Source of the DNA: an uncultured Alphaproteobacteria bacterium
GTDB taxonomy: Bacteria > Pseudomonadota > Alphaproteobacteria > HIMB59 > GCA-002718135
Length of the DNA: 59,962 bases
Assembly (NCBI GenBank): GCA_902591485.1
Contig: CACJAV010000008.1
Span: 1 to 59,962, forward strand
Reading direction: 5' to 3'
Shown here: piece by piece, positions 1 through 59,962 of the stretch
Layout of the letters: the number at the start of each line of letters is the position of its first letter
How positions within the stretch are numbered: position 1 is the stretch's first letter
Notes under the pieces: model-generated
The model's database searches: none
Told to the model about the DNA's origin: nothing
What the model saw: the letters and a program-made list of their open reading frames with translations, nothing else
Translations under genes and position numbers: made by a program

Positions 1-1
1 G

Positions 2-1012
2 CAAAGCATTAGCCATGTAGATAAACAAAATGTAACTGCAAAATCATTTGATAAAGAATCATTAACTAGCGTCTTAAATGCAGGTGATATAGTTGTATCA
101 CAATTACCAGCTAATCATCACTTAACGATTGCAAAATTATGCCTGGATAAAAAATGTCACTTTGCTTCTAGCAGTTATATCTCACCAGATATGAAAAATT
201 TAAACGATGAAGCAAAAAAAAATAATTTAGTTTTTATCAATGAGGTTGGTCTTGATCCAGGTATTGATCATTTTTTTTCACATTTACTCGTTAAAAAATT
301 AAAAGAAACTGATTTAAGTAACCTTGATGTTACCTATCACTCATATTGTGGTGGCTTTCCAGCAATACCTAATGATTTTAAATATAAATTTAGTTGGTCT
401 CCTGTTGGGGTCATCAAAGCTTTAAACAATGATGCAAAATTTATTAACAACTTTAAAACAGTAGTAAAAACTCCGTATAAAAATATTGGAAAATATTCTG
501 TTAATGAAGAGATTTACGAGGCTTATCCAAATCGGGATTCAACTCCATATATCAAAGAGTATAATTTTGATCAGCAATGGAATCTTAAAGAATTTGTAAG
601 AGGCACTTTAAGATTGAATGGTTGGGAAAATGCATGGAAAGATATTTTTGAAATGCTTTCCAACAAATCTCCAGATCTTGACACAAAAATCAATAATCTC
701 GGTGAAGAATTATGGAAAAAGCATCCCTATTCACCAGGTGAAGAAGATCGCGTTGTACTATATGTCAATTTATTAGCACATCAAAATAATAGAGAAGTAT
801 TTAATAAGTATTATTTTTTAGATGAAAAAGGGTCTGGCGAAAATACCGCTATGGGAGTCTTGGTATCTATAACCTTATCTTGTGCAATAGATCTAATAAT
901 AGAAAAAAAATTAGAAAGTGGAGTGCAAGCTGCTCCATATGATGAAAACTTGATTAACTATTTTTTTAAAACTTTTGAAGAATATAATATTGTTATAAAA
1001 AATAGTTTATGA
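2..1012 (+). CDS. Saccharopine dehydrogenase, glutamate-forming (LYS9-like), 5' partial
   Basis: The reading frame is open from base 2, so the gene begins upstream of the window; the first ATG at 191 is internal. The visible part is the end of the Rossmann region (DIVVSQLPANHH) followed by the catalytic half, with the family motif GLDPGIDHFFSH near the middle. The known reaction is oxidation of saccharopine to glutamate and aminoadipate semialdehyde. The next gene overlaps it by 4 bp (ATGA) and encodes the partner lysine-forming enzyme, so both halves of the saccharopine route lie in one operon. The likely role is lysine breakdown, the direction usual for alphaproteobacteria, though this cannot be proved from sequence. 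Confidence 0.85.
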   Translation, partial: QSISHVDKQNVTAKSFDKESLTSVLNAGDIVVSQLPANHHLTIAKLCLDKKCHFASSSYISPDMKNLNDEAKKNNLVFINEVGLDPGIDHFFSHLLVKKLKETDLSNLDVTYHSYCGGFPAIPNDFKYKFSWSPVGVIKALNNDAKFINNFKTVVKTPYKNIGKYSVNEEIYEAYPNRDSTPYIKEYNFDQQWNLKEFVRGTLRLNGWENAWKDIFEMLSNKSPDLDTKINNLGEELWKKHPYSPGEEDRVVLYVNLLAHQNNREVFNKYYFLDEKGSGENTAMGVLVSITLSCAIDLIIEKKLESGVQAAPYDENLINYFFKTFEEYNIVIKNSL

Positions 1013-2250
1013 CTCAAAAAATAGGGTCAATTGGAATAATCAAAGAAAGCAGGAATGATGAATGTCGAGCCCCAATTGCACCAGAACAAATCAAAGAATT
1101 AAAAATTAAATTTCCAGACCTTAATATTTACGTTCAACCAAGCAACAAAAGAAGTTTCAAAAATGAAGAATACGTTGAAAATGGTGGAATTTTAAGTGAT
1201 AATCTAGATCATTGTGAGTTACTATTTGGCGTTAAAGAAGTAGATGTAAATGTTTTGATCCCAAATAAAACTTACGTTTTTTTCTCACATACCTATAAAT
1301 TAAATAAAGAGACACTATCAAATGCACAAGGCACTCCAGGAATGGATAAAAAAGAACTTCTGCGCGCTATACTAAATAAAAAAATTAAACTTATAGATTA
1401 TGAAAATATAAGAGCTACAAACGGGTCTAGATATCTTGGTTTTGGAAGATTTGCTGGCATAGTAGGATGTTATAACACTTTAAATCTTTTTTTATTACAA
1501 AATAATTTTCAACCTCTTGCGCGTGCATTTAAAATTAATAATTATGAAAGACTAATAAAAAATTTATCCGAAGTACGTTTTCCTAATTTTAAAATGTTGA
1601 TCACGGGTGATGGAAGAGTAAATCGAGGTGTTCAAGAAGTTTTAAAATATACAAATATAAAAAAAATTACTCCTGAAGATTATTTAGATAACAAATTTGA
1701 TTATCCTGTCTTTTGTAATTTAGATACTAAAGATTATGTTATACATAACGAGAATAAGAAATTTGAATTAGAACATTTCATTAACTACCCTAGGGAGTAT
1801 CAGAGTAAAACCTTTGAATACTTAAAAGAAAGCAATATTTATATAAGTGCACATTATTGGGACCCAAGTTCACCGAAAATATTTACAAAAAATCAAATTA
1901 CTGATTTTACCAAACTTAAGATAATTGGTGATGTAACTTGCGATGTTGATGGTTCGGTTCCATCAACAATCAAATCAACCACAATTGAACATCCAAATTT
2001 TTATATTAACATAGGTACATTTGAAGAAACTAGTGAAATTGAAAATGCTCTAGCTGTTATGGCAGTTGATAATCTGCCCTCTGAGCTACCAAGAGACTCA
2101 AGCAGGGAATTTGGAAATGGGATTGTAAATGAGGTCATTCCATTTATCCTTGGGATAGATGATGGTAGAATACTCAATGCTACAATTACTGAAGATGGTC
2201 GATTTTTAGATAAATATTCCTATTTAAAGGACTATATTGACGCTAAATGA
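1009..2250 (+). CDS. Saccharopine dehydrogenase, lysine-forming (LYS1-like; LKR half)
   Basis: This 413-residue protein belongs to the alanine dehydrogenase/PNT-type family. The N-terminus GIIKESRNDECRAPIAPEQI is the typical start, with the conserved Lys and Arg of the substrate pocket, followed by FFSHTYK and the dinucleotide region LITGDGRVNRGVQEV. The C-terminal GDVTCDVDGSVPST is typical of LYS1-type enzymes. It interconverts lysine plus 2-oxoglutarate with saccharopine. The start overlaps the stop of the LYS9-like gene (ATGA) and its stop overlaps the uvrB start, so the three genes are probably co-transcribed. In animals and plants the two activities are fused; here they are separate and adjacent. 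Confidence 0.85.
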   Translation: MTQKIGSIGIIKESRNDECRAPIAPEQIKELKIKFPDLNIYVQPSNKRSFKNEEYVENGGILSDNLDHCELLFGVKEVDVNVLIPNKTYVFFSHTYKLNKETLSNAQGTPGMDKKELLRAILNKKIKLIDYENIRATNGSRYLGFGRFAGIVGCYNTLNLFLLQNNFQPLARAFKINNYERLIKNLSEVRFPNFKMLITGDGRVNRGVQEVLKYTNIKKITPEDYLDNKFDYPVFCNLDTKDYVIHNENKKFELEHFINYPREYQSKTFEYLKESNIYISAHYWDPSSPKIFTKNQITDFTKLKIIGDVTCDVDGSVPSTIKSTTIEHPNFYINIGTFEETSEIENALAVMAVDNLPSELPRDSSREFGNGIVNEVIPFILGIDDGRILNATITEDGRFLDKYSYLKDYIDAK

Positions 2251-4298
2251 ACCTCACTGAAACCCAATCCAAACCCTTAAATTCTCAAGAAAAATTTGAA
2301 ATTATAAGTAATTTTTCACCAAGTGGAGATCAGCCAAATGCAATAAAAACACTTGTTAAAAATTTAAGAGACAGAGAAAATGAACAAGTCCTTTTAGGTG
2401 TTACAGGATCTGGTAAGACTTTCACGATGGCAAAAGTAATTGAAGAGATGCAACGCCCTACTCTCATTATGGCACCAAACAAAACGTTAGCCGCACAACT
2501 ATATGGAGAAATGAAAAGCTTATTTCCCAATAATGCAGTTGAATATTTTGTTAGTTACTATGATTACTACACTCCTGAAGCATACGTTCCCAAAAGTGAT
2601 ACGTTTATAGAAAAAGAATCTTCTATAAATGAACAAATTGATAGGCTTCGTCATTCAGCTACACGCTCACTTGTTGAAAGAAGAGACACTATAATTGTGG
2701 CATCTGTATCATGCATTTATGGGATTGGATCAGTAGAAGCCTATTCTTCGATGTCATTCACACTTGAAAAAAATCAATCAATAAATCGTGATATAATAAT
2801 TAGAAAACTAGTTGAACTACTTTATAAAAGAAGAGATATGGATTTTAGACGAGGAAGTTTTCGTGCTAAAGGAGATATATTGGAAATTTTTCCCTCACAC
2901 CACGAGGATCGATCTTGGAAGATATCTTTTTTTGGTGATGACATTGAAAAGATATCTGAAATAGACCCGTTGACAGGAGAAAATTTAGGTGATCTTGAAC
3001 AAATTAGAATTTTTGCTAACTCACACTATGTTACTCCAAAACCAACAATCAAAAAAGCTGTTGTTCAAATCAAGGAAGATTTAAAAACACAACTACTTGT
3101 TTTTGAGAATGAAAAAAAACTTCTTGAACGTCAACGTTTAGATGAAAGAACTACTTTTGATTTAGAAATGATTGAAACAACAGGAAGTTGTAGTGGTATT
3201 GAAAACTACTCACGATATTTATCAGGAAGAAAACCTGGAGAGCCGCCACCAACTTTATATGAATATATACCTGAAGATGCTTTGTTGTTTATTGATGAAA
3301 GTCATATTACTTGCAGTCAAATATCAGGAATGTACAAAGGTGATTTTTCAAGAAAATCTACTTTATCGCAGTATGGTTTTAGACTTCCTAGCTGCGTAGA
3401 TAATAGACCTCTAAAAAGAGAGGAATGGGACGCAATGCGTCCTCAAACAATCTTTGTGAGCGCTACTCCAGGAGATTATGAATTGGAAAAAACAGGTGGT
3501 GTTTTTGTTGAGCAAGTGATTCGCCCTACTGGTTTAATAGACCCTCCAATTGAAATTAGAAAAACAAAGCATCAAATTGATAATTTAATTGATGAATGTA
3601 AGTCGACTATTAGTAATGGATATAGAGTGATTATAACTACTCTAACAAAAAAAATGTCTGAAGATTTAACTGAATATATGCATGAAGAAGGTTTGAAAGT
3701 ACGCTATCTTCATTCTGATATCGATACTCTTGAGCGTGTTGCGATCATTAGAGATTTGCGTCTTGGCGTTTTTGATATTTTGATTGGGATAAACCTTTTA
3801 AGAGAAGGATTAGATATCCCTGAATGCGCACTTATGGCAATATTAGATGCTGATAAAGAAGGATATTTAAGATCTAAAACAAGTTTAATACAAACAATTG
3901 GAAGAGCGGCAAGAAATGTTGATAGCAAAGTAATAATGTACGCAGATACTGTTACAAAAAGTATGAAAGAGGCTATTAATGAAACCGAAAGAAGAAGAGA
4001 AAAACAATTAAGATATAATAAAGAAAATAATATTACCCCGCTTAGTATAAAAAAGAATATTGAAGAAATTTTAGAAAATACTGCTGAGCAAGATCATGTC
4101 ACAGTAGAAATTGAAAATGCTAAAGAATTAGTTGGCAAAGATTTAAATAAACATATTAAACATCTTGAAGAAAAAATGAATATGTTTGCTTCAAAATTAG
4201 AATTTGAAGATGCAGCAAGAATAAGAGATGAAATTAATAGACTTAAAGCAAAGGAAGTTGGACTATCAGATAAAATTTTAAAATTTAAAAAAAAATAA
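2247..4298 (+). CDS. uvrB: UvrABC excinuclease subunit B
   Basis: The 683-residue protein is close to the usual UvrB length. It shows Walker A GVTGSGKT (residues 51-58), the hairpin region YYDYYTPEAY with its aromatic residues, the Walker B box FIDESH (about 348-353), helicase motif VI QTIGRAARN, and a C-terminal UVR domain (HLEEKMNMFASKLEFEDAA) that contacts UvrC. It is the damage-verifying helicase of nucleotide excision repair, loaded by UvrA and cut by UvrC. It overlaps the saccharopine gene upstream by 4 bp, and the following CoA hydrolase gene overlaps its stop by one base (TAATG). The functional partners uvrA and uvrC are not in the window. Confidence 0.97.
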   Translation: MNLTETQSKPLNSQEKFEIISNFSPSGDQPNAIKTLVKNLRDRENEQVLLGVTGSGKTFTMAKVIEEMQRPTLIMAPNKTLAAQLYGEMKSLFPNNAVEYFVSYYDYYTPEAYVPKSDTFIEKESSINEQIDRLRHSATRSLVERRDTIIVASVSCIYGIGSVEAYSSMSFTLEKNQSINRDIIIRKLVELLYKRRDMDFRRGSFRAKGDILEIFPSHHEDRSWKISFFGDDIEKISEIDPLTGENLGDLEQIRIFANSHYVTPKPTIKKAVVQIKEDLKTQLLVFENEKKLLERQRLDERTTFDLEMIETTGSCSGIENYSRYLSGRKPGEPPPTLYEYIPEDALLFIDESHITCSQISGMYKGDFSRKSTLSQYGFRLPSCVDNRPLKREEWDAMRPQTIFVSATPGDYELEKTGGVFVEQVIRPTGLIDPPIEIRKTKHQIDNLIDECKSTISNGYRVIITTLTKKMSEDLTEYMHEEGLKVRYLHSDIDTLERVAIIRDLRLGVFDILIGINLLREGLDIPECALMAILDADKEGYLRSKTSLIQTIGRAARNVDSKVIMYADTVTKSMKEAINETERRREKQLRYNKENNITPLSIKKNIEEILENTAEQDHVTVEIENAKELVGKDLNKHIKHLEEKMNMFASKLEFEDAARIRDEINRLKAKEVGLSDKILKFKKK

Positions 4299-5308
4299 TG
4301 GAAATTTTATTCGATATTAAGCAAACCACAGGGGTCATTACCCTGAATAGGCCAAAAGCATTAAACGCTCTCAATCTATCTATGGCAGAACAATTTGCTA
4401 ATAAATTACAAGAATGGCAAGAAGACCAAAATATAGAGAGAGTATTGCTGCAGGGTGAAGGTAAGCATTTCTGTGCAGGAGGTGATGTTAAAAGTGTTCA
4501 TTTGTCAGGTCCATCTTCTCAACTAAAACGTGAATTTTTTGCAAAAGAATATTCTCTAAATTTGCAAATTAAAAAATTTACTAAACCTTATTTATCAATA
4601 TGGAAAGGTGTTGTTATGGGTGGGGGTGTTGGTTTATCAATTTATGGAGACTATAGAATTGTAACTGACAGCACCAAATTTGCAATGCCCGAGACATCCA
4701 TAGGCTTCTTTCCAGACGTTGGTAGTAGTTTTTTTCTTTCAAAATTGAAAAATAACATTGGAAAATATCTGGGTCTAACGGGAGAAATAATTAACAGCAG
4801 AGATTTGTTAAATTTTGAATTGGCAACACATTATTGCCCCGAAGAAAAATTGAATGATTTAATCAACAGCTATATTAATGATGGAGAAATTAAAAATTAT
4901 GATTCAACTACTAGTTCTTCTGTTTCCGAAGATAGACTAAATTTTTATAATAAAAATCTAGAGGGATCCATATTTGAAATCTTAAATAACAAAGAGATAT
5001 TAAATAACCCAGACTATTTACTGAATAAAATTGAAAAAAAATGCCCAATGAGTCTAGCAGTGACGGCACTACTTCTTAATGATTCAAAATCAAATACGTT
5101 AGAAGAGTGTTTAGAAAATGAATATAGATTGAGTCAAAAAATGACTAACCGAATTGATTTTAGTGAGGGAATTGAGGCTGTATTAATTGAAAAACATCAT
5201 AATCCAAAATGGAGCCCAAAATCAATTAAAGATATAGACTATAATGAAGTAAAAAATCTATTAGATGACCCTATAGAAAATGAATTAAATTTGAAATTAA
5301 CAAAATAA
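4298..5308 (+). CDS. Enoyl-CoA hydratase/isomerase family, probable 3-hydroxyisobutyryl-CoA hydrolase
   Basis: This is a crotonase-fold protein of 336 residues, longer than plain enoyl-CoA hydratases (about 260) and matching HIBYL-CoA hydrolases. The oxyanion-hole segments are HFCAGGDVKSV (about 57-67) and VVMGGGVGLS (105-114). The segment MPETSIGFFPDVG (130-142) carries the Glu and Asp expected for the hydrolase subgroup. The reaction in this family is hydrolysis of 3-hydroxyisobutyryl-CoA in valine degradation. It starts on the uvrB stop (TAATG). Assignment to hydrolase rather than hydratase rests on the length and the IGFFPDVG motif. Confidence 0.85.
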   Translation: MEILFDIKQTTGVITLNRPKALNALNLSMAEQFANKLQEWQEDQNIERVLLQGEGKHFCAGGDVKSVHLSGPSSQLKREFFAKEYSLNLQIKKFTKPYLSIWKGVVMGGGVGLSIYGDYRIVTDSTKFAMPETSIGFFPDVGSSFFLSKLKNNIGKYLGLTGEIINSRDLLNFELATHYCPEEKLNDLINSYINDGEIKNYDSTTSSSVSEDRLNFYNKNLEGSIFEILNNKEILNNPDYLLNKIEKKCPMSLAVTALLLNDSKSNTLEECLENEYRLSQKMTNRIDFSEGIEAVLIEKHHNPKWSPKSIKDIDYNEVKNLLDDPIENELNLKLTK

Positions 5309-5328
5309 AACCTTTTTATAAAACTCGT

Positions 5329-6177
5329 ATGATCAAAAAAATTGTAGGTATATTCGTTCTTCTAATTATCATTATATTTTTAGCCATATATGTTGTTGTC
5401 GACAAAATATTAATAAAAAATACTATTTCAAATATTGAAAACAAACTAAATTTAAATATTTACTTAAATGAAGATTATTCATTAAGTTTTTTTCCAAAAC
5501 TATCTCTCTTAACTAAATTTGACTTAGATAAAAAAAATTTAAACCTATTCATAGAAAAAACAGAATTTGAGATTTATAAAAATTACAACAATGAGCCTAC
5601 AAAATACTCTTTAAATGCTAAAAGTGTAAGAATTGAAAAATTAAGAGTTCAAGATTTAGAAGCTGATGGGAGTATATATAAATATTCTAATGATAGTTTT
5701 AATTCTCATATTGAAATATATCCTAAAGGTTACATTAAATATCAATTAAATGCTGACGAAAAAAATTCTATTAAATTTGTAAAATTAATTTTAAATAATA
5801 TAAATTTACCTGAAACTTATAAAAAATTATCTAATTTTATTATAAGCATAGTTGAAGAAGATACATTTTTTGTTAGTAAAATAACATTAGATAGAGAGTT
5901 GTTAACAATTAATTATTTTGATTTAACAAAAAACGAATTAAACTTTAATTTAAAGGGAACATATAATTTAAAATCTAATAATTTAGATATAATTGTGAAG
6001 CTTAATAATAAGGAAAATTTTATCGAGCTTAAAATTACTGAAAATATAAATAATCCATATGTTCAAATTTTATCAAATGATAATTCTATAAATTATAATT
6101 TCTTCATAAATGATATTGAGAAGATTTTTGAAGGTGGAATAGATAATATTTTGAAAAATTTAATGGCTAATGAATAG
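5329..6177 (+). CDS. AsmA-like inner-membrane-anchored protein
   Basis: A 282-residue protein with one N-terminal membrane helix (residues 5-25, IVGIFVLLIIIIFLAIYVVV) followed by a mostly beta, asparagine- and lysine-rich periplasmic region. The start of the soluble part, with LNIYLNEDYSLSFFPKLSL, resembles AsmA-family proteins, where a short amphipathic repeat follows the anchor. AsmA-type proteins are large bridge-like lipid transport factors; this one is much shorter than typical members (over 600 residues), so it may be a reduced relative. It overlaps the next gene by 8 bp. The family call rests on the N-terminal pattern only. Confidence 0.5.
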   Translation: MIKKIVGIFVLLIIIIFLAIYVVVDKILIKNTISNIENKLNLNIYLNEDYSLSFFPKLSLLTKFDLDKKNLNLFIEKTEFEIYKNYNNEPTKYSLNAKSVRIEKLRVQDLEADGSIYKYSNDSFNSHIEIYPKGYIKYQLNADEKNSIKFVKLILNNINLPETYKKLSNFIISIVEEDTFFVSKITLDRELLTINYFDLTKNELNFNLKGTYNLKSNNLDIIVKLNNKENFIELKITENINNPYVQILSNDNSINYNFFINDIEKIFEGGIDNILKNLMANE

Positions 6178-7105
6178 TTTATTTTATGTAATCTTATCTG
6201 TATTTAGCTATGTTATACTGGGATTTGTAATAAAAAAATATTTTAATGTATCTAGTAAAATTATTAGTAAGTTTGATTACTTAAGTTTTAATATATTACT
6301 TCCAATAGCCCTCATTACTTATTTTTGGCAAATTAATTTTCCAAGTTTTAATACATTAAATCTACTTTTTGTTTTTTTTGGAGCTGGAATTTTTGTTTTT
6401 TTTATAGGTTATCAAATTGCATATTATAAATTTAAATTTACTGTTGATGATAGTGCGCTGATTGGCCTTGCATCGTGTTTTGGAAATTCTGTAGCACTTG
6501 GCATTCCCTTAATGCATGCTCTTTTTGATAAATTAAATGTTATGCCTTACATGATTTTAGTGCTTTTTCATGGCTTAGTGCATTTTACTTATACTACATT
6601 AATAATTGAAAGTTATAGAAATAGATCCTTGAAAATTCACAAGCAAATTATAAGTTCATTTATTGGTTTATTTAGAAATGTAGTTCTTGTTGGTATATCT
6701 TTTGGAATTTTACTAAATTATTTTAAAATTCCTCAACCAACTAATTTATTAAATATACTTAATATGATTTCAGAAATTGCTTTGCCATGTGTGCTGTTAT
6801 CCCTTGGATTTGCTCTAGCTTCATTCAATTTAGTTCTTTCATTAAAAAAATCAGTAATATTAACATTTTTGAAAAATATACTTCATCCACTAATTGCATT
6901 CACTATCTCTAAATTTTTTTTGAATTTAGATGAATTATTAGTCATGACTGTAACTTTAGCAGCAGCTTTACCTAGTGGATCACAAACCTATTATTTTGCA
7001 TTCAGATATAATTCTCAAAAAGAACTTATTTCATCAAATATAGTTTTAAGCACTTTTGTAAGTTTTTTTACTTTATCGATTTTAATTATTTTATTTGATT
7101 TTTAG
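6170..7105 (+). CDS. AEC-family (auxin efflux carrier) membrane transporter
   Basis: A 311-residue protein with about ten hydrophobic helices in two halves. The motifs CFGNSVALGIPLMHALF near helix 4 and LAAALPSGSQTYYFAFRY near helix 9 contain the broken-helix Asn/Pro/Gly pattern of the Mem_trans (AEC/PIN-like) fold. Bacterial members export or exchange organic acids such as malate or malonate; the substrate here cannot be read. It overlaps the AsmA-like gene at the start and shares the 4-base double stop TTAG (7102-7105) with the convergent TPR gene. Confidence 0.85.
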   Translation: MNSLFYVILSVFSYVILGFVIKKYFNVSSKIISKFDYLSFNILLPIALITYFWQINFPSFNTLNLLFVFFGAGIFVFFIGYQIAYYKFKFTVDDSALIGLASCFGNSVALGIPLMHALFDKLNVMPYMILVLFHGLVHFTYTTLIIESYRNRSLKIHKQIISSFIGLFRNVVLVGISFGILLNYFKIPQPTNLLNILNMISEIALPCVLLSLGFALASFNLVLSLKKSVILTFLKNILHPLIAFTISKFFLNLDELLVMTVTLAAALPSGSQTYYFAFRYNSQKELISSNIVLSTFVSFFTLSILIILFDF

Positions 7106-7647
7106 GTAGATTGAGTTGTTAGTGATAAAATTCTGTCTTTTTTCATTTTGGTTGAATTACTGTTTGGAAAAATTTCCAACATCTTATCGTAGATATCAAT
7201 AGCTTTTTCAGGCTGATCAAGATGAATAAATATTAAACCCATTCCGTCTAATGCTCCAAAATGCCTTGGTTCGAGCTCTAATGTTTTACTTATATCTCTC
7301 ATTGAAAGATCGAAATTTCCCATCATAAAATGAGCTGTTGCTCTTTTATTCCAAGCTTCAGCAAAATTAGGCATTTCAAGTATTACCTTATCAAAATAAT
7401 CAATTGCCCTAGAATGAAAACCTAGATTCATCATTTGTACACCAGTCTCAAAAGCTCTTGTCATCTTTGGATCATCTATTTCATGCCAAATTTTCCATAT
7501 TTGTTGTGTAAGTTTTTCTATTTCCAACTGATCCTCTGTAACAATAAGTTTGTCAAATAAACGATTCAATCTTTTATCGTTTTGATCTGCAAATGATTGA
7601 GCGGATACAAAAATAATAAACAACAATATGATTATATTTCTAAACAT
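7102..7647 (-). CDS. Secreted tetratricopeptide repeat protein
   Basis: From the ATG at 7647 the protein is 181 residues and begins with a clean signal peptide (MFRNIIILLFIIFVSAQSFA, cleavage before DQN); longer in-frame starts up to 7695 would bury that signal, so I prefer 7647 (7653 is also possible). Three to four TPR units follow, for example NFAEAWNKRATAHFMMGNFD and RHFGALDGMGLIFIHLDQPE. TPR proteins are scaffolds, so the function is a periplasmic interaction partner of unknown identity. Its start overlaps the end of the upstream TIGR03643 gene by 8 bp and its stop overlaps the convergent AEC gene. Confidence 0.85.
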   Translation of the reverse strand: MFRNIIILLFIIFVSAQSFADQNDKRLNRLFDKLIVTEDQLEIEKLTQQIWKIWHEIDDPKMTRAFETGVQMMNLGFHSRAIDYFDKVILEMPNFAEAWNKRATAHFMMGNFDLSMRDISKTLELEPRHFGALDGMGLIFIHLDQPEKAIDIYDKMLEIFPNSNSTKMKKDRILSLTTQST

Positions 7648-7882
7648 AATCATCCAGCTTAAAAGGTCTTGAGGAGAGGTTTCTTCTTTTTTCATGCTTT
7701 CTTGTTCTTCCAGTAACTCTTTCTCTCCATATTTTAAATGATTTATGTTTTAGATTTTTTCTCATAATTTTTATTACTTCAGATTCGCTTAAACCATGAA
7801 TTCTTTTAATTTCTTCGAATGAAACTTTATCACTCCAAGCAAGTTTGATTATATTGTCTGTTGAACTGATCATATTTAACAT
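7640..7882 (-). CDS. TIGR03643 (DUF2805) family small protein
   Basis: An 80-residue cytoplasmic protein. The pattern IIKLAWSDKVSFEEI, GLSESEVIKIMRKNLK, SFKIWRERVTGR and TRKHEKR matches the TIGR03643/DUF2805 family as I know it. The arrangement of a helix, a GLSE turn and a second helix resembles a helix-turn-helix, but no function is established. The C-terminus SSRPFKLDDYV is short and acidic. It precedes the TPR gene with an 8-bp overlap, so the two are probably co-transcribed. Start codons at 7882 and 7873 are both possible. Confidence 0.8.
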   Translation of the reverse strand: MLNMISSTDNIIKLAWSDKVSFEEIKRIHGLSESEVIKIMRKNLKHKSFKIWRERVTGRTRKHEKRRNLSSRPFKLDDYV

Positions 7883-7910
7883 ATAGTTTGAATTTAACTA
7901 ATTTCTAAAA

Positions 7911-8534
7911 ATGATTGATTTATATTCTTCCGCAACTCCGAATGGTCGAAAAATTACTATTATGCTTGAAGAATTAGGAGTGGAATATAATGCGATTCAT
8001 ATTGATTTGGAAAAAAAAGAACAGTTTTCTGACGTTTTTTCCAAAATTTCTCCAAGTAATAAAATCCCCGTTATTGTGGATAATGATAGAAAAATCACAG
8101 TCTTTGAATCTGGTGCAATTCTTCTTTATCTTGCTGAAAAATATAATAAATTCCTTAATAAAAATTACTATTGGGAAATAGTTCAGTGGTTATTTTTTCA
8201 AATGTCTTACGTAGGCCCCATGTTAGGTCAAGCACACCAATACCTTTTTTATAACCCTGGAAAAAGTAAATTTGCAGAAGAAAAATCTAAGGGCTACACC
8301 AAACATGTATATCAAATCTTAGATGAAAGATTATCAAATAGAGAATATATCGTTGATGAATACTCTATTGCTGATATTTCTATTTGGCCTTGGATAGCTA
8401 GATTTGAGAGACATCAAATAAATCTTAATGAATATACGAATGTTCTTCGATGGTATTTAGAAATATCAAATAGAACTGCCGTAATTAAAGGTTACAATGT
8501 TGTTGGGGATTATTATGAAATACCCACTGTCTAA
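7911..8534 (+). CDS. Glutathione S-transferase family protein (YfcG/Nu-class-like)
   Basis: A 207-residue protein with an N-terminal thioredoxin-like domain (MIDLYSSATPNGRKITIMLEE) and an all-helical C-terminal domain. The SATPNGRK segment and the cis-proline loop NKIPVIVD, followed by FESGAILLYLAEKY (glutathione gamma-Glu contact ES), are the signature of the YfcG/YghU disulfide-bond oxidoreductase type of GST. It probably uses glutathione in disulfide or peroxide reduction. It is divergent from the TIGR03643 gene with only 28 bp between, and shares the 4-base stop CTAA (8531-8534) with the convergent LysE gene. Confidence 0.9.
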   Translation: MIDLYSSATPNGRKITIMLEELGVEYNAIHIDLEKKEQFSDVFSKISPSNKIPVIVDNDRKITVFESGAILLYLAEKYNKFLNKNYYWEIVQWLFFQMSYVGPMLGQAHQYLFYNPGKSKFAEEKSKGYTKHVYQILDERLSNREYIVDEYSIADISIWPWIARFERHQINLNEYTNVLRWYLEISNRTAVIKGYNVVGDYYEIPTV

Positions 8535-9139
8535 GGATTGTAAAAAAAAACTGAAACAGCTGTACCAATGAGCATTATCGCCAATAAAAGTTCAATTGTT
8601 TTTTTTAACTTTTCATTACCTAAATATTGACGAATAATACTCCCCCCATAAGCCCAAATACTGATTGAAGGAATGTTCACTATGGTCGACATGACTACCA
8701 TAAATAAAGTCCCAACTAAAATATTTTCATTTTTAGGGTAATACAACGTAACAGCAGTTGAGCAAATGACCCAAGCTTTTGGGTTTACAAATTGAAAAAG
8801 TATTGCTTCATAATAATTCAAGGGTCTTGATCTATCCTCTGATTTCGAGATATTTAATGAGCCAAACATTTTGTAAGCAAGATACAAAATATATGCAGAA
8901 CCAACATATCTCAATACATCAAAAAGAATTGGATATTTAATAAATAACGAACCTAATCCAAGACATACTAGTGCCAATTGTAATCCGTGACCAGTAGGAA
9001 TACCGAGTACATTTGGAATTGATCTAATGAACCCAAATTTTATTCCTGATGCTGTTAAAATACTATTGTTTGGGCCAGGAGTAGCATACATTATAAAATT
9101 ATATACCGCTAAAGCTAAAATTAACTCCCATGATATCAC
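8531..9139 (-). CDS. LysE/RhtB family amino-acid exporter
   Basis: A 202-residue protein with about six membrane helices. The N-terminal ATPGPNNSILTASGIKFG carries the TPGPN motif of the LysE/RhtB family, followed by GIPTGHGLQLALVCLGLG. A later segment FQFVNPKAWVICSTAV has the conserved NPKAW. Family members export amino acids such as homoserine, threonine or lysine; the substrate is not predictable. It lies 4 bp downstream of yajQ and probably shares its transcript. Confidence 0.9.
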   Translation of the reverse strand: MISWELILALAVYNFIMYATPGPNNSILTASGIKFGFIRSIPNVLGIPTGHGLQLALVCLGLGSLFIKYPILFDVLRYVGSAYILYLAYKMFGSLNISKSEDRSRPLNYYEAILFQFVNPKAWVICSTAVTLYYPKNENILVGTLFMVVMSTIVNIPSISIWAYGGSIIRQYLGNEKLKKTIELLLAIMLIGTAVSVFFYNP

Positions 9140-9143
9140 TTAA

Positions 9144-9629
9144 TTAATCTCTAAAATTTATAAATTGTATTGGAATTCCAGTTTGCAAATCTTCAATTAA
9201 CTTCATTGCAGCCTGAAGATCATCTCTTTTTTTTCCATCAATGCGAAGCTCATTACCGTTAATTTTTGCTTGAATTTTCATTTTTGAATTTTTAATTTCT
9301 GATGTTATTTTTTTTGCAATATCTTGCTCTATTCCTTCTACCAATGTTATTGTCTGTCTAATTCTATCACCTCCAGCTTTTTCCTTATCTTTTTTTCCTA
9401 AAGCCAAAGGATCTAATTTTCTTCTAACAAAATGTGAGATCAAAATATCGTCAACTTGTGAGAGCTTTAAATCATCATCTGTGACTATAGTGATAATCTT
9501 TTCTTTTCTCTCTACTAAAGTATTTGATCCTTTAAAATCATACCTATTTGTTATTTCCCTTAAAGCATTTGCAATGGCATTATCAATTTCTTGAAAATCA
9601 ATTCTACTTACAACATCAAAACTAGGCAT
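9144..9629 (-). CDS. yajQ: YajQ family nucleotide (cyclic di-GMP)-binding protein
   Basis: A 161-residue protein covering the whole YajQ family: MPSFDVVSR start, ITNRYDFKGS, DDDLKLSQV, GGDRIRQTI, and the C-terminal DLQAAMKLI followed by PIQFINFRD. It has two tandem ferredoxin-like domains. YajQ proteins bind nucleotides, and the Xanthomonas homologue binds cyclic di-GMP and acts with a LysR-type regulator; whether that applies here is unknown. It is the second gene of the rmuC-yajQ-lysE run, 6 bp after rmuC. Confidence 0.95.
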   Translation of the reverse strand: MPSFDVVSRIDFQEIDNAIANALREITNRYDFKGSNTLVERKEKIITIVTDDDLKLSQVDDILISHFVRRKLDPLALGKKDKEKAGGDRIRQTITLVEGIEQDIAKKITSEIKNSKMKIQAKINGNELRIDGKKRDDLQAAMKLIEDLQTGIPIQFINFRD

Positions 9630-9635
9630 ATATTA

Positions 9636-10601
9636 TTAGTCTATTGCATTCTCAGAATCTTCTGGCAACTGTTTTTTTGTATTTAATCTTCCAAGTTTTT
9701 TCATTTTATCAATTTTTTTTGTTAAACTACCTGGCCCATCTTGAAGTCGAGATTTTGCTTCATCCATTTTTAAACTTGCTTTATCTAAAGACTGCTTCAC
9801 AGTACTAAAAGACTCATAAACATTTACAGCCTTGTCGTATATTTCACTTGCTGTTGCAGCTATATCTTTAATAGTTTTAGATTGCTTATCTATACGCCAC
9901 ATATTTTCGACTGCTTTAAGTAAGAATGGCAAAGTTGAAGGACCAACAATTATAATTTTTTTTTGCCATGCCTTCTCAATAATATCTCCTGCTTCATTAT
10001 ACAAAGTGAGTAATGCTGGTTCAATTGGAATAAACATCAACACTGAATCAATGGAATTAATTTGATAAAGAGATGCATAATCATCTTTTCCTAAATCTCT
10101 TACAAAATTTTTTACAGAGTCTATAAATTTTTTTAAGTAAGTTTTTTTTTCATTTTCATTGTTTGAATTAGAAAATTCATGCCATGAACTCAGAGAAACT
10201 TTTGAGTCGATAACTATATCTCTTTTTCCTGGCATATGAACAATGACATCAGGTTTTTGCAAATTACCTTCTTCATCCCTAAAAGCTTTTTGTGTTTCAT
10301 ACTCATATCCCTCTCTTAGTCCAACGCCATCCAAGATATTTTTCAATACAAATTCACCCCACGAGCCTTGTTGTTGTGAACCACCTCTGACGAGAGTATT
10401 TTCTAATCGGTCTTGGGCTAAATTAAAATTCTGCAAAGATAGTTGGATTGATTGCATATGTTGTTTTAAGGAAACAATGTCATTTTCTTCATTTAAATTT
10501 CTTTTATTTTTTTTGAAAAATAAAAAGTAAAGAGTAATTAAGACACCAACACCACAAAAAAAACCAACAAGAAAAAATAATAATAATAAAGTAGTGTTCA
10601 T
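9636..10601 (-). CDS. rmuC: DNA recombination protein RmuC
   Basis: A 321-residue protein with an N-terminal membrane helix (LLLLFFLVGFFCGVGVLITLYFLFF), a short coiled segment and the RmuC nuclease-like domain. Diagnostic stretches are QGSWGEFVLKNILDGVGL, KPDVIVHMPGKRDIVIDSK (a PD-(D/E)XK-like core) and a C-terminal helical tail. RmuC limits sequence inversions at short repeats. The following yajQ is 6 bp away; the upstream yqaA stop directly abuts the rmuC start, giving one compact operon. It is shorter than the E. coli protein (about 475) because the coiled-coil linker is reduced. Confidence 0.93.
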   Translation of the reverse strand: MNTTLLLLFFLVGFFCGVGVLITLYFLFFKKNKRNLNEENDIVSLKQHMQSIQLSLQNFNLAQDRLENTLVRGGSQQQGSWGEFVLKNILDGVGLREGYEYETQKAFRDEEGNLQKPDVIVHMPGKRDIVIDSKVSLSSWHEFSNSNNENEKKTYLKKFIDSVKNFVRDLGKDDYASLYQINSIDSVLMFIPIEPALLTLYNEAGDIIEKAWQKKIIIVGPSTLPFLLKAVENMWRIDKQSKTIKDIAATASEIYDKAVNVYESFSTVKQSLDKASLKMDEAKSRLQDGPGSLTKKIDKMKKLGRLNTKKQLPEDSENAID

Positions 10602-11036
10602 TTAAAAAAAATTAATTACCCAACTTAACGAAATATATAATAACAAATATCTACCTACTTTCCCAATACTTACCAAAATAATAAAAGGTAACAAAGAATA
10701 GCGTAATGTACCAGCAACAAAAGTAATTGGATCACCAATAAAGGGAACCCACGACAATAAGAGGGACCATTTTCCATACTTTTTAAACATATTATTACCT
10801 CTATCAATCATATTGTTATTCAATGGAAACCAGGGTTTTTTTATAAAATAGTTTACGTAATATCCACAAACCCAATTAAAAACAGAACCTAATACATTTC
10901 CTAAAGAAGCTGCAATAATCAATAATAAATCATTATATCTATCCATTGATAATAAAGTAACAAAGTACGCTTCCGAGCCAAAAGGTACAATGGTGGCAAC
11001 CATAAAAGCTACAGTAAATAATGAAATATAAATCAT
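10602..11036 (-). CDS. YqaA family (DedA/SNARE-associated) membrane protein
   Basis: A 144-residue protein with four to five hydrophobic segments. The segments FGSEAYFVTLL and AASLGNVLGSVFNWVCGYY match YqaA-type members of the SNARE-associated/DedA superfamily, as does FKKYGKWSLLLSWVPFIGDPITFVAG split around the G-D-P turn. DedA-like proteins act in membrane lipid translocation or homeostasis. It sits immediately before rmuC (0 bp spacing) and 18 bp after the end of the ABC operon, so read-through from that operon is possible. Confidence 0.85.
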   Translation of the reverse strand: MIYISLFTVAFMVATIVPFGSEAYFVTLLSMDRYNDLLLIIAASLGNVLGSVFNWVCGYYVNYFIKKPWFPLNNNMIDRGNNMFKKYGKWSLLLSWVPFIGDPITFVAGTLRYSLLPFIILVSIGKVGRYLLLYISLSWVINFF

Positions 11037-11054
11037 TTAAATTTAAATTATCTT

Positions 11055-12758
11055 TTAAACTAATGACTCTATTTTTGGCATTAATCTTATTAATTCCTTT
11101 GTATAGCTGTGTAATGGTTCATTGAATAATTTTTCAGTATCATTTGTTTCACAAACTATACCATTTTTAAGAACAACGATTCTATTACACATTTGTCTGA
11201 TAACTGGAAGATCATGACTAATAAAAAGCATTGTAAGATGTAGTTCATCTTGTATATCTTTTAATAAATTTAATATTTGAGCCTGAATACTTACATCGAG
11301 AGCAGAGGTTGGCTCATCGCACACTAATAGTCGTGGTCTAGTTGCTAAAGCTCTAGCAATAGAAATTCTTTGTCTTTGCCCACCAGAGAATTCATGAGGG
11401 TAACGATCCAGAGATTGTCTTGTCATACCCACTATATCAATTAAATCAAAAACATTTTGATCCAAATCTTGTTTAGAAATATTTTTTTGAAAAAATTTTA
11501 ATGGTTCTGCAATAATATCTTTTACTTTAAAACGTGGGTTTAATGATGAATAGGGATCTTGAAATATCATTTGTATCTGTCCTCTACTTTTATGGATTTG
11601 ATATTTCTTTTTTTTGTCATAAAGCGAAAAATTATTATACTCTATTTCCCCAACAGTTGGTCTGACAAGTCCAGTTATAATCTTTGCTATTGTCGATTTT
11701 CCAGAACCTGACTCCCCAACTAAACCTAATGTTTCTCCCTCAAATAATTCGAATGATACATCATTTACTGCTTTTACTAATTTTTCATCATTCAATTTTT
11801 TAGATAAAGATAAAGCCCTATCGTCAAATATTTTTGTAACATTTGAAACTTTCAATAATTTTTGATTACTACTTTCTCTAATTCCCCATGTTTTAATTAT
11901 GTTTTTGGTTAAGTTTGCTGAACTTGAAGTAATTTCTTTCCCTTCAGGACTAATTAATTTGAACCTATCAATTTTTTTATTTGTGGGAGGTACAGAAATG
12001 ACAAGACTTCTAGCTTCAGTTGATTTTGGATTAGTAAGTAAGTCCTTGGTATATCCTTGCTCTACAATAAGACCATGACGCATAACAATTACTTTATTTG
12101 TAGTTTCAGCAATAACACCCATATCATGAGTTATTATTATGACTCCTAAATTTCTTTTTTGTGTTAAATCTTTTAATAATTCTAAAATCTGAAATTGAAT
12201 ACTAACATCTAAAGCTGTTGTAGGTTCATCAGCTATTATTAAATCTGGCTCACAACTAATTGCAAGTGCGATTACAACGCGTTGGCGCATTCCTCCACTG
12301 AATTGATGTGGATAATCTTCAATTCTTTTTTCTGCATTATCAATTCCAACTTCCTTAAGTAAATTTATTGATTTTTTTAGAGCTTCTTCATAGGACAAAT
12401 TTAAATGTGTTTGTATTGTCTCAATTAATTGATCCTTAATCTTAAAAAGAGGATTTAATGATGTTTGGGGATCCTGGAAAACAAAACCAATTTTTTTGCC
12501 TCTAATTTTTTGAATAATTTCTTCATTATTTTGCAATTCGTTACCATCAATTTTTATTAAACCACTAGTAATTTCACCTGGAGGATCAATTAAATTAATT
12601 ATAGCATTTGCAATTGTAGATTTTCCAGAACCTGACTCACCTACAATACCAAGTATTTCACCTCTCTCTAAAATAAAGTTAACATCACTACTAGCTACAA
12701 TAGTCTCTTTCCTTGTCTTGTAGCTAATATTTAAATCTTTAATTTCTAATAAACTCAT
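11055..12758 (-). CDS. Peptide/nickel-type ABC transporter, fused double ATPase (DppD-DppF/YejF-like)
   Basis: From ATG 12758 the protein is 567 residues and contains two complete ABC ATPase modules. Each has GESGSGKST (Walker A), a signature (FSGGMRQRV in the first, FSGGQRQRI in the second) and Walker B with ADEPTTALD or CDEPTSALD. It powers the importer encoded by the next three genes. The start at 12758 makes a 4-bp ATGA overlap with the permease stop at 12755; a longer in-frame start at 12797 would lie deep inside the permease gene and is unlikely. Fusion of both ATPases distinguishes this system from the second peptide-type operon at 52-58 kb, where they are separate. Confidence 0.95.
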
Positions 12759-13678
12759 CTTTTTTTCAATTTTGGATTTAAGGCGTCTCTCATCCAATCA
12801 CCTAAAAGATTGATTGATAATGCTAATATTACAAGAAAAATTGCAGGGAAAAAAGTGATCCACCACTCTCCAGAAAATAAAAAATTATTTCCAAACCTGA
12901 TTAATGTACCAAGAGATGGTGTTGTGGGAGGAACACCTACACCTAGAAAACTCAGAGTGGACTCTGTAATAATAGCAAGAGCAAGACCAATCGTAGCAAT
13001 AACTAAAATTGGTCTAAGAATATTTGGTAAAATATGTTTAAACATAATGAGCACGTTTGATAATCCTATTATTCTTGATGCAGATACATATTCTTTATTT
13101 TTTTCAACAAGGGTAGAAGCTCTTGTCACCCTAGCAAACTGTGGCCACTCAGATATGCCAATTGCAAAAATTAAAACATAAATTGCCATTTCATCATGCA
13201 TTGAACGTGATATTATCGCTCTTGCAATTCCATCAACTAACAATGCCATTAAAATTGTTGGGATAGTTAACTGAACATCGGTAATACGCATAACAATAAT
13301 TTCGTATCTGCCTCCTATATAACCAGCCGTTACGCCCAAAAAAACTCCCAATATCATTGCAAAAATAATTGATGCAAAACCAACAATAAGTGAAATTCTA
13401 GAACCATAAATCATTGTTGAAAACATATCTCTTCCCTGTTGATCAGTACCAAGGAAAAAACTAGAATTTCCACCTTCAGACCATATAGGGGGAGTAAATG
13501 CATCCATTAAAGATACACTTGCAGGATCAAACGGATTATAAGGCGCAACTATTCCAGCAAAAAAAGAACATAAAAAAATTATAAAAAAAACACTTGAAGA
13601 AATAATAGCAATTTTAGAATTAAAAAAACTATACCCAATATCTGTATCATAAATTCTAATAAATGTTTTCTTAATCAT
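12755..13678 (-). CDS. Peptide/nickel-type ABC transporter permease (DppC-like)
   Basis: A 307-residue permease with an N-terminal OppC-type helix, the loop APYNPFDPASVSLMDAFTPP and HFLGTDQQGRD-like FFLGTDQQGRDMFSTMIYG, then the binding-protein-dependent transport domain. The EAA loop is visible as EYVSASRIIGLSNVLIMFKH, the contact point with the ATPase. It pairs with the DppB-like permease immediately upstream (stop and start abut) and overlaps the fused ATPase by 4 bp. The substrate could be a di- or oligopeptide, nickel chelate or small oligosaccharide; the sequence does not decide. Confidence 0.95.
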   Translation of the reverse strand: MIKKTFIRIYDTDIGYSFFNSKIAIISSSVFFIIFLCSFFAGIVAPYNPFDPASVSLMDAFTPPIWSEGGNSSFFLGTDQQGRDMFSTMIYGSRISLIVGFASIIFAMILGVFLGVTAGYIGGRYEIIVMRITDVQLTIPTILMALLVDGIARAIISRSMHDEMAIYVLIFAIGISEWPQFARVTRASTLVEKNKEYVSASRIIGLSNVLIMFKHILPNILRPILVIATIGLALAIITESTLSFLGVGVPPTTPSLGTLIRFGNNFLFSGEWWITFFPAIFLVILALSINLLGDWMRDALNPKLKKR

Positions 13679-14656
13679 CTAATTAGTCTCTTCTTTAAGT
13701 CTTATTCGTGGATCAATAAAATAATACGTTATATCAACGATAAAGTTTATCATTACAAAAATAAAAGCAACCATAATCATGTAAGCTGACATAATAGGAA
13801 TATCTACGAAATAGACAGCATTAATAAATAAAGAACCCATTCCAGGCCATTGAAAAACAGTTTCTGTTATTATTGAGAAAGCTATTAACGTTCCAATATT
13901 AATACCTGTAATTGTGATTACTGGAATAAGTCCATTTTTTAGAGCATGCTTATAATTAATTGTATTTTTGTTTATTCCTCGAGCTCTTGCAAATTTTATA
14001 TAATCTGTTTGCAGTATTTCCATCATTTCAGCCCTTACAAGCCTAATAACGTAAGTCATTTGAAATAAACTCAAAGTAATGGATGGAAGAATTAGAGCTT
14101 TTAAACCTGATATAGTCAAAAAACCTGTTGTCCAAAAACCAAGTTCAGTCACTTCACCTCTTCCAAAAGACGGGAGGATACCAAGAATTACAGAAAATAA
14201 ATATATAAGCATAATTCCTATTATAAAAGTTGGCAGTGAAACACCTGCTAAAGATACAACAAGAATAATATTTGAGAGAAAACTGTCTCTATGAATACCT
14301 GTATACACCCCCAAGATTGTGCCTATAATAATAGCTAGCATTGCTGATACAAAAACCAGTTCAAGAGTTGCTGGCAATCTCTCACCAATTAAATCAGAGA
14401 CTTCTCTTTTTAATTGATAAGAAATTCCAAAATTACCTTGAACAATATTTCCAACAAATCTTGAAAATTGAACATAAACAGGATCGTTTAATCCTAATAC
14501 TTCACGAACTTCAGCTCTTCTTTCATCAGAAGCATCTTCCCCTGTCATACTATTAACTGGATCTCCAACAAAATTAAATAAAGAGAAAGAAACAAAAGCT
14601 ACAACAAACATAACAAGTATAGATTGTAAGAGTCTTTTAAAAAAATAGCTGATCAT
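13679..14656 (-). CDS. Peptide/nickel-type ABC transporter permease (DppB-like)
   Basis: A 325-residue permease with an N-terminal YFFKRLLQSILVMFVVAFV helix and the OppB-type periplasmic segment ending in VGNIVQGNFGISYQL. The transport domain has an EAA loop around DYIKFARARGINKNTINYKH. It is the first permease after the binding protein, separated from it by a 51-bp gap that contains a perfect hairpin at 14667-14693. It forms the channel with the adjacent DppC-like subunit. Confidence 0.95.
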   Translation of the reverse strand: MISYFFKRLLQSILVMFVVAFVSFSLFNFVGDPVNSMTGEDASDERRAEVREVLGLNDPVYVQFSRFVGNIVQGNFGISYQLKREVSDLIGERLPATLELVFVSAMLAIIIGTILGVYTGIHRDSFLSNIILVVSLAGVSLPTFIIGIMLIYLFSVILGILPSFGRGEVTELGFWTTGFLTISGLKALILPSITLSLFQMTYVIRLVRAEMMEILQTDYIKFARARGINKNTINYKHALKNGLIPVITITGINIGTLIAFSIITETVFQWPGMGSLFINAVYFVDIPIMSAYMIMVAFIFVMINFIVDITYYFIDPRIRLKEETN

Positions 14657-14666
14657 GGGGTGTTAA

Positions 14667-14693
14667 TCTGGCCAGTTTATTTAACTGGCCAGA
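14667..14693 (-). terminator. Intercistronic hairpin after binding-protein gene (copy 1)
   Basis: Perfect inverted repeat TCTGGCCAGTT / AACTGGCCAGA, 11-bp stem with a 5-nt loop (14678-14682). It sits between the SBP stop and the DppB-like start. There is no long T-run on the downstream side in the transcribed orientation, so it is more likely a 3'-end stabiliser or weak attenuator than a full terminator. Equivalent hairpins occur at 42043-42071 and 56165-56193. Confidence 0.75.
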
Positions 14694-14707
14694 CATTTTG
14701 ATTAAAT

Positions 14708-16282
14708 TTAGTTTACGTTTGCAAATCTAAATAATGGCTCGTTGTTCATTCTGATTGGAACATCGACATTACTTTTAGATGCTTGGTTAACAACTTGGTG
14801 ATGTAAAGGAAGGTAAGTTACATCATCTTGAGTAATATCCCAAGCTTCTGCAATCATTGCATTTCTTTTATCCAAGTCTGTTTCCACACCCATAGCTGCA
14901 ACTAATTCGTCAACTCTAGCATTGGAGAAATTTACCTTATTCCAACTACCAGCGCTGTCAAATAGATATGAATATACATAATGACTGTCAAAAGTTGGAA
15001 CACCCCAACCTAACATATACATATCACTTGTCATACCATTTGCATCACCTTCTTTTACTTCAGAGAAGTGCTGACTTTTTGTTTTAGCATCAAGGTTTAC
15101 TTTAACACCAATCTTAGCAAACATACCAATTGCAGCAACGCAAATTGCCTCATCATTAATGTAACGATCATTTGGACAATCTAATGTTACCTCAAATCCA
15201 TCAGGATAGCCAGCTTCAGCTAGAAGTTGTTTTGAAAGTTCAGGATCATAAGGTAATCTCTGATCTCTTTCAGGAGTATGACCGTTTACACCAGGGGCAG
15301 TAATAATACCTGCAGGCACACTTTGACCTCTCATTACTTTGTCCTTGATAGCGTCCATATCTAGAGCATGATACATAGCCAAACGAACTCTTTTGTCTGC
15401 AAAAGGATTTTTTCCTTTAATGTTAGAAGAATTAAGTTCAGCTGAGCCTTGATCCATACCGAAGAATATAGTTCTGTTTTGTGGAGTCATTTTTACAGTA
15501 TGACCAGATGAAGATTTAATTCTTTCAATATCTTGTACTGGCACAACATTAGTATAATCGATTTCTCCAGAAAGAAGTGCTGCAACTCTTGTCGCATCAT
15601 TTTTAATTGGAAGTAATTCAATCTGATCTATATTGTGTGTACTGTCATCTCCCCACCAATCAGTATTTCTCTCAAAAACAGTTCTTACATCCTGTTCTCT
15701 AAAAGTAATTTTAAAAGGTCCGGTACCATTTGCATTAGATGCACAGTAAGATGTCTCACCAGCATCCCAGTTGTAAGAAACTTCACAACCATTTGCTTTT
15801 GCCCAAGCTTCAGACATTACAAATATCTGAGTTAATTGGTTTAAAAGAATTGGGTTTGGTCCTTCAGTTACTATTTCAAGTGTATGATCACCAGTAGCTG
15901 TAGCTGATTTAATACTTTTAATTAAATCAACCATATCAGAAGGGGCAGTTTTTGCTCTGTTAATACTAAAAGCAATATCACTAGCTGTTAGAGATGAACC
16001 ATCATGAAACTTAACGCCTTTACGAATATTAAATACCCATGTATCAGCACTTGTTGCATCCCATGATTCAGCAAGCTGAGGAAGTATCTCCATGTTAATA
16101 CCTGGAGTTACTAAGCCCTCATAAACTTGACGAGAAACCATATGAGTTGGTCCTTCATTTTGTGCATGGGGATCAAGAGTTAATGAGTCACCAGGCATAG
16201 ACCACTTGATTGAAGCAGCATACGAAGATGAAACAAAACCTGACATAACCAATACCAAAAAAATATTAATTAATTTTTTCAT
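14708..16282 (-). CDS. Peptide/nickel-type ABC transporter substrate-binding protein (SBP_bac_5)
   Basis: A 524-residue periplasmic protein with a signal peptide (MKKLINIFLVLVMSGFVSSS, cleavage after AYA). The family pattern follows: LTLDPHAQNEGPTHMVSRQV, the WVFNIRKGVKFHDGS block, and LLSGEIDYTNVV. It captures substrate and delivers it to the DppB/DppC pair. A strong AGGAGG at 16291-16296, 8 bases before the ATG, suggests high translation. The hairpin just past its stop would keep the binding protein in excess over the permeases. Ligand specificity (peptide, nickel chelate, glycoside) is not readable. Confidence 0.95.
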   Translation of the reverse strand: MKKLINIFLVLVMSGFVSSSYAASIKWSMPGDSLTLDPHAQNEGPTHMVSRQVYEGLVTPGINMEILPQLAESWDATSADTWVFNIRKGVKFHDGSSLTASDIAFSINRAKTAPSDMVDLIKSIKSATATGDHTLEIVTEGPNPILLNQLTQIFVMSEAWAKANGCEVSYNWDAGETSYCASNANGTGPFKITFREQDVRTVFERNTDWWGDDSTHNIDQIELLPIKNDATRVAALLSGEIDYTNVVPVQDIERIKSSSGHTVKMTPQNRTIFFGMDQGSAELNSSNIKGKNPFADKRVRLAMYHALDMDAIKDKVMRGQSVPAGIITAPGVNGHTPERDQRLPYDPELSKQLLAEAGYPDGFEVTLDCPNDRYINDEAICVAAIGMFAKIGVKVNLDAKTKSQHFSEVKEGDANGMTSDMYMLGWGVPTFDSHYVYSYLFDSAGSWNKVNFSNARVDELVAAMGVETDLDKRNAMIAEAWDITQDDVTYLPLHHQVVNQASKSNVDVPIRMNNEPLFRFANVN

Positions 16283-16290
16283 TTTTATTT

Positions 16291-16296
16291 CCTCCT
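16291..16296 (-). promoter_or_regulatory. Strong ribosome binding site of binding-protein gene
   Basis: The plus strand reads CCTCCT, so the mRNA reads AGGAGG, 8 bases upstream of the ATG at 16282. This is a consensus site in a genome where most genes show weak or no Shine-Dalgarno. The 82-bp gap to hemJ (16283-16364) must also hold the operon promoter; I cannot place its boxes with confidence. Confidence 0.7.
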
Positions 16297-16364
16297 AAGA
16301 AAATTGAATTTCTAAGCAATACAACTAAGAAATTTTAATTCAATATTAATTAATTCAAATATGA

Positions 16365-16784
16365 CTAAAAGGGCTTAAAAATAACAAGAATGATGATAGC
16401 AATTAGGAAAATAGCTGGAATTTCATTGGTAATTTTGAAAAATTTCGATGTGATTTTGTTAGAGTCATTTTTAAAGTCTGTAAGCCATTTTCTACAAAGA
16501 AAATGATATATAGTTAAAAGTAAAACAAAAAATAACTTTATTATTAACCAAGTATCAAAACCTAAATAGTGTGTCATGGACAAACCTGTTATCCAAGTAA
16601 AAATAAATGCGGGAGTCATAATGATAGAAAATAATTTTCTTTCCATAACTTTAAATGTTTCTGATGTTTCTTTTGTTATGTTTGTATCAGCATGATACAT
16701 AAAAATTCTTGGTAGATATAATAAACCTGCCATCCAAGCTATAACACTAAATATGTGAACAGATTTTAAAATATTATAAATCAT
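16365..16784 (-). CDS. hemJ: HemJ-type protoporphyrinogen IX oxidase
   Basis: A 139-residue membrane protein with four helices, of the HemJ (former UPF0093) family. It has HIFSVIAWMAGLLYLPRIFMY-type N-terminus with the family's conserved His at residue 10, and the conserved Lys at residue 83 in WLIIKLFF. It converts protoporphyrinogen IX to protoporphyrin IX, the step between HemF and HemH. Its position at the end of the hemCD-hemE-hemH-hemF run, one base after hemF, supports this directly. No HemG or HemY is seen in the window. Confidence 0.93.
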   Translation of the reverse strand: MIYNILKSVHIFSVIAWMAGLLYLPRIFMYHADTNITKETSETFKVMERKLFSIIMTPAFIFTWITGLSMTHYLGFDTWLIIKLFFVLLLTIYHFLCRKWLTDFKNDSNKITSKFFKITNEIPAIFLIAIIILVIFKPF

Positions 16785-16785
16785 T

Positions 16786-17589
16786 TTATTCCCATTTTGC
16801 TAGGGGTGGCATAGACATCAAAATCGCATCAATATTGCCACCAGTCTCTAAACCAAATTTTGTTCCCCTATCGTGAAGTAAATTAAATTCTGCATAACGA
16901 CTTCTTTTAACAAGTTGAATATTTTTTTCATCCTCAGTCCATTGTTCATTTTTTAAGTGAGTAAGTGTGTCTTCAACAAAATCTTTAAAGTATTTTCCGA
17001 TTTTTTTTATAAATTCAAAGTCATTTTCCCAATTATTTTTTAAATAATCAAAAAAAATACCTCCTGCCCCTCTTGGTTCTTTTCTATGAGGAAGATAAAA
17101 ATATTCATCACACCATTTTTTAAATTCATAATATTTGTTTGGGTTGTACTCATCACATATGATTTTTAAACCATTATGGTAATCATCTATTTTATCAAAA
17201 TCTAAAGAAGGAGTTATATCCATGCCTCCACCAAACCATTGTTCAGTAGTCATTAAAAAGCGAGTATTAAAATGCATTGAGGGTATTTTAGGCGACATAG
17301 GATGCAACACTACACTTATACCAGTAGCTTTATAGCTAGGGTTTGTTTTAGCTCCAGGAATTTTATTTTGCATTTCACTGTTGAATTTTCCAGACACAGT
17401 TGAAACATTTACACCTCCTTTTTCAACAATAGGTCCTTTTATTTTTGACATTGTTCCACCACCATCATGTTTGTGATTCCAACTAGTTTTGATAAATTCA
17501 TTCCCATCAATTTTAGTAACGATATTTAATAATTGATCTCTGAGATCTTCAAACCACTCTTGTGCTTGATTAAATTGATTATCTGTCAT
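16786..17589 (-). CDS. hemF: Oxygen-dependent coproporphyrinogen III oxidase
   Basis: A 267-residue protein, slightly shorter than E. coli HemF (299). Signature blocks are DGGGTMSKIKG, GVNVSTVSGKF, MHFNTRFLMT, WFGGGMDITPS, HRKEPRGAGGIFFDYL and RYAEFNLLHDRGTKFGLETG. It performs the two oxidative decarboxylations giving protoporphyrinogen IX, with O2 as oxidant. Its start overlaps the hemH stop by 4 bp and hemJ follows after one base, so the three terminal steps of heme synthesis are translated from one transcript. Using HemF rather than HemN fits an aerobic lifestyle. Confidence 0.97.
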   Translation of the reverse strand: MTDNQFNQAQEWFEDLRDQLLNIVTKIDGNEFIKTSWNHKHDGGGTMSKIKGPIVEKGGVNVSTVSGKFNSEMQNKIPGAKTNPSYKATGISVVLHPMSPKIPSMHFNTRFLMTTEQWFGGGMDITPSLDFDKIDDYHNGLKIICDEYNPNKYYEFKKWCDEYFYLPHRKEPRGAGGIFFDYLKNNWENDFEFIKKIGKYFKDFVEDTLTHLKNEQWTEDEKNIQLVKRSRYAEFNLLHDRGTKFGLETGGNIDAILMSMPPLAKWE

Positions 17590-18611
17590 GAAATATTCCA
17601 GCCTTGGGTATGTTTTAACACAAGATTAGAAATAAAACTTAAATGCTTATCATTATCATTTAGACATGGAATATATTCATATTGTTCACCACCTGCCTCC
17701 ATAAAATATTCTCTGTTTTCCTCTTCAAGTTCTTCAAGAGTTTCCAAACAATCTGAGCTAAAGCCAGGGGAGATGATATGTATATTTTTTACACCTTGGC
17801 CTGGCAGTTCTTTTAGAGTTTCAGAAGTATATGGTTTTAACCACTCTTCTCTTCCAAATCGACTTTGAAAAGTTGTGATAATTTCATCGTCATTGAGTTT
17901 CATTTTTTCCTTAACTAACCTAGTCGTTTTTAGACAAAAGCAATGATATGGATCACCATTTGTGAGGTATCTTTTAGGAATACCATGATAACTAAACACA
18001 ATTTTTTGAGGTTTGTTATTCTTTTTCCAAAAAGTTTCAATGGAGCTAACTAGAGCATCCAAATATTCTTCTTCTTCAAAATATTGATTAATAATTCTTA
18101 GTTCTGGAATCCATCTCCATTTTTGTAAGATATTTGTAACCTCATCAAATGTACTGCCCGTAGTAGCAGCGCAATATTGAGGATATAAAGGAAGAACTAA
18201 GAGCCGTCTTACTTGTCTACTTTGCAAATCCTTAAGGGCACTATCAATTGAAGGATTGCCATAACGCATTCCTAGAGCAAATTCAATATTAGGGTATTTT
18301 GATGACAGTATTTTTTTAATTCCGCTTAGTTGTTTATTAGATATGTCTAGTAGTGGAGAGCCGTTATCGGTCCAAATTTTTTTATAGTTAGCTGCAGATT
18401 TTCTTGGTCTTACTTGAAGTATTATGCCTTTAAGAATAATTTGCCACAAAAATTTGGGTATTTCTATTACTCTTGGATCTGAAAGAAATTGATTTAAATA
18501 AACTCTTAGCGATTTTGCATCAGGTGCATCAGGAGTTCCTAAGTTTGTGATTAAAACGCCAGTTTTATCCTTACTTCCATGCTCATAATTTTTTTCACCA
18601 AAGTATTTCAT
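17586..18611 (-). CDS. hemH: Ferrochelatase
   Basis: A 341-residue protein with GVLITNLGTPDAPDAKSLRV at the start, the central LRYGNPSI-like GMRYGNPSI, the catalytic histidine in FSYHGIPKRY and the acidic metal-route helix in SPGFSSDCLETLEELEEE. It inserts ferrous iron into protoporphyrin IX. The gene lies between hemE (5 bp upstream) and hemF (4-bp overlap). Its order relative to the pathway is not strict, but all neighbours on this strand are heme genes. Confidence 0.97.
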   Translation of the reverse strand: MKYFGEKNYEHGSKDKTGVLITNLGTPDAPDAKSLRVYLNQFLSDPRVIEIPKFLWQIILKGIILQVRPRKSAANYKKIWTDNGSPLLDISNKQLSGIKKILSSKYPNIEFALGMRYGNPSIDSALKDLQSRQVRRLLVLPLYPQYCAATTGSTFDEVTNILQKWRWIPELRIINQYFEEEEYLDALVSSIETFWKKNNKPQKIVFSYHGIPKRYLTNGDPYHCFCLKTTRLVKEKMKLNDDEIITTFQSRFGREEWLKPYTSETLKELPGQGVKNIHIISPGFSSDCLETLEELEEENREYFMEAGGEQYEYIPCLNDNDKHLSFISNLVLKHTQGWNIS

Positions 18612-18616
18612 ATTTT

Positions 18617-19615
18617 TTATTTAAATTTCTTTCTTATAGTCTCAATGAACAAATGAACATTTTTTTCCGGGGTATTTTTATTAATGCCATGACCTAATCC
18701 ACAAACCCATCCATTTAAATTTTCAAAGCTGTTAAAATTATCTGAAAATTTATCTAACTCTTCTTTTAAATGTTGAGTATCAAGTAAAAGTTTTTTTTCA
18801 TCAAAGTTGCCTTGAATGAAGCCCTGCTTAAAGTCTGTAAATAAATTTTTTAAGTTCATGCTACTATCTATCCCTATCCCTGCAAAAGGTAATTCTAGTA
18901 AATGTTTAATATCATTGAATTTCTTACCTCTGACATAATACCCAATTTTGCCTGGGTATAAATTTGCTATACTGGTTAAAAGTTTGGTATATTCTTGTTG
19001 AAAAAAATTGTTATCTAAATCTTGTATTCCACTATCAAACATCATTACAATTTCTGCTCCTGCATCTAATTGTAGCTTAATGTTAATTTTTAATGCCTCA
19101 TAAAGAGTATTTTCTAAATATTCAGGATAAAATTTTTGAAATGTTTTTTGCTCTTTATTTTGACCAATAGCAAATCTCATTACAGTCCAAAAACCTCCAA
19201 CAAAACCTATGAGACTTTTGTCTTTTGATAGTTTTTCTCTTGTTATTTTTATTGCCTTTTTTTGAAATTGCATGTGTTCTTCAACATTTTCTATGTTGTT
19301 GAGTCTATCGTAATTATCAAAAGTTAAATGTTCCTTAAATTGAGGTCCTGGATCAAATTTAAGTTCTAAACCAAGCGCTTCTAAAATAAAAAGAATATCA
19401 CTAAATAAAATAGATACATCAAAATCGAATTCCTCCACTGGACCACATGCCACTTCTGCAGCAAGTTCAGGTTCTTTACATAGTTCTTCAAATGAATATT
19501 TTTCTTTAAGAATTTGGTAATGAGAATGGTACCTGCCTGCTTGACGCATAAACCATATAGGAGGTGTTGCTTGTGGTATTTGATTTAAAGCATTGTAAAA
19601 TTTAGAGTTACTCAT
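18617..19615 (-). CDS. hemE: Uroporphyrinogen decarboxylase
   Basis: A 332-residue TIM-barrel protein with the N-terminal signature PPIWFMRQAGRYHSHYQILK, the VEEFDFDVSILFSDIL segment with the conserved Asp, and the C-terminal GWVCGLGHGINKNTPEKNV. It removes four acetate carboxyls from uroporphyrinogen III. The start overlaps the stop of the hemC-hemD fusion by one base (TAATG). The family length is about 350, so this one is compact. Confidence 0.97.
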   Translation of the reverse strand: MSNSKFYNALNQIPQATPPIWFMRQAGRYHSHYQILKEKYSFEELCKEPELAAEVACGPVEEFDFDVSILFSDILFILEALGLELKFDPGPQFKEHLTFDNYDRLNNIENVEEHMQFQKKAIKITREKLSKDKSLIGFVGGFWTVMRFAIGQNKEQKTFQKFYPEYLENTLYEALKINIKLQLDAGAEIVMMFDSGIQDLDNNFFQQEYTKLLTSIANLYPGKIGYYVRGKKFNDIKHLLELPFAGIGIDSSMNLKNLFTDFKQGFIQGNFDEKKLLLDTQHLKEELDKFSDNFNSFENLNGWVCGLGHGINKNTPEKNVHLFIETIRKKFK

Positions 19616-21141
19616 TATTTTGTTGAGGATAGTATATTACTTTTCCAATCATTATAAGATAACTCAATAAATAAATTTTTTGAGTCTTTTCCTAGGATAT
19701 TTTTAATTTCATTATAAGTATTCCCTGGTCCACAAAAATGAAATTTATCGCGAATATTTGGATACTTACTTAACGCATACTTAAAAGCACTAGAACTCAT
19801 CCAATAAAAATATTTTTTATTTTCTAAGTTGTAAGAAATATTATTTTTTTCTAACTTATAAGTAAATATTACTTTTTTTATCTTTGATATAGGGGCATCT
19901 AAATGAGTTAATTTTATCCATTCATTTTGAGTAAGACATTGAATATTAGTTTCAATATCTTCACCCAATCCATCTGATGAACCATTTACCCAAATTCCTC
20001 TTTTTGCAATGTTTTTCCAAGTTTCTAATCCACTTACCCAAATTATATTAGACAAGTTTATCTTTGTATTTTTAGGTAAAGCACTTTGTCTTGAAATCCA
20101 TATACATTTATCTTTTAGTTCAGATAATTTTTTATTACTGTTCTCAATTTCTACTCTATTAAAAAAATTATAATCACTAAGCTCTGCAGGGAAAATTTCA
20201 TCAAAGGATTTTGCTTTTGCTGAAGATAAATTATTATTTTTATAAATAGTTTTTTCATAAAATGCAGCCCCGTTTTCATTTTCTCCCTTACTATATTTCA
20301 ATTTTCCAAAATGAGTATTTAAGAAAGATACTCCTATTTTCTGATGACAACCACCTCCATATTTTTGAAGTTCTTTTCTCTCTAAAATAACATTTTCATA
20401 ATCAGCTTCATTATTTATTTCATATAAGAGTTTTTTTAAATCAGTATCTACAGACCTTATCTCAACTGCTAATGCACCTTGACCAGGAGATGATGGATTG
20501 ACAGAAAGTGGTATTACACTCCATAAGCATTCGCTAATATATGAAAATAAATTATTCCTAAGATCAGGGAAATGATTTTTATCTGCTTTAAGAAGTCGGT
20601 CAATTGCAGCTTTAGCTACAACGAAACCGTCTACATTTTCATCTAAAAACTTTTTAAAACGAGTAAGAATATTTCCTCTGATATCTTCAAATTTTATATT
20701 TTCTATTTTAAATGGTAGATAATTTTTTACAAAACTCTCTAAATTATACTGTCGTCTAGGGGATGAGGAAAAAATTGAAATTGAATTATCCTCATTAATT
20801 TTTTTGACACTATTTTTTTTAATAAAAAATAAATCCCTTGGATCTGCTCTATCTAATGTAATAGCAACTTCAGTTTGGTTTCCAACATCTAAAGGCAAAT
20901 CCTTCCAAGAATGAATGATTAGATCACAGTTGTTGTTTATTAATTCATTTCTTAGATCATTTGTAAACACTCCTTCCATAGGCATTTCAGATAAAGGGGT
21001 AGTCAAATCATTATCACCTGATGTGCTTCTTTTAAGATAATCTATTTCTACTTTTGGAAATTTAAATTTTAAATATTCGCCAAATTCATAGGCTTGAATG
21101 ACAGCTAAGTCACTTTTTCTTGATAGAATTCTTATTTTCAT
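19615..21141 (-). CDS. hemC: HemC-HemD fusion: hydroxymethylbilane synthase with C-terminal uroporphyrinogen-III synthase-like domain
   Basis: A 508-residue protein, about 200 residues longer than HemC alone. Residues 1-310 are hydroxymethylbilane synthase: RILSRKSDLAVIQA, the active-site Asp in HSWKDLP (residue 81), SSSPRRQYNL, VNPSSPGQGALAVE, and Cys265 in YGGGCHQKIG, which would carry the dipyrromethane cofactor. The remaining residues have the weak HemD pattern, with a YFYWMSSSAFKYALSKYP (would-be FtSpsav) block and FHFCGPGNTYNEIKN (the usual iGpkTa block). Such a fusion would hand the unstable bilane directly to the cyclase. The HemD assignment is inferred from position and the two short blocks. 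It is the first gene of the hem run. Confidence 0.85.
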   Translation of the reverse strand: MKIRILSRKSDLAVIQAYEFGEYLKFKFPKVEIDYLKRSTSGDNDLTTPLSEMPMEGVFTNDLRNELINNNCDLIIHSWKDLPLDVGNQTEVAITLDRADPRDLFFIKKNSVKKINEDNSISIFSSSPRRQYNLESFVKNYLPFKIENIKFEDIRGNILTRFKKFLDENVDGFVVAKAAIDRLLKADKNHFPDLRNNLFSYISECLWSVIPLSVNPSSPGQGALAVEIRSVDTDLKKLLYEINNEADYENVILERKELQKYGGGCHQKIGVSFLNTHFGKLKYSKGENENGAAFYEKTIYKNNNLSSAKAKSFDEIFPAELSDYNFFNRVEIENSNKKLSELKDKCIWISRQSALPKNTKINLSNIIWVSGLETWKNIAKRGIWVNGSSDGLGEDIETNIQCLTQNEWIKLTHLDAPISKIKKVIFTYKLEKNNISYNLENKKYFYWMSSSAFKYALSKYPNIRDKFHFCGPGNTYNEIKNILGKDSKNLFIELSYNDWKSNILSSTK

Positions 21142-21213
21142 GGATTATATTTTCTCACATAACACTATATAATAAATAAATAAAATTATTACTCATTAAG
21201 CTTTGAATAAAAT
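21142..21213. promoter_or_regulatory. Divergent promoter region between hemCD and cytochrome b561
   Basis: A 72-bp very AT-rich gap separates two divergent starts, so it must hold promoters for the hem operon (minus) and for the cytochrome b561-hemA pair (plus). I see no clear operator or Irr-type box by eye. Confidence 0.4.
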
Positions 21214-21774
21214 ATGGTAAATTTTAAAGGAACAAACACATCATGGGGTTTGATAGCTAAAATTTTTCACTGGTCCATAGCTCTTCTGTTATTTTGGCAA
21301 GTTACGACTGGGATAAGTCTTCACAATATGGAATTTTCTCCATTAAAAATAGGGATAATTGGTTCACATAAAATTTCAGGAACTGTAATTTTTACACTTA
21401 TTGTTTTAAGACTTTTATGGAGATTTTTTAATACACATCCAGAATACAAATCATTACCTAAAAAACATAAGATAACATCAAATATAGTTCACTTTATTCT
21501 CTATTTCTTGGTAATATTTATTCCAATTCAGGGAACATATATGACTTGGCTTGGTGGCTCTGATGTGAGTCTATTAGGTTTAGTTGAAATACCATCATTT
21601 GTAGATATGGATTTTATTTTATATCAGAAACACCTACAGATTCACTATTATAGCGCTATTATTTTAACCTCTTTTTTTACTGTGCATATTTTTGCTGCTC
21701 TTTATCACAAATTTATAATTAAAGATAAATATGAAGTATGGAGTAGAATGGTGTCTAAAAATAAAAAGGTGTGA
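21214..21774 (+). CDS. Cytochrome b561 family protein
   Basis: A 186-residue four-helix membrane protein. Heme-ligand histidines are visible in IAKIFHWSIALLLFWQVTTG, IGSHKISGTVIF, the HLQIHYYSAI segment and VHIFAALYHKF, matching the bacterial b561 (CybB) pattern. It would transfer electrons between quinol and an acceptor in the inner membrane, for example superoxide or peroxide defence. It consumes heme and sits between hemCD and hemA, which fits joint control with heme supply. Confidence 0.92.
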   Translation: MVNFKGTNTSWGLIAKIFHWSIALLLFWQVTTGISLHNMEFSPLKIGIIGSHKISGTVIFTLIVLRLLWRFFNTHPEYKSLPKKHKITSNIVHFILYFLVIFIPIQGTYMTWLGGSDVSLLGLVEIPSFVDMDFILYQKHLQIHYYSAIILTSFFTVHIFAALYHKFIIKDKYEVWSRMVSKNKKV

Positions 21775-21830
21775 CAATTATGCAAATAACTTACTTGGTT
21801 TTTAACAATAAACATATACTTATTTCCTAG

Positions 21831-23066
21831 ATGGATTATTCAAAATTTTTCAACTCAGAATTAGAAAAACTAAAGAAAGAAGGTCTCTATAGAAAGTTTA
21901 GAGAGATTGATCGACCTATTAAAAAATTTCCAAAAGCAGATGAAACACAAGGAGAAATTGAAAGAGACGTTGAAGTATGGTGCTCAAATGATTACCTTAA
22001 TATGAGTCAACATCCAGAAGTTGTTAATGAAACTGTCAAAACTCTTTTAGAAATAGGTTCAGGTTCGGGAGGAACAAGAAATATATCAGGCACAAGTTCT
22101 TATCACACAGCATTAGAGGAAAGGCTAGCAAAAGTTCATAATAAAGACAATGCTCTTCTTTTTGCTTCAGCTTACACAGCAAATCAATCTACATTATGGA
22201 CTTTAGGTAAAAAAATAAAAAATTTAGAAATATTTTCTGATGAATTAAATCATGCCTCTTTGATTCAAGGTATAAAAAATAGTGGAGCATCATGTCATAT
22301 TTTCCAACACAATGATGTTGATCATTTAGAAAATCTTCTTAAATCTACTGACCAAAACCATCCGAAGCTTATTGTTTTTGAAAGTTTATATTCAATGGAG
22401 GGTATAAGATCTCCTATTATTAAAATTGTAGAACTGGCAAAAAAATATAAAGCAATGACTTATCTAGATGAAGTTCACTCGGTAGGTCTTTACGGTGAAA
22501 AAGGTAAGGGTATCGCTGTCGAAATGAAAGTTGATCAAGATATTGATATCATTAATGGCACTCTAGCAAAAGCTTTTGGTCAAATGGGCGGCTACATTGC
22601 TGCTAGTAATGAAATCATAGATTATATTCGTAGTTTTTCACCTGGATTTATTTTTACAACCTCAATATGTCCATCAATTGCTGCAGGCGCAAGTAAAGCG
22701 ATAGATATTGTAAGTTTAGCTGATCAATTAAGAATCAAAATTCATGAAAATGCATCAACTATGAGACAATTATTAGACTCAATTGCGATCCCCTATATTG
22801 ACACAAATAGTCATATAATTTCTGTTATGGTTAATGACCCATTTTTATGTAAAAAAGTTTCTGAAAAATTAATTGATGAGCATGGTATCTATGCTCAACC
22901 TATTTTCTTTCCAACAGTACCAAAGGGTCTTGAAAGACTTAGAATTACAGTAACACCCAAACATAGAAAAGAACATATAGAAAATATGATTCAGTGCCTT
23001 GACAAAGTATGGTCAGACCTAAGTCTGCCAAGAAAAAATTTGTCAAAACTTAAGATTAATAATTAA
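21831..23066 (+). CDS. hemA: 5-aminolevulinate synthase
   Basis: A 411-residue PLP enzyme of the alpha-oxoamine synthase family. It opens with [21 protein letters not shown], split from [14 protein letters not shown]; then [17 protein letters not shown], the PLP Asp in [12 protein letters not shown] and the Schiff-base Lys in [13 protein letters not shown]. It condenses glycine and succinyl-CoA, the Shemin route used by alphaproteobacteria and mitochondria. ALAS rather than KBL or BioF is supported by the N-terminal F..EL..LK.EG.YR and the VWCSNDYL motif. It lies 56 bp after cytochrome b561. It shares a 4-base double stop TTAA with the convergent EamA gene. Confidence 0.96.
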
Positions 23067-23965
23067 GGTAATACTGGTTCTCTTTTTTTTCTAGCTCCAT
23101 ATCCATGATACAGAACTGCCAATGTTATTATTATACCACCAATAATAACAGTAGAACTAGGTACTTCATTTATGCCAAAAATTGGAATCCATACCCATAT
23201 TACACCACCTACTACTTCCATTAAGGACAGTAGTGTTAACTCAGCTGATGGTAGATACTTTGCGCCTAGAGTATATAATATTAAACCTGAGGCAACTATT
23301 AAACCATGAAGCAAACTTAAATAACTATTTATCATTGGCATCTCGACAAAAGGTTTGAAAGAAAAACCCAAAACTATAAATGAAAATATTGCACAAAATA
23401 ATCCAGCTAAAACAACAGTCGTAAATTTTGGAGTTTCAGGTTTCCATCTAATAGTTACTGAATAAAAAGCAAAACCTGAGGCTGAAATAAATCCTATAAT
23501 AGCACCGAGAGCACTTCCAGAAATACTATCATTATAAATCATTACGCAGACTCCAAAAAAAGCTATAATCATTGCAATAAACGTAGATCTTCTGAGAGTT
23601 TCACCAAGTACATAGTAGCCAACTATAGCTGCTATAAATGGCATGGCAGCCAACATGAATAAAGTTACCGCCGCTGTTGTCATGGTAATTGAAAAAATAA
23701 ATCCAGTAAAAGCTGTTGCTAAAAATATACCTCCAAGAATTGATGAAACTCCAATTCGAAGAAAATTCTTATAAAAACTGATCCCCTCTTTTAAAAATAA
23801 ATAAATTAATAAAATAATTGCAATTGAGATACCTCTATAAAATAAATATTGAAATACATATGTGTGACCATCAATCATATATCGAACAGTTACTGCTCCA
23901 AAACTCCATAATAAGCCTGCAAGGAAAACCAATATAAAAGCATTAAAATAACTATTAGAATTCAT
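23063..23965 (-). CDS. EamA/DMT family transporter (copy 1)
   Basis: A 300-residue protein with ten predicted helices in two EamA repeats. It begins with [20 protein letters not shown], and the second repeat runs from about residue 155. The end [17 protein letters not shown] followed by [15 protein letters not shown] is typical. Drug/metabolite transporters move small metabolites, often outward; the substrate is unknown. A second EamA gene occurs at 51075-51977. The stop is shared with hemA. Confidence 0.9.
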
Positions 23966-24034
23966 ATTAAGAGATTAGTGCATCAAATTACTCAAAAAGT
24001 AAATTATAAAAGATAATATAGAAAATATTAAAGA

Positions 24035-24535
24035 TTAATTACAAACACCAATAGAACCAAGAGCACATTTTTTACCATCCACCCATATGGCGCTGGATAA
24101 ATTTGCTTCATCAAAAATTGCCCCAGAAATATTAGCTCCTAAAAGATTAGCCTCATATAAATTTGCCCCTTTAAAGGAAGAGGTAAAAAGATTTGCTCCT
24201 TCAAAATTTACTTTTACCAAATTTGCATTTTCAAAATTAGCATTGTTACAATTAGCACCTTGTAAGTTTGCAGCATATAAATTTGAATTGCTAAAATTTG
24301 CAAATATAAAATTGCCAATTGATAAATCAGAATTATTCAATTGCGATTTTTCCAAATTAGCCAGGGATAAATTTACTCCAGACATTTTTGCATTGGCCAT
24401 TCCAACACCAATTAAATCTAGATTTTCAACAAAGTTACAGTTTGTCCAATCAACTTCATTTGAGGGTTGATCTTCACATCCAGCATAAACTAGATTTGGG
24501 ATTAATAAAAACAATATAAATATAATTAGTTTCAT
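24035..24535 (-). CDS. Secreted pentapeptide repeat protein
   Basis: A 166-residue protein with a signal peptide (MKLIIFILFLLIPNLVYA) and then about 16 pentapeptide repeats of A(N/D)LXX type, for example ANLYEANLLGANISGA. The repeats fold as a right-handed quadrilateral beta helix. The mature protein has cysteines near both ends (GCEDQPS, KKCALGSIGVCN) that could form disulfides. Function is unknown. It is flanked by 69 bp to EamA and 42 bp to the MotB-like gene, so it may follow the latter on the same transcript. Confidence 0.88.
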   Translation of the reverse strand: MKLIIFILFLLIPNLVYAGCEDQPSNEVDWTNCNFVENLDLIGVGMANAKMSGVNLSLANLEKSQLNNSDLSIGNFIFANFSNSNLYAANLQGANCNNANFENANLVKVNFEGANLFTSSFKGANLYEANLLGANISGAIFDEANLSSAIWVDGKKCALGSIGVCN

Positions 24536-24577
24536 TAAATATCTAATTAGGAAAACTTTATGTTTAATTTAAGGCAA

Positions 24578-26491
24578 TCACCTTGAAGTAAGTTTAAGTT
24601 CAATCCTTCTATTTTGTTGATAATCTTCTTTTGTTTCACCATCGCTTATTGGATAAAATTCACCATACCCAGCTGCGGCAAGTCTGTTTGATGGAAAACC
24701 TATTTCAAGTAACAATTTCAAAACTGAATTCGCTCTTGCACTAGATAATTCCCAGTTTGATGGATATTGCATTGTTTTAATTGGCCTCTTATCTGTATGT
24801 CCCTCTACTTGAATTATCCAATCAATATCTGATGGAATTTGATTTGTTGTTTCCATCAATGTCATTGCAATTTGTTTTAATTTTTCTTTTCCATTTTCTT
24901 GCAAATCTGCTGAAGCAGAGTCAAAAAGTAATTCAGACTCAAAAATAAATCTATCACCAACTATCTTTATATCATCCCTGTCACCCAAAAGAGATTGCAG
25001 TTTTCCAAAAAATTCTGAACGATATTTTTGTAATTCAAATATCTTTGAAGTTAATGCTTTATTTAATCTTTCACCAAGAATTTCGATTTCTAAATTTTTA
25101 GAAGCAGTCTCTATTTCACTTGCTTCAAGGGCTTTATTAAGTGTCAGTATCTCAATTTTTAAATTTTCGATTTCATTCGAAAGAATAGATATTTGTTCTA
25201 AAGTTTGTGATGACTCAATTTCCATTTCCTTAATCTGATTACTTGAAATTTCTTTTTCAATAACTCTTTGACTTTCAACATTTTCAATGGTTCTTTTAAG
25301 TGTTGCAATTTCTAATTCTTGCTCAAGACTTTTTGCATCGGAGATTGATAATACATTATTTAATTCTATAATTTTACCTCTTAGATCAAAAATAGTTTTA
25401 TCTTTATTTATTAGATTTTGATTTAATTTTGCTAATTCTTGATTCTTGGATCTAATTGCTTGAAGTTGTTCTTGAAGTGTTGCATCTTTTAAACCAAGGC
25501 TATCATTAATCTCTAGCAAGTCATTCATTAGGTCTTGATATTGGGTTATTTGTTTTTGCAACTCTTCATCTCTCAAAGCTAATTCTACATTTGTTTGCTC
25601 TAATTCTACATTTGTTTGCTCTAATTCTACATTTGTTTGCTCTAAAAGATTAAGAGTGTTTTGTGTTTCTTCTTTAGAATAAATTAAATCTTGATTTAAC
25701 TCTTCAAGTTGTTGATTTTTAGCTTTAATAGCATCTAATTGCTCAGTAATTCCACCATCTTCAATTCCTAAACTTTCATTTATTGCAAGTAGATTATCAT
25801 TTTTAATTTTAAGTTCTTCAATTTTACTTTTTAGTATTTTCTCATTAGAAGCTAATTTTTCATTTACTAGGTTTAATTCACTAATATTTTCATTTAAATT
25901 AGCTTCACTGATAGAAAGTTTTTTATTTGATTCATCTAGTTTATTATTTAAAGTTTTAAGTTGATCTATTCTAGCAGCAAGAGCTTTATTGATTCTCTCA
26001 CCTAAACCATCAGTACTTAATATAGTACTATCGAGACCTTCGTAAACTTCAAGTGCTTTTGCAACAATTCTTAGCTCACTTAAAAGTTCAGTAATTTGGT
26101 CAGATAGAGCAATGATATTTTGCTCTTGTACAAATATTTCAGTGCTTTTTTTTGCTAAATCTGTCTGCAAACCTTCTGAAATCAATTCTTGCTCTTTCAA
26201 ATTTTGTTGAACACCACTAAGAGTGGTTTCCGTGTCAGAAAGTATTTGAAGAGCCTCTTCTTTTTCACTTATCTCTAATTGTAATATTTTGGATAATTCA
26301 CTTATTTGCGTTCTTAATTCTTGCAATGCCTTGTCTCTTCCAGAAAGAGCATCACTTAGATATATTTGTGAAACAGTAAAGACCATTAAAACAAAAATAA
26401 TAACAATGAGCAACGTTGCTAAAACATCTACAAATCCTGGCCATATATTTGCTGATTCACCAAGTCTATTTCTTAGAGACCTTGATGCCAT
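24578..26491 (-). CDS. MotB/OmpA-type protein with very long coiled coil
   Basis: A 637-residue envelope protein. Residues 1-20 are cytoplasmic and 18-45 form one membrane helix with a proton-site-like Asp in PGFVDVLATLLIVIIFVLMV, as in TolR/MotB. Residues about 50-490 are almost continuous heptad coiled coil rich in Glu, Leu, Asn and Gln. The C-terminal 130 residues are an OmpA-like peptidoglycan-binding domain (VEGHTDKRPI, LSSARANSVLKLL, NRRIELKL). It starts 2 bases after the MotA-like gene, and the pair would form a stator-like ion-driven complex. Part of the coil is encoded by a perfect 21-bp triplication (25579-25641). Confidence 0.88.
   Translation of the reverse strand: MASRSLRNRLGESANIWPGFVDVLATLLIVIIFVLMVFTVSQIYLSDALSGRDKALQELRTQISELSKILQLEISEKEEALQILSDTETTLSGVQQNLKEQELISEGLQTDLAKKSTEIFVQEQNIIALSDQITELLSELRIVAKALEVYEGLDSTILSTDGLGERINKALAARIDQLKTLNNKLDESNKKLSISEANLNENISELNLVNEKLASNEKILKSKIEELKIKNDNLLAINESLGIEDGGITEQLDAIKAKNQQLEELNQDLIYSKEETQNTLNLLEQTNVELEQTNVELEQTNVELALRDEELQKQITQYQDLMNDLLEINDSLGLKDATLQEQLQAIRSKNQELAKLNQNLINKDKTIFDLRGKIIELNNVLSISDAKSLEQELEIATLKRTIENVESQRVIEKEISSNQIKEMEIESSQTLEQISILSNEIENLKIEILTLNKALEASEIETASKNLEIEILGERLNKALTSKIFELQKYRSEFFGKLQSLLGDRDDIKIVGDRFIFESELLFDSASADLQENGKEKLKQIAMTLMETTNQIPSDIDWIIQVEGHTDKRPIKTMQYPSNWELSSARANSVLKLLLEIGFPSNRLAAAGYGEFYPISDGETKEDYQQNRRIELKLTSR
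25579..25641 (-). repeat. Three perfect 21-bp tandem copies (coiled-coil heptads)
   Basis: The plus-strand unit CTAATTCTACATTTGTTTGCT minus its last base is repeated three times without mismatch, at 25579-25599, 25600-25620 and 25621-25641. Each unit encodes the heptad QTNVELE on the minus strand, so gain or loss of a copy changes the coil by exactly one heptad. Confidence 0.95.
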
Positions 26492-26493
26492 TT

Positions 26494-27534
26494 TTATTTT
26501 TTAGTGTTAGCGTTAAATTGTTGAATACTTTTATTCAAATCATCAAATATTTTTTTTGTAGACGAGTCTAAAATTCCTTGTTCATTAATCTTATTGATAA
26601 GTTGTAAAATACTTGATTGAGTATTTAATTGAGTTGATAAAAAATTAGATAATTTTTCATCAAGTTTAGTAGATTGATTATTAGCATTTTTAATTTGATT
26701 GCTTAACTCAGATAAATATTTGTTAATTTCATTTTGATTCTCTGAAGTTTTCTTGAGCGAATATACAATACTATCAAGATTATCATAAATTTTTTGAAGA
26801 GCCTGTGTATTTAAATTATCTGAAGAAGATGAATTGATTAAATCAGGAACAGAATTTTTGTTCAACACTTTTTCAAAAAATAAACTAAACTTATTTTGCG
26901 CTTGACCTAGGTTAATATCAATAAAACCTAATATTAAAGAACCAGCCAAACCTAATAACGAACTGCTAAATGCAATGCTCATACCTTGCAAAGGGGCATT
27001 TAATCCATCTTTTAAGGAGTTAAAAAAGCCTGCAACATTTGTATCATCAATTCCCAATCCACTTATCACATTTCCAACGGACCCAATAGTTTTTAACAAG
27101 CCCCAAAAAGTTCCTAATAAGCCTAAAAAAACAAGAAGACCAACAAGGTATCTTGATGTTTCCCTTACACTTGATAAAGCCATGTCTGTATTTTCAATTA
27201 ATCGGTTAATAGATGAGCTTTTAAAAACAAATCTCCCATCAATAGGCTTTAAATCTACAATTATATTTTTTAAAATTGCAGAATTATTATTGAAAGATTG
27301 AGATGACTTATTAATATCAAAATTTACAAGAGAACTAAAATCGTTACTAAGTCCAATTAGTTTTACTATATTAAAAATGATCCCTACAGCTAATGCTAAT
27401 AGAATTATTAAATTAATAAAAATATTAGATAGAAAAGCTTCCTGAAGAACAGGATAAAGCAAAACTACAATTATAAATACAAGTGCTAAAAATACACCTA
27501 CTCTTAATAAATATTGATTTAAAGTTTGCGGCAT
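26494..27534 (-). CDS. MotA/TolQ/ExbB-type proton channel protein
   Basis: A 346-residue inner-membrane protein. Two N-terminal helices (about 12-30 and 37-57) are followed by a cytoplasmic loop, then the MotA/TolQ core at about 125-210 with VGLLVFLGLLGTFWGLLKT and MSIAFSSSLLGLAGSLILGF. The C-terminal 120 residues form a cytoplasmic coiled coil. It pairs with the following MotB-like gene. No flagellar genes are present, so a housekeeping envelope motor (Tol-like) is more likely than a flagellar stator. Confidence 0.88.
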   Translation of the reverse strand: MPQTLNQYLLRVGVFLALVFIIVVLLYPVLQEAFLSNIFINLIILLALAVGIIFNIVKLIGLSNDFSSLVNFDINKSSQSFNNNSAILKNIIVDLKPIDGRFVFKSSSINRLIENTDMALSSVRETSRYLVGLLVFLGLLGTFWGLLKTIGSVGNVISGLGIDDTNVAGFFNSLKDGLNAPLQGMSIAFSSSLLGLAGSLILGFIDINLGQAQNKFSLFFEKVLNKNSVPDLINSSSSDNLNTQALQKIYDNLDSIVYSLKKTSENQNEINKYLSELSNQIKNANNQSTKLDEKLSNFLSTQLNTQSSILQLINKINEQGILDSSTKKIFDDLNKSIQQFNANTKK

Positions 27535-27590
27535 AAAATAATGTTTAACAGTATATGTATTTGTTAAGTATTTTATACATCTAAATTATG

Positions 27591-28775
27591 TCAATTATAC
27601 ATATAATTTCTGGTTAAAGGTAAATTGTTAATATTCTTAGAGATTTGAATTTGAAAAACAACGTTTCCCATATTTACAAAGGAGTATTTGCTGGCTAGCA
27701 AATAAAATTCCCACATCCGATAAAATCTTTCATCAAACATATTAATTATTTGGCTCTTATTTTTTTGAACATTTTTATACCAATGAGTTAGTGTGTGCGC
27801 ATAATGGAGTCTAAGTATTTCAATGTCAGTTATGTTAATATTTAATTTTTCAGTCTCATGAATAATGTCAGATAAAGAAGGAATATATCCACCTGGAAAA
27901 ATATATTTTCTTATCCAAGGACTTGTTGCTGTTGGAACACCTCTTTGGCCAATTGTATGAAGAAGAAATACACCGCTATCTTTTAATAAGTCATATGTTT
28001 TCTTTAAATACTCTTTAAAGTATTTAATACCTACATGCTCAAACATACCAACAGATACAATGCGATCATAGGTTTCATTTTCATCTCTGTAATCTTGTAA
28101 TTTGAATGTTATCTTCTCGGATAGACCCTCTTCTTGTGCCCTTTTTGATGCAGTCTCAAATTGATTTTCTGACAAAGTAATACCTTTTACTTTTGCCCCA
28201 GTCTGTTTAGCAATTTCAATTGCCATACCACCCCATCCACATCCGATATCTAAAACTTTCATTTTTTCTGAAATTTGAAGTTTATTTATTATATGATTTT
28301 TTTTATCGATTTGAGCCTGATCCAAACTAATATTTGCATTATGAAAATAAGCACAGGAGTATTGCATATCTTTATCTAAAAAAAGTTTATACAAATCTTC
28401 TTTTAAATCATAATGATGTGCAACATTTTGTTTTGATTTTACAACTTCATTCAGCTGTTGAAAAATTTTAAAATAACCTGAAAAATTTTCATACATTCTA
28501 TAAATAGAATTATGTTTTATAAAATCATCATAGCATGATGTTATCAGATCAATTAACTCCTCTATTGAACCTTCCTCTATGAGTATTTCATTATTCATAT
28601 AACCCTCTCCAAAATGAAGGCTTGGATTTCTAAATAATTTTTTTTCTATTGACTTATTTTTTAATCTAATTTTTAAGTTACCTGTACCACTTCCAAATTG
28701 ATGAGTGTTATTCTTACTATCAACAATGGTTAGTTTATTTTTAAAATATATTTTTTTTAGAACGTGATAGAGCAT
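27591..28775 (-). CDS. Cyclopropane-fatty-acyl-phospholipid synthase family methyltransferase
   Basis: A 394-residue protein with an N-terminal lipid-binding domain and a SAM-dependent methyltransferase domain. Motif I is VLDIGCGWGGMAIEIAKQTG. Family residues lie in NVAHHYDLKEDLYKLFLD, MQYSCAYF and FEHVGIKYFKEYL, followed by HTIGQRG and KYIFPGGYIPS. It would transfer a methylene group to unsaturated membrane phospholipids. I leave the symbol empty because CFA-like paralogues can have other acyl substrates. The nearest gene upstream, on the same strand, is the GcrA-like gene with a terminator between. Confidence 0.92.
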   Translation of the reverse strand: MLYHVLKKIYFKNKLTIVDSKNNTHQFGSGTGNLKIRLKNKSIEKKLFRNPSLHFGEGYMNNEILIEEGSIEELIDLITSCYDDFIKHNSIYRMYENFSGYFKIFQQLNEVVKSKQNVAHHYDLKEDLYKLFLDKDMQYSCAYFHNANISLDQAQIDKKNHIINKLQISEKMKVLDIGCGWGGMAIEIAKQTGAKVKGITLSENQFETASKRAQEEGLSEKITFKLQDYRDENETYDRIVSVGMFEHVGIKYFKEYLKKTYDLLKDSGVFLLHTIGQRGVPTATSPWIRKYIFPGGYIPSLSDIIHETEKLNINITDIEILRLHYAHTLTHWYKNVQKNKSQIINMFDERFYRMWEFYLLASKYSFVNMGNVVFQIQISKNINNLPLTRNYMYN

Positions 28776-28828
28776 AATTTTTTAAGAATTATACTTTAAG
28801 AAATTGATTTATAAAGTCAACAAAATGA

Positions 28829-28859
28829 AAAATGGCTGCATCTAAAACACAGCCATTTT
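28829..28859 (-). terminator. Rho-independent terminator of GcrA-like gene
   Basis: Inverted repeat AAAATGGCTG / CAGCCATTTT, 10-bp stem with an 11-nt loop, 14 bases past the stop of the GcrA-like gene. On the minus strand it runs into TTTTTCATTTTG, giving a T-rich tail. It separates that gene from cfa. Confidence 0.8.
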
Positions 28860-28872
28860 AAAGAAGAAAAAT

Positions 28873-29097
28873 TTAAGCAGCGATGCGACGATTTTTTTGA
28901 GCTTCTTTTTCTTTTTTCAGCTCTCTCTCGTCAATATAGGCAACATCACAGTGATCTCTGCAATAGGGTTTTCCAGTTAGCGTATCAGCTTCACAAAAAT
29001 GAAAGTCTTTTTCTTGAGGATCACCAATGGGCCATTGACAGCTAGAGAATGTATGCGTCACTCTATTTTGTTTGAAATAGTTTTTAATAATTGACAT
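28873..29097 (-). CDS. Stand-alone GcrA C-terminal (sigma-interaction) domain protein
   Basis: A 74-residue protein. The segment SSCQWPIGDPQEKDFHFC followed by GKPYCRDHCDVAY reproduces the C-terminal domain of the alphaproteobacterial cell-cycle regulator GcrA, which binds sigma-70 region 2. The N-terminal helix-turn-helix of GcrA (about 45 residues) is absent: only 19 residues precede the motif. Cysteines at 20, 35, 46 and 50 and His49 could bind zinc. It is monocistronic, with its own terminator. Whether it works with CcrM-methylated promoters or only as a sigma-binding factor is unknown. Confidence 0.8.
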   Translation of the reverse strand: MSIIKNYFKQNRVTHTFSSCQWPIGDPQEKDFHFCEADTLTGKPYCRDHCDVAYIDERELKKEKEAQKNRRIAA

Positions 29098-29273
29098 TAT
29101 TTAATCCTTTTAAATCCTATAAAAGATGAAATTTCTTAATTAACGAGGTAGTTTATATGGCTGAAAAATCTAGTATTCAAGAACAAAAATTAAAAAATGT
29201 ATATATCCCAACATGTTAGTATTATTATTACAAACAACTACTAGATATAGATAGTATCATAGTTTTTTTATCT
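29098..29273. other. 176-bp intergenic region with upstream signals of the GcrA-like gene
   Basis: The gap lies between the 66-residue membrane protein gene and the GcrA-like gene, both on the minus strand. It is AT-rich and includes a short plus-strand reading frame with a good ribosome binding site (29157-29219). I see no RNA gene or hairpin in it. Confidence 0.5.
29157..29219 (+). CDS. Possible 20-residue small protein or leader peptide
   Basis: Short frame encoding MAEKSSIQEQKLKNVYIPTC, preceded by GAGGT 8 bases before the ATG, which is a better site than most annotated genes here have. It lies on the strand opposite its neighbours, and no plus-strand gene follows for over 1.3 kb, so it is not an obvious attenuator leader. 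The terminal Cys is notable. Chance occurrence is quite possible. Confidence 0.25.
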   Translation: MAEKSSIQEQKLKNVYIPTC

Positions 29274-29474
29274 TTAAAAAAACGAATCGGTATTTCTCAA
29301 TATGAAAATCAATATTAATAAAATTAAAAAGAACATGTAAGATCGGGTCAATACCTTTTTGGAAAGTCTAGAATTTGGTGGATTCCTAAAATAAACAAAT
29401 AAAATTACTATGGTCCAAAAAACAAAAAGAATTGACCAGCCAAAAAGTAAGGCAATATAAAAATCTTCATTCAT
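29274..29474 (-). CDS. Small two-helix membrane protein, function unknown
   Basis: A 66-residue protein with two hydrophobic helices (about 7-29 and 46-62) joined by a basic loop RNPPNSRLSKKVLTRS. I do not recognise a family. It is supported as a gene by its 8-bp overlap with the end of the upstream DsbA/FrnE gene on the same strand, and by its clear membrane-protein composition. Confidence 0.55.
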   Translation of the reverse strand: MNEDFYIALLFGWSILFVFWTIVILFVYFRNPPNSRLSKKVLTRSYMFFLILLILIFILRNTDSFF

Positions 29475-30108
29475 TGATTCTAAGAGAATGAATTATATTG
29501 ATAAAACTTTTTGTTGGTTGTGCGCCATTGACAACAAATTCTTTATTAAAAATAAAACAAGGTACACCTGAGATACCTATATCACTTGCTTGCTTTGCCT
29601 CATTAAGCAAATTTTTGTTATCTTTTTCAGATAAAAGGTATTTTTCAATGCCCTCTTCATACAAATTTGTTTGTTTTGCTATTTCAATGATAATTTCTAA
29701 ATTACCAATATTTTTTCCCTCAATAAAATAATGAAAAAAAATAGCCTCCAAAACTTCATTTTGTTGCTGTTTGTTAAATGCAAATGCCAATAGTTTATGA
29801 GATAAAAAAGAATTTGGTGTTATTTTTATTTTTTTAAATTGAAAATGTATATTTGCTAACTTACCCTCATCTTCAATGTTTTTATAAACTCTCAAAGCTT
29901 GTTCCCTCCCTCCAAACTTATTATTTAAGTATTCATCTCTGTTCATGCCCTCTTTAGGCATATTAGGATTTAATTGAAAAGGTCTCCAAATAATCTCAAA
30001 GTTAACGTCTTTAAAATGCTTCAGAGCTTCATTGAATTTTACATATCCAATGTAACACCAAGGGCAAATTGTATCTGAGTATATATCAACTGTGATTGTA
30101 TTATTCAG
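29467..30108 (-). CDS. DsbA family protein, FrnE-like thiol oxidoreductase (CTG start)
   Basis: With ATG starts only, this frame would begin at 29961 and miss the active site. Reading upstream in frame gives ITVDIYSDTICPWCYIGYVK, with the thioredoxin-fold CPWC motif typical of FrnE/2-hydroxychromene isomerase-like DsbA proteins. The only reasonable start before it is CTG at 30108, with AAAAAAGAG 6 bases upstream; ATC at 30096 is a poorer option. This gives 213 residues, the usual family length. The later part contains SDIGISGVPCFIFN-like ASDIGISGVPCFIFNKEF with the cis-proline loop. No signal peptide is seen, so it is cytoplasmic. It overlaps the msrA stop by 8 bp, consistent with a redox-repair operon. 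Confidence 0.85.
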   Translation of the reverse strand: MNNTITVDIYSDTICPWCYIGYVKFNEALKHFKDVNFEIIWRPFQLNPNMPKEGMNRDEYLNNKFGGREQALRVYKNIEDEGKLANIHFQFKKIKITPNSFLSHKLLAFAFNKQQQNEVLEAIFFHYFIEGKNIGNLEIIIEIAKQTNLYEEGIEKYLLSEKDNKNLLNEAKQASDIGISGVPCFIFNKEFVVNGAQPTKSFINIIHSLRINE

Positions 30109-30559
30109 AGATGGCTCTTTTTTGAAGGTATTTTTGGTGATATTCTTCAGCTCTATAAAAAGTATCAGCTTTAGTAATTTCAGTTACAATCATATTATTA
30201 AAAGAAGGTTGATGTTTTGCCATTGATTTTTGAGCAATGTTTTTTTGCAAATCATCTAAATAATAAATTACTGATCTATACTGACGACCAATATCAGGAC
30301 CTTGTCTATCAACTGTAGTTGGATCATGACATTTCCAAAATTCTTCAACAATAGTTTCATAAGTAATTATTTCATCATCAAATTCAACTTGCAAAACTTC
30401 TGCATGATCAGTATTTTCATAACAAACGCTCTCATAGGTGGGGTTTTCAGTTTTACCTCCAGAATATCCTACTGCTGTTTTTTCTATACCTTTGAGTTTT
30501 CTAAAGTGCTCTTCAACACCCCAAAAACAACCTGCACCAAATAAAGCTTTTTGAATCAT
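30101..30559 (-). CDS. msrA: Peptide methionine sulfoxide reductase A
   Basis: A 152-residue protein with the catalytic GCFWG (Cys11) near the N-terminus, AVGYSGGKTENPTYE, HAEVLQVEFD and HDPTTVDRQGPDIGRQYRS, all MsrA hallmarks. It reduces methionine-S-sulfoxide. It lacks the extra C-terminal cysteines of longer MsrA forms, so the sulfenate is probably resolved by glutathione, thioredoxin or a partner such as the DsbA-like protein that overlaps its end. It is divergent from the NUDIX gene, 38 bp away. Confidence 0.96.
   Translation of the reverse strand: MIQKALFGAGCFWGVEEHFRKLKGIEKTAVGYSGGKTENPTYESVCYENTDHAEVLQVEFDDEIITYETIVEEFWKCHDPTTVDRQGPDIGRQYRSVIYYLDDLQKNIAQKSMAKHQPSFNNMIVTEITKADTFYRAEEYHQKYLQKRAISE
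30115..30123 (-). promoter_or_regulatory. Ribosome binding site supporting the CTG start of the FrnE-like gene
   Basis: On the minus strand AAAAAAGAG lies inside the msrA coding end, with 6 bases (CCATCT) before CTG at 30108. The spacing is right for CTG and too long (18) for ATC at 30096. Confidence 0.45.
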
Positions 30560-30597
30560 ATTTTAAATATATACACTAAATTCATTTAATCAAATTT

Positions 30598-31179
30598 ATG
30601 AAATTAAAATATAAAATAATAGATCAAAAAGATTTGTATTCTGGTTTTTTTAAACTGAAAAAAATTGAATTTATTCATCAAAAACATGATGGAACATGGA
30701 CTAATCAAGTTGATCGTGAAATATTTGGGGGTGCGCATGTGTCAACATTACTTCCATATGATTCAAAAAGAAAAGAAATTGTTTTAATTCAGCAATTTAG
30801 AGCTGGGGTCATCTCAAGATATGATGAAGATTACTTATATGAGATAGTAGCTGGAATTATAGATGGAAATGAGTTTCCTGAAGAAACTGCTAAAAGGGAG
30901 TGTTATGAGGAAACTGGATGTATTGTGAATAAAATTATACCTATACAAGGATATTTTCCAGCTCCAGGCTCGTCAGAGTCATATTATCATTTGTTTTTAG
31001 GAGAAATTAATGCGTTTGATGGTGAAAGAATTAGAGGTTTAGAAACTGAAAATGAAAATATTTTAGTCAAGTCATATAAGGTTGAAGAAGTAAGAAATAT
31101 GTTAAGACGAGGAGAAATTAAAAACGGTTTAACACTTATTGCACTTCAATGGTTCTTTTTAGAATATTATAAATACTAA
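30598..31179 (+). CDS. NUDIX hydrolase, ADP-ribose pyrophosphatase type
   Basis: A 193-residue protein with an N-terminal beta domain and a complete NUDIX box: AGIIDGNEFPEETAKRECYE followed by ETG, fitting GX5EX7REUXEEXGU. The preceding VLIQQFRAGV and following FPAPGSSESYYHLFLGEI are typical of ADP-ribose pyrophosphatases (NudF). It would hydrolyse ADP-ribose to AMP and ribose 5-phosphate. It shares the 4-base double stop CTAA (31176-31179) with the convergent secreted-protein gene. Confidence 0.9.
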   Translation: MKLKYKIIDQKDLYSGFFKLKKIEFIHQKHDGTWTNQVDREIFGGAHVSTLLPYDSKRKEIVLIQQFRAGVISRYDEDYLYEIVAGIIDGNEFPEETAKRECYEETGCIVNKIIPIQGYFPAPGSSESYYHLFLGEINAFDGERIRGLETENENILVKSYKVEEVRNMLRRGEIKNGLTLIALQWFFLEYYKY

Positions 31180-31514
31180 GTGCCAAGTCCTCTTTCATAA
31201 GGCTGCACTAATTCTTTACAGATTAAAGTCATATCAATCGTCTCAATCATTTTATCGATTGTTTGATATTCTTGGCACTCATAAAGTTCATTATCTTTTT
31301 GCAAAACAGTGACGAATAAGAGTACGTACAATCCATTAGCAGTTTCAATGTCATTGATGGCATAACTTTTTACTTCAAAACCTTCATTAATTAAATCTTT
31401 ATAAGTTTTTTCAGACTCCAACCATTGATCAGTGTTTGGATTAGCATTTAGTACGGAACTAAATGCCATAACTATGACAACAGAAAGGAATAATTTTAGT
31501 TTTGTTTTAACCAT
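31176..31514 (-). CDS. Small secreted protein, function unknown
   Basis: A 112-residue protein with a signal peptide (MVKTKLKLFLSVVIVMAFSS, cleavage after LNA) and a mature part of about 88 residues containing two cysteines (LYECQEYQT and LICKEL) that could pair. I do not recognise a named family. It overlaps the end of the peroxiredoxin gene by 19 bp, suggesting translation coupling. Confidence 0.75.
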   Translation of the reverse strand: MVKTKLKLFLSVVIVMAFSSVLNANPNTDQWLESEKTYKDLINEGFEVKSYAINDIETANGLYVLLFVTVLQKDNELYECQEYQTIDKMIETIDMTLICKELVQPYERGLGT

Positions 31515-32041
31515 CTAATTATATCATCTATATGTTTATCTACTGGGTATATAGGATAAAAAACTTTTTTAACAATTTTTTTTTCAACAATCAGAGTTAA
31601 TCGTTTTAAATATATTTTATTTTTTATTGTAAAAGTAGGTAGATTTAGAGCATTTTTTAATTCTAATTTTGCATCACTTAATACATCAAATGGTATTCCA
31701 AGCCTAGTTGTCATTTCTTTATTATGCTCAACTGTTTGAGAACATATACCAATAGGAACAGCATTTAATCCAACAAAATCATCATAATTATCTCTAAAGT
31801 TACATGTTTCTAATGTGCAACCACTTGCGCCTGGTATTGAATTCCAATTTTCAGGAAGAGGCATATCTGGCCTTCCTGTCATTGGAAAGAAATATAAAAT
31901 CATTCTAAAGGTATCTGCGCGATCGAGACGCAAAAAATTCCCTTCTTGATTTGGCAATGAAATACTTGGAATACTTGATTTTTCTAAATGCTTTGATGCT
32001 CCATCATTTTCTGGAATAGGAAATTTATGATTAGCACTCAT
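31496..32041 (-). CDS. Peroxiredoxin (BCP/PrxQ-like)
   Basis: A 181-residue thioredoxin-fold protein. ILYFFPMTGRP precedes the peroxidatic Cys75 in PGASGCTLETCNFRD, and Cys80 five residues later is placed as the resolving cysteine of PrxQ-type enzymes. Then VPIGICSQTVEHN and LGIPFDVLSDAKLELK follow. It would reduce hydroperoxides with thioredoxin. The insertion between GRP and PGASGC is longer than in E. coli BCP, as in the subgroup with a YPMTGRPG motif. It is divergent from the agmatinase-family gene with 44 bp between. Confidence 0.88.
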   Translation of the reverse strand: MSANHKFPIPENDGASKHLEKSSIPSISLPNQEGNFLRLDRADTFRMILYFFPMTGRPDMPLPENWNSIPGASGCTLETCNFRDNYDDFVGLNAVPIGICSQTVEHNKEMTTRLGIPFDVLSDAKLELKNALNLPTFTIKNKIYLKRLTLIVEKKIVKKVFYPIYPVDKHIDDIIRWLKQN

Positions 32042-32085
32042 TATTGTATTGTAATAATTTATTCTTTATATCATAACAAATAGTT

Positions 32086-33024
32086 ATGACTCAAATAAAA
32101 CCAACTGCAGGACAAACAACGCCTCGCTTTGCTGATATAGCAACTTTTTTTCGCTTACCAATAGTCAAAGATTTAAATCAATTAGATTATTGTATTTGTG
32201 GAATACCCTGGGATGGAGGGACAACCAATCGACCAGGAGCAAGACACGGGCCAAGAGAAATTAGAAATGCTTCTTCGCTCATAAGAACATATCACCCCTC
32301 TTCATTAAAAAGTCCTTATGATAAATTTCAAATAGCTGATATTGGTGACTGTCCAGTCAATCCAGCTGATCTCCAAGACTCACTAAATAAGGTTACAAAT
32401 TTTTATAATTCAATTGTTAAGTCAAAAACTATACCGCTTTCTATAGGTGGTGATCACTTAGTTTCACTTCCTATATTAAGAGCGCTAGCTAAAAACAAAC
32501 CTGTAGGCATGTTTCAATTTGACTCCCATTCTGATACTTGGGATACATATTTTGGTGGATTCAAATACACACATGGAACACCTTTTAGAAGAGCAATCGA
32601 AGAGAACCTTATAGATCCAAAAAAATATGTTATTCTAGGTTTGCGCGGAGGCTTATATGATCCTGAAGATTTAACATGGGCTATTAATCAAGGCGTAACT
32701 ATCATTTCTACTGATAAATTTTATGAAATTGGCTTTAAGGAAACTATTAAAATTATCAAAGATGTATTAGCTGATACCCCAACATACTTTACTTTCGATA
32801 TAGACGGTATTGATCCTACGTTTGCACCTGGTACTGGAACTCCTGAAGTTGGAGGAATAAGTGTCAGAGAGGCACAGTTAATTATCAGAGAGCTGCGTGA
32901 TTTAGATTTTATTGGAGCAGATGTTGTTGAAGTGTCTCCTCCATTTGATCTTAATAATATGACGTCATTGGTAGGTGCGACTATAGCTTTTGAAATACTG
33001 TGCACTATGACTAAGTCTAATTAG
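32086..33024 (+). CDS. Ureohydrolase, agmatinase family
   Basis: A 312-residue arginase-fold enzyme. Manganese-binding motifs are all present: GGDHLVSL, FDSHSDTWD (usual DAHxD) and TFDIDGIDPTFAPGTGTPE. RPGARHGPREIR and HGTPFRRA are typical of agmatinase and guanidinobutyrase. The reaction releases urea from a guanidino compound; which one (agmatine, guanidinobutyrate, guanidinopropionate) cannot be set from sequence. It may supply urea-nitrogen or polyamines. No speA is in the window. Confidence 0.9.
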   Translation: MTQIKPTAGQTTPRFADIATFFRLPIVKDLNQLDYCICGIPWDGGTTNRPGARHGPREIRNASSLIRTYHPSSLKSPYDKFQIADIGDCPVNPADLQDSLNKVTNFYNSIVKSKTIPLSIGGDHLVSLPILRALAKNKPVGMFQFDSHSDTWDTYFGGFKYTHGTPFRRAIEENLIDPKKYVILGLRGGLYDPEDLTWAINQGVTIISTDKFYEIGFKETIKIIKDVLADTPTYFTFDIDGIDPTFAPGTGTPEVGGISVREAQLIIRELRDLDFIGADVVEVSPPFDLNNMTSLVGATIAFEILCTMTKSN

Positions 33025-33038
33025 TTAACTCACTCAAA

Positions 33039-34043
33039 TTAAGGTAAAGCACACCTTTCATCGATAATATTTTTATTTTTTAATTCTTCCCACAAATCAT
33101 TTGGAATTTTTTTACTTAAGCTAGAGATATTGTTATTAATTTGATTCACCCTATCCATTCCTATAACCATTGATGAAATATTTTTATTGGCATAGCAAAA
33201 CTGTAAGGCAGCAGATGTCACAGAAACATCATACCTCTTACAAATAATTGAAATTTCATTATATTTTTTCTTAATATTATCAGGAATTGTTTGATAAAAA
33301 TAAGTTATATCCTCTCCAATGCCTTTGGCAAGGATGCCAGAGTTGAAAACTCCTCCAAGAATAATCCCAATATTTTTTTCTTCTGCTATTGGAATACAGT
33401 CATCAAGAGCACTTTGATCTAACAAGGTATATCGTCCTGCTAACAACATACAATCAAAATCCCCCGCTTCAGCAAATCTCTTACACATATCAGCATCATT
33501 AACACCTATGCCAATCGCCTTAATGATTTTTTCTTCTTTTAATTGAGTTATAGCTTTATATGCGCCACTCATAGCAATTTTAAAGTAATGATCAACTTGA
33601 TCACCATGCGTAAAACGATCTACATCGTGAATTAAACATATATCTATTTTTGAAGTAGATAGTCGATGCAACGATTGTTCAAAGGATTTCATTACTCCAT
33701 CATATGAATAATCTATATTAGGAACAAAGTTTAACCCTCCTGCCCATTTTCCCCTATCAATATTTTCTTCTTTTTCAGAGGTAAGATATCTGCCAACCTT
33801 TGTTGATAAATAATATTTATTTTTAGGTATTTTTTTTAGAAAATAACCTAAACGCTGCTCGCTTAATCCGTTTCCATAATACGGTGATGTGTCAAAATGA
33901 TTTATATTTTTTTCAAAGCAATTTTCTAAAACCTTATAGCAATTTTCATCCTGGAGATTTTCAAATAAATCCCCAATAGGAGCCCCGCCAAAACCAATAG
34001 CTGATAATTCTATATCTGTTTTTCCTAATTTTCTTTTTTGCAT
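33039..34043 (-). CDS. Aldo/keto reductase, D-threo-aldose dehydrogenase/pyridoxal dehydrogenase-like
   Basis: A 334-residue TIM-barrel oxidoreductase. The catalytic tetrad is visible: Asp and Tyr in HFDTSPYYGNGLSEQRLG, Lys in STKVGRYL and His in CLIHDVDRF. The start KRKLGKTDIELSAIGFGGAP split and the GNGLSE turn match the subgroup that oxidises fucose-like aldoses or pyridoxal. Next to sulfatases and sugar importers, a role in sugar oxidation (for example L-fucose or D-arabinose to lactone) is plausible. It is divergent from the PhyH-like gene with 148 bp between, which must hold both promoters. Confidence 0.85.
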   Translation of the reverse strand: MQKRKLGKTDIELSAIGFGGAPIGDLFENLQDENCYKVLENCFEKNINHFDTSPYYGNGLSEQRLGYFLKKIPKNKYYLSTKVGRYLTSEKEENIDRGKWAGGLNFVPNIDYSYDGVMKSFEQSLHRLSTSKIDICLIHDVDRFTHGDQVDHYFKIAMSGAYKAITQLKEEKIIKAIGIGVNDADMCKRFAEAGDFDCMLLAGRYTLLDQSALDDCIPIAEEKNIGIILGGVFNSGILAKGIGEDITYFYQTIPDNIKKKYNEISIICKRYDVSVTSAALQFCYANKNISSMVIGMDRVNQINNNISSLSKKIPNDLWEELKNKNIIDERCALP

Positions 34044-34191
34044 AAAATTATTAGTATTTACTTAATATGAAAAATCAAGAAAATCGCATTTAAAATAGTT
34101 GCTATAGGTTGTATAACTTAGATCTTAAAACAAAATATTATTAAAGTTTACCAGACTAAAATAATATTGAATTTATAGTTAAAAAAAATTT
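34044..34191. promoter_or_regulatory. Divergent promoter region, AKR / PhyH-sulfatase
   Basis: A 148-bp AT-rich gap between divergent starts. It marks the left edge of the accessory catabolic region. I cannot assign -10/-35 boxes reliably in such AT-rich sequence and see no clear palindromic operator. Confidence 0.4.
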
Positions 34192-35022
34192 ATGAAAAAA
34201 AAACCTAGTCAACTTGAAAAATATTTATTTGATTTAAATGGTTACATTTTAATCAAAAAAGCACTCCAAAAAAAAGAGGTCAAGGAATGTAATAAAATAA
34301 TTGATAAATTAAAAAATTTAAAAAATGGTAAATGGAATGGTTATGTGCATGGTCACAACTATGGAGGCAAAGAAGGGTTGAACCTTCAACAAATTTATGA
34401 GTCTGGTAAGCCCTTTGAAAAATTAATTGATCATCCTTCTTGGATAAATCATATGTTAGAATTTGTTGGAGGTGAAGGAACATTTGATCATCTTCACGGT
34501 CCACTGTTTATTGATGAGAATTTTGCAAATATTAGAGGTCCTGGAGAGGCAATTGGAATACATTCGGGTAATCCTGAAGGAATTAAAAGAAATAATTATA
34601 GATACCAAAATGGAAAATTTCATTGCTCTCAAGTAAATATTTTAATTGCATTAAATGATATAGGTTCAGGCGATGGAGGTACTGTGATAATTCCTGGTTC
34701 TCATAAGTCAAATATTCAACATCCAGAGTACAAAACAAATAAAATGAAAAAAAATACAGTTTCTTCAGCTGAAAAAATGACGGGGGCTGTCGAAGTGTTT
34801 TTAAATGCTGGTGATGCACTGCTTTTCGTTGACTCTCTATGTCATGGATCTGCAAAAAGAATAAATGAGGGTGAAAGAAGAATAGTTGTATACAGATATG
34901 GTCCCTCCTGGGGTTTTTTTCGGCATCCATATAGACCTTCAAAAAAACTACTCAATAGACTTACTGATTTTCAAAGAAAAATTGTTATGCCTCATGAAAA
35001 AATATTAACTCCTATAAAATAA
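34192..35022 (+). CDS. PhyH (phytanoyl-CoA dioxygenase) family protein with H-x-G site
   Basis: A 276-residue double-stranded beta-helix protein. GDGGTVIIPGSHKSN (161-174) is the family's core, and His218 (LCHGSAKR) plus Arg229/230 match the distal iron ligand and 2-oxoglutarate-binding Arg. At the position of the usual H-x-D iron ligands the sequence is IGIHSGNPEG, His124-Ser-Gly126, so the carboxylate is missing. An HxG triad is known in 2-oxoglutarate halogenases, but many marine PhyH-like proteins also show LHGG here, so another Glu or a different chemistry is possible. It is 4 bp upstream of a sulfatase and probably acts on the same substrate. Confidence 0.8.
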   Translation: MKKKPSQLEKYLFDLNGYILIKKALQKKEVKECNKIIDKLKNLKNGKWNGYVHGHNYGGKEGLNLQQIYESGKPFEKLIDHPSWINHMLEFVGGEGTFDHLHGPLFIDENFANIRGPGEAIGIHSGNPEGIKRNNYRYQNGKFHCSQVNILIALNDIGSGDGGTVIIPGSHKSNIQHPEYKTNKMKKNTVSSAEKMTGAVEVFLNAGDALLFVDSLCHGSAKRINEGERRIVVYRYGPSWGFFRHPYRPSKKLLNRLTDFQRKIVMPHEKILTPIK

Positions 35023-35026
35023 TTGT

Positions 35027-36535
35027 ATGAAGATATTATTCTTATTGTTTGATTCATTAAATTTAAGAATGTTAAATTCTTACGGTGGAAAATATTTTGA
35101 AACTAAAAACTTTAATCGTTTAGCTAAAAAATCAATTCAATTTAATAATCATTATGTGGGTAGCATGCCATGTATACCTGCAAGAAGAGATATGCATTCA
35201 GGAAGGTTAAATTTCTTGCATCGAAGTTGGGGGCCTTTGGAACCATTTGATAATTCTTTTCCAGAAATATTAAGAAATAATAGAATATATTCCCATTTAG
35301 TGACTGATCATTATCATTATTTTGAAGATGGTGGTGCCACCTACCATAACAGATTTAATAGTTGGGATTTTATAAGAGGTCAAGAAAGTGATCCATGGAA
35401 AGCAATGGTTCAACCGCCTTTAGAAAAATTTAAAGAAAAATTTCATAAATCTCAATTAAATACCAATAATAGAGAGTCTGGACATTATCGTTATGCTGTA
35501 AATAGTGAGTTTATCAAAGAAGAAAAAGACTTCCCTTCTGTTAAATGTTTTAATTCTGCTCTAGATTTTCTTAAAATAAATAAGGATGCAGATGACTGGT
35601 TTTTACAATTGGAAACATTTGATCCTCATGAACCTTTTTTTGCCCCTCAACGTTTTAGAGAAAAATTTAAAACAAATTATCGGGGGCCTAGATTAGATTG
35701 GCCACAATACGATAAAGTAAAAGAAACTGATGATGAAGTAGCTGAATTGAAAGCTAATTACTATGCATTGATTGGATTGTGTGACTATTTATTAGGTAAA
35801 ATTTTAGATTACTTCGATGAACAAAATCTATGGGATAACACAGCTTTAATTCTGACAACTGATCATGGTTTTATGCTAGGGGAACATGATTGGTGGGCAA
35901 AAAATAGAATGCCAATGTATAATGAAATAGCCCATATACCTCTGTTTATCTATCATCCTGAATATAAACAGTATGTTGGAGAATCAAGAAGTGCAGTTAC
36001 TCAGAATATTGATTTAATGCCAACATTTCTTGATATGAATAATTTGAATATTCCGAAAGAGGTAAAAGGTAAATCACTTTTAGATTTGCTAAAAAAAGAC
36101 TCAGATATATATACAGCGCTCTATGGTTATTGGGGAGGTGGAATCAATATAACTGATGGAAGTTATACATATTTTCACTATCCTGATAATTTTGACCAAA
36201 CAAGCCAAGATAAATATCAATACACCTTGATGCCAACACACATGAGACAGTTTTTTTCAAATGAAGAACTAAGAACTATAAAAATTCAGAAACCATTTGC
36301 ATTTACAAAAGATATACCTGTCATGAAAATAAACAGAATTCAAAGAAAAACAGATGAAGGTTTTAAATCTCTAGAGGATACTAAAAGTGCTCTATACAAT
36401 ATCATTAAGGACCCAGGTCAATTAAATCCATTGCAAGATCAACATCTTATTATTAAATACAAAGATAAAATGATTAATTCAATCAAAGATAATGATCCTC
36501 CTAAAGAGTTATTAGCTAATTATTTTAATATTTAA
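35027..36535 (+). CDS. Sulfatase (formylglycine-type), family S1
   Basis: A 502-residue alkaline-phosphatase-superfamily protein. The N-terminal FLLFDSLNLRML holds a metal Asp. The formylglycine motif is C-I-P-A-R (Cys49-Arg53) in SMPCIPARRDMHSGR. The second metal site is TTDHGFMLGEHDWW. No signal peptide is seen, so it would act in the cytoplasm on an imported sulfated compound. It follows the PhyH-like gene by 4 bp (operon). Its end overlaps the convergent glycoside hydrolase gene by 11 bp. Substrate is unknown. Confidence 0.93.
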   Translation: MKILFLLFDSLNLRMLNSYGGKYFETKNFNRLAKKSIQFNNHYVGSMPCIPARRDMHSGRLNFLHRSWGPLEPFDNSFPEILRNNRIYSHLVTDHYHYFEDGGATYHNRFNSWDFIRGQESDPWKAMVQPPLEKFKEKFHKSQLNTNNRESGHYRYAVNSEFIKEEKDFPSVKCFNSALDFLKINKDADDWFLQLETFDPHEPFFAPQRFREKFKTNYRGPRLDWPQYDKVKETDDEVAELKANYYALIGLCDYLLGKILDYFDEQNLWDNTALILTTDHGFMLGEHDWWAKNRMPMYNEIAHIPLFIYHPEYKQYVGESRSAVTQNIDLMPTFLDMNNLNIPKEVKGKSLLDLLKKDSDIYTALYGYWGGGINITDGSYTYFHYPDNFDQTSQDKYQYTLMPTHMRQFFSNEELRTIKIQKPFAFTKDIPVMKINRIQRKTDEGFKSLEDTKSALYNIIKDPGQLNPLQDQHLIIKYKDKMINSIKDNDPPKELLANYFNI

Positions 36536-38330
36536 TATGAACCAAAACTACGTCATCAGCATTAATAGTTCCGTATACAGCTTGTTCTTTTTTAATTTTT
36601 TTTAATTGCATTGAACTATTGGTTCCAAAAATTTGTCGAATTTTAATATTATTTTTGGGCTCAATTTTGAAAAAGGGTCCTGAAATTTTTTTCTTTGTGA
36701 AATTATAAATTGCAAATATTTTTTGATTACCATTATTGCAAAATAGATTACAAATTAAACCAGCTGATAAAGTGTCAATTAATGGAGTTGAATTAGATCC
36801 AAAAATTATATCATGAAATTTATTAAGGATATTTTTTAGCTGTTTAATTACCTTTTTTTGGTTTTTGCTAAAGGGTAACCAACATCCAAAAACATCTTGC
36901 CAAATGACTAACCCAGTCCCATTAAATGCAGCTCTTTTAATGATTGCATCTTTATCCGAGCCAACACTCCATCTAGAAACCAAGTTAAGTGGATGTTCAG
37001 GAAAAACAAAGCGAAACATATTAGCTTCAACTTCAACCTTATAATTTCTTCTAATATCCCCAATTTGATCCCAAGAACTCGTTAATTGCTCAATTTGCCT
37101 CTGTTCTTTTGGAGTGCCTTCAGAAGCAAATTCAAAAGAAGGAAATTTTTTTTGTATCTTTAGAAAAGAATCTGGCAATGAAGACATTGTATCTAAAAAA
37201 AATCCATCAATATTTGTTTGAGTTACAAAATATTCTAACGACTTGGCATGATAATCCAAGCTTTCATTTGATCTAACATCCCAAGGTTTAAATGGAATAA
37301 AAAATTTAATTCCATTTTTGTGACATTCTTTTACAATTTTTTTTATTGTTTTTAATTCTTCAGGTAAATACTTATACAAATCCCATTGATTGGTATTATC
37401 AAGACCCAACCTTGGATATTGATGCCAAAAAATTAACGAATCATAACCTCCAAATTCTTTTCCATCTTTTATAATTTTTTTAATGTTTAATTTTGTTTTT
37501 TTGTAATCAAAAATCTCTTTACCGTAAGCAAATGTAAAGTGAGTAATATAATTTTTTTTAATCCAAGTATTTTTTGGTCGAAAATATTTTCTTAAATCAT
37601 ACCTATTTCTAGTGTTCTCTTTCCAGAGATGAAAAATTTCATTCCTACCTTTTGAACTGGTGTAGAGCCTCATAGTAATGACATCGGAAAGGTCTCTATT
37701 TAATTGAATCTCAGACTCATAATGATCAAAATCATTTTTTAAAATAGCTTCATGCATTCCGAGGTTATAATTTGATTGCCATGGAAATTGGTCAAAAAAT
37801 TCTATACCAACTGCAACATTATTAGAGTTATTAGTTATAATTGCAGGAGGATATTCATGAAAATTCCAAACACTTTTTTTTATAGATCTCTTACCACTAA
37901 ACACATGGCCAGGTTTTAAAAAATTTTTATCATTGTTAAGATTGCGTAAAAAAGGAAATATGAGCGTTGTTTTCTTTGGTATTTTATTATTCCATTTACC
38001 AGCTAACTGAAAAATAATGTCGATAATATTTTCTTTTTTTTGAATTATTGAGACTCGTCCTTTAAAAACATCTTTTTTAAATGAATATGAAAAATCTAGA
38101 GAAATAAATTTAAATTTATTTTTTGTTTGATCTATAACATTCTCAACTCGTAAAAAGCGATCAGAAATAATTTCATTTTCTATTTTTATCTTTAAAAGAT
38201 CGTTATTCTTTTTTTTTAAAAAATTATATTTTGAATTTAAATCAAATAATTGATCTAAATTCATTTTTTTTTCGTAATCAATAGCAAATAATAAATCTCG
38301 TGAGGAAAAATTTATTATTTTATTTTTCAT
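36525..38330 (-). CDS. Putative glycoside hydrolase, TIM-barrel (GH31/GH36-like superfamily), unassigned
   Basis: About 600 residues from the ATG at 38330 (ATG 38351 and GTG 38357 are also in frame but overlap the upstream gene). Residues 1-250 are a beta-rich N-terminal domain; the central part looks like a (beta/alpha)8 barrel with FWHQYPRLGLDN, IPFKPWDVRSNES, the candidate nucleophile in DGFFLDTMSSLP and the candidate acid/base in EFASEGTPKE. A C-terminal beta domain follows. The layout recalls alpha-galactosidase-type clans, but I cannot assign a family. No signal peptide is present. It is the last gene of the operon SBP-permease-permease-sulfatase-SUMF1-GH, so it probably acts on an imported oligosaccharide. 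Confidence 0.65.
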   Translation of the reverse strand: MKNKIINFSSRDLLFAIDYEKKMNLDQLFDLNSKYNFLKKKNNDLLKIKIENEIISDRFLRVENVIDQTKNKFKFISLDFSYSFKKDVFKGRVSIIQKKENIIDIIFQLAGKWNNKIPKKTTLIFPFLRNLNNDKNFLKPGHVFSGKRSIKKSVWNFHEYPPAIITNNSNNVAVGIEFFDQFPWQSNYNLGMHEAILKNDFDHYESEIQLNRDLSDVITMRLYTSSKGRNEIFHLWKENTRNRYDLRKYFRPKNTWIKKNYITHFTFAYGKEIFDYKKTKLNIKKIIKDGKEFGGYDSLIFWHQYPRLGLDNTNQWDLYKYLPEELKTIKKIVKECHKNGIKFFIPFKPWDVRSNESLDYHAKSLEYFVTQTNIDGFFLDTMSSLPDSFLKIQKKFPSFEFASEGTPKEQRQIEQLTSSWDQIGDIRRNYKVEVEANMFRFVFPEHPLNLVSRWSVGSDKDAIIKRAAFNGTGLVIWQDVFGCWLPFSKNQKKVIKQLKNILNKFHDIIFGSNSTPLIDTLSAGLICNLFCNNGNQKIFAIYNFTKKKISGPFFKIEPKNNIKIRQIFGTNSSMQLKKIKKEQAVYGTINADDVVLVHIKY

Positions 38331-38340
38331 TTTTTTATTT

Positions 38341-39030
38341 TTATACGTCATAGACACATCTAAAGCCTAAAGTTGATGCTCGGTTCATTCCCTCATTTAA
38401 TAATTGAAGTTTCCAATGATAATTATTTTTTCTTGCTCCTCCACCGACATGCCAATGATCTTGTGCATAAAAAAAACTTCCACCTCTTATTAGTGCAAAT
38501 TTATGTTCCCCATCATCATAAACCCCAGACGTCCATTCCCAAGCATTACCACTTAAATCTTCACACCCACACCAACTAGCTCCTTTTTTATGCGCATTTA
38601 CAGGTGTTAATGCACTATGATCATGATTACAAACTAAGGGATCAAATGTATCGCCCCAAGGCCATTCTAAATAGTTTGGGCCCGCAGCGATATATTGCCA
38701 TTCTTCATCAGTTGGAAGTCTCCCACCAACCCATTTAGCATAATGCATTGCATCATATTGGGATACGCAAACTACAGGATAATTATTTTTAATTTTATTT
38801 GGATTATGGGCTAAAAACCTTTGAGGATCTGCTGGTTTATAACCTGTGCTTTTTATAAAAAATAAGAATTGTTGATTAGTCACTGGATATTTATCTACGT
38901 ATAAATTTTTAATATTAACATTCTTTGGTCCATGATCTAACGAACAAGTCCCTTCTAAAGTTAGGTGTGCTACTCTGTAATTATATTCAGATGAATCTAT
39001 GAATATTTTATTATTTTGAATAGATTTCAT
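38341..39030 (-). CDS. SUMF1/FGE-fold domain protein lacking the catalytic cysteine pair
   Basis: A 229-residue protein with the sulfatase-modifying-factor fold: YPVTNQQFLFFIKSTGY, YDAMHYAKWVGGRLPTDEEW, LSGNAWEWTSG, RGGSFFYAQDHWH and LGFRCVYDV. Formylglycine-generating enzymes carry two copper-binding cysteines just after RGGS(F/W); here that stretch (182-200) has none. The cysteines are at 29, 88, 134, 154, 156 and 225. It is therefore unlikely to be a standard FGE and may be a substrate-binding or other enzyme of this fold. It sits between a sulfatase (10 bp) and the glycoside hydrolase in one operon. Confidence 0.8.
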   Translation of the reverse strand: MKSIQNNKIFIDSSEYNYRVAHLTLEGTCSLDHGPKNVNIKNLYVDKYPVTNQQFLFFIKSTGYKPADPQRFLAHNPNKIKNNYPVVCVSQYDAMHYAKWVGGRLPTDEEWQYIAAGPNYLEWPWGDTFDPLVCNHDHSALTPVNAHKKGASWCGCEDLSGNAWEWTSGVYDDGEHKFALIRGGSFFYAQDHWHVGGGARKNNYHWKLQLLNEGMNRASTLGFRCVYDV

Positions 39031-39040
39031 TTTTAAATAA

Positions 39041-40315
39041 TTATTTAAGATCTTTCAAAGTATCAATTAAAAAAGGTGATTTAATGTTATTATTTAACAA
39101 AGGATCTTTTGTGGATTTCATCCACTTAGCAATCTTTTTCAAAAGGTTTTGTCTTATTTTTTTATATTTCATATTTTGAGCTAAATTTTTTCTTTCAAAT
39201 TTATCTGTTTTTATATGATAAAGTTCATAGCGGTCTCTTACATTAATCATTTGTTTTAACATTGTTTTGTATGTAGGACCCATCATTACATCTCCTGGCA
39301 CTCTTATTATTTTATCTGAGTCAAAATTTATTATTAATTTATAATTTTTATCTCTTATACAACGTATTGGGTCAAATAAATCATGGTACGTTTTTTCTGC
39401 GAAAATGTGTTTATTTTGATTATATTTTTTATTCATGATCAAAGGGTAAAAACTTTTACCCTGAATAATTTTAGGTATTTTTATTTTTGCAAAATCCAAT
39501 AAGGTTGGTAGAATATCGATATTTGAAATTAATTCTTTGAATTTTTTATTTTTGATTTTAAGCTTAGGATAAGAAATAATTAAACTAGTTTCAATTCCAG
39601 CATCATACAGCGTACCTTTTGCTCTTGGAAAGGGTATTCCGTGATCTGTTGTGAATAATATTATTGTATTTTCATAAAGATTTTTTCTTTTTAAAATGTT
39701 AATAATTTTAGCAACCGAGTCATCCATTTTTTTTATTGCTCCCTGCATTGATGCAAACTCTTTTCTAGTATCATGATTATTTGGAATATATTTTGGAACA
39801 GATATGCCCTTAGATTTAAAAGGTTTAACTCCCCCAAAATCAAAAGGTCGATGAGGTTCAAAGAAATTTATTTCTGCATAAAAAGGTTTCTTAAATAAAT
39901 TACTATCAATATTTTCTTTTATATTTTTTACTACTGCATCTGCAGGTCTTTCTGGAAAAATTTTTTTGAAACCTAAGGTTTTCTCATTGTAAGTAACATG
40001 CTGTAATCCAAAGAGAATTGAACTATAATTATTTTTAAAAAAATGTTTTGCTATATGATTAACTTTTTTATCAAGGCTCCAACCAAAATGAGCATGAGCC
40101 AAACCCAAAACACCATTATTATGAGGATACATACCGGTTGCTATTGCAGCTCTGCTAGGACTGCACCCTGGACTTGTTGCATATGAATTTTCAAATAAAA
40201 TACCGTTTTTTGCAAGAGCATCAATTGCTTTTGTGCTAACTGACTTAACTCCATAACACCCAAGATGCTTACCAATATCATGACATATAATTTTAATAAT
40301 ATTTGGATGAGTCAA
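39041..40315 (-). CDS. Sulfatase (formylglycine-type), TTG start
   Basis: A 424-residue sulfatase. The start is TTG at 40315: an in-frame stop lies 3 codons upstream, and the next ATG comes after the active site. AAAGG about 10 bases upstream supports it. Metal site PNIIKIICHDIGKHLGCYG uses His-Asp where many sulfatases have Asp-Asp; the formylglycine motif is C-S-P-S-R (Cys51-Arg55) in SPGCSPSRAAIATG; the second metal motif is FTTDHGIPF. No signal peptide. It lies 6 bp after the sugar permease gene, tying it to that importer. Confidence 0.93.
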   Translation of the reverse strand: MTHPNIIKIICHDIGKHLGCYGVKSVSTKAIDALAKNGILFENSYATSPGCSPSRAAIATGMYPHNNGVLGLAHAHFGWSLDKKVNHIAKHFFKNNYSSILFGLQHVTYNEKTLGFKKIFPERPADAVVKNIKENIDSNLFKKPFYAEINFFEPHRPFDFGGVKPFKSKGISVPKYIPNNHDTRKEFASMQGAIKKMDDSVAKIINILKRKNLYENTIILFTTDHGIPFPRAKGTLYDAGIETSLIISYPKLKIKNKKFKELISNIDILPTLLDFAKIKIPKIIQGKSFYPLIMNKKYNQNKHIFAEKTYHDLFDPIRCIRDKNYKLIINFDSDKIIRVPGDVMMGPTYKTMLKQMINVRDRYELYHIKTDKFERKNLAQNMKYKKIRQNLLKKIAKWMKSTKDPLLNNNIKSPFLIDTLKDLK

Positions 40316-40321
40316 AAAAAA

Positions 40322-41158
40322 TTAACCTTTTACTGATCCAGCCGTTAAACCATTTATTACTCTTTCTTGAAAAAGAATAAATACAGTAATGCTAGGAAGA
40401 ATACTAATAACAACAGCTGCAAACATGCCTACATAATCTGAAAAGAATTGATTAGTAAAATAACTTATACCAAATTGAATTGTTCTTATATCTGTTGAAG
40501 ATGTTAAAAGCATTGCATAAATAAATTCATTCCAACACAAAATAAACTGAAAAGTTCCTGCCGTTGCTAAGCCTGGTAAAGCTAGAGGAAGCATAATTCT
40601 GAAATATCTTGCAGCAAAATTACATCCGTCTAAATATGAAGCTTCTTCAATTTCTTTAGGTATTGATTTAAAAAACTCTGTAAGAATAAATGTTGAAACA
40701 GGAAGCCCAACAGCGCAATAAACTAAAATAAGCCCGAATCTTGTGTCATACAAGTTTAAAAAATTTATAATTGCAAAATAAGGAATTATCAGTGCATTTA
40801 ATGGAACTAAGATACCTGCCGTAATCATTAAAAATAAAACGTTCTTACCCCAAAAAGTATGTCTAGCTATTGCAAATGCACACATTGAAGAAAACAATAT
40901 ATTTAAAAAAGTTGCACTGGTACTAATTACTAAAGAATTAATTATTAGCTTTCCTAGTCCTGCCTCACGAATAGCATTTGAATAATTTTGAAATTGAAAT
41001 ACTGCTGGTAATTTAAATGGGTCGTCAAGTAATTCTGCATTAGTTTTCAATGAGGCAAGCACCAACCATAGAAAAGGAAATACTGCATAAAAGACAAAAG
41101 ATATTATGATTACCCATTTAAAAATAAAATAAAAGTTTGAAGATAGATCTCTTTGCAT
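40322..41158 (-). CDS. Sugar ABC transporter permease (MalG-like)
   Basis: A 278-residue permease from the ATG at 41158; a GTG at 41176 would overlap the previous gene by 17 bp and is less likely. Six helices are expected; the EAA loop is EIEEASYLDGCNFAARYFRI and the typical PALPGLAT-like LPLALPGLATAGTFQF follows, with CWNEFIYAMLLTSS. It forms the channel with the MalF-like subunit for a mono- or oligosaccharide in the CUT1 family. Confidence 0.93.
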   Translation of the reverse strand: MQRDLSSNFYFIFKWVIIISFVFYAVFPFLWLVLASLKTNAELLDDPFKLPAVFQFQNYSNAIREAGLGKLIINSLVISTSATFLNILFSSMCAFAIARHTFWGKNVLFLMITAGILVPLNALIIPYFAIINFLNLYDTRFGLILVYCAVGLPVSTFILTEFFKSIPKEIEEASYLDGCNFAARYFRIMLPLALPGLATAGTFQFILCWNEFIYAMLLTSSTDIRTIQFGISYFTNQFFSDYVGMFAAVVISILPSITVFILFQERVINGLTAGSVKG

Positions 41159-41159
41159 T

Positions 41160-42032
41160 TTAGTTATAGGTTTCACTTTTTAATAATTTACGGAGTGATA
41201 ATAAAAGAATAGCACCAATTGCTATCATTATCACTCCTGCGGCATTACCTCGACCAAGTCTTTGTACTGATAATTCATTCCAGATATAAACAACAAGCAC
41301 TTGTGTTTTATTTGCAGGTCCTCCCGCAGTCATCAAATATACATATTCAAACTGTCTTAAGTTAAATATGACAGCTAAAATTATACATAGAAAAAAAGTA
41401 CTTTTAATTAACGGTGCAGTAATATGTAGATCTTTTTGAAATTGACTAGCTCCATCTATATTAGCTGCATCGTAATAATCCTCTGAAATGCCAGCAGTTT
41501 TTGCAAGCATAATAACCATAAAATATCCAACATAACACAAAGAGAAACCAATTAAGGCTGCGTTAGCTGTTCTTACATTACCAAGCCAGTTGTGATTTTT
41601 ATAATCAGAAAAACCAATGTAGTCTAACAAGAAATTAACTAAACCATATTCTGCATTGAACATAGCAGCCCATAACATAGCTATCGCAGCTGATGAGACA
41701 ACCTGAGGAATAAAAAGAACTGTTCTAAATACTTTCCATCCTCTAGATCTATGAGCCAAAAGTAATGCAATTATTAGTGCTAAAGGGACAGTAATTAAAG
41801 CAGCAGTAAGGCACCAATATAGATTATTAGTAATTGCTCTTACAAATGATTTTTTATTAAATAATTTAGTGTAATTTTCTAGACCAACAAACTCTGCACT
41901 AATTCCATCCCAGTTAGTAAAACTTGTAACAAAAAGAAAAAGAATAGGTATGATAAAAAATAGAAAAAAAAGAATAATTGCTGGGGCTATAAATAATAGA
42001 AGCCACACAACTTCATCTTTTTTTATTTGCAT
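41160..42032 (-). CDS. Sugar ABC transporter permease (MalF-like)
   Basis: A 290-residue CUT1-type permease, with an N-terminal helix at about 10-35, NWDGISAEFVGLENYTKLF, and the EAA loop in EDYYDAANIDGASQFQKDLH. LRQFEYVYLMTAGGPANKT is the conserved region with the GGP motif. It lies after the binding-protein gene with a 49-bp gap that contains a perfect hairpin. No ATPase gene is present in this operon, so a shared MsmX/UgpC-type ATPase elsewhere must energise it. Confidence 0.93.
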   Translation of the reverse strand: MQIKKDEVVWLLLFIAPAIILFFLFFIIPILFLFVTSFTNWDGISAEFVGLENYTKLFNKKSFVRAITNNLYWCLTAALITVPLALIIALLLAHRSRGWKVFRTVLFIPQVVSSAAIAMLWAAMFNAEYGLVNFLLDYIGFSDYKNHNWLGNVRTANAALIGFSLCYVGYFMVIMLAKTAGISEDYYDAANIDGASQFQKDLHITAPLIKSTFFLCIILAVIFNLRQFEYVYLMTAGGPANKTQVLVVYIWNELSVQRLGRGNAAGVIMIAIGAILLLSLRKLLKSETYN

Positions 42033-42042
42033 AAATAGATAA

Positions 42043-42071
42043 AACTATGAGGTAATTAATACCTCATAGTT
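42043..42071 (-). terminator. Intercistronic hairpin after binding-protein gene (copy 2)
   Basis: Perfect inverted repeat AACTATGAGGTA / TACCTCATAGTT, 12-bp stem with a 5-nt loop (42055-42059), 10 bases past the SBP stop. On the minus strand TTTATCTATT follows, a weak T-rich tail. Compare 14667-14693 and 56165-56193. Confidence 0.75.
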
Positions 42072-42081
42072 ATTTAGATTA

Positions 42082-43338
42082 TTATTCGGCGTCTTTTAGC
42101 ATTTCAACAGCGCCCTCTGGTGTAACTTCACCTAAAGCTAAAGCTGATAATGCTTGTGGAAATTCACTTACAATTGGTAAAGAACCCATTCCGTTCATGA
42201 ATGTTTTAGCTACATAAGGAGCATTTCCTTTTTGCTCATTCATTTCAATGAATAGTCTGTCCATATCGCTAGGTAAATCAGCCTTTACAATAAACATTGC
42301 GCCAGAACTATAAGATAGTCTTGCAACATTTTCTGGAGTTGTTAACCATTTTAAGAATTTTACAACTGCTTCTTCTTTTGCTGGATCAGATTGCTTACCA
42401 GCAGCTAAAGAAGATTGCTTTCCACCAACATAGCCACCAGGAGCACCTTCTCCACCTGTTAGCATTGGAGCTGGAGCTACACCTATATTTTCATGCAAGC
42501 CAGGTATACCATCAGAAGTATAACGAGCTATGAACCAAGGTCCATTCATGAAAACTGCAGTTCTTTCATTTAAGAAATGTCCACCAGAAACACCCGCATC
42601 TGCACCAATTGCATCACTTGTAGTGTATTGATACATTTTTTCCATAACTTCAAAAGCTTTTACAAAAGCAGGATCATCAAGTCCTCTTTCATAAACATTT
42701 GGTCCGCCTGCTGAAGCTAGTGCTTGAGAAAACCAAAGCATTGAGGTCCAAGCATTTTTAGCTGTCATTTGAGATGTGCATACCTTGCCAGTTGCAGTTA
42801 CAGCTTCGCACATTTTGAAGAATTCATCATACGTAGCAGGAAACTCATCATAACCAGCAGCTTTTAATAATTTTTTATTATAAGTAACTGGTGTCACAAA
42901 AAGTTCATATGGCAGATTAGTTAATTGACCGCCCATCATATTACTTTCAAGAGTTCCTTCTGGATAAACATTATTCCAATGTGAGTCAGAAGCTACATGA
43001 GGAGCAAGATCCATTGCCTTGCCACTTCTGTGCAAAATATCCAGTAAGTCTGCACCAACTGTAAATATATCTGGCAAATCACCAGTAGATATCTGAGCAG
43101 TTAATTTTTGTGCATAAATATCGTAATCAGTTTGTTCCTCTATTACAACTTTTATAGAACCTGCGTTTGCAGCATTGAATTCATTTACAAGTTCACCAAT
43201 AACTGTTGTCTTAGAGTCTTTTCCAACCCAAATTGATGGCCAGTTAATTGTAATTTCTGCAGAAGCTACTGTTGAAATTACAGTTAGTGAAGTAGAAATG
43301 AAAACTACTGAAAATAATTTTAATATTGATTTAATCAT
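42082..43338 (-). CDS. Sugar ABC transporter substrate-binding protein (SBP family 1)
   Basis: A 418-residue periplasmic protein with a signal peptide (MIKSILKLFSVVFISTSLTV, cleavage after ASA). Typical of CUT1 binding proteins are VIGELVNEFNAANAGSIKV, LTAQISTGDLPDIFTVGADL, AVFMNGPWFIARY and GAPGGYVGGKQSSLAAGKQS. It delivers sugar to the two downstream permeases. GGAGG at 43343-43347 is a strong ribosome binding site, and the downstream hairpin should keep its level above that of the permeases. The linked sulfatase, SUMF1-like and glycoside hydrolase genes suggest a sulfated oligosaccharide. Confidence 0.95.
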   Translation of the reverse strand: MIKSILKLFSVVFISTSLTVISTVASAEITINWPSIWVGKDSKTTVIGELVNEFNAANAGSIKVVIEEQTDYDIYAQKLTAQISTGDLPDIFTVGADLLDILHRSGKAMDLAPHVASDSHWNNVYPEGTLESNMMGGQLTNLPYELFVTPVTYNKKLLKAAGYDEFPATYDEFFKMCEAVTATGKVCTSQMTAKNAWTSMLWFSQALASAGGPNVYERGLDDPAFVKAFEVMEKMYQYTTSDAIGADAGVSGGHFLNERTAVFMNGPWFIARYTSDGIPGLHENIGVAPAPMLTGGEGAPGGYVGGKQSSLAAGKQSDPAKEEAVVKFLKWLTTPENVARLSYSSGAMFIVKADLPSDMDRLFIEMNEQKGNAPYVAKTFMNGMGSLPIVSEFPQALSALALGEVTPEGAVEMLKDAE

Positions 43339-43579
43339 TAGTCCTCCAATTTTCTTAAAGGTTTAAAACATACTTATACTTTATACAAGAGTAAAAAGTG
43401 TTAGAAATTTTATAAAATTAAACAAAATTGATTGAATATTTTGTTTAAAAAAAAAATAAAAAATCAGTAAATTAAAAAAAAAATAAATTCTTGAGTTATC
43501 AATACAATAAAGTATTTAAATGATGGAAATCAGCCAAATAAATTATTAATTTTAAGAAAATTTGAGGTAAAAACAAAGT
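43339..43579. promoter_or_regulatory. Divergent promoter region between sugar importer operon and aldolase-isomerase operon
   Basis: The 241-bp gap is the largest in the accessory region and is extremely AT-rich. It must drive the importer-sulfatase operon leftward and the aldolase operon rightward. GGAGG (43343-43347, minus) and GAGGT (43563-43567, plus) are the ribosome binding sites of the two first genes. I see A-tracts but no clear operator palindrome. Confidence 0.5.
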
Positions 43580-44599
43580 ATGAAATATAGCAATATTGGA
43601 AAATTTGTACACATTAAAAAATTATGTAACGATCAAGGTCATTTACAAATGCTTGCAATCGATCAAAGACCACCGATATTTAGTTTGATAAAAGAGAAAA
43701 AAAAGAGATATATCTACAAGGATGTTGTAGATTTTAAAAAAAATATTTCACTAAGCCTATCTAAGCATTCCACTGCTATACTAATGGATCCGGTTTATTC
43801 AGTGCCTAATTTAATTCCTTCAAGTAGAAGTAAAGGTTTAATAGTTACTCTTGAAGATCATGATTTTATTGAAAAAGGTAAAGGTAGATATTCAAAAAAT
43901 ATTAAAAATTGGTCAGTTGAAAAGATAAAAAGAATGGGTGGTGATGCTGTCAAAGTACTAGCTTGGTATCGACCTGATGCTGATGAAAAATCAATTGAAC
44001 ATCAAAAAAAATATATAGCAACAATAGGTAAGGAATGTCAAAAATATGATATTCCATTTTTACTAGAACTATTGGTTTATCCATTTAAAAATGAAATTGG
44101 ATATTCAAAAGATTATAAAGAGCAACTATATAAAAATCACAATCATGTAATAGATAGTGTGAAAGAATTTTCTAAAGCAAAATACAAAGTTGATATTTTT
44201 AAATTAGAAAGTCCTGTTGATAGTAGCCAATTACAAAATAGTAAATTCACTAAAGCTACAGAAGATGCTTTCAAAGAATTGTCTAAGGTAACAAGAAATA
44301 TTCCGTGGGTAATGCTTTCCTCTGGGATGAGTAAGAATTCTTTTTTTAATTGCTTAAAATTAGCTTATAAAAATGGTGCCTCGGGGTATCTTGCTGGCAG
44401 AACTATTTGGCTAGATGCTTTTACAGATTATCCAAATTATAAAAAAATAATAACAAAGCTTAATAAAGAAAGTCTAAGTTATGTTAAAAAATTAAATGAA
44501 CTTACGAAAAAAAACGCTCTCTCTTTAGAAAAATATCTAACAGAAAAACTAATTCAAAAAAACGCTGCAAATTTTAAAACTATTTATAAAGGCTTTTGA
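43580..44599 (+). CDS. LacD/YihT-type class I aldolase (candidate sulfofructose-phosphate aldolase)
   Basis: A 339-residue TIM-barrel aldolase of the DeoC/LacD family. QMLAIDQRPPIFSL (23-36) is the family's N-terminal AxDQR motif. GGDAVKVLAWYRPDAD holds one conserved Lys (125), and VDIFKLESPVD holds Lys208 at the Schiff-base position of LacD and YihT. WVMLSSGMSKNSFF and ASGYLAGRTIW follow; the Arg in AGRTIW matches the phosphate/sulfonate-binding region. Known substrates are tagatose-1,6-bisphosphate and 6-deoxy-6-sulfofructose-1-phosphate. The nearby YihV-like kinase and ComDE-like genes favour the latter by context only. Confidence 0.8.
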   Translation: MKYSNIGKFVHIKKLCNDQGHLQMLAIDQRPPIFSLIKEKKKRYIYKDVVDFKKNISLSLSKHSTAILMDPVYSVPNLIPSSRSKGLIVTLEDHDFIEKGKGRYSKNIKNWSVEKIKRMGGDAVKVLAWYRPDADEKSIEHQKKYIATIGKECQKYDIPFLLELLVYPFKNEIGYSKDYKEQLYKNHNHVIDSVKEFSKAKYKVDIFKLESPVDSSQLQNSKFTKATEDAFKELSKVTRNIPWVMLSSGMSKNSFFNCLKLAYKNGASGYLAGRTIWLDAFTDYPNYKKIITKLNKESLSYVKKLNELTKKNALSLEKYLTEKLIQKNAANFKTIYKGF

Positions 44600-45975
44600 T
44601 GATTGGGTGCTTTAGTTTAGCAAGAGAAACTTTTGATATTAAATTTGCCAAGAAGAAATTAGCAACAGCAAAAAGAATAATAAAAAAATTAAATAAAAAT
44701 ATAAATTTTTTTGATGAGTTAATAACTAATGATGAAATTGGAAAAAGCGCTTTAAAACACTTTGAAAATAGTAAATGTACAAAGTTTATAGTTATTCAAT
44801 CAACTTTTACTGATGCAAAATTTATTTCTTCCTTTGTTAAAAAATTTAAAAAACCTGTATTATTTATTTCATTTAAAGAAAAAAGGTCAGGTGGACGCTT
44901 AAGACTGAATTCACTTTGTGGAGTAAATTTAGGATTACATGCATTAATTAAAAGTAAATTTTATTCTAATTTTATAATTTTCACAGCTGAAGAGCGATCT
45001 ATTTCAAATGAAATATTAAAATTTATAAAAAATAAGAATAATTTTACTAAAAAAAACTATTTGAGAAAAATAAATTCAAAAAAAATTAATAAAAAAATTA
45101 TCGAATTTAAAAAACCAAACTTAGGTTTGATTGGTGAAAGACCAGAAGGTTTTGATACTTGTGATTTTAATAATGAAGATTTAAAATCCAAGTTTAATGC
45201 CAAAATAAAAAGAATAAAACTACAAAATTTATTTAATATTTCAAGCAAGGTTGATAAAAAAATAATTAATGAGACAAAGAAAAATATAAGTAAAAACCTT
45301 AAATATATAAATCAAGTAAATCAAAAAGAACTGAATAAAAGTATATCTCTATTCCATGGTCTTAAAAATATTCAACAAAAACAAAATATTGATGCATTTG
45401 CAGTTCGTTGTTGGCCTGAAATGTTCACAGAGTATGGTTGCGCGTCGTGCGGTCCAATGGCTATGATGAATGAAAATAAAATAAGCTCTGCCTGTGAAGC
45501 TGATGTACTTGGGAGCTTAACCTGCAACATTTTAAATCAATTAAATAACAAACCGGCTTTGTTAGTGGATATTGTTGATGTCGATGAGAGAGATAATACC
45601 ACTGTTTTTTGGCATTGTGGTCTAGCCCCTATAAGTATGGCAGAGAAAAATGCACCAAGTGCCACAGTTCACTCAAATAGAAGGAAGCCTCTCCTGCATA
45701 ACTTTGCCTTTAAGTCAGGTGATATTACAATTTTTCGTATTTCAAAATCAGAAAATAAATTAAAATTTATCGTAATGAATGGAACAGTTCTTAAAAGAAA
45801 AAATTCTTTTTCTGGAACTTCAGGCGTAATCAGTTTAGGTAAAAATACACATAAAAAAATAAAAAATTTATTTTTAAGCGGTTTAGAACATCATGTGGGT
45901 TTTACTTATGGAAATGTGCTTGAAGATATTAAAAGCTTAGGAAAGCAGTTAAGAATACCAACATATACAATATGA
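44599..45975 (+). CDS. L-fucose/L-arabinose isomerase-fold protein (FucI-like, COG2407 type)
   Basis: A 458-residue protein. I start it at the ATG at 44599 rather than the in-frame TTG at 44596; the ATG overlaps the aldolase stop (TGATG). The N-terminal half is lysine-rich and divergent. The C-terminal half has the isomerase metal site: RCWPEMFTEYGCASCGPMA, ISSACEADVLGSL and the FWHCGLAP histidine. Proteins of this fold interconvert aldoses and ketoses such as fucose/fuculose. In this operon it would supply a ketose for the PfkB kinase and aldolase; no YihS-type (AGE-fold) isomerase is present, so it is the candidate for that step. The substrate is inferred. Confidence 0.8.
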   Translation: MIGCFSLARETFDIKFAKKKLATAKRIIKKLNKNINFFDELITNDEIGKSALKHFENSKCTKFIVIQSTFTDAKFISSFVKKFKKPVLFISFKEKRSGGRLRLNSLCGVNLGLHALIKSKFYSNFIIFTAEERSISNEILKFIKNKNNFTKKNYLRKINSKKINKKIIEFKKPNLGLIGERPEGFDTCDFNNEDLKSKFNAKIKRIKLQNLFNISSKVDKKIINETKKNISKNLKYINQVNQKELNKSISLFHGLKNIQQKQNIDAFAVRCWPEMFTEYGCASCGPMAMMNENKISSACEADVLGSLTCNILNQLNNKPALLVDIVDVDERDNTTVFWHCGLAPISMAEKNAPSATVHSNRRKPLLHNFAFKSGDITIFRISKSENKLKFIVMNGTVLKRKNSFSGTSGVISLGKNTHKKIKNLFLSGLEHHVGFTYGNVLEDIKSLGKQLRIPTYTI

Positions 45976-47060
45976 GTGAAACTATAAAATATGGAATAAT
46001 TGGAACTGGCGTAATGGGCCAAGAACATATTCAAAATATAAATCTAATTGAAAATGCAGAAGTAGTAGCAATTTATGATACAAACGAAGACTCTAGAAAC
46101 CAGGCTAAATTATTAGTCAAAGATTCAACAAAATTTTATAATAGTTTAAATGAATTAATAAATACAAATATTGCAGATGTTTATATTATTGCTACACCCA
46201 ATTACACCCACATAAATGTATTAGAACAAATTTTAATAACAAATAAACATTTGTTAATAGAAAAACCGTTATGCACAACGACTGAGGATTGTAAAAAATT
46301 TGAGGTACTTGCTAAAAGCTATTCAAAGATAATTTGGACTGCAATGGAATACAGATACATGCCTCCTGTAAAACAATTAATTAATGAGGTTCATAACAAT
46401 GCAATTGGTAAAGTAAAAATGCTCTCAATCCGTGAACATCGATTTCCCTTTTTGCAAAAAGTTGATGATTGGAATAGATTTGCTATTAACACAGGAGGCA
46501 CATTAGTTGAAAAGTGTTGCCATTTCTTTGACTTGATGAGACTCATTGTTCAAAGTGAACCAATAAAAGTTTATGCGAGTGGTAATCAAGATGTTAATCA
46601 TCTAGATGAAAAATATAATGGCAAAACTCCAGATATTATAGACAATGCATATGTAATTGTTAATTTTGCTAACGGTGTACGAGCAATGCTTGATTTATGC
46701 ATGTTTGCAGAAAATTCAGAATACCAAGAAGAAATAGTAGCTGTTGGTGACCTAGGAAAAATTGAAGCATTTGTTCCATCTAGTGCCTCAGGTAGAGACT
46801 CTTCAGAAGTTAGAATTGGTATGAGAAAAGATAATGTTACTAAATCAACAGAAGTAAAAGTTGATAAGGAAATTTTATTAGCAGGTCATCATCATGGTTC
46901 AACTTATTATGAACATTTAGCATTTATAAATGCTATTCAAAAAAATGAAAAACCTGAAGTATCTTTAAGGGATGGATTAATGTCAGTTGCTATTGGTGAA
47001 GCAGCTGAAAACTCAATTAAAGAAAACAGAGTTGTATTTATGAAAGAGTTTAATCTATAA
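45972..47060 (+). CDS. Gfo/Idh/MocA family oxidoreductase
   Basis: A 362-residue protein. The N-terminal Rossmann motif is YGIIGTGVMGQEHIQNI; then the conserved EKP of LLIEKPLCTT and the C-terminal domain with REHRFPFLQKVDDWN and NTGGTLVEKCCHFFDLM, where the second His-containing helix contacts the substrate. These NAD(P)-dependent enzymes oxidise sugars or polyols, and some family relatives (GH109, GH188) use NAD+ to cleave glycosides, including sulfoquinovosides. Either fits here. The start overlaps the isomerase stop (ATGA), and the end overlaps the convergent dehydrogenase gene by 6 bp. Confidence 0.88.
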   Translation: MSETIKYGIIGTGVMGQEHIQNINLIENAEVVAIYDTNEDSRNQAKLLVKDSTKFYNSLNELINTNIADVYIIATPNYTHINVLEQILITNKHLLIEKPLCTTTEDCKKFEVLAKSYSKIIWTAMEYRYMPPVKQLINEVHNNAIGKVKMLSIREHRFPFLQKVDDWNRFAINTGGTLVEKCCHFFDLMRLIVQSEPIKVYASGNQDVNHLDEKYNGKTPDIIDNAYVIVNFANGVRAMLDLCMFAENSEYQEEIVAVGDLGKIEAFVPSSASGRDSSEVRIGMRKDNVTKSTEVKVDKEILLAGHHHGSTYYEHLAFINAIQKNEKPEVSLRDGLMSVAIGEAAENSIKENRVVFMKEFNL

Positions 47061-47978
47061 ATTGAAAAATTCTTTTACGGCATTAGCTATAAATTCACTT
47101 ACTCTTTTGTTAGACTCTTCAGTCACTCCTGCAACATGAGGTGTGAGTATGCAATTTGTATTTTTTTTTATTTTTTCTAAAAAAGATTTAGGTACAGGTT
47201 CTGTATTATAAACATCAAGAGCAAATCCAGATATTAGTTTTTCTTCATAAGCTCGTATTAAATCTTCTTCATTAACAATAGAACCTCGAGAAGAATTAAT
47301 GATAATGGGTTGTTTTAACATTTTCTCAAAAGCTGCATAATTTAATATATTTTTTGTATTTTTGGTAAGAGGTAAATGAACTGAAATTACATCTGACAAT
47401 TTAAAAACCTCATTTAAATCAAGTAATTTTGCATTAAATTGATTACCAACACTTGAGTCAAGATATGGATCGTACGCAATTATTTTTGTATCAAAAACTT
47501 TAGCTAGTGTAGAGACTTTTTTTGCAATTAATCCAAAACCAAGCAAACCAATTGTTTTACCTCTAAGTTCTCTTGAACTAATTGAAGTTCGAGGCCAATT
47601 TCCATTCAAAGTTTCTTGGTGCATTAAAGGAATATTTTTTAACAAGGTAAGAGCTGTATTAAAAACATATTCAGCAACGGAGTCAGCATTCATACCTGTA
47701 GCCGGTTGCACATGAATATTATGATTTTTACAATACTCGGTATCTATATTATCAAGACCGACGCCTAAGCGTCCAACAAATTTTAGATTATTCGCCTTAT
47801 CAAGAACTTCTTTATTAACTTGTGTTTTATTTCTTACAATTAAAGCATCAAAACTATTAATTATTTTTTTTAATTCACCATTATTAGTTGAGAGATCATG
47901 GTTTATCGTAACATCAAAATTAGTTTTTAGTAGCTCAACATATTCGACATCCATAAATTCAGTTATCAAAATTTTCAT
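47055..47978 (-). CDS. D-isomer-specific 2-hydroxyacid dehydrogenase, candidate sulfolactate dehydrogenase (SlcC-like)
   Basis: A 307-residue SerA-fold dehydrogenase. NAD-binding GLLGFGLIAKKV (144-155); catalytic Arg231 in NSSRGSIVNEEDL, Glu260 in DVYNTEPVP and His281 in LTPHVAGVTEES. It lacks the regulatory ACT domain of full SerA. The known (S)-sulfolactate dehydrogenase SlcC has this size and fold and makes sulfopyruvate, the substrate of ComDE, whose genes lie two positions upstream. Glyoxylate or phosphoglycerate dehydrogenase activity remains possible. It is the last gene of the minus-strand run comD-comE-pfkB-slcC-like, 4 bp after the kinase. Confidence 0.75.
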   Translation of the reverse strand: MKILITEFMDVEYVELLKTNFDVTINHDLSTNNGELKKIINSFDALIVRNKTQVNKEVLDKANNLKFVGRLGVGLDNIDTEYCKNHNIHVQPATGMNADSVAEYVFNTALTLLKNIPLMHQETLNGNWPRTSISSRELRGKTIGLLGFGLIAKKVSTLAKVFDTKIIAYDPYLDSSVGNQFNAKLLDLNEVFKLSDVISVHLPLTKNTKNILNYAAFEKMLKQPIIINSSRGSIVNEEDLIRAYEEKLISGFALDVYNTEPVPKSFLEKIKKNTNCILTPHVAGVTEESNKRVSEFIANAVKEFFNL

Positions 47979-47982
47979 AAAA

Positions 47983-48888
47983 CTATATTTCCTTTAATTG
48001 TATTTTTTTTACAAATTTTTTAACAGATGAAAGATTAGGTAATGAATAAATTCCACCATTTTTAGTGCATTTTAAGGAAGCTGTGGCTGTGGCAAGCTTC
48101 ATAGTATTTTGTAAAGAGTACTTTTGATGAATAAAAGCTGCAAAAGCCCCATGAAATACATCACCTGCACAGTTTGTTTCAACAACTTTAATTTTAGGAG
48201 GTTTGCAATTATAAATTAAACCATTTTCAATCCAATACACACCTCTTTCACCAGCCGTTATTGCATAAAATTTATTTTTTATTGAATACATTTTCTTTAA
48301 TGACCCAACAATTGATTTAATTTTTGTATATTCAAATGCACCTGTCTCAGAAAAGATAAGATGGGAAGATAAATGAATTATTTGTTTAATTTTTTTGTTT
48401 AATTTATAATTATCAAGATCGACAATATGATTTAGATTATTTTTATTACAATTTTTGGCAATATAGAGGGTTGCTTCAACCCATCTCAGATCAGACATGA
48501 TTGTCGTATTTTTTTTAAATACAATTTTAGGTAATTTTTTATTATTTAATAATTTTTTTTCACTAAAAGCAGCAAGAAGTCTTTCACCTTGCTTATCTTC
48601 GTAAACAAAACTTTGTGATGATTTAACTCCTTTAATTTCAACAATGTTATTATGTTTAATTTTAAATTTTTTTAATTCACTTTTTAAAAATTTTGAGGCA
48701 TCATCATTTCCAAGTCTTCCAATAAATGAAGTATTTATTCCAAGTTTTTTAATGGTAAAACTAGCAACAGCTGCAGAACCTCCGAGTCTTTTTTCTATTC
48801 CCTGGGCAAGAACTTTTACTGGTTTATTGGGGAAAGTATCAATCTTAACAATATGATCTAAAAAAACTGATCCAACACAAATAATCAT
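47983..48888 (-). CDS. PfkB family sugar kinase, YihV-like (candidate sulfofructose kinase)
   Basis: A 301-residue ribokinase-fold protein. The catalytic base is Asp243 in CAGDVFHGAFAA. Several stretches match my recollection of E. coli YihV: KSSQSFVYEDKQGERLL, MSDLRW, LIFSETGAFE and LKCTKNGG. Lys25 and Arg135 align with YihV Lys27 and Arg138, reported sulfonate-binding residues, whereas Asn109 is replaced by Ala107. It would phosphorylate C1 of a ketose ahead of the LacD/YihT-type aldolase. Alternatives are other PfkB ketose kinases, such as those for deoxyketogluconate. It lies between comE-like and slcC-like genes. Confidence 0.8.
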   Translation of the reverse strand: MIICVGSVFLDHIVKIDTFPNKPVKVLAQGIEKRLGGSAAVASFTIKKLGINTSFIGRLGNDDASKFLKSELKKFKIKHNNIVEIKGVKSSQSFVYEDKQGERLLAAFSEKKLLNNKKLPKIVFKKNTTIMSDLRWVEATLYIAKNCNKNNLNHIVDLDNYKLNKKIKQIIHLSSHLIFSETGAFEYTKIKSIVGSLKKMYSIKNKFYAITAGERGVYWIENGLIYNCKPPKIKVVETNCAGDVFHGAFAAFIHQKYSLQNTMKLATATASLKCTKNGGIYSLPNLSSVKKFVKKIQLKEI

Positions 48889-48909
48889 ATTTAATTTATA
48901 TATTAAAAA

Positions 48910-49479
48910 TTATAGGTAAGAAACTAAACCTAATGCTTTTCTAAATCGATCCCTAATAGTAACAGCATTGAGTGGTATTGGCTTTATAGGCACATTACCT
49001 GACTGTATTTTAGAAATAATGACATATGAATTATCTTTATCAGCTAATGCCTTCTTTAAGTTTCCCTCTGTTTCTTGCCCAGAGCACTCTATGACATTTT
49101 TACATCCAGCTCCAATAGCAACATCTTTTAATGATGTTCCTTCATTAGTAAAAGTTTTTTGATCTCCAGTAGAACCATAAGAGCCATTATCAACTATTAA
49201 AAGAGTATAATTTGAAGGTGCTCTATTTCCAATAGTTGCAAGTGTGTTCATATTCATTAAAACTGAACCGTCACCGTCAATACTAATAACATTTTTATCA
49301 ACTGTTAAGGATAGGCCTAAACCAATTGATGACGCTAAACCCATACTACCCAACATATAAAAATAATTTGGGCGGTCGTTAATTTTATATAATTCTTGTG
49401 AAGGAAGACCAATGTTACATATAACTAATTCATCATGAATCGTATCTTTCAAAAGATTTAATAATTCAAATCTATTCAT
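48910..49479 (-). CDS. comE: ThDP-dependent decarboxylase PP-domain subunit, ComE-like (sulfopyruvate decarboxylase beta)
   Basis: A 189-residue protein equal to the C-terminal half of a ThDP enzyme. The ThDP/Mg motif starts at GDG (69-71) and ends at N98-G99, with LLIVDNGSYGSTGDQKTF. YGSTG at this place is typical of sulfopyruvate decarboxylase beta subunits, whereas phosphonopyruvate decarboxylases usually read HDSTGGQ. Size matches archaeal ComE (188). With ComD it would convert sulfopyruvate to sulfoacetaldehyde and CO2. It begins 2 bp after the comD-like gene. Confidence 0.75.
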   Translation of the reverse strand: MNRFELLNLLKDTIHDELVICNIGLPSQELYKINDRPNYFYMLGSMGLASSIGLGLSLTVDKNVISIDGDGSVLMNMNTLATIGNRAPSNYTLLIVDNGSYGSTGDQKTFTNEGTSLKDVAIGAGCKNVIECSGQETEGNLKKALADKDNSYVIISKIQSGNVPIKPIPLNAVTIRDRFRKALGLVSYL

Positions 49480-49481
49480 CT

Positions 49482-49979
49482 TTAATCATCCTTCATTAAA
49501 TTAAAATTACATAGTACAGCGACAGGACTTTCAATAACTTTTGCATGATTAGTAAAAGTAGAAATTTTATCAAGATCATGTTCAGTATTACAGTGAAGCA
49601 TAGGTATGCGAAGGGTATTAAGTATATCTTCGGTAACACTTGCCATTCCACCCTGAGCTCCAACTGGCTCTCCAGGAGTGCCTCGATAACTTATTAAGAA
49701 AACAACTGGCATTTGGTATAGTTGTAAAAGAGAAACAATAGAATTTACGGAATTACCAATTCCAGTGTTTTGCATCATAATACATGGAAGTTTATTTCCT
49801 AAATACGCACCAGCACAAATACCCATTCCTTCTTCTTCTCTTGGAATAGCTGAGTAATAAATATCTTTATCATTCTCTAAAATAGTGATCATATTTGCTA
49901 GAAGTTTACATGGTACACTTAAGAAAAAATCTGCTCCACCTTCTTTTAAATTATTAATAATTTTTTGGCTTATTTTCAT
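49482..49979 (-). CDS. comD: ThDP-dependent decarboxylase PYR-domain subunit, ComD-like (sulfopyruvate decarboxylase alpha)
   Basis: A 165-residue protein equal to the N-terminal half of a ThDP enzyme (archaeal ComD is about 169). SVPCKLLANMI is the family start, the cofactor-activating glutamate lies in IPREEEGMGICAGAYLG (Glu48-50), and MMQNTGIGNSVNSIVSLL is typical of sulfopyruvate/phosphonopyruvate decarboxylases. The split gene pair is characteristic of ComDE rather than the single-chain phosphonopyruvate enzyme. It follows galM after 49 bp on the same strand. Confidence 0.75.
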   Translation of the reverse strand: MKISQKIINNLKEGGADFFLSVPCKLLANMITILENDKDIYYSAIPREEEGMGICAGAYLGNKLPCIMMQNTGIGNSVNSIVSLLQLYQMPVVFLISYRGTPGEPVGAQGGMASVTEDILNTLRIPMLHCNTEHDLDKISTFTNHAKVIESPVAVLCNFNLMKDD

Positions 49980-50028
49980 CGTTTACATTTAATACTGCAA
50001 TAAAAACATAAGACAAGATTTTATTTTT

Positions 50029-51078
50029 TTAAAAATCGTTACGTAATTTAATTTTTATCTTTGATAAATAATTTTTATTTTTTCTTAATATTGGAGATGG
50101 AAAATTAGATTGATTAATTGCATTTGGATAGTTTTGTGGCTCTAAACACATTCCATATTGTATCCCGTATGTTTTATTTTGCTTACCGGTATAATTGTCC
50201 AACATCATATTACCCGTATAAAATTGAATTCCTTTTTGATTAGTAAAATACTCAACTCCCATTTTGGTTTTTTTGCTATAAATTTTTGCAACTGGGACCA
50301 CCATCGATTGATCATCCAAAGCATAATTATGATCAATTCCTCCAGAGTTAAGAAATTCTTTATCTATTATGAAAGGTTTTCTTAAATCAAATTTAGTACC
50401 TGATACTTTTAAAAGATTACCAGTTGGAATAGACTCCAGATCGGTTTCGCATATCTTATCAGAGATTATTTGAACAACATGATCCAAATTATTTTGGTAA
50501 TAATCTTGGTGTCCATGAAAATTCCAGTAGTTATGATTGGTTAGATTGACTATTGTTTCTTGATCTGTTGTTGCATGAAACTCAATAGAAAGTTCATTGT
50601 GATTATTTAATTCATAAATTGCTTTGCAATCAAGATTTCCTGGATAGTTTTCTTCCATATCAGGTGAAAAATAGCTTAAAACACATTTAGTTGAGTCTTT
50701 ATTTTCTTCTATTTTGTCAATTTTCCAAATTTTTTTATTAAAACCAGTTTTACCACCGTGCAAATGATTTGGAGGAGTGTTTGGAAATAGTTTAAAATTT
50801 TTATCATTTAATGAAAACTGAGCACCCCCTATTCTATTAGCAACTCTTCCCACTATAGAATTAAAATACCCATGCGAATTTAGAACTCCATCAACATCTC
50901 CATAACCCAGAAGAACATCTTCTTTGGAATCTTCCCTATTTAAGTATGGAATCTTTACTTCGTGAATATATCCTCCATAATTATAAAATGTAAAACTAAA
51001 ATTATTATCATTAATTACTTCGACTGACTCGATGGGAAGTGCAGCAGGATTTTCTATTTTGTTTTGATTAATTTTCAT
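50029..51078 (-). CDS. Aldose 1-epimerase (mutarotase)
   Basis: A 349-residue galactose-mutarotase-fold protein. FYNYGGYIHEVKIPY, the NSIVGRVANRIGGAQF Asn/Arg substrate pocket, NHLHGGKTGFNKKIW, NLTNHNYWNFHG with the catalytic His and CLEPQNYPNAINQ with the catalytic Glu are all present. It equilibrates the anomers of an imported aldose; in sulfoglycolysis the analogous protein is YihR, but sequence alone does not give the sugar. The start overlaps the EamA stop by 4 bp (ATGA), linking it to the transport operon upstream. Confidence 0.92.
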   Translation of the reverse strand: MKINQNKIENPAALPIESVEVINDNNFSFTFYNYGGYIHEVKIPYLNREDSKEDVLLGYGDVDGVLNSHGYFNSIVGRVANRIGGAQFSLNDKNFKLFPNTPPNHLHGGKTGFNKKIWKIDKIEENKDSTKCVLSYFSPDMEENYPGNLDCKAIYELNNHNELSIEFHATTDQETIVNLTNHNYWNFHGHQDYYQNNLDHVVQIISDKICETDLESIPTGNLLKVSGTKFDLRKPFIIDKEFLNSGGIDHNYALDDQSMVVPVAKIYSKKTKMGVEYFTNQKGIQFYTGNMMLDNYTGKQNKTYGIQYGMCLEPQNYPNAINQSNFPSPILRKNKNYLSKIKIKLRNDF

Positions 51079-51977
51079 GATGCTTTTCTGTCTCTTGTTT
51101 TTATAGAATTTTTTTGACGTAGATAGATGATTATTCCTCCTGCAACAATAAATAAAGCACCAGGAAACAATTGATCAACTGGCCATTCTCTAAAGAATAT
51201 CCATCCCAAAATTAATGCAAAAAATATTTCGATATAATCAAATGGCATGATTTTACTTAACTCTGCTTTTCTTGCACCATATATAAGAAGTAAAGTTCCA
51301 GTACCGCCTGCTAAACCCATAAGAAAGAATATAAATAAATCATTTATACTTCTAAAATTTTCCCACATACCAAACGATAATACTAAAATTAATGATACGC
51401 TGATTGTGCCAATTTGACCATAGATGTTAATTAGTGGTGTTGGAACGTCCATTGTGAAGCTTAAAGACGTTACTCTTGCAAGAGAATAACCCAAAGCTGC
51501 GATAACTGGCAATAATATCATATAATTAAAATCAGATGACCAAGGTTCCATAATGAGAACAATACCAATAAAACCAGATATAACCGCTGATGTTTTAAAC
51601 CATCCAAATTTTTCTCCCAGAATAGGCAAACTTAAAAGTGTGACCATCATAGGTCCTGTGTATTCCATGGTAGCTACAAGAGCAAAAGGCAAATACAAAT
51701 AAGAAGTATACAAACAAAGCTGGGCCAGAGCTACAAAGGCTCCTCGAAGGAAGCCTAATCTCCATTGTTTAATTTTAATTTTTCTTCCATTTTGATGCCA
51801 ATCTGTTGAAAAGTAGAGTGCTATAAAACAGGGTATCATTCCGAAAAGATTTCTAAATACAGACAATTGTGCTGCAGGGTAATCATTTCTTAAAAACTTA
51901 ATGGCAATACCCATGCAGTCCATTAAGAATAGTCCTGAAAGAGACAAAACTACTGCTAGTAATAAATTATGTTTCAA
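51075..51977 (-). CDS. EamA/DMT family transporter (copy 2)
   Basis: A 300-residue ten-helix protein with two EamA repeats. It starts LLLAVVLSLSGLFLMDCMGI, with an FRNLFGMIPCF loop, and the second repeat has YSLARVTSLSFTMDVPTP. It lies between the ATPase gene (4 bp upstream) and galM (4-bp overlap). In this setting it may export a product of the catabolic pathway, such as a C2 or C3 sulfonate, but that is inference. It has little resemblance to the EamA copy at 23 kb beyond the fold. Confidence 0.9.
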   Translation of the reverse strand: MKHNLLLAVVLSLSGLFLMDCMGIAIKFLRNDYPAAQLSVFRNLFGMIPCFIALYFSTDWHQNGRKIKIKQWRLGFLRGAFVALAQLCLYTSYLYLPFALVATMEYTGPMMVTLLSLPILGEKFGWFKTSAVISGFIGIVLIMEPWSSDFNYMILLPVIAALGYSLARVTSLSFTMDVPTPLINIYGQIGTISVSLILVLSFGMWENFRSINDLFIFFLMGLAGGTGTLLLIYGARKAELSKIMPFDYIEIFFALILGWIFFREWPVDQLFPGALFIVAGGIIIYLRQKNSIKTRDRKAS

Positions 51978-51981
51978 TTAA

Positions 51982-52974
51982 TTATTTACAATTAACACAG
52001 CACTGATCAACCCAATGATTAGGCGAAACTTCAATTAATCCCATTTCAATTTTTCCATTACTACAATCATGAGTTGGATTTGGACATCTTGTTCTAAATA
52101 CACATCCAGATGGAGGATTCATTGCACTTGGAATTTCACCGATAAGTTCAATTGCTCTAGATTTATTTTCAGGATCAATTGAAGGAATAGATGATAACAA
52201 TGCTTTTGTGTAAGAATGTTTAGGATTACTAAATAGCTCTCTTGAAGGTGCCATCTCAACTATATGACCAAGGTACATTACTGCAACAATATCACAAACG
52301 TGGGCCACAACACTCAAATCATGACTGATAAATAAATAAGTTAAATTAAGTTCTTTTTGAAGTTGTTTTAGGAGATTCAATATATCTGCTTGTATAGAAA
52401 CATCTAAAGCAGCAACACTCTCATCAGCTACAATAAATTTTGGATTACTTACAAGAGCTCTTGCTATTGATATACGTTGGCGCTGCCCACCTGAAAAAGC
52501 GTGTGGAAATCTTCTTAGATGTTCAAGATTTAACCTACATTTTGCTGCAATATCTCTGACCCTTTGATCTGTCTCTTCTCTTGAGCTTGTTATATTCATA
52601 ACCTCCAGGGGCTCAGCAATAATATCTCTAACCGTCATTCTAGGACTTAGTGCTGCATATGGATCCTGAAAAATAAGCTGTGCTTTTTTTCTATATTCTT
52701 TCATTTCTTTTGCAGAAATGTTTGTTAAATCAAAATCTCTTTCATCATCATGAAAAATAACATTCCCTTCACTTATTTTATTTGCTCCTAAAATAGCACG
52801 TCCTAGGGTAGTTTTACCTGATCCAGATTCACCAACTAAACCAAAAAACGATCCTTTTTTTATTTTAATATTAATATTGTTTACTGCTTTGATTTTTTGT
52901 TTTTTTGATAAGAAATTTTCTTGATAATCAAATGAAACTGATAAGTTATTTACAGATACAATATTTTCACTCAT
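51982..52974 (-). CDS. Peptide/oligosaccharide-type ABC transporter ATPase (DppF-like)
   Basis: A 330-residue ATPase from the ATG at 52974, which clears the previous stop by 2 bp. Walker A is GESGSGKTTLG, signature [15 protein letters not shown], Walker B FIVADESVAALD. It has the extended oligopeptide-type C-terminal region, here with CVFRTRCPNPTHDC and a tail HWVDQCCVNCK. The four to six cysteines could hold an iron-sulfur cluster, as reported for some DppD-type ATPases. It works with the adjacent DppD-like protein. Confidence 0.93.
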   Translation of the reverse strand: MSENIVSVNNLSVSFDYQENFLSKKQKIKAVNNINIKIKKGSFFGLVGESGSGKTTLGRAILGANKISEGNVIFHDDERDFDLTNISAKEMKEYRKKAQLIFQDPYAALSPRMTVRDIIAEPLEVMNITSSREETDQRVRDIAAKCRLNLEHLRRFPHAFSGGQRQRISIARALVSNPKFIVADESVAALDVSIQADILNLLKQLQKELNLTYLFISHDLSVVAHVCDIVAVMYLGHIVEMAPSRELFSNPKHSYTKALLSSIPSIDPENKSRAIELIGEIPSAMNPPSGCVFRTRCPNPTHDCSNGKIEMGLIEVSPNHWVDQCCVNCK

Positions 52975-52976
52975 AT

Positions 52977-53957
52977 TTAACCACAATTAACGCAACATTT
53001 ATCAACCCAATGGCCTGGACTGACTTCTATTAAACCCATTTCAATATTTCCTTCTTTACAATCATGTGTAGGTTCTGGACATCTTGTTCTAAAAACACAA
53101 CCAGTTGGTCTATCTAATGGACTTGGTATATTGCCAGGAATTGGCTTTAGAGGAGCGTCAAGATTATTAATATCTGGAAGTGCATTTAATAAGCCTCTTG
53201 TATAAGGATGTTTTGGGTTCTTTAAAATTTCATTAACTGGTCCTCTTTCTACAACACTGCCAAGATACATTACAGCTACATCATCAGCTACTTGAGCAAT
53301 TACACCTAAATCATGTGTGATAAAGATAACGCCCATGTTATATTCTTTAATAATATCTTTCATTAAATTTATTACTTGAGCTTGAATAGTTACATCCAAA
53401 GCTGTCGTTGGTTCATCAGCAAGTAATAATTTAGGCATAGTTGATAAAGCCATTGCAATCATTGCTCTTTGTCTCATTCCACCTGATAATTCAAAAGCAT
53501 ATTGATTAAATCTTTTTTCTGCATCAGCAATACCTACTCTATTCAACATATCTATCGAAATTTGCTTAGCTTGATTTTTTTCAGTTTCTTTATGTAATAA
53601 AAGTTGCTCAATCATTTGATTTCCAATTTTTATTGCTGGTGCAAAACTAGCCATTGGTTCCTGAAAAATCATTGACACTTTTCCACCTCTAATTTTTTTT
53701 AGATCATTCTTTGAGGTAAATTTTAATACATTTTCATTATCAATTATTATTTCAGCATCATCATTATAAATAGTATTACCTGGATTAAGTTGCATTATAG
53801 ACTTTGCTGTAACAGACTTACCTGATCCAGATTCTCCAACTATGCCAAGCACTTTCCCCTGGTCAAGTGTTAATGAAACATTATCTATTGCAATAATACG
53901 ACCCTCATCAGTATCAAACTTTACATCAAGGTTTTTAATTTCTAACAGATGACTCAT
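52977..53957 (-). CDS. Peptide/oligosaccharide-type ABC transporter ATPase (DppD-like)
   Basis: A 326-residue ATPase from the ATG at 53957 (4 bp after the permease stop); longer in-frame starts run into the permease gene. Walker [14 protein letters not shown], signature LSGGMRQRAMIAMAL, Walker [12 protein letters not shown]. Its C-terminal tail CVFRTRCPEPTHDCKEG ... HWVDKCCVNCG is nearly identical to that of the partner ATPase, which is unusual given the divergence of the cores. Confidence 0.93.
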   Translation of the reverse strand: MSHLLEIKNLDVKFDTDEGRIIAIDNVSLTLDQGKVLGIVGESGSGKSVTAKSIMQLNPGNTIYNDDAEIIIDNENVLKFTSKNDLKKIRGGKVSMIFQEPMASFAPAIKIGNQMIEQLLLHKETEKNQAKQISIDMLNRVGIADAEKRFNQYAFELSGGMRQRAMIAMALSTMPKLLLADEPTTALDVTIQAQVINLMKDIIKEYNMGVIFITHDLGVIAQVADDVAVMYLGSVVERGPVNEILKNPKHPYTRGLLNALPDINNLDAPLKPIPGNIPSPLDRPTGCVFRTRCPEPTHDCKEGNIEMGLIEVSPGHWVDKCCVNCG

Positions 53958-53961
53958 AATT

Positions 53962-55125
53962 TTAATGTTTTGTTTTATGGGGATCTGCAGCATCACGGAG
54001 ACCATCTCCGACGTATACAAACGTTAATATTAAGACAACTAGGAAGAAAACTGGAATGAAATACCATTGATAATTAAGCAAAACATCAGCTTTTGTAGCA
54101 TTTTGCAGTAAGACACCTAATGAGTTAACTGGTTCTCTTAAGCCAAGCCCTATAAAGCTTAACGCAGTTTCTGATAAAAGCATGTAAGGAAAACTTATGA
54201 CTAAATCGACTATGATATAACTTGTGAAACTTGGTAGAAGATGACGAATAATAATATGCGTTGATGAAGCGCCACACATCTTTGCAGCTAAGATATATTC
54301 CTGACTTCTCTCACTTAACAAATGAGTTCTTACACGTCTTGCTAAGGTAGGCCATGAAATTAATCCTAACAAGCAAGAAATAAAAAAGAACCTTAACTCA
54401 GAGCTCCACTCTAAAGGGGCAAATGCCGCAAGACACATAAATAATGGTATGGGGGGCACTGTCCTTATGGCATCCGTAAACATCTGCAATAAGCTATCAA
54501 TCCATCCTCCATAGTAGCCTGATATACCTCCAATGATTAAAGATAGTACAAAGGATATAAATACACCTAAGGTTCCTACAGCAAGAGAAATATATATGGC
54601 GCTTAATGTTCGACTAAAGAGATCTTTGCCTGATTTGTCAGTACCAAATATATGTATACCTCCCTCTTTTACTCCAAACAAATGCCTATCGTTTGTAAAT
54701 CCAGGGATTTTAAAATCAAAAGCTGTCCCTGGTAAATTAATATTGAAATCAAATGTTTTATATTCCCAACCTTTTACAAAAAAATAAACATATCTTCTTT
54801 TTTCTGTATCAATTTTATAGACCCATCGAAAATTTGTATCAGCACCACGATATTTTGTTAAAGTGTGCAAAAAGGGTCTTGGAGAAAAACCATTTTCATC
54901 CCAAAACATAGGAATTTGTGGTGCACCATTTTCATAATCTTTATCTCTTCCTGCAATTGTTGGATCATAAGGAGATAAGAAGTCTGAAAACAAACTACAC
55001 ACAATCATAAAAAGTAATATTGATCCTGCAATCATAGCAGATCGGTTTCCAAAAAAACGCGTTCTAACCAATTGCATCTGCGTAGCTGTATAATAGGCTT
55101 CTTTTTTCTTTGAACTAATTTCCAC
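53962..55125 (-). CDS. Peptide/oligosaccharide-type ABC transporter permease (DppC-like, with large periplasmic insert)
   Basis: A 387-residue permease, about 80 longer than the DppC-like protein at 13 kb. The extra part is a periplasmic insert of about residues 60-165 between helix 1 and the HIFGTDKSGKDLFSR loop. The transport domain has an EAA loop at QEYILAAKMCGASSTHIIIRH. Such inserts occur in alpha-galactoside/AgpC and YejE-type transporters, so the substrate may be larger than a dipeptide. It overlaps the upstream permease by 11 bp. Confidence 0.92.
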   Translation of the reverse strand: MEISSKKKEAYYTATQMQLVRTRFFGNRSAMIAGSILLFMIVCSLFSDFLSPYDPTIAGRDKDYENGAPQIPMFWDENGFSPRPFLHTLTKYRGADTNFRWVYKIDTEKRRYVYFFVKGWEYKTFDFNINLPGTAFDFKIPGFTNDRHLFGVKEGGIHIFGTDKSGKDLFSRTLSAIYISLAVGTLGVFISFVLSLIIGGISGYYGGWIDSLLQMFTDAIRTVPPIPLFMCLAAFAPLEWSSELRFFFISCLLGLISWPTLARRVRTHLLSERSQEYILAAKMCGASSTHIIIRHLLPSFTSYIIVDLVISFPYMLLSETALSFIGLGLREPVNSLGVLLQNATKADVLLNYQWYFIPVFFLVVLILTFVYVGDGLRDAADPHKTKH

Positions 55126-56128
55126 CCATTACTCCTTTTCTAATCCTAGGATCCATTATAGCTAATAATACATCTGTGACAAAATTTACAAAAACTATTG
55201 TAGCAGTTAATAAAAAAATTATTGCACCAGCAAGTTGTTGATCATTAGATCTTGCCAGGGCTTCAATTAGTAATGCTCCTGCTTCTGTTAAAATTAAAAT
55301 TAATGCAACAATTGGTAATGCACTAAATATTCTATTTAGGTCAAAACCTATAGAATTTATTACAGGGCCAAGTGAATGTTTTGCAGGGTATCTCCATAAA
55401 AGTTTCATGCCTGATATACCTCTTGCTCTTGCAGCCATAACATAAAGCTTATCATTCTCATCAAGCATAAGCGCCCGAACAGTTTGTAAAGCAAAAGCTG
55501 TAGCATTCCATCCTAGAACAAAAATAGGAAGCCAAGCACGGCTTAGAAAGTCCATAACTTTGGCACTTGACCAGGGTTGATTTTCATATTCTTGTGAAAA
55601 TAAACCAGTCATGGTATCCCCATAAAAAACTGTCATAAACAACATAATACATAAGGCGACTAAAAAGTTTGGTAAAGCTATTCCTAAATAACTAATAAAT
55701 TTTAACGTTGTATCTAGTGATGCGTATTTCGTCGTGGCCGATATAATACCAACAGGTATTGCTATAAGGTATGAAAATATCAGAGCGACTAAACATATTG
55801 TTAAAGATAATACAAACCTACCGCTGAGTAGCTCATTAATATTCATTCGCAAAATACAACTATCTCCAAAGTCTCCCTTTAAAACAATATCTGATACCCA
55901 TTTGCCATATCGATATAAAAAAGGTTTATCGAGACCTAAACGTATCTTCTCTTTTTCAATATCTTCGTAAGTAATTTGTGAACCTTGTGTATTTTTAAAA
56001 GCAAGATATCTCTCAGCACATGTACCTGGTACTAATTCCATCAAAGAAAATACAATAAAACAAACTAACAATAATGTGACTATGGATAGTCCCGCTCTTG
56101 TTAATGTAAATTGTATAAAATTTATCAT
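55115..56128 (-). CDS. Peptide/oligosaccharide-type ABC transporter permease (DppB-like)
   Basis: A 337-residue permease: N-terminal helix LTRAGLSIVTLLLVCFIVFS, the periplasmic block ERYLAFKNTQGSQITYED, and GKWVSDIVLKGDFGDSC before the transport domain with LYVMAARARGISGMKLLWRYP. It follows the binding-protein gene after 86 bp that contain a hairpin with a T-tail. It pairs with the DppC-like subunit. Confidence 0.92.
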   Translation of the reverse strand: MINFIQFTLTRAGLSIVTLLLVCFIVFSLMELVPGTCAERYLAFKNTQGSQITYEDIEKEKIRLGLDKPFLYRYGKWVSDIVLKGDFGDSCILRMNINELLSGRFVLSLTICLVALIFSYLIAIPVGIISATTKYASLDTTLKFISYLGIALPNFLVALCIMLFMTVFYGDTMTGLFSQEYENQPWSSAKVMDFLSRAWLPIFVLGWNATAFALQTVRALMLDENDKLYVMAARARGISGMKLLWRYPAKHSLGPVINSIGFDLNRIFSALPIVALILILTEAGALLIEALARSNDQQLAGAIIFLLTATIVFVNFVTDVLLAIMDPRIRKGVMGGN

Positions 56129-56164
56129 AATAAAAATTCAGTAAAGAGAATAGTTAATATTAAA

Positions 56165-56193
56165 AAAAGCGGCAATATAAAATTGCCGCTTTT
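56165..56193 (-). terminator. Intercistronic hairpin/attenuator after binding-protein gene (copy 3)
   Basis: Perfect inverted repeat AAAAGCGGCAAT / ATTGCCGCTTTT, 12-bp stem with a 5-nt loop (56177-56181). On the minus strand it continues into a run of seven T, so it can act as a partial rho-independent terminator between the binding protein and permease genes. Confidence 0.85.
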
Positions 56194-56214
56194 ATAAAGT
56201 ATATTTAATTTATT

Positions 56215-58266
56215 TTACTCGTCTAACCACCACTGAGTAGCAAGATACGGATAAGTTCTATAATACTCATATGAAGTAGTTTTAAATTGCGTAAAGTTTT
56301 TAAGTGCATTTCTATGATAAGTTGGGAAAGGTGCCTTAACCGTTCCAATTAACAAGCTTTGCTCTGTTAACATTGTTGCAATTTTTTGACCCCATTCGTT
56401 AGACTCAGCAGTTCCTAAAGCATAAGACTGGAATTGATCGATTCCGTCACTTAGGTCATAAACCCATTGAGGAGGTTCAATACCTTCAGATCCGTTACTA
56501 TCAATGTAAGCTGCCCATTGTAAACCTTGTGTATGGTTAAAGTAGTTACCAAACGGTGGTTTAAATGTTTCAGGGTTACCAGCAACAATCGCTAGAGGTT
56601 GTCCTTTGTCCCAAACGTGAACATCAAGTTGGTTAGCAGCTTGCGAACCACGATACTCATCTGGAGTTACTTCTTTAAAAGTTGTTTTTACGCCAACTTC
56701 ATTAAAGTATCTTGCAACAAGTTCAACTTCCACTCCACCAATACCTTGAGTAGCATAGTCAATATTGATAGCTAGAGCATCTCCATTTGGAAGTTCTCTG
56801 AAACCATCACCATCAACATCTTTTAAGCCTACTTCATCAAGAAGGGCATTAGCGCCAGCAGGATCATATTGTGTCATATGCATTTTGATATCTTCTGGAA
56901 CGAAATCAGGTGCTGGTGAAAAACCAACAAACTGTTCTACTTTTCCAAGACCATAATATGCAACATCGTTAATCTCGTCTCTATTCATCGCAATTGACAT
57001 TGCTTGACGGAAACGGATATCACCATAAACAGCACGTTTAGCATCATCTGGATGATTTACGTTGAAGCTGAATAACGCTGCGCCACAACCTGGGTTGATT
57101 TGAATGCTATATCCACCTGACTCTGCTCCATCTAATAACTGTGGTGCAGACTCAAGTTGTACTGATTGAGATTTGTAATCAACTTCACCATTAACCAGTT
57201 TTAACAATCTGATTTCGTTTTCATTAATATATCTTTCATTTTGATAATCAATATATGGAAGTTGATTTCCAGCAGTGTCAACTTGGTGGAAATAAGGATT
57301 AGCAGCATACACACGACCTTCAGTCGTATCTTCAATTGTCATGTAAGCTTCTAATGATGGGTAAGCAGCATACTCTAAACCACCTACTAAGTTTGGATTT
57401 CTTAGCATTGGAGTTGGAGTATCAGTCCAACCAGAGTTACCGTAATATGCAGCTAGTGCATCCCAACCATCTTCAAAACCTAATGCTTGTGCATTTGCAT
57501 CTGCATTAGAGTCTAGCTCAGGATGAAACTGAGTTAGGAAATGTGAAGGTAGGAAGAACTGGTTATATGACCATGCAATAGTAGCTGTAAGACCAGGGAA
57601 CGGTGAAGGTAAATTAAACCTTACTGTTTGGTCATCAATTACATCGACAGTCATTGGTTCACCACCAACTAATAGGTATGGATAAGGCTTCTCCCTAATC
57701 TTAGGGTTCATCATCATATCTTCGTACCAAAACTCAACATCTCTTGCCACAAAAGGTTCACCATTTGACCACTTGTGCCCTTTTCTAAGCATAAAAGTTA
57801 ATGTAGTGAAATCATCATTCCACTCATAATCTTTCGCAACGTTAGGAACAATTGTTGATAGATCATCAGCGAAACGCAATAAGTTTACGTGTCTTGTTGA
57901 TAACATATCAGAAGTACCTGCTTCTGTTGCATTTGATAAAAAGTTTATAGTACCACCATAAGAACCAACTGAGTCATAAGGAACAACGACTAATGGTTCT
58001 GCAGGTAGACGGTCTGCTACTCCAGCAAGACCTTTGTTACCTTGAATTGATGCATTAATACTCGTAATATTTGGATTTTCAGAAAACTGCATTTTACAAC
58101 CTGCAGCACTTTCGTATTCTGAAAGTTCATATTGTTGAGGATATTTTCCACCTTTAAGTCCATCGTTCATTGTCGAGCCTGTACAATGCCCTCCAGCAAA
58201 CGAGCTTACGCTCCATAGAACTGTGCTAGTAGAAAAAACTAATGCTAAAAGTAATTTTTTAAACAT
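56215..58266 (-). CDS. Large ABC transporter substrate-binding protein (SBP_bac_5, AgpA-like)
   Basis: A 683-residue periplasmic protein, about 150 longer than the SBP at 15 kb. The signal peptide is MFKKLLLALVFSTSTVLWSV with cleavage after SFA. LPAEPLVVVPYDSVGSYGGT split around the YGG turn is the mark of the long subgroup that includes alpha-galactoside-binding AgpA; TFMLRKGHKWSNGEPFVARD and RFRQAMSIAMNRDEIN are the general family blocks. AGGAG at 58275-58279 is a strong ribosome binding site. Together with the insert-bearing permease this favours an oligosaccharide or glycoside. It heads an operon that reaches at least to galM. Confidence 0.9.
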   Translation of the reverse strand: MFKKLLLALVFSTSTVLWSVSSFAGGHCTGSTMNDGLKGGKYPQQYELSEYESAAGCKMQFSENPNITSINASIQGNKGLAGVADRLPAEPLVVVPYDSVGSYGGTINFLSNATEAGTSDMLSTRHVNLLRFADDLSTIVPNVAKDYEWNDDFTTLTFMLRKGHKWSNGEPFVARDVEFWYEDMMMNPKIREKPYPYLLVGGEPMTVDVIDDQTVRFNLPSPFPGLTATIAWSYNQFFLPSHFLTQFHPELDSNADANAQALGFEDGWDALAAYYGNSGWTDTPTPMLRNPNLVGGLEYAAYPSLEAYMTIEDTTEGRVYAANPYFHQVDTAGNQLPYIDYQNERYINENEIRLLKLVNGEVDYKSQSVQLESAPQLLDGAESGGYSIQINPGCGAALFSFNVNHPDDAKRAVYGDIRFRQAMSIAMNRDEINDVAYYGLGKVEQFVGFSPAPDFVPEDIKMHMTQYDPAGANALLDEVGLKDVDGDGFRELPNGDALAINIDYATQGIGGVEVELVARYFNEVGVKTTFKEVTPDEYRGSQAANQLDVHVWDKGQPLAIVAGNPETFKPPFGNYFNHTQGLQWAAYIDSNGSEGIEPPQWVYDLSDGIDQFQSYALGTAESNEWGQKIATMLTEQSLLIGTVKAPFPTYHRNALKNFTQFKTTSYEYYRTYPYLATQWWLDE

Positions 58267-58423
58267 ATTATTTTCTCCTTAATTAAGAATAAACGTCTAC
58301 TTTTTTGTATACAATTTTTATTCATTAGCAAAAATATATATTGGATTTATTTCATTTTTTTTACATAAATTGTGTATTTTTTTAATTGAAAATACCATAT
58401 CTTGTGTTTTGTTAATAAATAAT
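58267..58423. promoter_or_regulatory. Divergent promoter region, large SBP operon / phosphonate ester hydrolase
   Basis: The 157-bp gap lies between divergent starts. AGGAG (58275-58279, minus) serves the SBP gene. The rest is AT-rich, with runs such as TTTTTTTACA, and no operator that I can define. Confidence 0.45.
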
Positions 58424-59962
58424 ATGAGTAATATAAAAAAATCCGTTTTGTTTATTTGTGCCGATCAATGGAGATGGGATTGTTTTGGTTTTATGAAACA
58501 CAAACATGCACTGACACCAAATCTAGATAAACTTGCTAAAAATAGTACAGTATTTAAATCTCATTTTACTGGAATTGTTCCTTGTGGGCCTGCAAGAGCA
58601 ACGATGCTTACAGGGCTGTACCCTTTTATTCATCGATCGGTAAGAAACGGTGCACCTCTAGATAAACGATTTACAAATATTGCTAAAGAAGTTCGACGTG
58701 AAGGATATGACCCAAAACTTTTTGGGTATACCGATACAACTTGGGATCCAAGATTTTTAGATGATATTGATGAAAAAAAATTTACTTATGAATCTCCAAT
58801 GGAAGGATTTGATCCAGTGTGTCATCTACCCGAGGGCAATCCCGTGCTGTGGGCAAATTTTTTAAAAGAAAATAATTATGAAATTAATCACCCTCATGAT
58901 TTGTATGTACGCGATACTCCTAAAAAAGGTGAAGGCTATATTTTTAAACCTTGGGATATTCCTACAGAACATTCAGATACAACTTTTCTTACAAATGAAG
59001 TTATTAAACATTTAGAGAGTACTAAGGAGCCGTTCTTTTATCATATCTCATATTTAAGACCCCACCCTCCTATGTTTGTTTCAGAGCCATGGCACAGTCT
59101 CATCGATCCAAATCAAATCGAATTACCTTTAGAAAGTAGTTCATATGAAGAAATGCTTGATGGTCATCCGTTTCTAAAGGAAATGGCCAGAAAATTTCTT
59201 AATGAAGACCTGTATAAGGAAATACGTTTCAAAGATTTAAATGATCAGGATAAAAAAAATCTAATAGCGGTCTATCTTGGAATGTGTGCTGAAGTAGATC
59301 ACAATATTGGTAGGATTTTAACCTGTTTAGAAAATAATAACCGATTGGATGATACCTTAATTATTTTTACAAGTGATCACGGTGAATTATTAGGTGAAAA
59401 TAAATTATGGGGTAAACTTGGATGGTGGGATTCATCCTACAGAATACCTCTAATTATATCAAATCCAAATGGATCAAAATTTGAAATAGAAGATTTTAGT
59501 GAGTCAGTTGATTTAGCACCAACCATTCTTGAGTATTTAAATATTGATGTGCCTATAAATTGGAGTGGTGAGTCATTGCTAGAATATACCGTTAACGGTT
59601 CACGCGATTCTATAAAACCTCATGTTATTTTTGAATTTGATTTTAGTGAAAAACATTATTCTAATTTTGTCAATGAGTCTATTTTAAGTCCTGAGGAATG
59701 TAATTTAATCTGCATAAGAAATGATAAATGGAAATATGTTCATTTTCCAAACTTACCCTCTTTATTGTTCGATTTAGATAATGATCCTATGGAGATGAAC
59801 AATTTGGCCGAAGACAAAAATTTTATAGATATTAAAATGAAACTTTTGAGTGATTTAATGAGTCACAGATTAAGGCATCAAGATAGGCAACTATCTAGTT
59901 TACAAATTTCAAAAGACGGCGTCGCAAGAGTTCATGGATCGAATTCAAGAAAAGTGATATAA
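58424..59962 (+). CDS. Phosphonate monoester hydrolase/sulfatase-family phosphohydrolase
   Basis: A 512-residue protein from the ATG at 58424 (an upstream frame from 58370 adds 18 residues that do not fit the family). The stop is the last base of the window. It matches the Rhizobium phosphonate monoester hydrolase in length (514) and motifs as I recall them: VLFICADQWRWDCFGF with metal Asp, formylglycine site VPCGPARATMLTG (Cys54-Arg58), SYLRPHPP, IIFTSDHGELLGE and KYVHFPNLPSLLFDL. This family hydrolyses phosphonate and phosphate mono- and diesters, and sulfate esters, promiscuously. It is divergent from the large ABC operon, which may import its substrate. Confidence 0.9.
   Translation: MSNIKKSVLFICADQWRWDCFGFMKHKHALTPNLDKLAKNSTVFKSHFTGIVPCGPARATMLTGLYPFIHRSVRNGAPLDKRFTNIAKEVRREGYDPKLFGYTDTTWDPRFLDDIDEKKFTYESPMEGFDPVCHLPEGNPVLWANFLKENNYEINHPHDLYVRDTPKKGEGYIFKPWDIPTEHSDTTFLTNEVIKHLESTKEPFFYHISYLRPHPPMFVSEPWHSLIDPNQIELPLESSSYEEMLDGHPFLKEMARKFLNEDLYKEIRFKDLNDQDKKNLIAVYLGMCAEVDHNIGRILTCLENNNRLDDTLIIFTSDHGELLGENKLWGKLGWWDSSYRIPLIISNPNGSKFEIEDFSESVDLAPTILEYLNIDVPINWSGESLLEYTVNGSRDSIKPHVIFEFDFSEKHYSNFVNESILSPEECNLICIRNDKWKYVHFPNLPSLLFDLDNDPMEMNNLAEDKNFIDIKMKLLSDLMSHRLRHQDRQLSSLQISKDGVARVHGSNSRKVI

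Follow-up and report, generated by a model that had tools for sequence, protein, structure and literature searches.

A two-subunit sulfopyruvate decarboxylase predicted within a sulfoquinovose operon of an AEGEAN-169 alphaproteobacterium

An uncultured alphaproteobacterium carries the gene pair comDE in a cluster that, judged by its gene content, is a sulfoquinovose (SQ) operon. As the whole best explanation we consider it probable that ComDE is a sulfopyruvate decarboxylase serving SQ catabolism, fed by the (S)-sulfolactate dehydrogenase SlcC and followed by Xsc. On balance, we also favor a broader picture for this streamlined open-ocean organism, namely, a tandem sulfo-EMP/SlcC-ComDE-Xsc route in which a swappable SQ island lies beside a resident sulfopyruvate decarboxylase. 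The SQ context was overlooked in the first-pass annotation of the window, by which we mean the whole 59,962-nucleotide stretch of contig CACJAV010000008.1. Via named relatives, the window was assigned to the genus of the single-cell genome (SAG) AG-337-I02, which belongs to the order HIMB59, the AEGEAN-169 clade (PMC8692485).

The first-pass annotation described two adjacent genes of 165 and 189 codons, 2 bp apart, as the PYR and PP halves of one ThDP enzyme. Both open reading frames were confirmed on the minus strand, and Pfam matched both halves, with TPP_enzyme_C for the PP half (ComE; 4e-18) and a match just below the cut-off for the PYR half (ComD). The reported motif, GDG-(26)-N with YGSTG, was also recovered: ComE contains G69-D70-G71, 26 residues, N98, and then Y101-G-S-T-G105. 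With the NCBIfam models, ComD scored above the cut-off of sulfopyru_alph (147.95 bits; E-value, 6.9e-46; Table 1), and ComE reached 217.1 bits on sulfopy_beta TIGR03846 (E-value, 1.6e-64), 4 bits short of the cut-off of 221.5. On the same beta model, a RefSeq-named Leisingera ComE scored 243 bits, a Priestia split pair 172 bits, and a Sinorhizobium split pair 140 bits. The beta-model cut-off was passed by ComE of 49 genomes in the same order, many of them genus-mates. Furthermore, ComE was detected in approximately 80 genomes of the same genus (E-values, 2e-62 to 2e-68), and the ComD/ComE pairing was inspected directly at 19 loci. Since the profile matches are strong and ComE is kept in so many genomes of the genus, we regard the matches, the motif, and the pairing as not due to chance.

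Table 1. Predicted genes of the comDE operon and of the neighboring SQ cluster in the window
Feature	Position	Strand	Evidence
comD, sulfopyruvate decarboxylase alpha (PYR) subunit, 165 aa (predicted)	49482..49979	-	TIGR03845, 156.1 bits
comE, sulfopyruvate decarboxylase beta (PP, ThDP-binding) subunit, 189 aa (predicted)	48910..49479	-	TIGR03846, motif, tree
Putative PfkB-family sulfofructose kinase (YihV-like)	47983..48888	-	21 bp downstream of comE; PDB 7ag6
slcC, putative (S)-sulfolactate dehydrogenase, D-2-hydroxyacid dehydrogenase family	47055..47978	-	Homologue clusters, tree
sqgA, putative NAD-dependent sulfoquinovosidase, GH188 type	45972..47060	+	PDB 8qc2, seven active-site residues
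Putative sulfoquinovose isomerase, SftI/SqvD type (L-fucose isomerase superfamily)	44596..45975	+	NF048012
Class I LacD-type aldolase, candidate sulfofructose-1-phosphate aldolase	43580..44599	+	NF009498, PDB
Aldose 1-epimerase, candidate SQ mutarotase	50029..51078	-	Pfam Aldose_epim, 6e-71; 49 bp upstream of comD
EamA-family transporter	51075..51977	-	Pfam EamA, 5e-21; 4-bp overlap with epimerase gene
Sugar-type ABC transporter, substrate-binding protein and two permeases	40322..43338	-	NCBIfam matches of binding protein

The minus-strand operon has the order EamA transporter, aldose epimerase, comD, comE, PfkB kinase, and D-2-hydroxyacid dehydrogenase (slcC). From the epimerase gene onward, the gaps are 49, 2, 21, and 4 bp. 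Convergent to it are the genes for the aldolase, the isomerase, and SqgA, in which successive genes overlap by 4 bp each. By homology, the complete sulfo-EMP trio of SQ isomerase, sulfofructose (SF) kinase, and sulfofructose-1-phosphate (SFP) aldolase is present, the isomerase scoring under its equivalog cut-off (298 bits on the SftI model; E-value, 1e-88; cut-off, 700). The kinase, which also scores under its NCBIfam equivalog cut-off, has as its top PDB match the Escherichia coli sulfofructose kinase YihV (7ag6; E-value, 3e-41). In the alignment with YihV, K27 and R138 are identical and N109 is replaced by Ala; we take these three positions to be the sulfonate-binding residues of YihV. The aldolase matched NF009498 (318 bits) and PDB 8tnf (3e-77), and more weakly the YihT-type SFP aldolases 7ag7/7ne2 (2e-17). 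The Gfo/Idh protein SqgA matched PDB 8qc2 with an E-value of 2.6e-109 and has, at the published spacing, all seven ArSqgA residues, of which R166, L170, and K172 bind the sulfonate and K107, Y136, E189, and H193 are catalytic (PMC10755693).

The EamA transporter gene is kept next to comDE across the genus. In many relatives, a distant ABC set takes the place of the sugar-type ABC transporter, a candidate importer of an SQ glycoside or a sulfated sugar. Around the SQ genes, three sulfatases and a formylglycine-generating-enzyme-like protein are encoded (positions 35027 to 36535, 38341 to 39030, 39041 to 40315, and 58370 to 59962), which suggests that the region also handles sulfate esters. Between a sulfatase gene and the gene resembling that for the formylglycine-generating enzyme lies a minus-strand gene (36525 to 38357) for a 610-aa protein that has no Pfam or NCBIfam match. 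It has relatives at 61 to 66% in two other loci (L057 and L094) and, by eye, the look of a TIM-barrel glycoside hydrolase.

The last gene of the operon encodes a protein with a general likeness to phosphoglycerate dehydrogenase. Its nearest relatives outside the clade (40 to 44% identity) were found in Paracoccus and Methylobacterium clusters containing UxaA, UxaA, a transporter, the SlcC relative, and Ldh, together with a sulfate or sulfite exporter; we read these clusters as probable suyAB-slcC-comC. In P. versutus, the SlcC relative is encoded beside Ldh and near HisD/SDR/ADH genes, with no UxaA genes in the stretch examined. According to a review, Paracoccus suyAB neighborhoods contain SlcC and ComC (PMC9594981). 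In a dehydrogenase tree, the window SlcC formed one group (100/99) with the Paracoccus/Methylobacterium proteins and with a SAR202 protein whose gene adjoins comDE; SerA and the paralogs in the window genome fell outside this group. The product of sulfoglycolysis is (S)-sulfolactate (PMC11382572), and this is the form oxidized by SlcC (PMC11131964), so the enzymes would fit end to end. The stereochemistry in the window organism is likewise inferred.

The first-pass annotation left open whether the decarboxylation product is exported as isethionate or cleaved by Xsc. Xsc is encoded in the genome, on another contig than comDE (943.8 bits; cut-off, 676.4), and cleavage is now the likely answer; since Xsc is present, isethionate export as the sole fate is less likely. 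In several relatives, Xsc and comDE are on one contig, some 15 to 50 kb apart. Strong Xsc matches were obtained throughout the family of the window organism, but not in the sister family. Next to Xsc, genes for a GMC oxidoreductase and for a TRAP transporter are located (locus L061, G000:C5, 10012 to 16741), a set that possibly serves isethionate uptake and oxidation. SuyAB, which would provide a different fate, was provisionally absent from the 83% complete genome, its lone SuyB-family match being a fused 498-aa altronate-dehydratase-like protein. As a ComC candidate, we noted an Ldh_2 gene adjoining a glycine-betaine-type transporter gene (L182, G000:C2, 4275 to 5279); its top model was L-sulfolactate dehydrogenase, where it remained far under the cut-off (178 of 500 bits).

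Taken together, the genes suggest the following route, in which every substrate and the flux through the whole chain are predicted from sequence. SqgA would release SQ from an SQ glycoside, and the aldose epimerase would provide the right SQ anomer. The SftI-type isomerase would convert SQ to sulfofructose, the YihV-type kinase would phosphorylate this to sulfofructose 1-phosphate, and the LacD-type aldolase would cleave the latter to dihydroxyacetone phosphate and (S)-sulfolactaldehyde. The formation of (S)-sulfolactate would fall to an aldehyde dehydrogenase encoded outside the cluster, SlcC would oxidize (S)-sulfolactate to sulfopyruvate, and ComDE would catalyze the penultimate step, from sulfopyruvate to sulfoacetaldehyde and CO2. 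Finally, Xsc would produce acetyl phosphate and sulfite. The oxidation of sulfolactaldehyde is the sole step without a linked gene, no sulfolactaldehyde dehydrogenase (SlaB) being found in the gene cluster. The genome contains about a dozen aldehyde dehydrogenases, and the one that is GabD-like is our candidate for this step.

We compared the gene arrangement at 63 family loci. At 50 of them, the gene directly after comE is that for the kinase, and at one (L090, another genus) it is that for the dehydrogenase; the remaining 12 have neither. At these 12 loci, an agmatinase gene is located within a few kilobases of comE; in the window, the agmatinase gene (32086 to 33024) is approximately 15 kb away, beyond the SQ genes. 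Because these relatives hold comE near the agmatinase gene without the intervening genes, we interpret the SQ and sulfatase genes (34192 to 48888) as a variable island whose site is fixed, and comDE, the epimerase, EamA, and Opp transporter genes as residents of a site conserved in the genus. The idea that comDE arrived with the island was rejected, since comDE occupies the same site in the 12 island-free relatives, whose retention of the pair also indicates that comDE does not depend on SQ. The island-free genomes tested contained only SlcC paralogs (at most 41% identity), which suggests that SlcC travels with the SQ genes. Several island-bearing relatives have no LacD-type aldolase here, and in them an aldolase would need to be encoded elsewhere. 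In another genus of the family (L045, G103), comDE, slcC, and sqgA were accompanied by genes for a GH31 enzyme and for a class I fructose-bisphosphate aldolase; a kinase or SQ isomerase was not recognized nearby, and the locus possibly represents a different SQ route.

That ComDE acts on sulfopyruvate, as the first-pass annotation had proposed, is the best-supported identity for this predicted heteromeric ThDP-dependent enzyme. The main alternative for the sequence family is a two-subunit phosphonopyruvate decarboxylase of phosphonate biosynthesis. A split form of that enzyme exists if the name of the closest PDB sequence is followed (9iz3, putative phosphonopyruvate decarboxylase beta subunit; E-value, 5.5e-25), and the Priestia split pair is encoded in the same region as a PEP mutase-family gene. 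AepY and ComDE indeed belong to a common ThDP superfamily with PYR/PP architecture, but AepY is fused, adjoins aepX, and has H[ED]S[TV]G where the split ComDE of the window has YGSTG. On the phosphonopyruvate decarboxylase model (cut-off, 312.5), ComD and ComE scored only 96.7 and 122.9 bits. The first-pass annotation had suggested a phylogeny, which we computed from joined subunits of bacterial ComDE and AepY, with archaeal ComDE left out. The window pair grouped with pairs from Roseobacter hps operons, SAR202, and gammaproteobacterial metagenome-assembled genomes (96/96) and was split from AepY with 100/99. A PEP mutase, which together with a phosphonopyruvate decarboxylase grouping had been named as evidence to the contrary, gave no match in the 1.43-Mb genome, an absence that is provisional at 83% completeness, and no phosphonate gene lies near comDE. 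In a sister-family genome of the same order, a fused 365-aa phosphonopyruvate decarboxylase gene adjoins a PEP mutase-like gene, named by reading its sequence, in a phosphonate biosynthesis-like cluster that also includes an Fe-alcohol dehydrogenase-like gene (L060, G111:C39, 8016 to 11428). Based on the PEP mutase search, the profile scores, the motif, and the tree, we rejected the phosphonopyruvate identity, the probability of which we regard as close to negligible. Given the catabolic context of the operon, we judge a role in coenzyme M synthesis to be unlikely. It is also very improbable that the substrate is a non-sulfonated 2-oxo acid of ordinary sugar catabolism, such as hydroxypyruvate supplied by the linked D-2-hydroxyacid dehydrogenase. 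The family of this dehydrogenase is common to glycerate and phosphoglycerate enzymes, sulfatases and sugar transporters are encoded close by, and more distant split ThDP pairs adjoin aldehyde dehydrogenases. However, the dehydrogenase clusters with SlcC-type genes and not with SerA, the neighbors are specific for sulfosugars (SqgA retains the sulfonate clamp, and the kinase is closest to YihV), and ComE exceeds the Sinorhizobium split pair by far on the sulfopyruvate model.

Given sulfopyruvate as the substrate, its source has to be considered. ComDE probably also serves sources other than SQ, for example, sulfolactate derived from DHPS, or cysteate, because its site is conserved in members without SQ genes. 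Many genomes of the order carry an HpsN-like gene, located on the Xsc contig or near it, which likewise suggests that DHPS-derived sulfolactate may be used. In a stricter form, DHPS/sulfolactate or cysteate use would be the real job of ComDE (HpsN to sulfolactate, sulfopyruvate, ComDE, and Xsc), and the SQ island would merely share the site. This form would explain the 12 island-free loci and the HpsN-like gene on the Xsc contig, and it has a precedent in Roseobacter comDE, which lies within an hps operon (PMC11382572). We nevertheless consider it unlikely. Where the island is present, the genes for SF kinase and SlcC come after comE within one tight operon. Moreover, slcC moves together with the SQ genes, and these require ComDE if sulfolactate is to be used further. 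In addition, SlcC acts on the SQ-derived (S) enantiomer, whereas HpsN makes the (R) form. The two roles are mutually compatible, and we retain SQ catabolism as the probable function of ComDE in the island-bearing window organism.

The gene pair alone is ordinary, since Roseobacter genomes already have annotated split ComDE. The earlier remark that the enzyme is known from a few sulfonate degraders understated how widespread it is: in one survey, 66 bacteria with HpsN also had Xsc and ComDE, and the ComDE-Xsc branch is established in DHPS-using Alphaproteobacteria (PMC11382572). Roseobacter hps (DHPS) operons, such as those of Ruegeria sp. ANG-S4 and Leisingera, also have split ComD/ComE (54 to 57% identity in ComE) and the same sequence from sulfolactate through sulfopyruvate and sulfoacetaldehyde to Xsc (PMC11382572). 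There, the neighbors of comDE are HpsN-HpsO-HpsP and a dehydrogenase of the FMN type (SlcD), whereas in the window they are the sulfofructose kinase, SlcC, and SqgA. SlcD was rejected as the sulfolactate-oxidizing enzyme of the window organism, in the genome of which no full-length FMN-type homologue was found. The window shares isomerase, kinase, aldolase, mutarotase, and sulfoquinovosidase with the sulfo-EMP and sulfo-EMP2 pathways, for which hybrid gene sets have been described (PMC12890257, PMC9594981). The known sulfo-EMP forms excrete DHPS or sulfolactate (PMC12890257); the window operon differs in also encoding enzymes predicted to oxidize sulfolactate further and to decarboxylate the product. 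Paracoccus wurundjeri, with its tandem sulfofucolytic-sulfolactate sulfolyase pathway (PMC12421959), resembles the window in combining sulfosugar cleavage and sulfolactate breakdown in one organism, with release of sulfite. Its route is of the Entner-Doudoroff type, starts from sulfofucose, and uses sulfolactate sulfolyase, in contrast to the EMP-type SQ route with SlcC, ComDE, and Xsc predicted here.

Thus, each enzyme of the route was already known, and the combination appears to be the new part. In the open-access papers on SQ and on AEGEAN-169/HIMB59 that we consulted, we found no description of the sulfo-EMP and SlcC-ComDE-Xsc tandem and none of SQ use by AEGEAN-169. SQ is a sulfur-bearing sugar of photosynthetic membranes, of which approximately 10 billion tons are produced a year, and according to published descriptions, SQ degraders that cleave C-C bonds leave DHPS or sulfolactate to others. 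In the South Pacific Gyre, AEGEAN169 accounted for as many as 6% of cells (PMC11366302). If the proposed route is correct, nearly all of SQ would be used in one cell, giving dihydroxyacetone phosphate, acetyl phosphate, CO2, and sulfite, and the hand-off of DHPS or sulfolactate would be removed in an abundant clade of the oligotrophic ocean. The route also points to specific genes for tests in SAGs, in metatranscriptomes, and in vitro.

Three further observations concern related gene sets. Split ThDP pairs located beside aldehyde dehydrogenase genes (L171, 3426 to 4573; L172, 3447 to 4570) were distinct from both ComDE and AepY in the tree. A SAR202 metagenome-assembled genome of the Chloroflexota (L129, 390 to 9285) combines ComDE with an SlcC-like gene and with genes for a TRAP transporter; the Xsc route has been reported solely from Alphaproteobacteria in PMC11382572. 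On the Zymomonas mobilis plasmid pZZM402 (L190, 128 to 4636), genes for a class II aldolase, an aldose epimerase, an SQ-isomerase-like protein (34% identity), and a Gfo/Idh oxidoreductase are arranged consecutively, and this row looks like a plasmid-borne SQ cluster.
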